From Saccoglossus kowalevskii (lineage: Eukaryota > Hemichordata > Enteropneusta > Harrimaniidae), in assembly GCF_000003605.2 (NCBI RefSeq), contig NW_003121912.1:312765-365803 (forward strand): DNA of 53,039 nucleotides. Direction: 5' to 3'. Made by a program: the position numbers and the translations under genes. Under the pieces are notes generated by a model. It saw only the letters and a program-made list of their open reading frames with translations. It did no database searches and was not told the origin of the DNA. The number at the start of each line of letters is the position of its first letter. The stretch's first letter is position 1. Below, piece after piece: positions 1-53,039 of this stretch.

Positions 1-70
1 AATTAGGTATTTTCCCTCTGTAAAAATTGCTCCAATTTTCAATATGATTGTCTTAATTATAATTCCACAG

Positions 71-3000
71 ATTATCAGAACGCAACTGTATTGAGATTGT
101 TAATAAACTCATAGAAGACAAGTCACTGGAAGTGATACACACAAATGATGGCAAAGAGTACCTGACACATGCCCAGTTAATGAGAGAAATTCGAGATGAA
201 CTTATTGTGCACTGTGGTAAGCACCTCCATCACACACTAGTACACAGTACCTGTACAGGCCAAAATTTCCAGGCCAAAGTTATATGAAAAAAGTCTTAGC
301 ACATAGAAATAACATTGAGAATATTGAGGCACTAAGGTAAACACATTGGGTATCAAGGTAATAACATTTGATATGGCTCTGTGAAGTCCAGTTAATGAGA
401 GAATTTAGAGATGAAGTTATTGTACACTGTGGTAACCACCTCCACCACACACTACTACAGACAATGTCTGCAGGCCACATTTTTGAGGCCAAAATTTATG
501 AAATAATTTTAGCACATACAAATAACATGGAGATTACCATGAAGGACATTGGGCATCAAGGCAATGATCTTCAATACCTCGGTTCAAGCTCTGTATGTAC
601 CTGGACACTGCACTGCTGGGAATTTCTGTGATTATATTATTTTATGGGATTTATGAAGACAAGTTACTGATACCGGTACTCCACAGATATTTTCATTGCT
701 ACAAGGTTTTACAATTTTCACTCACTAATGAACTTTAGAACGATTTGTCTCATGTGAAGTTAAATTAGTTTACAGTATACATCTTTATCATATTGTTATG
801 TGTTGTGTTATTCTGGTCATCTCATGCTGAGCTACTGTTACCTTATATTTCATATTAAGATTGGACAAGTTCCTGAACTTAATTTTAATGGCTTTAAGTT
901 ATAATCACTTTCTAAACATGCTATCTAGTCATTCTAATGTGTGTCTATTTTTTGATATTATTCTCAGTAATTCACATATATATGTTGTAATCATTAACTG
1001 AATAAAATTATACCCAACGACTTTGTATTTTGACACATATTTCTATCAACCCACAGGTAGAATTAATCTTGTTGAATTGCAACAGGTAAGATGTGTTGCT
1101 AATAAATCCAAAATCAGTTTTATCTATGTTTAATTTTACTTGTGCATACATCTTTACTTCTAACAGGCAGAATGTAATAACTGTATTACACAAGTACTCA
1201 TTAAGCACTCAGAATTACCTCTTCTTGTCAAGCCTAAAGTTAAGAATATTACACAACTTTTCAAACCTCTCCAATCATATTTAGATTTGAAACTACATCA
1301 ACAGTTTCACTATCAACTGCAACAGCGTAGTGTAAGTCAACTGACACATGTAAATGTGTGCTAGTTTTTGGATTAGTTATTTACAGATGCTTTTATTCTG
1401 TTTTAGATAATCAATGTAGACTTCAGCCATATTGAAGCTAAAACTAATGACATTGTGAAAAGTGACAAGAATTTGAATCTTATTCTAGGAAAGTTAATAG
1501 ACAGGTAAGAGAATTCTGAATTTTATATGAACACCATTTTTTCATAAGTTGAACTTGTTCTCCTATTCACTGTATTGTATTTGCTCTATTAGAAATCTCT
1601 AATAGATTGATTTGCTTCATGTGAAGTGCTTTGTTTGATATTTTATAACAAACTATTTTGTTTTGTGATTTTTCGTTACCAAATTTAACATCAGAACATT
1701 CAGCATAATCAGGGTCGCAGGAGAGCTGTAGAATAATATATTGTCTGATATAATGTATAGCAATAATGTAACGCCTTGTCTACATATGGACATTGATATG
1801 TTATAATTATTGATAATCATAATTTTGGGTCTATTTCAAAATTCAATTACAAAAATATGAACTTATTGTATATTACAAAATTGTACTTCAAAATTATCAT
1901 TAATACCTTTTTAAAATATCTAAATATAAATATTAAAATTTGCAATATTATCAAATATTTCAGGTTTTTCAAACTGCTCTGAGATAAAGAAATTTTGGCA
2001 GGATTCATTTAGATATGTTTATTGTGCAGATGAAGTAAAATAATGGAACTTCATTTCTTTTTGACTAGCGCCGTCTATAGACAATACTGAGAAAATTAGT
2101 TTCTTCTCATTTTAGGTATGGCACCATACTAAAACTATACTAAATCTAATTTAGTGCTTTATCTAAATACTGTAAATAAAATAGAGTAATTTTTCTCTGC
2201 GTTTTTATTTTGTTGAATCCTGCTAAATTAAAGTGAAATTTATTGTGGCGATGGTATTTGTGAATCTGGAACAAATGAATATGCTCTAAATAAAGCAAAG
2301 TACTGAGACTATCGCCCAGTGAAAATTACCACTTTTACAGTCTTGATGTTAATTTTGTTTATACACTGTTACTAAATTTCATTGTAGTGTTAAGCAATTT
2401 GATCGTTATCATTTGAAAACACTTATTATTGTATAATCAAAGTTTTTTTAAATACTGTTTTGAGTACTTTATATATTTGATACATGTACAATTTTTTGCT
2501 TTGAACCACGTCTATAAATAGACATGTTGGTGACACAAGTGCGAACGTGATAGAAAACACTACTTTATTACGCATTTCTATAATGTTAACTTTCGACCAA
2601 TGAGGGACATTCCCTCCTAGAGTTTAGTATCCTACCGAGCCCATAAATAGGATGTGCAAGTGTTTTAGCGCCAGTCTTTACCGTGTTGTTGTGTTTAACG
2701 TTTGCTTACTTATTACTCTGTGGTAAATTCTCTGGTATATCAGTGGATATACTGTATTGACGTAATAAACTACTCTTGCGCGTTTATTACTTACGTATTC
2801 GTTTCCTGTGATTGATTTGTTTGCATAGCCTGGTATTTCTTACTTATTTTGGATATAACCCAGTCACAAATCATAACCCCACATTCTTGCACGCTTCAAA
2901 GGCAATGCCATGATACCCCAAAGAAAACTACTGATATTCTCCATATTTTATCATATATGGCTTTGAAATTGGGAGTTCTCTCAGCTCAGAATTTCAAGCT

Positions 3001-6000
3001 CTCTTCTGCATTAAGAAATCACTGAGGTGTACTCATCTGCCTATCATGTTATTTCTAGTAATAAATTTAATTACATAACCTTTACATTACAGTGAGTATT
3101 TAGATTTGATAGCTGATGAAATCAATGACAAGTTACAGGAATCAGGTCAGGTGTCAATCGCAGAGTTAACAAAACATTATGATTTACCTGGTGATTTCAT
3201 TATAGAGGTAAGATTTCTACATTTACTTCCTGAGACTGATAAGACAGAAATTAGCATGTACATTTCCTCTAGGTGGCTCTCTCTAATTTATATTGTGCCA
3301 ATCTATATGTACATCAATTATTGAACATAGGTCACAAGATCTAGTACTGTAAATGCATTAATTATTCGCTGAGTTTTAATTTTTCTATTTTCACTGATAA
3401 ATAAATACGTTAAATCTATGTGAAAATGTGAAATAACAATGAAATTTACTTGACAAATTGTGAAATTAAAACTGAATATGCTAAAAACATTAAAAATAGT
3501 TAAATGTCAGTGAAAATATATGGTTTACAGTACTTTATAGCTGAAAACAATAAAAGTGAATTCTATTATATGATTTACTAGTCTGTGCTCTCTTTGGGTT
3601 GTGCAATATTATGCTGTTTACACTAAGGTAAAATGTGTAACATTGGGTCTCTAGGAAAAGATTTTTGTTTAGGGAGTGTCTCAAAGTACTTTATGGAAAA
3701 TAGATTTCCATGTATGATGTGTCTTCATGGTCAATTGTTAATGACAGTCATCTCATTGTGTATCACAACAAATTTGTTTCAGGTGATAGAACAAAGATTA
3801 GGGACAATAATTAAAGGACAGATGGATCAGTATGATAGAGATATCATATTCACAGAATCCTACGTAGCCAGACAGACTGCCATTATAAGAGGTGTGTTCA
3901 GTGCTATCACAAGGTATTGTACTTCTATTATTATATGGTACTACCGTAAAAATCATAATTGAGGCTGCAGCTGTAATAGACGCTGCACCCTTAACTTGAG
4001 ACATTGTTTCTTGTTGAAATTGACAAGTTTTGGTCCCAGAGAAACCCTGCAATATAAGCTGCTCCGGAACATTCACATATGTGATGGTCTAATGTGTTTC
4101 ATTTCATACATTCACCCAGACTGCAATTGAGTGAGAATGATCTTGGCAGTAACACAAATGAAAACAATAACTTTTAGGAGACAACGGTAAATACAAGACA
4201 GTCTAATCCTTTACTAAAATGCAACAAATAAATGTTTCATTTCCTAGCTGTTACTCAGATTCCGTACAAGTGAGAGCATTCTTAGCACTAGCTTGACAGA
4301 AAACAATAACTTTATTCAAAAAGTTTCCATAAATACTGGAGTAAAAGCAAGAATCTTTCATTCTGAGTTCAGTACATCTGTTCGCACTATATATCGCTAT
4401 CACTTGCGTACAAATATTATCACCTACCACGCATTCTTCAAGATGTCCATTAGACAAGCATCATACAATGCCGATTTTAAACTGAAAGTTGTCAGTAAGG
4501 CGCTTGAGTGGAAGAATAACCGCAAAACTACTGATCATTTCGGTATAAATGAAAAAGAAGTCCGTAACTGGTTTCATTCTAAAAAAGAAATATTTAACAG
4601 CAAACGTACCAAGAAGAGGTTATCGAAGAGGTAAGTAAAAACCTTGACAACAAACTGATGCAATATGGTTCAACGAACATCGTAAGAATGGTAATGCAGT
4701 TTCTGGTCGTCAACTCCAGATGCAAGCTTATCATATCAGTGAATATCCAGACTTCAAAGCATCAAATGGTCGGCTTTGTGCCTTCAAGCAATGCCATACG
4801 TTATCAACTTGCACCAGGACATTGATAGTTCAGAAACTGCCACCCGATTACAAAGAAAAAATATCCAAAGTATAAATATCCACTGTCAGACATTTATAGC
4901 ATGGACGAAACGCCACTACGTTTTGACATGCTGGCAACGGAACCCTCAAGTACAGTGGTGACAAAACTGTCCACATAAGAACCACGAACTCTGAAAAGAA
5001 AGGCTTCACAGCTGTGTTGACTGTATGTGTTGACGGTACAAAATTACACCCGTTGATAATTGTCATTCCTGGTGGTCTGACATCTATTCTCCAGCCCTTA
5101 GATGTTGGTGTTAATAAGCTATTAAAATAATATATGCACGACGAGTGGGACAACTGGATGAAGACTGGTGATGTTATATTGACTGCAGCAGGAAAACGAA
5201 AGGCACTGGAAAAGAAAATCATGCTGGAATGGGTAGTGGCGTCTTGGAATGCTGTCCCGGCATCAACTCTTTCAAGAAACCTGGTATTTCAAATGCACTG
5301 GATTGGTCGGAGGATCATCTCATTTATGAAGATTGCGAAACTGACAAGGAAGACAATGAGGTGCTTGGGGAGCAGATAGCTGACATATTTGCCAGTGACG
5401 ATGAAGACGATGGAGATTTTCTGGGATTTTAATCGCGTGCTATCTTGCACACACAAACCAAACAGTCCTTTTCAGGGCCACCACATATTTTAGAAAGAGA
5501 TATACCATTTTATTATGCAGTATTTTGTACAGTGTGTATCTATTGTGTGTACAAGTTTGTCTGTGTGCGAAACTTCAAAAGAGCTCTTAGGATTGCAACA
5601 AAGTTTCTTTTATGTCTCATCTCATTAGCATATCATTATCCCTGCAGGCTTTTGTTTTCTGAAACATTTTCCCGCTGTTATCGAAATGAATGCCCTAATT
5701 AAAGCCGCACCCAGACTTTGCGCATCTGAAGTCACACATTAAAAAATTGAGTTTTAGTCAAAGCCGCGGCCTCAATTAGGATTTTTAACGGTAGGTATTT
5801 ATGAAAATGTATCTTAATTTGAATGTTACAAGTGTATATATTTAAATGCAAAATGCTTTTGTAGTCAATAGTGATGCCACATATGTTTCCTGTTTTTATG
5901 TTTTGTTTGTTGAATTGTTGACTATCAGTACATCATAAATATAGCATTATACTGTCTCCCGCCAGTGAAGATGAGCTCTACACATGACTATATGTTTTGT

Positions 6001-9000
6001 ATCACATAAATTGGCCTGATTTAATCCAGTTACTGATGTTTTATATCGAAGTCTGAAAACAAGATAATTTATAATCTAAATTATTCAATACTTATAGTGC
6101 AGTAACGTCACTGGGATAAAGATTGTTCTAAGTTTGTGTCCTTTATTTAGCATTGTTTGATTAATAACACTACTAAACAATTATGCTATATTTCAGACCA
6201 ACACCAGTTATAAGTCTTCTCAACCAGTACAAATTTCATGAAAAATTATTCTACAGTAAGTATAGAATCTAAATTTTGAAATGAAGTTTTTAAGAGGTGA
6301 ACACTTAGTCAAGCACCCCTCAAAAAATTATTCAAATGACAATTTTCTCTCGCCATTTAAGTTAGTGTGGGTTATATTACGTGTTTGTGGAAATGAAAAC
6401 ATTTTTTCATAAAATCAGTTGTGTTGTAATTGATTTCCACAACTCTCTTGTACATGTACAATGAACACACATGTTAACAAAAAATATGTACATTTTATTA
6501 TTACAATATTATTTTTGTACCCTATAATGTATGATGTGAAATTTATTAGTGTCTGTGAAAAAACAGTTGAATATTTTCAAGTTATACGCATTCTTCATTG
6601 AACTTTCTTTGACCAAAAAATGTTTTTAATGCAATGTGAAGTAAATTACCCATGCTGAATTATAATCTTTTGGAATTGATATTGAAGAAAAAAACGATAC
6701 GATTTTTTTTAAACTGGTGCAAAATCTATTGGTATGCCTAATAGCTTGATGGTGTCATTAAATATATCTATTCTGTACACACTGAATCTACCACCGTAAT
6801 TGGGATTACTAAGAATTTTAGGAATAATTTTGCTCCATGTTTAAATTACAGATGTAATAGAGAAGCTGGTCGAGCAAGGCAGACTGAAAGGCAGTGTGGT
6901 TGGTGGAAAGCAAGATAAGTCTTCATATGTACCAGATATATATGCCAAAACACAGAATAATTGGGTTGATTCATTTTATCAACAAAATGGTTACTTAGGT
7001 ATACTATAAATATATTAATTATTCACATAGTTTTAATTATATTTTGTAATTAAAGCCAACATAAAAATGTTTTGAAACATAGTATCTAATTACTATCATA
7101 TTGCTGATTTAAAGACCATCATTATGTAATGTTCAGACATTATTTGCTTTGGGGCCATGTCTATGCATAATAATTAGGTAATTTGCATATTGTCTCATTT
7201 CGATTTGTTTAAGCAAAATCACAACATATTTTATCAAATTTTCATTTTCTAAATATGTTTTTATAAATCAATAATGATTGCATATTTAGTAATCACACGG
7301 GAGCTTTGCAGATTTTTAACTTTGATTAATGATTTTGCTAGGACCAGTTCTTAGTGTTTACAGCACCACAGTTATTGTACCACTCGTGTCTGACTGGCGG
7401 CCATATGCAAAAGACAGTCATTTTACATCAGTAATATGTGTTCTATGGCTTTTTAAATGGTTAAATTAGTACTCCGGCATTACCAACATCAGTCAAATTT
7501 CAGTCTTTGTTGTCATTGCTAAGCAGCAGAATTCATATTTATTTAAACAAAAATCTTTTTCATTCTTGGCAAAAAAAAACTATTTTAATTCCTTTACATC
7601 ATGAGAAACAGTCAAAATTACATTCTTTATATCTTATGATCTAACGTATGACCTTTGACCCTTAATTCAGAATATGACACGTTAGCCAGACTTGGCATAC
7701 AGGATGGTAAATCCTATTTGAAGAGAAGATACAAGTCACAAGATGTGCTGTATTTACACACTGTATGTGTTGGTAGATCTATCCAAGATCAGATGGATGC
7801 AAGTATAGATGAAGCCTTAAATACTAATACATGGGTTGATATATCGGTGAGTATGTGACTTCTCTGAAACAAGTTGACAGACAAGTTTGATATTTGGTTT
7901 CTAGATGCTGTTTGTATCAAGGATAGTATGTAACATGGCAGTCATATACACTTACACTTGACTTGCATTATGCATCAGAACATCATTGTTTTTTATGAAT
8001 ATAATTAATAAACATTTCACAGTGTTTATTACTGATTGCCTTTGTTTCCAAGTCAGTTGGTTATTTATGGAGGTTTTCAGCAGATGATATGCTAACAAAG
8101 GAATTATAAAAAAAAAACATAAAAATGGTAAACCAAAATAGGGCATTAGATAAGTAGTCAATATTCAATGACAACTTCACATTCATAACATTAGTTCATT
8201 ATTTCTATCTAATTATTTGATTGTAAATTCAAGAATTTTCTCTGTGGAATGAGTCTGGGAGATTATCTGTCTGATTAAATCTGATGTAGCTTTATTACAG
8301 TACTTTCAGTGTACACACTTCTAACTACATCTGACCAACTACATGTGGTATGCAAATGTGGATCAACCAATCAGAATTAGTGTTACAGGCCACTTTTTAG
8401 AATGACATGGCATGGTTTAGTAAGATCTGCTCCAATTGGTTAACCTCAGATTTTAATCAGATTAATGGATTAGAACTGAATCTTGACCATATTTTTTTTC
8501 AGCCTCTGCTTCCATCACCATTTACAGACACCGATGCCAATCAGTTATTAAATAAGATTATGAAAGATAAACCAAATGCCAGGGTATTCTGTGACAGTAT
8601 TGTAGCAAGTCAGTCATTTCTAACGAAGTGTAAATCCCCGTTTGAAAATCTAATGAAGAAAAAAGCTGAGAAGGTAAGGATATTTAATGTCTTTGATGTG
8701 CTTGCATTTCACACAGCGAAGTAATGACTTAATTACTAAAGGGTCATATGCTGCAAGTTTCTTTCATTCCCTGGTACATAACTTGGTTCAATATTATTGT
8801 CACGCCACAAGTTTTTTGATCATTTACCTATTCCCAATTCTGAATTACACTATGTGAACCGATTTAACCCATTTTTCACACCTCGTTCCCATCAACACAA
8901 ACTGCTTGAATCAATCGTAATAAACATTGACCAGGGATCTGCCAGGTAGCAGGTTGGCCATCCTGTGAATCTGAGTGAACTCTTCTGAATTTTTAACTTT

Positions 9001-12000
9001 TAAAAACAATATCCAACTATTATGTTAGTCAACACAACATATAGTAAACAGAGTACAGCTTATGTCTGGATAAACTGTAAACTGATTAATTTTCGCTGCT
9101 GATTATGGCAAAATTTGTGAAAATGTTTTGAAAGTCAGTGACATAGGTCTTCTGGAGTTATTTTCACTGCTACTAAATTATGCTTCTTTAACTTGACTGA
9201 CAAAAGTTTTATATTTCCAAAAATAAATAAACTCTCTGCCCAAAGCTGTTGGTCCAACCGTGTTTCAAAAGCTACAGTTTTCTACTATGCTTCCTAAATT
9301 AAACTGATGTACGGGAGTCTTGTTGCGATTTTGACAAACCCCTATTTTGTAGTCTGTGTAGTTGGTGTACAGTGTTTAATATTCATTCATGTCTGTTTCT
9401 AGTCCATATATGTGTAATTTCTTCTGGCCCCCAACAATTTAAACAACTTCAGTTCTGGTTATTGATAGGCCCTAAGAAAGCATTTACAGTCACCTTTGCA
9501 GTATTTGTTGCACTGGCAACATTAAGGTAGAAGCCTACTCATAAATTATAAAACCCGGAATTTATTCATTTTGCAATAAATTGTACTCCAAGGCAATATA
9601 AGATTGTTGACCTAAAAAAAGTTGGGGGTCACCAGCGATTTTTTCGAGAAATTGATGGTTGTATTTTAGTGGAAAGTCGACATTTTGACACTGTTATAAC
9701 ACTTTTACCACAGATGTCTATGGCAGAGATATTGTGCAATATCCTAAAATCTAGCCTTGTGACATGGGCTGAAAAAAATCATATATAGTTAATGATGGTG
9801 TACTTTTTGTTCTGAATTATTTAAATAATCTGGGTTTTAAATAGTGTCAAAAAATACAATTTTTCTTAACATTGTGTTCTATGGAATTGTTCTAAAAATA
9901 GCAATTTTCAAGAAATATTAAGATATGTTTTTCAAAAAGCATAACTGTAACACACAAAATGCTATTTCATTGTACCATGAGACATTAGCTTCATGATTGT
10001 ACATAATAAACTAATGAACATTGTCATGCGATTTATGACCAATTTTGTCAAATATTATGACTAGGCTTCTACCTTAAGCACCAGTACGTCTATGAACATT
10101 GGTTGACTATATTAATTTGCAAATGTATAAATAATTGTTCATAACATCAAATAGATGTATACATGTAGCAGTACTTGTACTTCAGCATGGGTGTGCACAC
10201 TAACAAGTACAAGTTATTTTCCTAGGATGCTAAAAATGCACCTGCAATGCTTAAAGAAGAGAAAGCTGTCGCTTCTGGATCCGGTAAAAAAGACAAAAGA
10301 GATGAGAGACGGAAACGTGCCACTGGTGGCGCTGGAAGCACTCATTCCGGAGTAGGGGGGAATGCTAGAGAAGTCAAGATTAAGAAAGCTAAAAAAGGAA
10401 GAGGAGGGAGATTTGTAGATGCTGAGGATGAAGAGGATATGGATGATTTCACACAAGGTAGGTATTTCCAATTTAATCATTCATCATATATTCTATTTTA
10501 GTCCGAAAAGGGGACTATTAATTTGGGTTCGTTCCATACGTCCATCCATCAGTACGTACGTCCGAAATGGCCGACTGTGTGTCCGCAGCAGTGTCTCGGA
10601 GATGACTGGGCCGATTTGGATCAAAGTTAGTATGACGATCATACATATTGGGTTGTAGGTGTACGTCATTTTTTTTCCATGATTCGAACAAATATGGCCG
10701 ACTGGTGGCCATTTTGTTTTTCATGGTACCCATGCTACTTTCTCTTGAATGCAATGAACGTTTCTCTTTAAATTTTGTACAAAAACAGTATACCAATAGA
10801 TACATCAACATGAACATTATTTTTTGTAATTTGATTCAATTTGACTGCCCAATGTCCAATTCTCGTGTAAAAGCACTAAATCATAATTTTTTACAAATCC
10901 ATCTCCTATTAATGGTTTCAATCTATTCTCAATGACTTCAAATTGATATGTCAGATCACAAAATTTTGGACAGGACTGTGTCATTAACAATGACTTGTTG
11001 AATTTTGTGTTGACAATGTGTTTTACACTTGTTGCTTACCGATCTCAAACTTGGCATGGCATTGAACCCAATGAATTTGTTATTATAAAGCTACAAAGAT
11101 GAAATACTCGCATCTTCCTGCATTTAGAGATTAATTTTTACAAAAATCTTGTCAGCACTACTCAGTTTCTTTAAAATTATCCCACATTGATATAAAGACG
11201 TTATACCGGTAATCTCATTTGCATCCTTCTTTTTTTTCACATGCAAACATTTTAATATGATTGCTAATATTTAATCATCACTCATAGCTTCACAACCAGT
11301 GAATGCAACATGAAAAATATTGTTTTAAAAAAAGATTTCTAAATACTGCAAAATGACTAATTTTCACTGGGTTTAAATTTCACTAATGTACCATTTCAGG
11401 CATATTCACTGGGTTTTAAATTCATGGTTTTATCAGATAATGTGTTCTATGCTAAATTTTACATATTCACTGGGTTTTAATTGAGCACATTTTCCAATCA
11501 GCGAAATAAGCAAAATTAAAACCCAGTGAATAATTAATCCTTTCACAGTATACTGAAAAGTATGCTCCTACAACATGAAGTTTTGTGAATAGAATGTCAA
11601 TATTATTTTTGTTAAAGTAGCATCTTGCTGTCCTGTCTCCTTTCATAAAAATGTGCAAAGTACAATCTCAGTGATTGACGCCTTGCTTTTTAAGAAACCG
11701 CTCTAGATTGAAAATAAACTTTGAGCTAATCTGGTCAAATTAATTTAGCCACCTGTCAATACATTTACCATTTGGCAAATGGATAACAGAATCCCTGCTC
11801 TTTGCTTTGTGTTTTTTTGTTTTGGGGATTACATCTCTCACCATGTCATTAGACACAAGTATATCACTTAGTTTCTTCTCATGTTCTGTATTCCAGGATC
11901 CCGGGATCGACCACAAGAACTGAAATTTATGTCACAAGAAGAAATAGAAGACGTACTGAGTGAAAACCTTACTGACTGTTCTGACAATTTCATCTCAGAA

Positions 12001-15000
12001 ATCGCTTCTGAACTGGTTAGGTAATGTTTACTGTACATAGTAAAACTTTCGTAATATCCAGAAATTTAAACCACTATTGTGGGGGGAAAATGTACATACT
12101 AATGTGCATTTTATTTGCATAATTATTGAAAATAGAAATTGTGATGATGATCTTGCTAATTAAAATGCACAAAAAAATTACTATACTGCCCTCTGGTGGC
12201 CTACTTTTGTATTTGATGATAATTTTGTTTTCTTCGCAGGCCTCTCACCAAGTCTTACCAAGAAGTGGCTAGATCTATATTTATGCAGACTACTGGTACA
12301 TCAGATAGTGTTGACAGACGGAAAACACACTCGGAATTGCAAGATAGAATCAATGGACTCTGGACTAATATTAAATTATTTGAGAAAGGAATTAAAATTG
12401 TCAGCGGTAAGGGTGAGAAGTTTTCTTTTGATTATATAATTAATTTTGATTTATTTATTTATAGTTCAACATATTGCAGTAATGTTTCATGCTATATTTG
12501 TTTATTTTTGACTATATCACATTAAAACATACTATCATGATGGATCTGAACATCAGATATGCATTTTACAATTTACTGTATTTAAAAAATAGTAATATTC
12601 TAAATTAATGATTGAGTATACTACAAATGAGACTTGGGGTTTACATGTGCTTCTGTTGGAGAAAAACATGGTATTATTATCAGAATTTTAAAGCGACATT
12701 TGGATTCATCAGAAACATAATGAACATACAGTGTACAAACAAATTAAAATTGTTTGTAAAAATTAAAGATAGTAAACCATCATTTGCCATGGATAACAAT
12801 TTGAAAGAAATGCGTAATGTAGGAGCACATTTCTGTCAATTGACTGTTTTGTGATCATTGTAATAAGTAACATCCACATGCATGATCCTGAGCTGAATTA
12901 GGGACGACGTCAAAAGATCGATGTCGGATAAAAAACTTATTTGCTTTAGTTTGGGGGTGGGGGGTTTTGACCTCAGTTTCCATCCTACAAAAACGATTTT
13001 ATTTTTTAATGAAGTAAAAAAAATCTTGGAATATATGTAGTTCGTTTTTTTCCTATCCAATCATGGACAAAAATAACAGAAAATAAAAAAACACATCCAA
13101 GACAAGAAAATGTTTTAGTCAGAGTGTAAATGAAGTCAATTTCAGAACATAGAGCATGCGCAGAACCCAAAAAAGTATTTTGCGCATGCGTATATTCCCC
13201 TTCATTATTTCCTCTTGAACGGCCGAAGGTTTGGTGGCTGGGTTTTTTGGCAGACAACCAACTGCTATGCCATACTACTGTCCGATTATCAATTTGTATT
13301 TAATGGTGAATGTAGTCTGATCAATATGTATCAATTAAGTTTCAGTGGGGGTGGGGGGATTGGGAAAAAACTAAAGGAATTAAGTTTTTTATCCTACATT
13401 GAACTTTTGATGTTGTCCCTTACATGCCACTGGTTATCGATTTCATTATCTATTTTCCTTTGCAGAGGATCTCCAAGGTCAGTTATACAGGTATATCTTG
13501 AAGACTCTCTGTTCTGATATTTCTAATCTGCTCTTTGAAGCTTTAGCTAATGATAACATGTTGAGAGTAGAAGACTCTAGCACTCTTACACCAGAGGTGA
13601 GAATAATCTTACTACTGTAGTTTATTTTTAATATTTCCAATTTAGTTGTGCTATAAATAAACATAAATTGGGTTGAGAAATGTCATTTAAATTCATAGAT
13701 AACTAAAAAAAAACACTTCCTGGGATTATATATTCACTGATTTACCAATTAAGTCAAAATAAAGTGTTCTACAGCACTATTAGCTTTCATTCTGTCCACA
13801 TGTACCAATTGAACACTTTCTACTTCCTCAATTTTTTACAGCTGAGAGCCAAGCTACTTAATAAGTTTCCAGCTAATATTCAGAGCAAGATGACAAAATT
13901 ACACAATTCATTGACAGAAAAGGTGAGTAGTTTGTCTCATTGCCTCTCTAACCACTGAAATTCATATAGTTATATAAAATATGAAGAATCAGGTTTTATT
14001 AGGAGAAATATTTACCANNNNNNNNNNNNNNNNNNNNNNNNNNNNNNNNNNNNNNNNNNNNNNNNNNATGTTCTATCTGAACTCTTAGTTTGTGATATGA
14101 ATCTGGATATTATACCTCTTTAACTTGATCAGAATGACAGATGGTTTGTTCTGATGATCAGAGTATTGAAAATCAAAATTCTCTAATTGAAACTCTGTAA
14201 TTCCTGACTTGTGTACAACAATGTAGTATACATAGACGACTTTCCCGGAAGTTGAAGAACCGGCTTTTCGCATGCGTAATTGGGATGTAACGTAAACTTG
14301 CACGCGTGATATTGTGCTCCTGTGTGTACCAATCGACGTAACAAAAATAAAATTCTTTTCTATTGACTATCAGTAAACTGACATGGTTGTATTTTCCCCC
14401 ATGACAAAGCAGGAGTATCTTACACCCCAGTTTTGCTACTTCGGGAAAGTGGTCTATTAATGGCATAGATTTATCAAAGTAAATCTGTTGACTATTTGAA
14501 TACTATCTGGTTGCTCATCAAGTATCCAGTGGTTTTTGCCAAGTTCTGAAGTTCATTTTCACTGAAAAGAATTTTTGGGTGTTTTGTATGCAGTTTATTT
14601 TCACTGATTTTTTTTTTTTTTTATGAGTTCAATGTAAGAAAAAAGATATTTTCACTGAATCATCCCTTAAGTAAAAATAGAGAAAATAAACCCCTTGAGA
14701 AAAACTACAAATAATTGTCAGTTTTAATACTGTTCTGCCATTTGGAAGTATTGATCTTTGACTCCGACATGTGCTTTCTTGGTGTGTGATACAAGTAAAT
14801 AGGAATGGGTATCTCTAATGATTTATAGAAGTAAATCTGTTTTGTGGTTTTGCCAAGTTCTGAAGTTCATTTTCACTGAAAAGAATTTGTGTGTTTTGTA
14901 TGCAGTTTATTTTCACTGATTTCTTTTTATGAGTTCAATGTAGAAAATAATTTTCAGTTTTAACACTTTTGCTTGCAGCACAAGAACTGTTCTGCCATTT

Positions 15001-16581
15001 GGAAGTATTGAGCTTCGACTCTGACATGTGCTTTCATGGTGTGTGATACAAGTAAATAAGAATATGCAACATCTGTTCTTTTTTCAGAATTTGGATGATT
15101 TTAATAGTCATTTTGATGATGCATGTTCTCTCTGTGATGTGATGTTAAAAAAGTCTGATAAAAAGAAAGACAGGTAATAAGCTAACACAGAGTCATTAGT
15201 AAATAGTTTTAATTTTACAGGAAACACTCTTTCATCAGTAAGAGAAAATAGTGACATATTGTAGTTTTCTTGGTAATTTTGTTCCTCACTGTAGATGCGA
15301 ACATGCTTGCTGTGAGATTGTAAAAATGTGTATTTTAGATTTCACTTTTTTGCAGATTTAAATTTAATAGGAAATATCAGGGTTTGTTATATGTCATTGC
15401 ATGCCACTGTGATTATATTATGAGATTATTACCAGAATACCTCAAAGTCTGCACGAAGAAAGTACAACTGGAGTATCGACCGACGCGCAGCAGAGGTCGA
15501 TGCGACGGTGTACTTTCTGAGTGCATACTTTGAGGTATTCTCATAATAACCTTATTATTATACATCTTTTCCTTCCATGGATACACCATAGGAATGCCGA
15601 AATCCAAAATGTTTAGAACAGAATCAGCGAACTTCTTTGTGTTAAATCCGGTCAAACTCACATTTCACATTTCCTAATATGGTAGGATGAAAATACCGCA
15701 AAATTACGGCACGCTGTAATTTTTGACATTTCGGTGATAGATGTATAATAATATAAATTTACCACAATTTTCTATACATATTAGTAAGTTATTTATTTAA
15801 AAGTTATCTTTTAATAATGCATGCGTTAGATAGATGAGATGTATCCATGGTCAAAATATTCCTATAATCCAAAAAATAGAGCAAATGCAAGAACTAATAC
15901 AGCTTAAATATTGAATTGTGTGCCCATACACAAGAAAAACATTGATTTAAAGTTGAGCAAATAATCCCTGGTGTTCAGACAGAAATAGTGGAGGAATATT
16001 ATATTATTCTACATTCCTACACCTGTAAGGTAACATGGCATTAACCCCAAGTAAAGCAACGTGGTGAAGATTCATGTACTTGGCTGAGAAGTTTGCCAAC
16101 TATTGTCTCATTCAAAATATCCTTGTATTAATGTAAATTATGTCATTGTTCAATGTGGTTATTGTAATTCTGCTTCCTGTGTGTTCTTTGCAGGCAACTT
16201 ATATTCAACCACAGACAGGCCTTAGCAGAGCAGATTCGTAACGAGGAAGAGCCTGCCATGCTGCTGCATTTATGTAGTGTTATGTTATTCCAAACATATA
16301 CCAACTGTATGATCCACGTGCCGGGACGATGCGTGCCTCAACTCATCGCTTTCTTAGCAGATGAGATCCCGTCGGAGCATCACGAACAACTACTCAAGTT
16401 TCAAGGACTGGTGCAAAAACGACTTGGCACAGATCGGGCAGAAAAACTAGATGACTGTAGCGAAAAAAGTGATGTTGAAATTAACAGTGATACTGAAGTA
16501 GTCGCCGAAATGAGTAGCTTTGTAACTGTGATAAGAGAGATAGCATTGTCGAAGAAACATGTCCCAAATAAAGAAGACTGA
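71..16581 (+). CDS. UFL1: E3 UFM1-protein ligase 1 (UFL1), 5' partial, 16 exons
   Basis: UFL1 transfers the ubiquitin-like protein UFM1 to substrates such as ribosomal protein uL24 at the ER membrane, working with DDRGK1 and CDK5RAP3. Coding exons: 71-216, 1057-1085, 1407-1504, 3093-3207, 3783-3913, 6197-6255, 6852-6998, 7671-7846, 8503-8673, 10226-10457, 11897-12020, 12240-12406, 13466-13596, 13842-13922, 15088-15173, 16194-16581 (TGA). All junctions are AG/GT and phases agree. The 759 residues visible compare with about 794 in the human protein, so only the first ~30 residues (upstream exon) are missing. Family-typical stretches include [42 protein letters not shown], a lysine/arginine-rich basic region ([13 protein letters not shown]) followed by an acidic run, KLHNSLTEK and [12 protein letters not shown]. 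One exon is only 29 nt. The longer introns hold transposon remnants listed separately and are otherwise AT-rich with nothing recognised. No frame damage seen. Confidence 0.97.
173..582 (+). repeat. Tandem duplication of the 3' part of a UFL1 exon plus intron
   Basis: Bases 173-367 and 388-582 are similar at an offset of 215 bp. The first copy covers the last ~44 bases of UFL1 exon 71-216, its splice donor and about 150 bases of intron. The second copy keeps the coding frame ([14 protein letters not shown] against [14 protein letters not shown]) and a GT donor (GTAACC), but lacks the front of the exon and has no convincing polypyrimidine-AG acceptor. It is probably a non-functional exon fragment inside the intron. 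Confidence 0.8.
3941..5794 (+). mobile_element. Decayed pogo/Tigger-type DNA transposon with terminal inverted repeats
   Basis: The ends are inverted repeats. The left end at 3941-3965 starts CTACCGTAAAAATCATAATT. The right end at 5769-5794 reads, on the other strand, CTACCGTTAAAAATCCTAAT, and both continue into TGAGGC. TA dinucleotides flank the ends (3939-3940; 5796-5797, one base displaced), as expected for the Tc1/mariner/pogo superfamily. The element sits in a UFL1 intron in the same orientation as the gene and contains a broken transposase (separate entry). Its 1.85 kb length is short for an autonomous Tigger (usually over 2 kb), in line with an internal deletion. Confidence 0.85.
4443..5432 (+). 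pseudogene. pogo/Tigger (CENP-B-like) transposase pseudogene
   Basis: The remnant begins with an N-terminal DNA-binding helix-turn-helix segment ([17 protein letters not shown], then [12 protein letters not shown]; 4443-4634). A CENP-B-like second DNA-binding piece follows in another frame around 4660-4780 ([17 protein letters not shown]). DDE-domain pieces come next: SMDETPLRF near 4900 carries the first catalytic Asp, and [16 protein letters not shown] near 5070-5125 carries the third. The second Asp region is absent: the strand ending LHPLIIVIP runs straight into [11 protein letters not shown], an internal deletion. The C-terminal acidic tail ([13 protein letters not shown], stop at 5432) is in yet another frame. 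Several frameshifts and a TAA after VNKLLK make it inactive. Confidence 0.85.
9526..10073. mobile_element. TTAA-flanked MITE (piggyBac-like non-autonomous element)
   Basis: The left end GGTAGAAGCCTACTCATAA is mirrored at the right end, where the complementary strand reads GGTAGAAGCCTAGTCATAAT. Both ends are immediately flanked by TTAA (9522-9525 and 10074-10077), the target duplication typical of piggyBac-group elements. The 548-bp interior is AT-rich and has no long open frame, so it is non-autonomous. It lies in a UFL1 intron. Confidence 0.75.
10500..10740. repeat. Probable dispersed repeat with GTCC-rich head
   Basis: The segment opens with a short hairpin (TAGTCC GAAAAG GGGACTA), continues with GTCCATCCATCAGTACGTAC-type low-complexity sequence, then phrases such as GGGCCGATTTGGATCAAAG and two ATGGCCGACTG motifs. 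Its CpG content contrasts with the CpG-poor intron around it. The organisation resembles non-autonomous repeats common in marine invertebrates. No target duplication found, so the limits are approximate. Confidence 0.35.
11464..11532. repeat. Perfect 19-bp inverted repeat (TATTCACTGGG hairpin)
   Basis: TATTCACTGGGTTTTAATT at 11464-11482 is exactly complementary to 11514-11532, separated by 31 bases. Degenerate direct copies of the same arm occur just upstream (TTCACTGGGTTTAAATTT near 11363 and ATTCACTGGGTTTTAAATT near 11404). This suggests repeated insertion or local amplification of a small hairpin element in this UFL1 intron. Confidence 0.6.
12184..12203 (-). promoter_or_regulatory. CTCF-like motif in UFL1 intron
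   Basis: The minus strand reads TAGGCCACCAGAGGGCAGTA, which contains an essentially perfect match to the core CTCF consensus (CCACCAGAGGGCAG). Orientation is reverse relative to the window. Motif match only; no occupancy data. Confidence 0.45.
14018..14067. other. Assembly gap (50 N)
   Basis: A run of 50 N inside a UFL1 intron; true length unknown. No coding exon is missing here, since the exons at 13842-13922 and 15088-15173 join in phase. Confidence 0.99.
14235..14454. mobile_element. TA-flanked MITE
   Basis: The left end GACGACTTTCCCGGAAGT matches the complement of the right end (GACCACTTTCCCGAAGT). Both are bordered by TA (14233-14234 and 14455-14456). The 220-bp interior has no transposase. 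Several CpGs mark it off from the CpG-poor UFL1 intron, suggesting a younger insertion. Probable Tc1/mariner-group non-autonomous element. Confidence 0.65.
14479..15060 (+). repeat. Imperfect tandem duplication in UFL1 intron
   Basis: Two diverged copies (about 14479-14800 and 14831-15060) share the order GTAAATCTGTT, GCCAAGTTCTGAAGTTCATT, TTTTCACTGA, TATGAGTTCAATGTA, TTCTGCCATTTGGAAGTATT, and GTGTGTGATACAAGTAAATA. The first copy is longer by an internal stretch and a poly-T run. The duplication ends just upstream of the acceptor for exon 15088-15173. Confidence 0.8.
15424..15550. repeat. Long hairpin (inverted repeat)
   Basis: The left arm contains AGAATACCTCAAAGTCTGCAC and AGAAAGTAC (about 15434-15464). 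The right arm carries the complement (GTACTTTCTGAGTGCATACTTTGAGGTATTCT, about 15509-15542, here described by position). Inner bases around TCGACC and GGTCGA also pair. Arms are over 30 bp with few mismatches and a short loop. Probably a MITE or a snap-back duplication in the UFL1 intron. Confidence 0.7.
15553..15753. repeat. Second inverted-repeat element adjoining the hairpin
   Basis: TATTATTATACATCT at 15553-15567 is exactly complementary to 15739-15753. Inside them ATGCCGAAATCCAAAAT and ATTTTTGACATTTCGGTGAT also pair imperfectly, so the whole 200-bp segment can fold back. No transposase; likely a small non-autonomous DNA element. Confidence 0.5.
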
Positions 16582-16584
16582 ATA

Positions 16585-16603
16585 GGGCCACCTAGTGGTG
16601 GGA
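16585..16603 (-). promoter_or_regulatory. CTCF-like motif at the 3' end of UFL1
   Basis: The minus strand carries CCACCACTAGGTGGCCC. Its core CCACTAGGTGGC fits the CTCF consensus at every informative position. It lies four bases past the UFL1 stop codon, at the edge of the large brachyury-side intergenic domain. Motif evidence only. Confidence 0.45.
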
Positions 16604-16678
16604 TGTGAAAAGGCAATATTTTAAAATGACAAGTTTGAAGTCACTCAAGAATATATCATATCATAAATATATTATGTC

Positions 16679-16684
16679 AAATAA
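16679..16684 (+). terminator. Candidate UFL1 polyadenylation signal
   Basis: AATAAA lies 98 bases after the UFL1 stop codon, the first canonical signal downstream. It would give a short 3' UTR of roughly 110-130 bases. Confidence 0.5.
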
Positions 16685-16767
16685 AGGTCAATATTATATG
16701 CAATCAGTATTTTTTTACGGTCTGCCATATTGTAATATATTGACAGAATGCTACTGGGTATTCTCAT

Positions 16768-17094
16768 GGCGGACATCCGGGCATTTTCACCGCCTGGCAA
16801 CCATCCTGGTGAAAACAAAGGCCGAAAACTCTCAGAAAACGGTACTTTGAAATGGTTGTTGAAATGGTTGTTGAGACTTCCCTGAACAGTGTAACAAGAT
16901 TACCCTTGCGTGTGTAACATATATAAATTTGATTGTTCAGGATTACCTCAAAGTTGAGTTTATGTTGTTTTCTCGAATTTAGCTATTTTCACCGGCGTTC
17001 CACAGCAGCGCCCACAGAGCCCATAGAAATGCATGGTACAGTGGTTCGCATCAGTACAGTGGGGATGTCTTGTGGCGTAGCTCCGCCCGAGGAT
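16768..17094 (+). repeat. Dispersed ~325-bp repeat, copy 1
   Basis: It matches 19375-19693 almost end to end in the same orientation. Shared landmarks are GGCGGACATC, GGGCATTTTCACCGCCTGG, AACAGTGTAACAAGATTA, GTGTAACATATATAAATTTG, AGAGCCCATAGAAATGCAT and CGTAGCTCCGCCC. This copy differs by a local duplication of GAAATGGTTGTT and several indels. No coding potential; probably a non-autonomous transposon family. Confidence 0.8.
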
Positions 17095-19374
17095 TATTTT
17101 TATATCACGTGTGATTGCTACAAAATGCAGAATTTAGTGAATATGAGAAATCATGGATAATGATCAGACCAATGACAGTATGCTGTCTGAACATGCAAAC
17201 CATTGTACCATCACTCGGGGAATGACAGTGTGTTAAAAGTTTTAAAATCGCATGATTGGAATTAATTGGGTCAAACCAACATTAATGAGAGATTTCAAAC
17301 GAGGTGTAATCTTGGCGGATCCATTTTTCTCCCAATGCATACAAATTCAGAATATTAATTTTTTCACAATAGTCAAAAAACAAGGCTCTGTGAATGCTCA
17401 TAGTGAAATTTATCGGCTATTGCTGATCAGGTAAGAAGTCTGCAACTACAACGCGTATGAACACCACCTCCTGAACTTGATTTTAGATAGACCGTGTGTG
17501 TGGGGAGTATCGCATCTTTCTTTTCTGAGGTCATCCACATCTGCATGAAATCATCCACTTTTTACATCTTTTTTCATGATCGCATTCCCCAAGTCACACT
17601 CGTAGGGTAGTGGTAGGATAGTGCATTACTACAAAGTGTTGTAAACTGAAGATACTTTAATTTACTGTCTGCCATAAGTATAGATAGATAACCTTGCTTA
17701 AACTAATTATTATTATATAGTTGAGCATTGTTCAAGCCATACAGAATGTTGAAATGGCCAATGTAATTCAGAACCCATATTGTAAAATATATTTTCTACA
17801 ATATTGTCTGAAAATGAGTCTCCTTTTTAGCATTGTCTTTACAATTGGGGTCTGGAATTGCTAACCGCAGATCCAGGAAAGTACACCCACCCACTGAACA
17901 TAATTAGTGTACAAAGACGTTATGATGAAAGCAATAATTGCAAAGATATCTCAACTTCATTCTCATTAGAAAAAAATTGCGGGTGGGGGGGGGGGCATGT
18001 TCATTGCATCAATGGGCGAGACTGTAACAGGTGGCTGACATAACGTCCTCTATCGGCAGATTGTCGAAACTAGTCTGTAACAAATTAAAGAACTACGGCC
18101 TTTCTGTTTGCCTGATTAGTAGAACAACGTCATGGTTTTTATTCGCAGGTTTTTTTTGTTTTTAATTTCTAATGATCGTTATAAACCATTATAGCAACGC
18201 AATCTTAGTGGAATTCTGATCCCATCGGTTTGAACACCTAGTATATGTCAGGCAAATGAGATATAAGCCTCGATACATACCCAATCAGTGACGAGTTGGG
18301 TTCTTTGTTACGATGAAACTTGGTGTTTATGTTCTCAATGACTACATAGCAAAGGAATGTGTATATCGAAATAAAACTCTCAATCTCTTCCAATGTTATG
18401 ACCCATGTTTTTTTTGTATTACGTTCAACCAAATGGTTTATCTCGTTTACTACTTTTTAAAGGTTAAATAAAAAAGGAAACGTTTAAATTACTTACGCGA
18501 GATGGGAATACATATGGCTGCTTTGCAAACTAATTCCACTGCGAACTTCATCCCGAATTGTGAGATTAAATTCAGAAAATTGTTCCGCCTCCGGGAAAAT
18601 AAATGAATGTTGTCACCGTGTTATGTTTCTTGTTTTCGGTGTGGAGTGTTGCTTCACAGAACAGCGTTCTATTCATTTTCAAGTCCTATAAATTTTCATT
18701 TCTATCCGTAAACCTTCCTCTAATGCAAAGATATTTCATTTTACTTCATGCCTTTGACGCCCCGACTGTAAACAAACTTTTAAGGTCAGGGCGACACTCT
18801 TTCGAGTGCATAACACTTCGAAATGAGTGGCAATGAACGAGTTACGTCACGAAGTCGTGTCGAATCACTTTGTTTTAACGAATATGTGTTCATTTCTCTA
18901 ATATTAATTTCGAATCACCCTGTCCTATTTTTAAGTTATCCAGCCCGCAAGACGCATGAATGTGTTATTCCTTGATAGAAGTATCATCTTCCCTCCTCTC
19001 TAGTCGCCACTAAGGCAGTCTTCGACACCAAATGAGCCATTTGATTACCGTCACGAGGGGAGGGTAATCATGAACTAGTAGTAGAATACTTCATTTGCCG
19101 AAAAAAAAAGCGTCAGATGTTACTAAGTACCGAGAAACGTCGACAGTTTAACAACTACCAAACAAGCAATAATAATGTGCTCGCATATTGCTACGATTCA
19201 TATTCCGGGCGTTCAAAAACTAAAAAATGTATTGTTGTGCGACTTTGTGTATGCTATTCGTGACTTGAAGTATTAATCCATTTCCCATTCAAATGAAAAA
19301 ATTATTTCTAAGCACTTTTTTCTGAAAGTTTTTTTCTCGCACAAATAACGTCCGCGTTTAACAGTAATCCACGG
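17095..19374. other. Intergenic, no gene recognised
   Basis: Between the two copies of the dispersed repeat I see only short frames without family resemblance. It includes G-rich low-complexity sequence near 17980-17995. From about 18500 onward CpG density is clearly higher than in the UFL1 introns. Function, if any, would be regulatory. Confidence 0.5.
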
Positions 19375-19693
19375 GGCGGACATCTGGGCATTTTCACCGC
19401 CTGGCAACCTGCGGCGGTGAAAACAAAGGCCCAAAACGCACAGAAAACGGTACTTTGGGGTGATTGTTGAGACTCCTCTGAACAGTGTAACAAGATTAGC
19501 CCTACGTGTGTAACATATATAAATTTGGTTGTTCGGGATTACTTCAAAGTTGAGTTTGTGTTGTTTTCTCGAATTTTCACCGGCTCGACCGGCGTTCCTC
19601 AGTAGCGCGCAGAGAGCCCATAGAAATGCATGTACAGTGGTGCGCGTCGTAGCAACGTGGAACGTCTTGTGACGTAGCTCCGCCCCCGAGGAT
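19375..19693 (+). repeat. Dispersed ~325-bp repeat, copy 2
   Basis: Second copy of the element at 16768-17094, same orientation, 2.6 kb away. An internal inverted pair TTTTCACCGCC and GGCGGTGAAAAC near the 5' end can form a small hairpin. The long minus-strand open frame across this copy (19273-19767) has no recognisable domain and is not counted as a gene. Confidence 0.8.
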
Positions 19694-21049
19694 ACTGTGA
19701 GAACTGACTTCAAAAAACAACTGTTTTGATCATCATTTCCACATCGTTTTGCTTTATACTGGTCCATCCCTTTCCTGTTTTGTTTTCTTAAACCGTATAC
19801 ATGTGTCGGTTCTTTTCATTTTAATTTCTCCATCTATCCTTGTATGAAAGCATTATAACAATTCGGCAAACATCGTAACCCAACCGTTTAAAAATCACCG
19901 CCTCTCTCGGTACCGTTTGATGATTACCGGTGTAGAGTCATTACCGATGAATTCCGAAGGTATAAGTCGTCATTAAATTTACTAAATGAGTAAAATTAGT
20001 ATATTTGCTCGAACATGATAATTATATTGCTTGTTTACTCCATAAAAAGAGGGTCATAAACTGATGCTAAAAAAATGTGGGAAATGCTTTTCTGCGTGTG
20101 CGGTGCTCAAATTTTGTTTTCCCAAGTCACGTGTGACTTTGATGAGCCCAGGCAAGGCTTGGAAGCTTTTCTCCAAGTTGACGATCTACCCCACTGACGC
20201 TATGTAAACGGAGACGAAAACGTCTGGAATTGGGTTGTGGCGCACTGGCACCTGTTGACTTTCAAATGCTCGTTTTCTATTGCTAACGCCAAGTCCGTTA
20301 ACATCAAGTCCAAGTTTTTAATGACGAAGTATTGGATAGTTTGCAAAAATTTTGCTGAATGTTGGAGTAAAAGAAATGTAACTTTTTTTTCTTTAGTGGA
20401 CAGCTTTCTTATTCTGATCATGATTCCATCATTAGCGTTTTTTCAAGTTGAACTTTTGCCCTTCCTACGCTACACTCCTATCACCATAGCAGTTTTGCGT
20501 TGGTTCATCGATGTACTAAGTATTTTCCCGCGAGCAAGGAGGTCAATCTTGTGTGTTTTGATGTCAATTAAAGTTTAACGATATTCCGTTCTGGTTGGTT
20601 TATTCCGTACCAATCAAAAGTTTTATTGTCAAGTTTGTTGGTCACCCCGCACCTCCATTCAGATTGTGTTGGCCAAGTTCATTCGCCAGGAGATATATTT
20701 TAACTAAATTCTTTCAATTCATATTTGTAATATTCTAACTACTAGTGTTTTGTATGCGTTGGCATAATGTACCAAATTGCGCCGCAAGGGGCGCTATTAC
20801 TGTCGCCGTTACTTGGCGGAAATTTATTATCACGATTCACTATGCTCATACGCCACCAGAAAAAAAAAATCGAAGTGTGTCAATTATATCTGTTTTCTAT
20901 CATCAAAAATGGATTAAAAATTCATTAAGGGGTGGAAGAGTGTTTTTGGACCACCCCCATGATTTCAAATGATCGATCCCTTATATAAAAGGGCTACTTT
21001 GTGATTTAGTTGGCCACGTTTTTCCTGGTGGAAATAAACAATATAAGTT

Positions 21050-21106
21050 GGCTTTGTCTCGTAGTGGTAAGGCTTTGATTCAATGTTCGTGTTTGAATCG
21101 GCCAGT
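21050..21106 (+). repeat. Possible tRNA-derived SINE head
   Basis: GTCTCGTAGTGGTAAGGC resembles a tRNA D-arm/A-box, and TGTTTGAATCGGCC about 30 bases later resembles a T-arm/B-box (GGTTCGAATCC). That is the correct spacing for an internal RNA polymerase III promoter. The cloverleaf is not complete, so an active tRNA gene is unlikely; a SINE remnant is the better reading. Confidence 0.3.
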
Positions 21107-21588
21107 CACGTGTATGTTCGTGTTGTCCTTGTTTTAATATGATCATCTATCTCGTCCAGTTTTACGCACGGTATTGTGCCTTCTATGGCTGTTGACAGTT
21201 AACATCATGTGTTCGATAATTACGTGTTCAGTGTCAGTTCGGTGTTGGTGGTCTACTGAGTGACGTACCGACGTAACGTCGAACCATATTTTTGTTTGTA
21301 GTTTAAACATAAGCAAAAAAGACTATTTCTGTTTGGTAAAAAAAAATAGATGACTGCTTACAAAAAGTAGCAAAATAAAGAAGTTGGAAAGTTAACATGA
21401 ACACGCTGCGACTATGAATTCGTAAAACACGTTTTGTATGTATATATATGTGTATATATATATTTATTCGCAGTTATAGTTGCAGGTTCTGTTTTATTTA
21501 TTCTATTGTATTAATATCATAAATGTTGTAGATAGAGAAACTTGAATCTGTGAGTTGTTTGATTTTTTGAAACGTTTTATATGATATG

Positions 21589-21781
21589 CAGTGGCGGCAG
21601 CACCGGGACAGAGGGGGGCGGTCGACCACCCGAAAAAATGTCGAGGGCGTCGCCCCAATAAAAATCAAGCTGAAACTCGTTGTGTCAGGAAAATTTAACC
21701 CTCAAAATGCAGGGAATAGCGTTTCAGTAGGTCTCGATTTCATATATCGCCCCTAATTCAAAATTCGTGCCGCCGCCTCTG
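21589..21781. mobile_element. hAT-like MITE
   Basis: The left end CAGTGGCGGCAGCAC mirrors the right end GTGCCGCCGCCTCTG. CAGNGGCGG termini are common in hAT non-autonomous elements. GATATG occurs directly outside the left end (21583-21588) and again at the right end (21781-21786), a possible partial target duplication. The 193-bp interior has no transposase. Confidence 0.6.
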
Positions 21782-21789
21782 ATATGTAT

Positions 21790-24700
21790 TCAGAAATAGC
21801 CGTGTGTCATTCTGGCGTTCGTCGATGCACTTTATATCGGATAACCCAATCTTGCCATCCATGATAGTGTGCGAATTGGTCCAATCAATGGAGGTTATTA
21901 TTTCGATAGAAGACTTACGTGGGTTGGGCTACCTAATGAACTCAATGGCCTATTGTCTGCAGTGACTAACCACCTGTTTGATTATCTCTTGAGTGTGTAT
22001 GCTTTCAATTATCTCAATATACCCGTGTTGTGTCTGTATGTACATGCTATCGAACACATAACGGTACATTAGTTGACACATTGGCTTCTGTGCCGTCACG
22101 ATGAAGAAAACCACTTTCAGACTCGACGTTGATTGAGATGAACATGGCTCTGTTTGTAAGGCGTGCCCACCACCTGTATAATCACTCTTAAACGATCCAC
22201 AATACACAACATGTACCGGTGTAATTGATATTTGTCTTGAGTGTTTTCATTTTGTTGATAGATTGTTTTATTTTGCTGTGTGCTTCTTAATTGCAGACTT
22301 ATACGCCCACCTGAAAACCGGGCAGATCTAATCACATAATTTACAAAAATCAAGGTGTTTGTGTATGACGCAGCGACGCCCCGAGGGAATACGGTTCGTT
22401 GTTTTGTTCTCGATGTACACCTTCAATTACAATGACGAGATCTGCACGCCGTGATTGAAACGAGACTAATTGAGGGACTTGTTCAAGACAAATCAGGTGA
22501 CGTGAGTCCCTGGGGCGTTTGTACATCTCTTTGTAATAAGGTGTGAATTGCTATTTGATATGTTTACTGATTTCAGCATGCGCCAGAAACGCTAGGAAAA
22601 CAAACCATGTAGTCGACACACCCATCTTTAAGCGCTTGTTATTTCGCTCACGAAATTGTGAATTCTATCTGTCAAGTTAGAACTCAGCATATTTCTCTAC
22701 TGAGAAGGTCGTGCGTCGGGAAATTGGTGTACGGCGGGAAGGTGCTATCAAACGTTAAAGGGACAGTCAATTGATGCTGCAACCATCAACTTCAGTACCC
22801 TACAATGAACATGTATTCACCGAAAGTCTAGTAATGCTATCGAACGTGCTTATTATAACCGACATTACCCCGGGTTTACGATTGATGCGTCATTCGTCAG
22901 CGAGACACCGAAATTAATTTTGCCGAGCGCTATTTCATTGTACATTTCGTTTCATTTGTTTCGCATTAAATTGTCTTGTTTCTTTTCACATTGTCGAATA
23001 CCCCTGTATTTTTAACGCTATATATGGTGTTACACAAACGCCATCGTTAAATTGATCCCACTTGATACTCGAAAACAACACTCATCTTTTGACACGCAGC
23101 GCTTTCAATTGTGTGCTTGAACGGTGTCAATTTTCAAGATGTCGCCGATCAATGCCGGTTTTAATCGTTAAGTCGTCTTCTCTTTCTTCTGGTATTAAAC
23201 CTCTCTTATCGGAATGTACAGTAAAACGTCATGTAATTACAGTATAATATTTACCGCCACACTTTTTAAATGCTCATGACCATAAAAGTATAATTAAACT
23301 GGTCGATCGCCAGGTGTGCGGATATCAATCTCGTTGCGCCAAGATTTGTTCCATTCCGGCTATTTTATTAAAAGTGAAAATGCCACTTTTCTACGGTCTG
23401 TGGGAGTAACGCGTTTCCTGAACAGAAGTTGTGGTTCTATTCCTAGCTATTTACACAAGTGTGGAAGTATACTACTCTCAGTTACATACAATCTACACCG
23501 ATCATACATGAACGCCGAAATTGTAGCAACGTGCATAATCTATTAAAAGCATTTTCGCAATGTAAGGTCCTTATTTATTTTATTTATATCTTATTTTAGC
23601 AAGGCACTCAAGTCAATTGTTTAATATGTTAATATTTTACATAGTTTAAAATGTAACGAGTTATACAGTTACTTGATAATCAAGCAAAGTTAGAAAATTC
23701 TTGTATATACATGTATACATATCCTCGTGTATAGCATTATGAAAAGTTATTTTGATAATCGCTTGTTTGTCTTATTTGAATGAACTTGAAAAAAAAAGAT
23801 TGTATTTATGTATAGTTATCCTATTAAATATAGTTTAGTTCTAAGCCGTGTACACCTAAATGTACAACAGTGGCAATGTAGCGTGTGCAATGTTCTGTTA
23901 CAGTATATGATGACCAACTGACAGTGGGCATCAATCGTTAGTCACGATAGTCAACACTCGAGATTACTTGCACCACCCCGTTTTAAAACGTGTAATGCGA
24001 ATGCGTTACAGTACCACCACAGTTACACGCAACGCGTGCCGAGCCACGGTCTAATCTCGCACAATGTAAACAGCGGATGTATCAGAGGTGATTGAATGAT
24101 GGGCTAAAACATTTCCTATCCTAATCTCTGAGCTATGTGAGTGTTGACGTGTGTATTATGGAGAAGTTAATCGCACGTTTCGAGACAATGGTGTTGCATA
24201 TATACATGTATCGACTCATATACCAGCATGCAGTAGAAATTTAAGTTCTTGGTGTTGATTTTGAAGCCCAGGCACATCTAATACGATTAATATGAATGTT
24301 TTTTCTCCAAATCACTGATGATGGTCATGAGTTCAGGATTGTTTGGTTTTATCTGTTGCAAAAACGGGAGTGTGAATGATTACCAATTAAAATTCGTGTT
24401 TGTTTCGGAATCAGTGTGATTCATATCATCAAACACGAAACTCGTCCGACCTTAGACCCCAATAAACGTTAATGAATAATCTGAGATCAATTATTAGGAT
24501 TAAATAGATTTCAATAATAATTAATATTTCAGGGTATGTTTTGTTTTGATGGTTATGCAATAGTTTTTTTTTCTGTTTGTCCGGTGAAGTTATGAATGTT
24601 AATTTAGTGATTACAGGAATGAAAACTGCTTACGTGACCTAAATAATGTGGTTTTCACCGGGCTAAGATACCAATCGTAGAATCATGGATGGATGTGACC

Positions 24701-27700
24701 ATGAACACCCGATTGTTCAGATTATACGTAGTATTACATTTAGTTTTTTCGTTTTTTGTTTTTAACAAATTAAATATTTTTTTTTTTCATTTCTGTCGAC
24801 GTCACTAAATCGAACATGACGCTCGTATGTTACTTGGATTGGGTTCTCCAAGTGCCATCAAATGTTGAGATACTCATAAAACTCTCGGCCCGTACTTGGC
24901 GATGACCTACCCTGTCACGCGTGTTAATACTGACCACTGCGAGACGCTGAGTCTAGAAAATCCACCTTCAGAGTTCATTTTGCGAGTACATAATATTCCG
25001 CTTATCAATAACCTCAAAAGAACACCGACTTTTTAGTGTCGGACGGGTTGCTGTGTTGTGGGGTATCGCATCAACTAACACTGCGTTCTTAATAGTTTCC
25101 GGTGGTCTTTCATTTTTATTTTATTTCGCTTCGATGTCGCGAAAGAGTATGTTGTTTTCAATACCTGTCCTCACCATTGTTCGGTTTCTATACATTTTGT
25201 TGGTTTCATCAATTGATGATAATGTTCGAAGTATATCCTGCCATGAAATTGACGTTTTCTGGCTGACTTCCCATCCCGTATATGTCAGTTACGACTCCGC
25301 TGTTGTTGTGTGTTTTTTACAAGTTTCTCTTAAGAGGGTCAAAATTGTTAATGTTTGCGTCAAATCTCAGTAGCCCATGAATACTTTTGATTCGAAGTTA
25401 TTCGAACTCACTCATAACTTTGATTAGAAATTACTCGAATAAAACAAACGAATTTCGACGAATCGCGGAAATCACAATTTTATGACTGGGTTCGTTTTAT
25501 GGAGTTATAGAAGGTTATTTGATTGCTCATCGCCTATGTGTTTACCTGTGCTAAGGCGTAGTGTCGCCGCCATGAACTTCCTTTCACGTACAACTTTAAG
25601 TACATCCGGGGACTTTAGTGCATCCGGGACTGTCGCCATTAAAAAAAGTACGTTATTCATGTTACCGTGATATTCACTGTATTTATTAACAATTCAGGAA
25701 CAGTTCAAACACCAATGACGTTACATCATTAAGTCATATAGCTATTGAGTCTTTGGGGATACTCCGCTGTCAATTAAAATTGAAAATTAAAAAAAAAGTT
25801 GTACATGTAAGTAGAACAAAAAAATGAAAAATTCTCACAAAATGGAAATGAACTTGGCTTTATTTTAGACATGTTCAGCGGTCATTCATATTTGAGTCAC
25901 CAGACTCACAACTCCAAAATTCTACCAATATTGAAAGGGTTGTCATAGTAACACTCTGCGATGTGTAGATACTATTTAGACAACATCACTGCACATAATT
26001 CCTTTACAGTGATATTACATATCTGATATTTACAGGTGCCCGAAGTTTCGCCTAACTATCTCTATCTCTCCCATTATACTTTTCTTAATTCTGCTTTCAT
26101 ATTGCGCCAAGCCTTGTACAACGCAATATAGTATTGAAATGAATATTAAAATTAATAAATGTGAACATTTATTTGTAAATTAAGTTACGATCGCAGTGTA
26201 ATAAATTCTATATACAAGTTTTATGAAATGCATATTTTGTGCAGTCATATCCTATGTCATGAGTGTGGGCAAGTATTTCTTGTCATGAAACTAAGAAACG
26301 TCACATGACATACATGGACACAACTATTAATAACAGAAGAACACTTATATACATCGTCCAAGTTATGAATTGTGTAGTATATGTTAAACACTTTGAAATA
26401 TGCGAACTCGTTGCACCTAATATGTTAGGTCTCGGAGACGTATTCCGCTTAATAAGGTCACTCGGGATCGAGGGTGTATTTAGTTTCGTACCGACTCGGC
26501 CACTGTTACATGCAGAATATTTACGACTATGCAATCTCTAACAACACGTTATTTATTTCAGTGATTTACTTTGAAATAAATAGCCGTCCGTATAGCATCA
26601 CAATACTGTATATACGCGATTAACAGGACATTGACACTCATTTCTGCAGACCATGTCAGAGTGAGCAATAGTACGCGGCTCGTTTCATGTGGCTTGGCGT
26701 AATCGTGACTTCTAACAGGAACCAGTTTTAACCACTAACTCTGCGTGGTGTTTATATTCCGCAACCGATTTGTGATTATTTACGACTTTTTAATCGTCTT
26801 CTGACGCAAGCTCAGTTAATACAAGCAACAAGAGGTCATTGACTTGGCGGGCATTGACCTCTGTTGTTATGACTCAGGTACACAAACACCAGCGTGCTTG
26901 GTATCCAGGCGCGTCTGTCACTCTGCTCGATTTATATGACGTTTGCATTGAGAACGCGGCCTTTGCACTCATAGCTGTTATCAACCAAATTCACTTTATT
27001 TTGAGGGTTACATAACTGTGAATGTTATTACGCATGTATATTCTTGTTTTCATTCGCTGTTGTTTCTCGAAATAAATTCGAAATTGCACTTAAATCAATG
27101 AAAGAACGCACAGTCATATATCGTATTGTTGATTATTTTTTCAGTAAACTGGTATCATTTGAATTACAAATAAATAATAAAAATATTTACAAATTGGTAT
27201 GTATGTTTTGTCTATGCTAGTTGAGTTGTCAGTGTGGTTAAATCAACAGGTGGTTCCTATCGCACGTATACTCATCGTATATATACTAACTTCTGTTTGT
27301 TAATAGATTTTAAATAAGTTTAAACTGAAACGGGTTGAAAATATTTCTTCTTTGAATGCCATATTTTTTATCACATTTCTGTGTCGCAGTACTATATGTA
27401 CGATGTTTTGTCGCGTATTATGTTCGAATCTATTATTCAATAATTTTGGGATACTCATTCTGTCGTTTGTCGTACTGTGGGTCATTGTCAGTCGTAAGTT
27501 ATTTTAAAGTTGTTTGTTATCACGAGATTGCTACTCAAGTACATGCACGTTGCATTATGGGAACCAAGTTTCGATGCCCCCCATGTTTAAATATCCAAGT
27601 ATGTTTAGTGGGCCTAGCCTTAGAGAGTATAAGTTGTAATTGCTCTCACTTTTACGATTCATTGTACCCTTTTACGTTACTGTTTTATCACCTGAGTATC

Positions 27701-30700
27701 CAGCTTTTTTTGTATAATGAACCCCGAAACTCAAAGTCGTAAACTGAGATCAAAGAAGCCACTATAAATGTCCAGTCTCGAGACCCATGACTTTTTTGGG
27801 GGTGATCAACGGTGCGGTAAGTTCAAACGCTTTGCCCTGCAGCTATATGCGTGGTGTGTTTCTCGAGACGACCGGCGTGTCGCATACCACACCATGTAGA
27901 AATGGAAGAGAAAGTAGCTATGATAATTTCCAATTATTTCTTCAACCCAAGAACAAACTATTTCATTGCATTTGTTCAGCTATAAAAAAAAACTTATTTA
28001 TCAGTCAGTATGCCATAAAGATTACAGTGATAAAAACCGTGACGTCATCAGACTCCGATTCATATTTCCATACTAGTACGTAACCATATATAGTCATGAT
28101 TTATTAATTGCTGTAAGCTAAATTTAGACTAGTATGCAGTATCATGTTATTAACCAGAAATGAACACTGACAATCAAAGATACCAATGATAGTTCCAACT
28201 TCAATCATGATGGTCAACAAAATAAAGTGAAAAAAAAACATCGTCCAGGTGTTCCAATAAAAACAAATGTTTGATTTGCGAGATAACTACACGCTCCCAA
28301 AAAGACAATAAATTGTCTAAAATGCGCCAAAAGACCGAAAAACTGGATTTACGAGAGGGTAGGAGTACATTTCCGTTACCGAGCGACGAAGTAAGAAACG
28401 GGAATTCTGGCTTTTTAACTTGGCGTCTTGGTCGGTGTACACAGGTCCCTCGGGAGCCATATCGACAGCACGCTTGGCTTCTTGGCATAGCTGGTTTATT
28501 GGGCGAGGAAAACTTAAGTTAATGTCTTTACTAACTAGCGTTTTAATTCATTTGATCGTTTTTCACTTGGGGCAAAAAGTAATGAAAGTTGTACAGAAAA
28601 GTTTCGACACATGAGTGAAAGTTGGCAGACTGTAGTTTAGTCGCCGTTTTGCGGTTAATTGCGAACTTGAACGGGTCGGATATGATGCGAGGCACAGCTG
28701 GCTGATCAGCGCAGTTCCGCTCATTTTTACACAGTATTTGTTAGAAAAACTACGAATAGAAATGAGACTTTTGATTTTTACGTAAATGAGCTGATTGGCG
28801 TATGCATGGACGTCAAACAAATGCGTATTGTGCAAATTACATGTGATTGTCAGAGTTAACCATGAACCACGCGGGTGTCGAGGTAACTCATAAATCGTCC
28901 CTTCCCAATAACCAATATATGTTTTCGACCTAAACTGTTTGTTCTAGAAATGTAAAATATTATCCGCCAGTGTGGACGTATTTGGTATTATGGATGCGAC
29001 ACGCAGTCGTACCCCTCGACGAAACAGATTGTCCGCGACGCTCTGGGCAATCGCGAGAGACGGTTACCCATCATGCTACTTATGGAGTGTTTGGCCACGT
29101 GACGTAATCTGTTGACATAAACTAAAGTGAGCTAACAGTACGGTGTCGAGAAATAAAGTTCACACCTTGAAGACGGTCAATTAGATTATAAGCTGTGTGT
29201 GATAAAAGCGCTCGAATTCGCCTCAAATTACGTATTATCAACGCTTTAACAAGTAAAAAAATATAATAATTCTTATTAAAACATGAAAACGTAAGCATGT
29301 ACTCCATGGAATTATCTCAAACTATGAATTCCTTGTGTTAATAAAGTACTGTGACACACTGCAGAATTGTGTATTTGTTGGTTTCTCCAAACGTCGCGTC
29401 AGCATCGCAACGTCATCTGAACGATATAAAACGTACATATACATGTCTATTTGGCAGTTGAAGTTGGGAATACACTGTTTTACTTGTTCATGGTCACCAG
29501 GTGTCGATCTGTAGCGGCGAGGTGTGAATACCGTCCTAGGTGAATATGTATACGATATTCAAAAACATTGCAATCGGTTTAAATCTATCTCTGATTTTAT
29601 GGATGCGCTTCTCATGGAATAGCAGCGCATGAGGTGTTAAGAGTGTCAATTAACGAAGGCAATTAGGGCGAACGTATTGTGTGCTCCCTAATGAACGCCG
29701 TAACACTACGTAATTGATTGGGGATCTGCACAGTCCGTTGTACGGTGTCGCTTGAATTACTTGCCTGATTGTTATGTCAACTATGTAAGAATGGTACAAA
29801 GTCATAAACTCCGTTCGTATAGACATTGGATTGGCGATTCTACTAGAATCTCTATTCTCATAAACTGCATCGATGTTCTCTCTTCGTACCACAATTGCCC
29901 ATAAAAGGCCACACGTATTGTCTAGCTGTTCCCCATTCGTACATGTTCAACGGGACGAGAATTAATTGACCATGATTGTTGTTTTTAAACTTTTTTCGAC
30001 ATCCACAATCACTTTTTTGACACTTTTTTTAAATTCTGGAAAAATTCTTGGAGCAAATACGTAATGGGTAAACGTCGCGATGAGATTCACTTTTTCAAAG
30101 TTCTAGAGATGTGTGTATAGTTTGTATTTTTTTCTAAATATAAGTTGAATATCATCATCTACATCACATGTGATACAAGTTATTTTGTATTTCAACCAAT
30201 TTTCCGCGAATTTTCATGAATAGTTTTTCGTTTTGTGACGGATAACCGCGTCGATGTATGAGGCTATTACCACAAACAGTAAAGTGCTGGTTTGCGGAAA
30301 GTTTCAAATACCCGAGAAAAAGTGTGTGTAATACAGATTTGTGTCAGTCGGCACTCTCAAACACCTCGGTCCCAGCCTATTAAGCAGTTATACTAGTACT
30401 TGACCGTTTCATAGACGTCAATAAACTCAGAATAAAAGACACAATAAGCTAGCATAGCTCGACGTGGTTAATAACCGCCATGTGTGACGCTGACAACGAT
30501 GGGCGGTAGAATTTATAGACTCCACCGAGCGATAATTGAAGACGAAAACCCACTTGCATTCTTCTGTATAATTTGACACCTATACGTGGAAGTGTGCTTT
30601 GCACTGAAAGTTTACATACAGTTTTCATTAGCGTGGCAAGTGAGTATTCTACATGTAGCTCAGGTATCCTTGTAGGTGCTTGTTCCTATGCTATTTGATA

Positions 30701-31860
30701 GCCTGTGAACGTTCTGTTTATCATATGGCACCTGCCCATTGCCACGAGGTTGGTACCCGGATCACACCTGGTGTATTGGTGCAAAGAGCTTAATCTGCCA
30801 CTAAGGTTTAAATCGCGAAATACAAACACGATATTTACTGAATCATTTAGTACGTTACCATATGACACCATATAAAATGTTGTATAAACTTACAGTTTTT
30901 ACTTACTTTTATGTCATTTTATGTCGAAATTGTGTTCGAGTTTATATTAAGGTATAATTTATGCCTGTAATTTATTAATCCATATTTTCAAAACATCATC
31001 TAATAATTATCTTGCTTCCAACTTTTGTTTCGTTTTGTAAACACCAGAAGATATTTGGATAATAAGAACTTGCATTTACGACATGGCGAACAACTGTGCT
31101 ACTTGTATCTTGCGTTGTTACTATTTGTATGGATCATATCTGTATTGTCCCAACCCCCTAGAAACAACTTTGAATTCACCACTTCGCGGTGGGTTCCATG
31201 GTCACGTGATATTATGTCCGACTAAGTCATCACTTTGCCATATTGTACAAACCTAGTTCGCAATATAGTCACTAAAAAGTCTTTCAAATACTAGCGTCTA
31301 CCCCGAAATCCTAAAACATTAGTAGTCACAGAGTGCAAATTTTGGTATGCGGGGTCAGCTTCGAACGAGAATACTAGTTAAATGACGTCACGAAATAGAA
31401 TATATCACATGCACCAGAAACCGACAAATAACCTACTACGTGTCGGGTGTCATGTTCAATTGGATAGTAATACAAATACACATCCGGGAAAGTTCGTTTT
31501 TTTCAATATATGTCACGTGGAAGTTATCACTGAAATACTGTATAAGGTCGAGCAGAGCTATATCATCATGACGTCATTGGGCGTATCTTGATTAATTTAA
31601 TCATCAGAATGGCAATTTTCTGGGTCATTTGTCAGTCGTGACTGTGAAAATATGCAGAATCGAAACTATTAGATCTTTTGTTATGGTAAACACGACTCAA
31701 TAGTCGGATATTTTCGATTGTTATACGATTTGTGTTTTGCCTGGCCTCTTGTATTAAACGTCCGTACATGAACATGCAAACAAAAATAGCAGAGGTTTAG
31801 TTTCACGCGAATGAAGATGAATATATCATGTATGCTCAGTTATCATACGGCAAATAGTGG
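21790..31860. other. Large intergenic region without supported genes
   Basis: About 10 kb on the 3' side of brachyury. Open frames up to 128 codons occur (27356-27742, for example) but are low-complexity, hydrophobic or unrelated to any family I know, and lack splice or promoter context. No tRNA or rRNA found. CpG frequency is normal (12 CpG in 28981-29100). T-box-like half-sites occur at 22539-22547, 29520-29528 and 30762-30769. Most likely non-coding DNA that may house brachyury enhancers. Confidence 0.5.
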
Positions 31861-32054
31861 AACGTTTTTATTTGCCCTTAGAAGGAGTACTAGTACTCCG
31901 CGGCGTGAATCTACGTCAGTTATGTAACAGAGCAAATATAATTCATTACCTCATCATTGCGGCCATTGGTTAATACAGTCAAAAAACTTGAAGATGAGAT
32001 TAGGAGCGATTAAAACACAGACAGAGTAAAAGGTGTCATGTAGAAAAAATTCTA

Positions 32055-32417
32055 TTTAATTCTTTCAGAAAAAATACGGCAGATAAACATTTACAATATA
32101 TAAATATGAAGGAATATTTGGCAAGGTTATTATTTGAAACAAAAAAACGTAAACATTAAGGAACTGAGGAGACATCAACTCTGAAACCTGCATTTTATGA
32201 AATCGAATTCCGTTGAAATTAAAATCACTGTGTTGGAGTTGACCTTCTACATACCAAATGTAGCTGCGTAATTACATTATTTGAAATAAATCAAGAAAAC
32301 TGAATTTGAATTAAAATAATAAAACAAAACAAATAAAAATTGCACTTACGTTCTGTGTGAAATACGAAAACAAACTATTCTTTAAATATCCCGAAAAAAT
32401 GGATAGAAACTTTTAAT
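32055..32417 (-). terminator. Candidate brachyury 3' UTR / poly(A) region
   Basis: On the minus strand ATTAAA hexamers occur at 32417-32412 and 32060-32055. The first canonical AATAAA is further on, at 31872-31867. The true 3' end cannot be chosen from sequence. The small minus-strand frame at 32595-32413 falls here and is regarded as UTR noise. Confidence 0.3.
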
Positions 32418-32653
32418 AGAAGGTTTTAAGTACAAGAGAAAATGACTCAATTTTACCCTGAAACTTGTTACCGATTGTCGGTGCGATTGAAGAGGTAGGT
32501 ATGGTCTTAGTCGTGGATGTCAATTTCGGACTTGAATGATTTGCCATCCATCCACATGAGGCGGTCACGGTCAACGTCATATAAAAAATAAACATTTTTG
32601 TTCAAAAAACTTATCAAAACTTTAAGAAATTGTCTTTTCAGTGCAAATAAGTC

Positions 32654-35600
32654 TTATACCAGAGGTGGCGTGAGGGGGTTCCATCCCTGTTTAGGCGCCG
32701 ACAAAGTTTGGTGGGTTGTGTACGTGTCCGGAACGTCGGTGTGCGACGACTCGTAGATAGGCGAATGACCGGAATGTAAGCTGTTCGTTCCACTCATGGT
32801 GGCGGGGATCGAGCCGTATGGCGATCGAATAATTCCCGTTGGTATGGCTGTGTTAGCACTAGTCACCGGTGTTCCCATCTGCCACATTGATGGATATTGG
32901 CTGCTGGGGTGCGATGTGTGCGACGAGACGGGTAGAGCCGGCCAGTTTTCATGAGCTGACAGCATTGACTCGGCTGCGTAACTATTGGCTATAGAAACAA
33001 TAAAATAAAACATGATTAGTTAACATGGCGGAAAAATGTACAAATGTAAGTAAAAATCATTAAAATTAATCCAAAAAGTTCAACATATTGACGGAGTTTT
33101 GGAAGTTTCTTGTAGTCACATTGTCATTGTCAATTCTAAATATTAATGACCACGGTTGCTGGAACGACCGGGTTAGATGTCATAAAAGTCGGACACCGTG
33201 AAGAACCACCTTGGTTCTTGGCGCCTATCAATGTTACCACCTTTTATTCGATTGCCAAATTACAGGTTTGAACACCGCGTTTAGTTGATTAGCGATAAGG
33301 GGGTTCTAATAAAACGAAATGACGGAAAATGAGAGTGAACTTGAACAAAAAGTAGACATACATGACTGGGCAAAAAAAAGAACTTAAAAAAAAATACAAG
33401 TTGGTAAAAGTTTGTCAAAATTTCGAACGGTTGGTTCAAATATGCGGCAATGTCACTAGAATTGGTTTCATTTTTGGTGAGAAAGTGGAAACGGACGAGA
33501 ATAAAAACAAGAACGTGGATGACCCAAGGTGAGTCAGTATTTTTAATGTTTTTTTGACGAACGGCAATAAAACATAACAACAAATCGTAACGTGAAATTG
33601 AATTACAGGAGTACGTTGAGTGTCTGGTTAAAAAATAAACCTGATTGTCAAGGAAGAGTACCAGTTAAAACATTGCCAAAGCTATAAACTATTCATGGTC
33701 GTGTTTGGATGGGCCAAGATGGCCAATGAGATATAAAACCCAACAGCGCCATCAGCTGTTCGTCAAAACTTGGACAGTAACTAAGGAAACAAACAGGAAA
33801 CGGGTGTGTGGAAATAGTAGTAGTTGCATTTGTAGTATGCAACTTGTATTTTTTAATCATAACGAAGTCGAATTATAATAATCTGAAAACTGAAATAGTA
33901 CCACTCGTTCGGGCGAAGTCGTAAAACCGAACCCGTGTGCATGTGATATGTCGTAAAACAGTATTCCGTTTATTTAGATGCCTAATTACACAGGGTCGTA
34001 AAAAGATTGACAATGGAGTTTGAAAACGAAAATAAGCCATGTACTTGAGTCCCCAAAACGTTTACATACTGGGTATATGTAGTTGATAGAGGGGGAAAGG
34101 TAATCTTGTGACGCCGGCTATTTTTTGTGACAAAGAAGTAGCGTGGGACGAGGTGATAATAAAGTCAATTGTGGGGGAGATGGTACAAATATCAATTTGA
34201 GAGTCACGTCTGTTTGTCAAGTTATGAATCATACAAGGGCGTCAATTCGATTGAAAAAGTGTGTCTGTATACATCGATGGTCCGTTACTACTTTGGGTGG
34301 TACGGGTCAATATGAGTTGGTATATCCACGGCGTAATCGGTATGTTGTATCATAGAGGGTCCATAATTGCATGTCAGAATAATATATGGTAGTTCAATTT
34401 ACAGTTATCAAAAAAGGGTATAAACGGATAATTAGTTTCACAACAGCTAATAATATAGTTATTATATGAGCGTACTTACCAGTTTGTGAGTGTTTTTGGT
34501 ACGGTGATGGGTACGGAGCGCTTCTGTGAGATCTGAGACTGTTGTAGCGTTCACAGCCAGGTGCGCTTCCATGTAAACCTATACTGCTGAACTGTCTGGG
34601 GTCTGGAGCGGGACATAACGCACTCGTACCAGGGAGAAACCATCCACCAACTGTAACAAAAAAAATAATTTGATTTGATTACATATAGATAATAATAACG
34701 ACATGACATGAAATTAAATACTGAATTACATATACATACAACGGAAAACGAACTAGTATTACGTAGGAATATCGCATATATGCGATGTCCTCGCTAACGG
34801 AGACAAAATCGATATATTATTGGTTTGGTAATCGGTCTAGCTATTTCACAGTATGTATTACAGCACAATACGAAGGTGATAACACTAAACTGTAAACAGT
34901 CTGGCGGTCGACGATCCTGTGACACTCTATTCATATTATTGGTACACCCATTTCTCATACTTACGCTGTGAGCACTGTTGCTGCATGTCATGCACATGGG
35001 CCTCGGCAAATAGGTCTCTGCTATCACACCTGGAAATAGAAACACGTTTAGTTTTAGTTCGCGGCTGGGAGATCTCAAATTGTAACAGTTTATGTGAGCA
35101 TGTGCGGCAGTAATGCGGGTGTGGGAAAGGTTGTATCGGGTGTTTGTGGGACCATAGGAGGGAAGTAAGGATGACGACAATACAGGGGTGGGACGATTAG
35201 CTACACAGCCCTGTCAATGCGTGTTTGGATAAGTAATTTACCAATCAATTTACTGGACAAGAAGTACACAAAACCACCCTCTTTTGGGTGAAAGTGTTGC
35301 AAAGACGTCAGACAAACACAGCTGTGAACATGACTTTTGTAAAAAATACAATGGGCTCGACGGACTAGTAAAAAGAAAGTTCAAAACAATGCCTGAACTA
35401 AGACAACACATTACAAAACGTAAATTAACACGTTGATCAAGAGACAGAGGGGTCAGTTATCGGTGAGTCCACGGCGGGTTGGAGCTTGAACAATTTAAAA
35501 GACGTGTTTTGTAGCTATGCGGGGCTTAGCGAAAGACGGGATGTGAAGTCCGTGATGTCTTACCTTTCTTTGGCGTCTAGGAAGGCTTTAGCAAACGGAT

Positions 35601-37048
35601 TGTGTTTTATCTTGAGTGCAGTAATCTGGAAGAGAAAAATAGCAAAATTTGACTACTTGTACATGTACGTAGAACCATTTTAGCGCATAATGCCATGGGC
35701 ATAACGCCGTGGCAAGGTGTCACAGAAGCCGTCGGCGAAATCAAAGACATACGTGAATCGGATTACAAGAAATCATCTCTAATATTGATAAGAAGGTGAC
35801 GATGGCAAATAACAAATTAGCTGATATCATGTAAAAATATATCGTAGTCCTGGCAACGCGATAAAATCTTAGGAAATACGATAATACAAATGTTTTGTTT
35901 TAGTGAAAGTAAAACCCTTACCTCTTCGTTCTGATAGGCGGTAACGGCAATGAAACGGGTGTCTTTGAAAGTATGGGTGCTGACCATGCGCTGTTTTTCG
36001 TTACCTCCAACTTTGATGATATGAACTCTAGGTTCGTATTTATGAAGAGAATGCAGCATGATCTAAGTCAAATGGAAAAAAAACACGAATTAATTAAATT
36101 AAAATTCAATGATAAGTAAATACACAGCGTAATTATCAGATAGCACACACTCGAAGAACTAAATAAAACTTTTGTGCAACTTACATGCCCGCCGCCGTTG
36201 AGTTTATTTGTTAGTTTCACTTTACTGAAATTAACAGACTGCTTCATCCAGTGGGCTCCGAAGTTAGGCGAATCAGGGTGTATATAGACAGAACTCGGTG
36301 CAGCGGCTTCGGGTTTACCGCCGGGCACCCATTCACCGTTCACATACTTCCAGCGGTGATTGTCGGCGGCCACGAAGTCTAGAAGTACCGAATACATGGC
36401 GTTTGGATCCAGCCCTGAGATTGAGATACGGAGGACTGGAAACATTCGTCTATGAAAAACAAAAAAATTCAAATTGTATTGTCCAGGCACTCACGTTGCT
36501 ATACTAGTATACAGATTTCAAAATATAACTAAGTTAGAACACTATATCGGCGAAACTGTTTATTCACGAAACTGTCCATTTAAGTGTTATTTTTCTGTTT
36601 TTGGTTAGACTGATGAACGAGACATACGAGATGCGTTTTTGTCTAAAGTTTTTATTTTTTATGAATACCGGCTTTCGATTGGCAGGTAAATCTGTAAACA
36701 TTTGCAAACACAACGGCACACATCGGTAACTCAGTATTAATACAGTGAATTATTGCTCTTATAGCATGATTGCTAAACGCCAGTTCATAATTCACCAACC
36801 ACCTAACAATTACATTTAAATCTTAATTTTAAAAACGACTTTTTGATTATTTACCTTCCGTTCTTGGTGACAATCATTTCATTTGTCAAATTCCCAAAGC
36901 GTTTCCATAATTCCACGTCTTCTAGCGATATTTTAACGTGTCGTTCCGTTGGGTCTCCCTTTTTGGTACAGTCGTTCATCTCGCTCTGCACGGCGCTCAA
37001 GAGGTGGTTCACGTTGTACGACGGTGGCTTCATGTCAACTGTTGTCAT
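32654..37048 (-). CDS. TBXT: Brachyury T-box transcription factor, complete, 7 exons
   Basis: Brachyury is a nuclear DNA-binding activator of mesoderm, notochord, hindgut or blastopore programmes. Coding exons on the minus strand: 37048-36855, 36449-36185, 36062-35922, 35625-35564, 35029-34965, 34650-34480, 32988-32654. All are GT-AG and in phase, giving 410 aa (human 435). Residues 11-24 ([14 protein letters not shown]) match the N-terminal motif associated with Smad1 binding. The T-domain runs about 40-220, with [50 protein letters not shown] and [19 protein letters not shown]-terminal Brachyury signatures are [31 protein letters not shown] and a final GWNPLTPP, which separate it from other T-box classes. 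Unusual substitutions include GGGH for the usual GGGQ and [17 protein letters not shown]. The start is the first ATG of the open frame. Confidence 0.97.
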
Positions 37049-37156
37049 ATCGTGTCTGTAGACGTAGAATTATCAGTATATATGTGTAAAAACTCAAAGG
37101 TCAAGTATACTTCACGGAGGTTATACGAATGACTACTTCTGACTGAGTGTTTGGAC

Positions 37157-37166
37157 CCTATATAAG
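37157..37166 (-). promoter_or_regulatory. TATA-like box of brachyury
   Basis: The minus strand reads CTTATATAGG about 110 bases before the start codon, so transcription would begin near 37130 with a 5' UTR of about 85 bases. The plus strand of the same site reads CCTATATAAG, an equally good TATA, so direction rests on gene position. Confidence 0.4.
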
Positions 37167-37299
37167 TGTAGCCCACTTAGACGTGCGTGTTTACGTTGAT
37201 AGGATCACAGACCGCCGATCATGAATATTCAAATTAGTCTTCTGATTTCTGCCGCCTTTAGGAGAGTGTTAAATATTCATGACGCATTCACGAGATTTC

Positions 37300-37376
37300 A
37301 TTGGCTAACGTTAAAATTTACGCCAACTTTGATTGTCCCCCAAATCCCCCATCTAATCCAGGCAGTTTTCACACCT
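37300..37376 (-). promoter_or_regulatory. Proximal brachyury regulatory cluster (CCAAT, TCF/LEF, T-box half-site)
   Basis: ATTGG at 37300-37304 is a CCAAT box on the minus strand. CTTTGAT at 37327-37333 fits the TCF/LEF consensus CTTTGWW. TTTCACACCT at 37367-37376 is an exact ten-base T-box half-site, as in the classic palindrome bound by Brachyury. All lie 250-330 bases upstream of the start codon, suggesting Wnt input and autoregulation. Motif-level inference only. Confidence 0.4.
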
Positions 37377-37650
37377 TGTTCCGTCTGTGGGGGATGCCGC
37401 CACACGTCGGCCAGATTTACACTTGGTCATCTCCCGTCAGTCGTCTGGCTGTCAACTCTTTCGAAACTTGTCAAAATGACCTGGCGAGTCAGCCAGACAA
37501 CTGTCGCAAGTAGATCAACGGTTGCTGTACAATAATCGAAAATCAATACCACAGAAGCATAATCGATAATCATTTTGTTTAAAACTGAACGTAGAATTGG
37601 CCTTGGAATTGCGTAGTCATACCCTCTTCCTTGTTCCAATTCGTCGGTCA

Positions 37651-37694
37651 TTCCCGCCGGAAGTTGCTAACAAGTATATTTCAACAACTTCCGG
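37651..37694. promoter_or_regulatory. E2F-like site and inverted pair of Ets sites upstream of brachyury
   Basis: TTCCCGCC (37651-37658) overlaps CCGGAAGTTG (37657-37666), which is repeated in inverse as CAACTTCCGG (37685-37694). Each arm contains the Ets core CCGGAAGT in perfect form or one base off. Brachyury responds to FGF/MAPK-Ets signalling in several deuterostomes, so the pair, 610-650 bases from the start codon, is a plausible input. Confidence 0.35.
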
Positions 37695-37986
37695 GAGACA
37701 GGAACTTCGCTGTACGCTCGGTTATTCAATATTTACAGAATCACTCATTATAAACAAGGCCGATCACTTCATTCATATATCAATTAAATTTGCGGTCTGG
37801 CGTGTCGAGAGTCCGTACTTCTTGTTGGGTGGTACAATCCCCTTCGAAGCAGACAAGTCGCGCGCCTGGGAATCTCGCCATATTCTCCCCTCCTTCCCGC
37901 ATCGCGCTTTGAAAAATACCGAAATTACCCCCCGATTTTCAAATGTGGGCGTGTTTCCATTCTTTTGTCTGTTTTACGACGATTTG

Positions 37987-38209
37987 NNNNNNNNNNNNNN
38001 NNNNNNNNNNNNNNNNNNNNNNNNNNNNNNNNNNNNNNNNNNNNNNNNNNNNNNNNNNNNNNNNNNNNNNNNNNNNNNNNNNNNNNNNNNNNNNNNNNNN
38101 NNNNNNNNNNNNNNNNNNNNNNNNNNNNNNNNNNNNNNNNNNNNNNNNNNNNNNNNNNNNNNNNNNNNNNNNNNNNNNNNNNNNNNNNNNNNNNNNNNNN
38201 NNNNNNNNN
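37987..38209. other. Assembly gap (223 N)
   Basis: Run of N about 0.95 kb upstream of brachyury, so part of its 5' regulatory DNA is unknown. Open frames reported across it are artefacts. Confidence 0.99.
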
Positions 38210-41200
38210 TGTATATTACATACTTCTTGTGTTTGTCCATTTCAAATAATACATGCACCTGATTACACCCGAAAGGACATCTTTTATCTTTTTTATCAAA
38301 CCACCACCAATTAAGTAGAACCGCACAAATCCTAAATTTATTATTTGCAAATAAACTATAAACTTGAAGATTGTGTGTTATGCGCGAGTGACGTCATTGT
38401 TTACTATTAATGTAAATATGAATGTGTCGAGTTGCCGAAGCAAGTTCATGATGGGCAAGATGGTCTTTTTTCTAGACAAAAGATTTTCCGTGGAAATCAC
38501 CTTCATCGATGTTGTGGAGTATGAATAAAATCCAGATATTTTTGTTTTTATACCTTATAGGGGCTGTGGTGGTCGCGCATCGTGTGCACGAATTTCATGT
38601 AAATAAACAATGTATTTTACACGCGTTGTATACGTCGCTATGAGTCTCACATCGAACAGGACGCGGCACGACGACTGTCGCACTTTAACCAATACGGGTA
38701 TTGGAATGATTCGCTTATGTATTTGGCATCATTTTTTTTAAATAGGTATCATACTTCTTTTACACAGAATCGACACATGGTGAAGTATAACAATGAAAAC
38801 AAACCGAGATTTGTTGATTTACACGAAAACACATCAAATCCGTTTATAAATATAATCAACCACAGACCCTGGGTTATAGAGGGAATGTGAATCAACCATA
38901 GAAGGTGTTTCAAATCAATTCGATCAGCGGTTATGCAGACTGGAGAATAGCGACAACACAAAAATTGATTTTATTATTTATTATTATGAAGACTTTCGTT
39001 AAGTGTTTCTCGTCAACGACGAAGTGTGATTTTACGGATATGGTCCCTGCACCGAGTGCGGGTAACAGTTGATCTCATTGCGTCGGTGTATGTCGACCTT
39101 TGAAGACCGGCCGCCAAATTGTCACGTTTCTGTAAACCGTTTATCAGTGCTTTCAAGACAAATTCGCAGAAGCTGACGTTATCGACATAGTGAACATATT
39201 CTCGTGGTCCCGAGAAAATGTTAAGATCGATGCTTTGTAGGTTTCGATCCTAACAAAAACGTCGTGAAATGATTACATGAATGCCATCACAGGATACCGT
39301 CACATTCCGTGATTTGAAGTGTCGATCACCTAATCAGAGAAAAAAAGAAAAACACATTCCGAAAGACAGTGGATTGTATTTCGACTCACTAAATACATAG
39401 TTGTTAATTTGTTACTTTTGTCTCAGTGCAGTTTGTTTTTTATTGTCTTAGGAGGGTGTGGTTGTATTTCGTATATTTGTATAATGAATGTGCATCTTTG
39501 GTCCTTCATTTCTAAAAAAAACAAAAAAACTGATAATTCTAAATTGAACAAATAAATGCTTTGATTGACGATGTTACCGTGATCTCCATCAACGCGACCA
39601 CTACGAATGAGCATGAAATTAAATAATCCATAATTCAACCACGCATCGCATACTAGTAGTTTTGAAATAGGTGGGTTGGGATTTATTTCCCACTATCGGA
39701 AATGGCCGATATAGCACAATCACAAGGAAAAAGGATCAGTGAATTATCATTCATGTTACGTTTATACCTTGTTGTGATATACGGTTATATTAAATCTCAC
39801 ATGGTCCGATCTTACCGACGTTTTATGTCGGTTAGTTTTTCCATTAGTAAGTAAGAATTGTCCCTATTGTCGCCACGGCGACGCGTGTCATGGAACACAG
39901 CGATATTAACATTTTGAGCTCAACATAGGGTAAATTTGTCCGCATTTTCTGTAATTTTCACTGAATTCGATCGTAATATTGGATTAAACAGATAAAATAT
40001 TACATTGCTTTTAGTTTTTGTCACAAATACTCCTCAAAATTTTCTGTAGACAAAGCAGACTACAACTTGGAACTATTTGTGGACGGTGTCTTAAGTAACT
40101 TGATTTTGGTCACGGTGTTTAAAGGGTTATGAGCAAAACGCGATACACTAAGTTAGAAACGGCGTTAAGTGCGCAAATGTCGTGTAACATGCGTGTAAAT
40201 TAAGTTACTGTACTTTTTTATCGGGTTACGAAAATCATTCAATTCTTGATCCAGACACCTTCGTGCAATAGGATTTCGTACATGTGTCAAAAGCATTCCG
40301 AGACTATTATTCGTGTATGGCGTGTGCTTTGATCCATCACAATAGACACAACTATTTTTTAATTAATTGATATTCCCAAAAATGATAATTCTATGATAAT
40401 CTTGATAATTTGTAACTATACGCCACTGTCGATAATTGTATTTACATCTCTCTACTATACTGTAAATCGACAAATTTTTTTACGTGTAAGTTTCAACTTT
40501 TGAAAAAAGGGATGACACGAATTTCAAAATTCAAACAATGTAATTATGACCACGCATTGAACTTACGGGATGAAATTGACACAGAGATACATGCCTTCGA
40601 CGTTAAGTTTTATTCAACATTGTCAGAGAATGTGACATTGATTAGAAAAATGAAATAGACTACTAGAAAATAACAAATAAATTCAGAAACCTTCAGAAGT
40701 TGTCATTAATGTGCATTTAGATGATTTTGAATTATAGAAACGTGACGTGTAGTTGCACTTTTAGCTGATATTCGTGTGAAAATCAACATCATTTCATTAA
40801 TCCGAGCAAACTATGAAGCAACGTCCAATTAAAGTTATTGTTTGCGTTCTAGTATCGAGAAATACACATATCGCAAAAGTCGCGTGTACATGACAAAAAA
40901 CGACTAGCTTCGATTAATTGTCCAATAAATTGGACGATTCTGCAAATTTATATCACAGATGACCTTTGGAACTCACTGTCACAAAAGTTTACCTAGTTTA
41001 TACGTATATTGTAACATAAGGGATTGGGAATTATAATTATAATTTTTCGCGGAGGTTAGAAACGGCCGAATCCATATGTACTTGTGATATATTTATCGAA
41101 TATATACATAAGAGTTTCACATACTAGTATTTTGGCATGATCAACTAAGATTTTTATTTTCTGTTTGTGAATTATATTTTGTGTTGACTTTGTAAGGACT

Positions 41201-43292
41201 CAAATTCAGACGAACACACAACAATCTCTTTACGTATTCAACGTTGTGTTCAGTGTGGGCTGTGCTGGGCAGGCGGACAGGTTTGCTGAGAGACGCGAGG
41301 CGCAGTATCTTCCTCCAAATACAAGAGCTGTTTTTTTCAAACGAAACCAGCGTAAGTTAGAAATGCGCACCGTAAATGCGACAACACTGCTTATATTTGT
41401 CGCCTATTTTTTAATCGTCAAACTCGTCGATTACATTTGTTGGCGAGCGAGAAACTTATAAACAAACCGCATAGCCTACGCTGTGTCGTTTCAAATAAAC
41501 ACACTTGTATATTACATTCCCTGAATGAAAATGTCTAAAAGTATTCCGCATCATGAAAAAAAAAAAACGATTGGTTAACCACAGAATGGCAGCACATATA
41601 CAAAGGATTAATCAGTACATGTGCCAATGTATATATCTAGTACAGGCAGCTGCATGTGATAATGATATTTTTATTTTAATCTTTAATTAACTTGAAATGT
41701 TGTTATATGAAATCAGCTAACACCCAGTCAAAAGCTGACATTCAGAAGCATACATACTATACCGGCAGTTATTCTCTATGAAATATCTTAATTATAACAT
41801 GATAATATGCAAATTGATTCGCGAGATTTGAATGCACATTTTCATTGTGTAAATCGCGACTCTGAGCACCATGAAACAACAAGTTAGAAATTGGCTATAT
41901 ATCTAGAAAATATCCCCCGTATATCCCCAAATCTCGCACCATTTTTAGCTAAACATACAAAATCTGTAAGTTCGAGCCAAAGATCACAATGACACTTCAG
42001 TGATAGTTTTAAAACAGTCGTTCTAACACTATCTAACTCAGCATTCGTTTGTAACTTATCATAATAGACACAACAGATACACGGTCAACGAAATAGCGTA
42101 GGAGATCGTTACAATCATTACCCAATCAGTAGAGAAACAGAAAGTCGCCTTACTTTGATGCCATTGTTTCCCTGGTACGCTTTTTTTCTTTCGGGTTGTC
42201 GTATTCGCTGGCGGCCACTTTCAAAGTTCTTTCTTTGTCATGTAGCCAATTAACACTATTTTAAAGCCCAAATGTGCAAAGATATATATGCAATGTATGT
42301 GAGACAGGAGACGCGACCGTCTCGCGGGCGATAGACTTTCTAGAATAGACCGACTGAGGGCGCTTCAATGAAAAGAATTGGCACACGTTCGCGAACAATT
42401 GCTTCTCGCGGTATCACCAGATTACGTGTTTGAGGGCAGTGTTTGGAATCTAGAGAGACTACTCATTGTAAGTATGAAACGGAATAAGACGTTTTTGCTT
42501 ATACTATACATTAATTACGCAAAAACCTTGAATGATTGATTATAGTCCAATCTAGACCCGATTCCCGGCCTATGTTTCACGAGTACAATATCGGACACCA
42601 ACGGGCACCAGAGAGATAGAATAGTGTAGCAGCAAAAGACAGGCGCAAGTCTAAGCCACATTTTTGTAGATTTCTCATGGCGCTCTGTAGTGAATACCAA
42701 ATTCTCTCTGTGTTTTTGTTTTTGTTTGATGTATACTGCCACCGCATCCTGTAGCTAACTGAACAATGTACCGTTATTGTCCACTTGTCACTTGAAATGG
42801 TGATGGTGGTGTGATTTTAATTATGTCTTAGTTTCGAGAATTCCAGCGAGTGAAGTGTGGTATGTTTAATATGAATGACACGTTTATAGTTAGATAGAAC
42901 GAAGTAACACCATCATAGGTGGCGCTCTACAGTGTTCTACTACCTAAGCCTCATTTGCATGCAACATTCTCAACAACCACGTGCATTTATTCCCTATAAT
43001 ATAGTATATTATTGCGTTTTTGAAAGATTAGTTGTGTGAGCAGTGCCACATTTGCTAGAACATTTGCAACCTCTCTTTGCAAATTGTGATATTCTGGAAA
43101 TTGGATCCTCGTAGTTTTGTCAGTGTTTCAAACAAATATGTAAAGGGAGTGGTAAAGACCTAGTGAATATAGGCTCTACAGATGTTCACGTTCACGACTT
43201 AAAAAGGCTAAAGAGTGAGTGAATATACGTTACAAACAACTAAATTATTCAAGAACTCAAAATTAAAAAACAAAAGATTTTGACAATAATAT

Positions 43293-43306
43293 CTCTAGGT
43301 GGCGCC
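43293..43306 (+). promoter_or_regulatory. CTCF-like motif
   Basis: CTCTAGGTGGCGCC differs from the consensus CCACTAGGTGGCGC family essentially at one early position. A weaker related core, ATAGGTGGCGCTC, lies near 42916. Forward orientation. Motif match only. Confidence 0.35.
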
Positions 43307-44229
43307 CCGCTGCATGGATAATTTAGACGTGTTTTATCAATTACTGCACATAACATACACCAAACTTACAAACATTGTTTACATTTGTCGCGACTTTAAT
43401 TTGTAGAATGTATGTGAACATATACCATCATTCATATTTTTAGTCTATTCAATCCACTAGGATATTGTAACAGTTTGTGTTTGGGTTAGAAACAAACGAT
43501 TTTTGACGAGTGTCAGCCGAAACCGAGAAAAAAAAACATCTTTTCGGTTGTCGAGGGAAAGCCGTGGTGTGACGTGACGTGACGTGAAGCTAGGCGTTAA
43601 TATGTTGCTCACGAGTGTCTGTTCGATTTACGCACTTTGATTTACCTTGTCGTTTATACGCTCCTATTCACTTTTTTCAAGAGGCTGATTTGCGTCATCC
43701 TGTGTTTAAACAGTTCAATTGCTCAAATTGTGCGTGATTTTTGGTCACCAACCGTTAGATTTACAAATTCAGCCGTTCTGGAAATCCATATAAAGATATT
43801 TCCTGTCTGCTAATTTAACCTATTGAATTATTAAATTGGTCGATAGACACGTCTGGTGCCATTGAATAGGAACAGTAATCCACGCAAAATCCAACTTTTG
43901 TAACAACGTGCTAGCCGGCCGTCCAATTAACACCACCAATTTGGGACGGTACGTGTGTCCAGGACGGTGGCTGCTAGACTATAAATATATGGACTCGGAG
44001 GTCATCCATTCGTGACTAAAATATAACTGCCATAAATGGTGTGAACATTGTAATCGCGACTACTAAAATTGGTCAAGACACAACCGTTTTTCAGTATATA
44101 CCAACGAGAATTAAAACACATATAGTTTTAAGTCTATGTGCAAACTGGAATGTACCCTTTTTCTATTTTTACAGGCTGATTATATCGTTATACATGTCAT
44201 TACGTCATCGTGTTTCAGCTGTATCCCAC

Positions 44230-44249
44230 CATGGAACTATAGTTCCATG
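44230..44249. repeat. Perfect 20-bp palindrome
   Basis: CATGGAACTATAGTTCCATG is fully self-complementary. It could be a dimeric protein-binding site or chance. Confidence 0.9.
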
Positions 44250-46720
44250 ATCCCACGTATTTGTATTGAGTAATGTTATTCTACAGTCATTCAGTGTGGT
44301 GCAAATTGATATCGAAATACGTGACAAAAATAATTGATAAATATATAATTTATGATAAATGGCCATACCATACATGACATGTACGAAAAGACAATCAAAA
44401 TAAATCAAATTAAGAAAAATAACTGAATTTTATCAGATGGGTGACGCGATCAGTGGAAATTTTAGCAAAAATGTGGGGAGGCTTTCGAGTTCCTCGGTTT
44501 CGGTCGTGAAATTCAGTCTTCAGCCCGAGCGATGATTCAAATTAATGGTGGGTCCCATGTTTTAATCTGACCACGTGTGTATCAGTAGGTACATACAATT
44601 CTCTATTTATGAATAACTTTATATTTTAGTGTTCTAACTAAATATTGATATATGTTGTATACGTATTACCCAAATCGGTATATCGATGTATAAAGTTAGA
44701 AAAATGTATCGATAATGGAAATTTTATAATGATTACTTTTCTTACATTTTTATATTCTTATATACTTTTATATTTTCACAGCCCGTATTTACTGGATCGC
44801 TACAATGTACATATATTTTACGTGCCAAAACTGAGCCACCCACATATCCTTCATATATGTCTGGTGCATTTGACCTCTAATGTGCGAGGAAATCCGCGCG
44901 AGACCCAATAAACAAGGCAATTCATGAACAACCAGACGCATATCAAACGTGCCAGTCGACCACCCCTTTTTTTTAGTTGAACAATCAACACCTCCTATCT
45001 ACTGTTTGACACGATCCGTAAAACCTTGTCGGACTTAGAGTGTCGTGAAAAGATTGCGGGTGATGGAGTTAACCCCTCAGCCTCTTCCCCACTGTCTAGA
45101 TCAATTGTTGACTATTCATTCACACAGACGTGTTATCACATCGGTTGTCAGAGCTTATGAGTGCAATAATGAGTTGTTAGGTACAATTTCTATTGATATA
45201 TATTACATAGAATTTTAATAAATCTAGCTTGAACCACATCTCAGTGTTAACGTAAATATGTGAAGGCCTCCCCTTACATCTTCGTCAGCCAAGGTTCATT
45301 TATTCGGCTATCTGCTCCATGGATGTTCGGTTGCAACGAAACCGTGCGAATCGGACGTATTGCATTGAATTTCCCATTTTTTGAAATAATCACATCATGC
45401 ACTACTTATAACGTTTTCGTGGTGGTTATTCAACTGTTGATAGTATCTTCATTTTACAGTGCGTTATTCTATAACGTATTTATTTATTTATTAATTTATT
45501 TGTTTTTTTTGTTTGTTTGTTTGAATAGTATATACATATATCGGGCGTACCGAATCCCATGTACAGTACACATTGTACGATAAAAGTTCGGTTGGCGCAC
45601 TACAAGTGGTTTAGATGAAATAGCAGGTGTGTTATTATTGAACACATTTACCTTCTTCCATGAATTCCACACAGTGGATTCATACTCTTCTGTGAACTAA
45701 GGAAATATACGGCATTTTCAAAGGATGTGCATGACGAAAACCGTGACTGTTCTATTTTATGAAGCTGTATTTACGATAAACGAAATGGAATCAGATAACT
45801 GTCACAGTACAAATCATAACTACTCCCGATTTTTAAACTACGACACGCTTTTTAAAGCGGTGTTAGGAACGGTATAGTTCAAATTTATAGTTGACTTTTT
45901 GTTGGTAAACGAAATTACATGTCATTTACGGATGTTTAGATCTGGTTAACATGCATGACACCATGAAGACAATATAAAGCTTGAAAATTAAATAAATATT
46001 GTCTATCAATGCAATCTGTCGAAAAGTTTGCATCGTCAGCGTCAGGAGTCATTAACATAAATGATAAATATTAATGGCACTTCAGAGCACGCTGAACACT
46101 AGTCTGAACATTGATTGTCTACAGCTCTGAGAACGCATAATCAAATAAGATTTAATAGTGTCGGATGCTTCCACTAAAACCATCTAATGGTCCAAACATT
46201 AAGCCTGTAATTCAGGGATTTGAAGGCCTTACTAAAATTTGTGTACACACGGTGAACTTGAAGACTAGAGGTAAAACATTCTGTTAGACAATCAACATAG
46301 CTTACAAGATAGCATACTTTGTGTGGTTTAATACAAACTTATTGTAAGTTATAAATAAACTATTTATTGTGATTTAACAAATCGTTGTAAATAACTTTAA
46401 GTTTAACGTTAGGGCATTATTTCATAAGGTAGGTTTTATTTAGTGTCTCAAAATTACAATGTATATATCTTATGGCTTTTCCTGGTATGCATGGAAGATG
46501 AAGGTGAATCCCCTCCCTTTCCCGGATGATGAGCGACACGTTAACTTTTAAACCACACTCCGGATTATTGAATGCCTAATATTACTAAAGTGATATTAAT
46601 ATTTAGTCACGCTAATCTTATAGACCATAGTTACCCGGATCCATCCTTATCGCAATAGGTTGATCCAATCGTTTACACAGTGCGCCACCAGCGGTAAATT
46701 GGTCTAAGTGTACACAACGA

Positions 46721-46737
46721 CCACTAGATGGTGCTGC
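46721..46737 (+). promoter_or_regulatory. CTCF-like motif pair region
   Basis: ACCACTAGATGGTGCTG matches the CTCF consensus with one departure (T for C after GG). A second partial core, GCGCCACCAGCGG, begins about 40 bases upstream at 46682. Forward orientation, between the brachyury 5' domain and the Ig genes. Confidence 0.4.
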
Positions 46738-47000
46738 TTATCCGTCAATCCACAGGTGATTGTAATGGTTACAATAACAGTATGTAGTCTACTGCTTTGC
46801 GTGGATTTAAAGCATGGAGTGTGAACGCGGCTAATTTTTGTAGTATATTAATATCGGCTAAAGAAAGTAATTGCACAGAGTGTTTGAAACATGGTGTAGC
46901 AATGTGTTGGAATGTAGTGGATGATAGAATGGCGAAAAAACTACACACTTAAAAAACTTCATGTTTATCTTTTATCTCTCTGCTTCCATAGAGCAAACAC

Positions 47001-47073
47001 ATTCTATTCTATTCTATTCTATTCTATTCTATTCTATTCTATTCTATTCTATTTTATTCTATTCTATTCTATT
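47001..47073 (+). repeat. ATTCT pentanucleotide microsatellite
   Basis: About 14 uninterrupted units of ATTCT with a single T substitution (ATTTT) near 47051. Confidence 0.97.
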
Positions 47074-47307
47074 ATCCTGCAATCGTATATAAAATAGGAC
47101 CGTGGTATCGTTGGAAACGTGTTCCTGTCCTTGCCCGTGGGCGATTACGCCATAACTACCTCATATTACAATAGCTCGACTACGGGACACACATCAGTTC
47201 ATTTCATTAGTCAACATCCTCACTATCCCTTTTCTTTCAGAGAATTGTACATTTATAGTCTCTATATCACATTCGGTGCTGACGTGTAGGTGATTTGTGT
47301 AATCCTG

Positions 47308-47460
47308 CGGCTGATCTGCACTGGCTCGGAAGATGAATTCTGATTGGCTAAAAAAAACAAAAAAACTTGTGGCGTTGAATGCACGTTCATTGTCAGTATT
47401 GTTATGCAAATTCAAACTAGCTAATCATTTACAACCTTCCGAGCCAGTGCAGATTAGCCC
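47308..47460. mobile_element. MITE with 25-bp inverted ends and 8-9 bp target duplication
   Basis: The left end GGCTGATCTGCACTGGCTCG is mirrored at the right end, whose complement reads GGGCTAATCTGCACTGGCTC. The flanks repeat TAATCCTG(C) at 47300-47308 and 47461-47469. An eight-base duplication would suggest hAT, a nine-base one a Mutator-like element. The ~150-bp interior has no coding sequence. The intact duplication and near-identical ends indicate a fairly recent insertion. Confidence 0.85.
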
Positions 47461-48361
47461 TAATCCTGCAAAGACAAACAAAAGAACGTGACGTAATCAG
47501 TGAAGCCCCAATCACACACACCTATACGCTCCAAGTTATGAATATTCATCTTGAATTTGTGATGATTTAAAACAGCATTTGTGATAAGTATTTGCAAAAA
47601 AAAGGTCGCATGGGTCACGCTATGTGGACACATATCACAGTTCTAGCTTAACATATACAATGTACACATCAAAGTTTTACAACAAAGCTTTTACTATGGT
47701 TCAGTGCGTGTTTCAACACGACTACTTTGTGTGTGAATGGTCCAATCGGTATGAGTCATTGGGTGGAGACGTCTCCGATAAAGTGAACTCTGACACCAAG
47801 CTCTTACTTCGTTTTACATTCTAAATACATGTACTAGTATACTGTTTCACTTCACATACGTATTGGCAATGGTGAACCAGAACCCGGACCGCTCTCTGAT
47901 GTGATCTGTAACCAGTTGGCACTTCACAATTTTGGTTTGATGAAGAGTGGTTATAAACAAATTTGTCACGTGGCTAATCTACAATTCTCTATAAAAATAA
48001 AATTGTGGTAACCGAAATTGTGACACCGTTCGGGGTCAAAACGGTATAGGGGAAACGTTTTCCCTTGAACAATTTGGCTAACCCTGGAACTAAAAGTTGG
48101 TATACACTGTAAACTGTCAACCAAGCTAGGTTCAGAATATATATTATATATTTAATTATGTTTCTGTGAATTTCTTTGTGAACAAATTACGGATAAGTAC
48201 TGTTCCGTTTTCATTTTCACTCCCCGCGCCAGTTGAATTAACTAACCCTTGACCTTTTCTTGGTTTTCCGGATGTCACAACAATACACTGAGTATTTAAA
48301 TAACTTTCACCTTACAGAATACCACAACTTCACAGAACACAGCTTCCCCGTGATGGTAGTC

Positions 48362-50239
48362 ATGTATCGAGCGGCGTTCTTACTGCTGGGCTACATGCGA
48401 CTGCATTATGTTACGGCAGTCTTTTTTATTCAAGAACCACAGAATGTGACTATGTCCGAAGGTGAAAACCGCGAACTGAGCTGTAAACTGGCCGGATTAC
48501 AGGCTGCGATGAAAGTGTCCTGGACTAAAAACGGTATCACAATAAGCGATAACTATTTGATTAGAGCAGAATCGACTACATCGACTCAACTCTTGCACTT
48601 AAGTATCGTTGGTAGTTTTTCCATTGGACAATATAATTTACTGATAAAAGACGCCAGTGTTACTGAAGAGGGGAGTTACCGGTGTGTTGTTGCCGCGGCT
48701 GAGAACGACTTTGTTTTGAAGACATCTCGCGCGGCATCGGTCTCGGTACTGATCGCACCGAAGATGTCCCCGATGTGCAGCATCACACCGCCCATCTTAC
48801 CTTCTCAGGATGTTGTACAGGACGATACGTTTGAAGTGCAATGTCAGATAATAACAGAACAACCACCTGTAGAAATTATATGGATAGACGCATATGACAA
48901 CATACACGCCGGTAGTGAAGAGCGTGTAGACCATGTGACGACAAGTAGTTTTAAATGGGTCCCTCAACGACGGGATATGCATATGTCATTCAGTTGTATC
49001 GTCATACATCCTTCCTTGCGCACACCATTGCTATGCTCTCTGGGACCGTTCAATGTCGTTTACAGACCGGTTATATACATGTTTGCAGAAGACGACGCAA
49101 CAGAAGTAGGCAGTTCGGCAACTTTTACCTGCGAGGTCGATTCTAACCCACCTGTCTACGAGTTCTTTTGGACGTACGGTGGAATTCCGATATTTTTAAA
49201 TTCGATGGGTAGTCGGTTCAGTGTACGTGGAGGTCCGAACGGGAAAAGTTGGTTGACGATAGCAGGTGTAGGAGAAGATGATGACGGCGCCTTGATAGCA
49301 TGCCGTGTCCACAATCTACAGGGCGTCACGGAGGCCAATGTAACGTTGAATGTTACCGCCATGATCAACGTAACAGTGGAGTACATCTTGGTGAAACAGG
49401 AGTACGCCACGTTAGTTCTCTTCACATGTCATGCAAGATCGATAGTCGAACCACTGCACTACACGTGGTTTTACAACGACGAAAATCTCAATAATTCGGG
49501 AAAATTTAATGTGTTGTATATGGGATCGGCATTGTTGGTTTCGAATCTGTCTAAAGTTGATATCGGCGCGAACGTCACATGTATCGCATCAAACACGCTT
49601 TCTGAGGCCGATGATACAACTGTCTTAGTCGTTGACGCCGACACCTTGACTAAGATATCACAAGAATGGAGACATATAGATAGAAATGATACACTGATTA
49701 AAATTGCTCTATTTATCAGCGGTTTTATAATGGGAGCCATAATTATCGGTATTCTAGAATTTCTAACATTGAAAAGGGTAAGACGTTTGAGTCAAACTCC
49801 GAAGAATCGTAACACGCGAGGCAACCAAAGTGGCACCATCTTCGTCCAACCAGAACCGGAAAATAATCTAAACAGACGGAACTTGTCCTCACTTAACCTC
49901 ACCTATGACGACACCGATTCGTTAGGATACATTCAGCCAATCGGAGACAGTTCATCAGGAGCTAACAGCACGTTGCCCGGAAGAGCAAAACCATATATGC
50001 CGCATCATCTTAACCTCACCTATGACGACACCGATTCGTTGGGGTACATTCAGCCAATCGGAGACAGTGCCTCGGGGGCTAACAGCACGTTGCCTGGAAG
50101 AGCAAAACCATATATGGACATTGACCAGTCGATGGTAGGGGTGAATAGCGACTACCAGAAACTAAATAACACGGAAAAACAGCTGGGAGCTGTGGCTAAG
50201 AAAGTGGCGATGCTTGAGTATGATAACAGAACTAAATGA
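48362..50239 (+). CDS. Intronless four-Ig-domain type I membrane protein with tyrosine-motif tail
   Basis: A single open exon; 625 aa from the chosen start. I take ATG 48362 (MYRAAFLLLGYM) because the downstream paralogue also begins MYRA; in-frame ATGs at 48260 and 48353 are alternatives. A hydrophobic N-terminus fits a signal peptide. Four Ig folds follow, with Cys/Trp/Cys at about 41/54/108, 161/174/212, 257/270/314 and 356/369/407, and several N-glycosylation sequons. One transmembrane helix (about 446-468) is followed by basic KRVRRL, then a ~157-residue tail. The tail holds two 39-residue units with TYDDTDSLGYIQPIGDS (Tyr 515/523 and 554/562) and SDYQKL (Tyr 598), an ITIM-like motif; YIQP fits pYxxP SH2 ligands. 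I infer a cell-surface receptor or adhesion protein with phosphotyrosine signalling. Ligand and orthologue are unknown. Confidence 0.9.
   Translation: MYRAAFLLLGYMRLHYVTAVFFIQEPQNVTMSEGENRELSCKLAGLQAAMKVSWTKNGITISDNYLIRAESTTSTQLLHLSIVGSFSIGQYNLLIKDASVTEEGSYRCVVAAAENDFVLKTSRAASVSVLIAPKMSPMCSITPPILPSQDVVQDDTFEVQCQIITEQPPVEIIWIDAYDNIHAGSEERVDHVTTSSFKWVPQRRDMHMSFSCIVIHPSLRTPLLCSLGPFNVVYRPVIYMFAEDDATEVGSSATFTCEVDSNPPVYEFFWTYGGIPIFLNSMGSRFSVRGGPNGKSWLTIAGVGEDDDGALIACRVHNLQGVTEANVTLNVTAMINVTVEYILVKQEYATLVLFTCHARSIVEPLHYTWFYNDENLNNSGKFNVLYMGSALLVSNLSKVDIGANVTCIASNTLSEADDTTVLVVDADTLTKISQEWRHIDRNDTLIKIALFISGFIMGAIIIGILEFLTLKRVRRLSQTPKNRNTRGNQSGTIFVQPEPENNLNRRNLSSLNLTYDDTDSLGYIQPIGDSSSGANSTLPGRAKPYMPHHLNLTYDDTDSLGYIQPIGDSASGANSTLPGRAKPYMDIDQSMVGVNSDYQKLNNTEKQLGAVAKKVAMLEYDNRTK
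49892..50115 (+). repeat. In-frame 117-bp tandem duplication in the receptor tail
   Basis: Copies begin CTTAACCTCACCTATGACGA at 49892 and 50009 (period 117 bp, 39 codons). Over the 108 comparable bases I count seven differences. Only one codon change (TCA to GCC, Ser to Ala) alters the protein; the other five are silent. Confidence 0.95.
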
Positions 50240-50283
50240 GAGTCATGATCGTCTGCTATCATGATAATGGCGGGAAGCTTGTG

Positions 50284-50289
50284 AATAAA
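50284..50289 (+). terminator. Polyadenylation signal of the first Ig gene
   Basis: AATAAA, with an overlapping second AATAAA, lies 45 bases after the stop codon. Another is at 50356-50361. Confidence 0.5.
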
Positions 50290-50434
50290 TAAATATATAT
50301 ATGTCATAATATATCAAGAACTAACATATCATATTCGGAGATGATTAAACTTAACAATAAAAACAATTATCGTTGTTTATTTTATTCATTTTGTTCAGCA
50401 ACTGTTTCATACGGAATAACATGAGACCGAGCCA

Positions 50435-50555
50435 ATCACTACGTTCACGTGGCTGGTTGAATTACTACGCGTGACTGGTCGAATCACCACGCGTGTCTGG
50501 TCTAGTCACTTCATGTGACTGGTCGAACATACACGTGACTGGTTGAATCACTACA
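50435..50555 (+). repeat. Degenerate ~23-bp minisatellite
   Basis: About five imperfect units of the type TCACTACACGTGACTGGTCGAA; each carries a CGTG-ACTGGT core. It lies just beyond the first Ig gene. Confidence 0.8.
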
Positions 50556-51548
50556 CTATCTATTAAAATTGAGTAAAACTTAATATAAACCGGAAATTGC
50601 TACAATTAGGGTGTATTTATTCCATACCCATCGCTACATGTATGTATTTATTTTTATTAATTTTCGTAAATTTATCATTAATAATATTATCCTTATGAAA
50701 TACAAATATTTATTAATACTATAAAATATTGTAATGCGTGAATAATCTATGTATGGGTATTGTTGGAGATGTTTTGTGATGGGTGTATGTATATGTCCAG
50801 TATTTTCTCGGTTAATTGAAGTTTTTGTTGGTAATTTGTTTTCTTCATAGATTACTGATATATTGGTTACGTCATGTTTTAATACGCCCTGGGCGATGCT
50901 AACGAGGCCATTGTGTCCCCCTCAATAGCGCTACGTTAGGGAATATATGCCAGATCTTATTCAAAAGTATGTGTGTTTTGTGGGATGTCAATTTCACCAC
51001 GTTCTGCATTGAAATCGCTCCAAAATAAAATAGCTGCTACGTTGATCAATTTTGATTACTGCGATGGTTAATATTGTCATATTAGAAATAAAGAACCAAT
51101 ATTCTGATTACATATATCGTGGCATTACTAAAGTTTAGATAAAATAGCCGATTAAATCATACTATTAAACTATAAACAAAAAACTAAATTTATAGTAAAG
51201 AACTATATAACCATCGATCATTGTGCCAAACTCGTAAGGTATTTAAAACATTCCCGCGTTTGTTTAACCCCCTTCCCAACCATTTGTCATTCTACTACAC
51301 ACTATGCATAACGCTATTAATAGCCCAGCGTCCAGATTTTAAACCAATGTTTACGAGGTGTGTATATACAGTAACTGCGAATGTATGAACGAACGTGATT
51401 TGATGTAATTTTTGTTCCAACAGTGCGTTTGGCAATGAACTGTTGCGACCGCACTGGGTGACATCTTGGATCGACACTTGTTTAACCGGGTCAAGTGGTC
51501 ATGAAAGTGTAAATCAACTTAACCGCACCCTGCCGTGTCACATGACTG
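50556..51548. other. Spacer between the two Ig genes
   Basis: AT-rich, about 1 kb, no open frame of interest. The minus-strand frame 51295-51477 has no recognisable features. Confidence 0.5.
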
Positions 51549-51556
51549 TTATAAGA
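51549..51556 (+). promoter_or_regulatory. Possible TATA box of the second Ig gene
   Basis: TTATAAGA lies about 24 bases before an initiator-like CCATTC (51571-51576), giving a 5' UTR of about 66 bases. An out-of-frame upstream ATG at 51604 opens an 18-codon frame that ends at 51660, inside the main coding region. Confidence 0.3.
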
Positions 51557-51638
51557 ACCATCAGTGCAGGCCATTCGTAGTTGGTGTGGATTGAATTTCG
51601 ACGATGGTGCGAATTACTCTGAGTATACAACGTATACA

Positions 51639-53039
51639 ATGTATCGCGCTCTTCAGGTAATTCTCCTGGGCATGTGCGTCTTGCAGATTTTGTTTTCAAC
51701 GCCAAAGAGGGTCACTGTCAAAGTTGTTGGGGGAAATACGATGGTCCCGGAAGGTGGCAATGTCACTTTGAAATGTACAGTAACCCAGCTGACCTTATCA
51801 GAAACGGTGTCATGGGTCAAAGGTAACACGATTATTAGTGAAAACGATAACATCCGCAACCCCGGAGAAATGATCAGCAGTCGTCGTTACAATGTTGTTG
51901 CGAAGGATGGTGAATACGACTTGTACATCGACAATTTTCGGGAGAGCGACGCCGATGAGTATCAATGCATAGTCACCGATTTCCAGGTGGCGCACCAGCA
52001 AGTGGTTAAAACGAGATCTGTACAACTGACTTTTCATCACAAACCACCTGTTCCCGTATGTGAAGTCACATCAGGAGTCATTAAACGGGAAGTAGTCGTA
52101 GGTCAAACTGTCACGTTTGTGTGTATGTTGAACAGATCACGGCACAATGTCCGCCTTCAGTGGTTTCGAACACCGGATGGAAATTACCTCAAATCACGGG
52201 ACGATGAAGATGTTCACTATATCTATAGTTACTATACTTGGCTGCCATCGAAACGCGATTCCGACTTAAATCTCGCGTGTGCGGCCCACTATCGAGACTT
52301 AACATTAGATACTTTACCTTCTTGCACTGTTAGGCCGTTTACCATACTGTACAAGCCGAATATAAGTATTTATCCGAATATTGCTCGACCCAAAATAAAC
52401 GAAAACGCTGTGTTCCGATGCATTGCAGACGCCAATCCAACAGCGACTTCGTGTACGTGGAACTACAACGGTGTTGCAGTCGTCAGAATCTTACTGGAGG
52501 ACAGAAGATTGAGACTGTCAAACGATGGCAGTACACTTATAATCTCGAATGTGCATCCTGGTGACGTGGTCGCCGTACTGACTTGTGACTGTTTCAACCA
52601 CGTCGGCAACAGTACTGCTAGGGCAATGCTGGAGATAGAAGAAGACGAAATTGACTTCACTGTCAGTTTAAAACATCGAGTGGCCGGACAAGTTCGTCCA
52701 GGGGGCGTGGCTGTATTTGTATGCGATGTTCATAGTATGCAACCACAGCTTGATAAATGCAAGTTTAATTGGAGTTTCAAAAGTGTGTTCGTTGACAATA
52801 ACTGCGACACCGACAGGTTTATTTTAGAACAACGCATACGCAATGCATTGCTGCTAATTACGAATGTATCTATCAGTGACAACAGCGGAGAATTGAAGTG
52901 CAGTGTGACATGCGGTCACGCAACAAAGACCGATTCCCTGAAATTGGACGTCTCGGTCGAGGAAGCGGAGGATGCCAGCAGCTTCTATCAACAGCGCAAA
53001 CTAAATCAGGACTCCGATATCGTCATCAGAATACCGAGA
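51639..53039 (+). CDS. Second intronless four-Ig-domain membrane protein, 3' partial
   Basis: 467 codons are open from ATG 51639 to the right edge with no stop. The protein starts MYRALQVILLGMCVLQILFS, a good signal peptide. Four Ig folds have Cys/Trp/Cys at about 46/59/110, 162/175/214, 261/274/316 and 362/378/421. It parallels the gene at 48362: the second-domain phrase WLPSKRDSDLNLAC against WVPQRRDMHMSFSC, followed by FTILYKP against FNVVYRP. The two therefore arose by tandem duplication but are now strongly diverged. The sequence stops about where the membrane helix begins in the paralogue, so helix and tail are off the window. Probably a cell-surface receptor or adhesion protein. Whether its tail shares the tyrosine repeats cannot be seen. 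Confidence 0.88.
   Translation, partial: MYRALQVILLGMCVLQILFSTPKRVTVKVVGGNTMVPEGGNVTLKCTVTQLTLSETVSWVKGNTIISENDNIRNPGEMISSRRYNVVAKDGEYDLYIDNFRESDADEYQCIVTDFQVAHQQVVKTRSVQLTFHHKPPVPVCEVTSGVIKREVVVGQTVTFVCMLNRSRHNVRLQWFRTPDGNYLKSRDDEDVHYIYSYYTWLPSKRDSDLNLACAAHYRDLTLDTLPSCTVRPFTILYKPNISIYPNIARPKINENAVFRCIADANPTATSCTWNYNGVAVVRILLEDRRLRLSNDGSTLIISNVHPGDVVAVLTCDCFNHVGNSTARAMLEIEEDEIDFTVSLKHRVAGQVRPGGVAVFVCDVHSMQPQLDKCKFNWSFKSVFVDNNCDTDRFILEQRIRNALLLITNVSISDNSGELKCSVTCGHATKTDSLKLDVSVEEAEDASSFYQQRKLNQDSDIVIRIPR

Follow-up and report, generated by a model that had tools for sequence, protein, structure and literature searches.

Multi-Ig receptors usually have introns at their domain boundaries, an arrangement that aids domain shuffling and alternative splicing. 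Within the window, the whole stretch of 53,039 nucleotides of Saccoglossus kowalevskii DNA analyzed here, lie two genes that seem to do without them, and they raise the question of what kind of receptors they encode and how such a structure arose. The original prediction placed two neighboring same-strand frames at the right end of the window, and both were found there:

48362–50239, + strand: gene 1 coding region, single exon, 625 aa
50284–50289, + strand: first AATAAA 3′ of the gene 1 stop, 45 nt past it
51639–53039, + strand: gene 2 coding region, truncated by the window edge after 467 visible aa

The gene pair adjoins the Brachyury gene.

The gene 1 frame is uninterrupted for 625 codons, ends in a stop codon at 50237–50239, and lies in a stop-to-stop open stretch of 665 codons (48242–50236). 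It has three in-frame ATGs (48272, 48353, and 48362), of which 48362 was taken as the start because the ensuing residues, MYRA, are common to gene 2. The gene 2 open stretch extends over 495 codons from 51555 to the window end, and the only ATG near its start is at 51639. Since the last visible residues of gene 2 align just before the transmembrane (TM) helix of gene 1, the gene is incomplete solely by the window end; judging from this alignment, its TM helix and tail probably lie just past the edge. As a chance control, we simulated the window 60 times with a first-order Markov model and recorded the longest stop-to-stop frame, obtaining a maximum of 204 codons and a median of 144. Both frames far exceed chance length.

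Four Ig domains had been proposed for each gene. In both, Pfam returned Ig domains above its cut-offs, and the domain order was I/V-set, C2-set_2, I-set, Ig:

48428–48751, + strand: gene 1 Ig D1 (I/V-set, IRM-like); Pfam I-set 1.4e-11, V-set 1.5e-07
48752–49060, + strand: gene 1 Ig D2 (C2-set_2); Pfam C2-set_2 2e-06; extra Cys pair C139/C225
49061–49357, + strand: gene 1 Ig D3 (I-set); Pfam 2.3e-08
49358–49636, + strand: gene 1 Ig D4; Pfam ig 1.5e-07
51705–52034, + strand: gene 2 Ig D1; Pfam Ig_3 1e-10
52035–52355, + strand: gene 2 Ig D2 (C2-set_2); Pfam 4.3e-06; extra Cys pair C141/C229
52356–52655, + strand: gene 2 Ig D3; Pfam Ig_3 4e-08
52656–52964, + strand: gene 2 Ig D4 (weak); Pfam I-set 0.003, under cut-off; Cys/Trp aligned to gene 1 D4

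Scanned segment by segment, seven of the eight Ig segments exceeded a cut-off. The exception, gene 2 D4 (18.0 bits vs the I-set cut-off of 23.7), has both Cys residues and the Trp lined up with their gene 1 D4 counterparts. Ig domains with the Cys pair and Trp characteristic of the Immunoglobulin superfamily are present, and the extra D2 pair of gene 1, C139/C225, may form a disulfide bond. The WxPxxRD phrase was set aside as a family signature; it is probably not private, because in gene 1 and gene 2 alike it sits in a domain matching C2-set_2, a general family.

The two proteins share 26% identity, with a blastp E of 2e-28 and a Smith-Waterman score of 286, where 200 shuffles reached 63 at most; on this comparison, they are paralogs. 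D1, D2, and D3 of gene 1 each found their best match in the same-position domain of gene 2, and gene 1 D4 scored 61 with gene 2 D3 vs 41 with gene 2 D4. Because the genes share strand, domain order, and position-for-position D1–D3 matches, and because both coding frames pass through every Ig domain boundary unbroken, the data support tandem duplication of the whole four-Ig, single-coding-exon gene, as originally proposed. Within the window, tblastn with both proteins found no further copies (next best E 1.7), and the 5′ flanks of the two genes showed no conservation (score 19 vs a shuffle mean of 19.2). The window contained no tRNA and no Rfam match at the gathering threshold, and of the 1 and 84 pattern matches that two scans for viral-contig relatives produced, not one was confirmed.

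As both copies are without coding introns, parsimony suggests that their founder already lacked them before the duplication. The description “intronless” holds for the coding region; a 5′ UTR intron may still exist, with pyrimidine-rich AG sites upstream as candidate acceptors (48232, 48317, and 51423). The founder had been suggested to be a retrogene: the family would have begun with the reverse-transcribed copy of a spliced multi-Ig mRNA, which was then duplicated in tandem. We regard this origin as possible and give it somewhat less than even weight. It fits the lack of coding introns in both copies even though the neighboring Brachyury gene has them, its T-box being split into three separate pieces, but the flanks of gene 1 did not display clear marks of such an event. 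No A-rich tract was found downstream of gene 1, the one copy whose 3′ side lies in the window, and the five 9-mers shared between its flanks, as candidate target-site repeats, are not clearly above chance (reached in 49 of 500 shuffles). The poly(A) tract and target-site duplication of retrogenes are expected to fade with age, and the structure would be explained equally well if introns had been lost gradually or if the genes came from an old single-exon lineage.

Gene 1 begins with a hydrophobic leader, continues through four Ig domains to a single TM helix, and ends in a 155-aa tail. Outside the Ig domains, its features are as follows:

48362–48427, + strand: gene 1 hydrophobic leader, putative signal peptide, residues 1–22, by hydropathy; MYRA start matches gene 2
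49703–49771, + strand: gene 1 TM helix, residues 448–470; Kyte-Doolittle maximum of 2.37 in a 19-residue span
49772–50236, + strand: gene 1 cytoplasmic tail, 155 aa, 8 tyrosines, from the translated frame
49892–50116, + strand: in-frame tandem tail duplication, period 117 nt, 1.9 copies
50111–50164, + strand: YMDI-x10-YQKL, loosely ITAM-like pair, by pattern and shuffle test; its second half is the ITIM match SDYQKL

Hydropathy agrees with the TM helix claimed for the complete gene, and the reported SDYQKL and two YIQP motifs are present in the tail. The notion of a signaling-type tail survives as far as these motifs go, but the label “ITIM-like” is weak: the pattern [SIVL]xYxx[IVL] has a single match, SDYQKL, and one match also occurs in shuffled tails with P 0.30. 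Two Yxx[IL] motifs are similarly common (P 0.27), and of the two YxxP motifs (P 0.08) one is a copy of the other. The ITAM-like spacing reached P 0.035, uncorrected among ten patterns; no pair in the tail follows the rule Yxx[IL]-x6-8-Yxx[IL], and the spacing of 10 fits only a wider 6–12 rule. For the signaling claim, the tail duplication is more telling than the ITIM match. Each repeat copy carries three tyrosines (TYDD, GYIQP, and PYM), so these were doubled by the duplication. Between the copies, six of seven differences in the matched 108 nt fall at third positions (P 0.007), compared with 8 of 14 over the full 117 nt (P 0.058), where the final three codons of the unit all differ.

To which known receptors are these proteins closest? 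All similarities to solved structures are remote, and as sequence comparisons they fix no family. For example, the D1–D2 piece of gene 1 matches Kirrel1 (4ofd, 40.5 bits) and Roughest, with titin ranking first and Kirrel1 second, and for D1 alone both titin and DCC outscore Kirrel1 (4ofd). The corresponding piece of gene 2 has SYG-1 as its best PDB match (4of0, 27.9 bits). D2–D3 of gene 1 match nectin-2, PVR, and nectin-1, and a two-sequence profile of both genes aligns with nectin-3 D1–D3 in one stretch (E 3.7e-11), marginally behind Robo1 (E 3.5e-11). With whole proteins, MuSK is the first match of gene 1, and for gene 2 SIRP-alpha ranks above SYG-1, both remote. The likeness to IRM proteins (Kirrel, Roughest/Kirre, and SYG-1) consists of D1 and the start of D2 aligning in one stretch, and that to nectin/PVR of the one-stretch alignments of D2–D3 with nectin-2 and of the D1–D3 profile with nectin-3. 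However, IRM proteins have five Ig domains and nectins/PVR three, whereas gene 1 has four before its TM helix (Pfam) and corresponds to neither. The single coding exon of both genes and the tail repeat of gene 1, which has no known counterpart, further separate them from that group, and the gene 1 tail ends in DNRTK, which is not a nectin-type PDZ ligand.

We consider it reasonably probable that these tandem paralogs are type I transmembrane cell-surface recognition or adhesion receptors, nectin/IRM-like in the order V/I, C2-set_2, I, Ig. In such receptors, the N-terminal Ig domains would contact a binding partner, either on a second cell or on a foreign surface, and clustering would allow Src-family kinases to phosphorylate the repeated tail tyrosines. 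YxxP is bound by SH2 domains of the Crk/Nck type and Yxx[IL] by those of the Syk/SHP type; phosphorylated sites of both kinds could recruit the respective adaptors, and contact would thereby be converted into a cytoskeletal or blood-cell response.

A non-immune alternative is possible, if on the unlikely side: the genes may encode adhesion proteins of nerve or muscle, a pair that descends from IRM/nectin-type genes and makes homophilic or heterophilic contacts, like Kirrel and nephrin. The IRM-like D1, the nectin-like D2–D3, and the two YxxP sites of the type bound by Crk-type SH2 domains are consistent with it, but the Ig domain count differs from the five of IRM proteins, and D1 is better matched by titin and DCC.

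The pair could also belong to an immune receptor family comparable to oyster IgIT or the Botryllus FcoRs, in which the copies are numerous, lie in tandem, and diverge, and the tyrosine motifs of their tails shift between activating and inhibitory types; we consider this unlikely. The original prediction took the strong divergence of the neighbors as typical of immune or recognition families, which does not follow, because 26% identity may only reflect an old duplication. An immune role would accord with tandem, diverged copies, the two Yxx[IL] motifs of gene 1, and the remote SIRP-alpha match of gene 2, but two copies are visible with no others in the window, and the tail motif evidence is near chance (P 0.27 for Yxx[IL]). 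Invertebrate precedents exist. Oyster CgIgIT2, as described in a review, carries five Ig domains together with a classic ITAM, and two of the three titles cited for it there speak of inhibition (PMC11999971). By description, it resembles gene 1 as a marine invertebrate protein that combines Ig domains with a TM helix and a tail bearing tyrosine motifs, and differs from the four Ig domains and loose ITAM-like pair of gene 1. The Botryllus FcoRs are likewise clustered IgSF receptors, with tails bearing ITIM, hemITAM, or Yxx[ILV]; as described in another review, they combine a V-type Ig, a sushi domain, and two C2-type Ig domains, number 53 loci so far, and belong to a chordate (PMC12065747). The five Ig domains of the former and the sushi domain of the latter set both apart from the pair here. 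With respect to gene structure, the review covering CgIgIT2 discusses Aplysia AcFREP1, an intronless gene, as an invertebrate IgSF member (PMC11999971), but it encodes a fibrinogen-related protein and not a four-Ig membrane receptor. In the titles and abstract openings of the matches listed from the open-licence literature, no intronless multi-Ig receptor pair was seen.

More speculatively, and in our estimate doubtful, the genes may represent an undescribed, tandemly expanding invertebrate family of single-exon, nectin/IRM-derived receptors for innate recognition, in which ectodomains diverge, in-frame duplication adds tyrosine units to the tail, and the number of repeats tunes how strong the signal is. 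It is highly improbable that the frames are pseudogenes or pieces of a larger gene: gene 2 is cut at the window edge, but gene 1 is complete from start to stop with AATAAA 45 nt beyond, and long open frames are kept in both copies despite their 26% identity.

Overall, the gene structure is uncommon, and the protein kind is otherwise familiar. A lineage whose four-Ig receptors are each confined to a single coding exon has to generate diversity through point change, tandem duplication of whole genes, and in-frame tail duplication, the last of which is seen here. If only two copies exist, the genes would be an ordinary lineage-specific pair; if there are many, they would conveniently show, in a natural setting, how recognition receptors evolve when exon shuffling plays no part.

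Two long reading frames lie on the forward strand at the right end of the window, the first open from stop to stop over 48242-50236 (665 codons) and the second running from 51555 into the window edge (495 codons or more); the longest frame in 60 Markov-simulated windows did not exceed 204 codons. Frame 1 offers ATGs at 48272, 48353 and 48362, and frame 2 a single one at 51639; read from 48362 and 51639, the two proteins share their first four residues (MYRA), and the gene 1 product has 625 residues. Together with Pfam, these frames bear out the predicted adjacent, same-strand pair, each member with a leader and four immunoglobulin (Ig) domains (D1-D4 from the N-terminus), the complete copy adding a transmembrane (TM) helix and a tail. 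The features of the window are as follows.

48362-50239, forward: gene 1, complete; hydrophobic leader, four Ig domains, TM helix (residues 448-470), 155-residue cytoplasmic tail
51639-53039, forward: gene 2, visible part; leader and four Ig domains, D4 under the Pfam cut-off
32660-37063, reverse: Brachyury, in several exons; transcribed away from the Ig pair, at a distance of about 11 kb
36857-37063, 36071-36490 and 35922-36035, reverse: Brachyury T-box pieces (Pfam; the first slightly under cut-off)
32660-32989, reverse: likely Brachyury C-terminal exon, without Pfam match
16168-16578, forward: C-terminal exon of UFL1 (E3 UFM1-protein ligase 1; Pfam 1.4e-33)
10226-10459, forward: a charged stretch, apparently a middle part of UFL1, without Pfam match
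4248-5426, forward: Brinker-type DNA-binding domain (Pfam 5.2e-06), then broken open stretches with no Pfam match under E 0.08; perhaps a decayed transposase gene

Gene 2 reaches the window edge at the point where the TM helix of gene 1 begins. Over the aligned part the two proteins are 26% identical; blastp aligns them with 118 identities in 486 positions (E 2e-28), and their Smith-Waterman score of 286 compares with at most 63 in 200 shuffles. By domain, identity is 28% (D1), 25% (D2), 30% (D3) and 18% (D4). For D1, D2 and D3, the gene 1 domain scores highest against its same-position partner in gene 2, whereas gene 1 D4 scores 61 with gene 2 D3 and 41 with gene 2 D4. Both proteins carry an additional cysteine pair around the D2 core pair (C139/C225 in gene 1, C141/C229 in gene 2). 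The upstream flanks of the two genes showed no similarity above shuffles. The simplest reading of these comparisons is an old tandem duplication of the whole gene. The stretch between the genes holds a degenerate tandem repeat of about five 22-nt units (50446-50556), and a 42-nt inverted repeat (47309-47350/47418-47459, 79% complementary), perhaps a small mobile element, lies upstream of gene 1 at a distance of about 1 kb.

Scanned singly, D1 to D4 were assigned by Pfam to the I/V-set, C2-set_2, I-set and Ig types. Among solved structures, gene 1 D1-D2 matched titin first (46.3 bits) and Kirrel1 second (40.5 bits), with Roughest also matched, and gene 2 D1-D2 matched SYG-1 (27.9 bits) and then SIRP-alpha (25.2); these alignments stop early in D2. 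Nectin-2 and PVR matched gene 1 D2-D3, and a two-sequence profile of both genes matched nectin-3 over D1-D3 as a single stretch, beside Robo1. In several searches, titin, Robo, DCC and MuSK equalled or outscored structures of the nectin type or of the IRM type (the Kirrel/Roughest/SYG-1/nephrin adhesion family). These remote matches suggest a broad nectin/IRM-like group of adhesion receptors for both genes, and no closer placement. IRM proteins have five Ig domains and nectins three; the four of the pair fit neither.

The pair had been described as intronless, which was taken to suggest a retrogene founder followed by tandem duplication, or massive intron loss. The lack of introns holds for the coding region, as both frames run unbroken across all domain boundaries, but the 5' UTR may contain one. 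Brachyury, whose top match is T protein 1xbr at 176 bits (TBX21, the highest-scoring of the other T-box proteins, reaches 101), is split by introns, its T-box lying in three pieces, and the absence of coding introns is therefore not a region-wide trait. Runs of N occupy 14018-14067 and 37987-38209; the second lies upstream of Brachyury, about 1 kb from its first recognised exon. A search for retrogene marks around gene 1 turned up no A-rich tract; its flanks have five 9-mers in common, where shuffles average 2.1 and 49 of 500 reach five. Because divergence is so great, missing marks carry little weight.

The tail of gene 1 contains a tandem duplication (period 117 nt, 1.9 copies by TRF), each copy with three of the eight tail tyrosines, and this is firmer than the tail motif matches. 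Seven differences separate the copies within the 108 nt that match, and six of these are at the third position of a codon (P 0.007); over the full period 8 of 14 differences are third-position (P 0.058), the last three codons all differing and those of the second copy lying outside the TRF array. This concentration at third positions hints that selection has kept the unit's protein sequence after copying. As for motifs, ten patterns were tried and the shuffle frequencies are uncorrected. The predicted ITIM-like SDYQKL is present but weak, since 30% of shuffled tails hold an ITIM match; two YxxP motifs, each a copy of the other, occur in 8%, and an ITAM-like pair at spacing 6-12, also found in this tail, in 3.5%. 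The strict ITAM spacing of 6-8 does not occur in the tail. YMDI closes the second copy and YQKL comes after it at a spacing of ten residues, so that this YQKL could belong to an activating instead of an inhibiting arrangement.

A 2025 review (PMC11999971) describes CgIgIT2, an oyster Ig/TM/tyrosine-motif receptor expressed mainly in haemolymph, whose motif is there termed ITAM and for which two of three cited titles describe inhibition; it also reports Aplysia AcFREP1 as lacking introns. Another (PMC12065747, 2025) describes clustered Ig receptors in Botryllus whose tails carry ITIM, hemITAM and Yxx[ILV] motifs. The oyster and Botryllus cases show that systems of the proposed kind occur in invertebrates, but neither places this pair among them, and an immune role of the Saccoglossus pair is putative.
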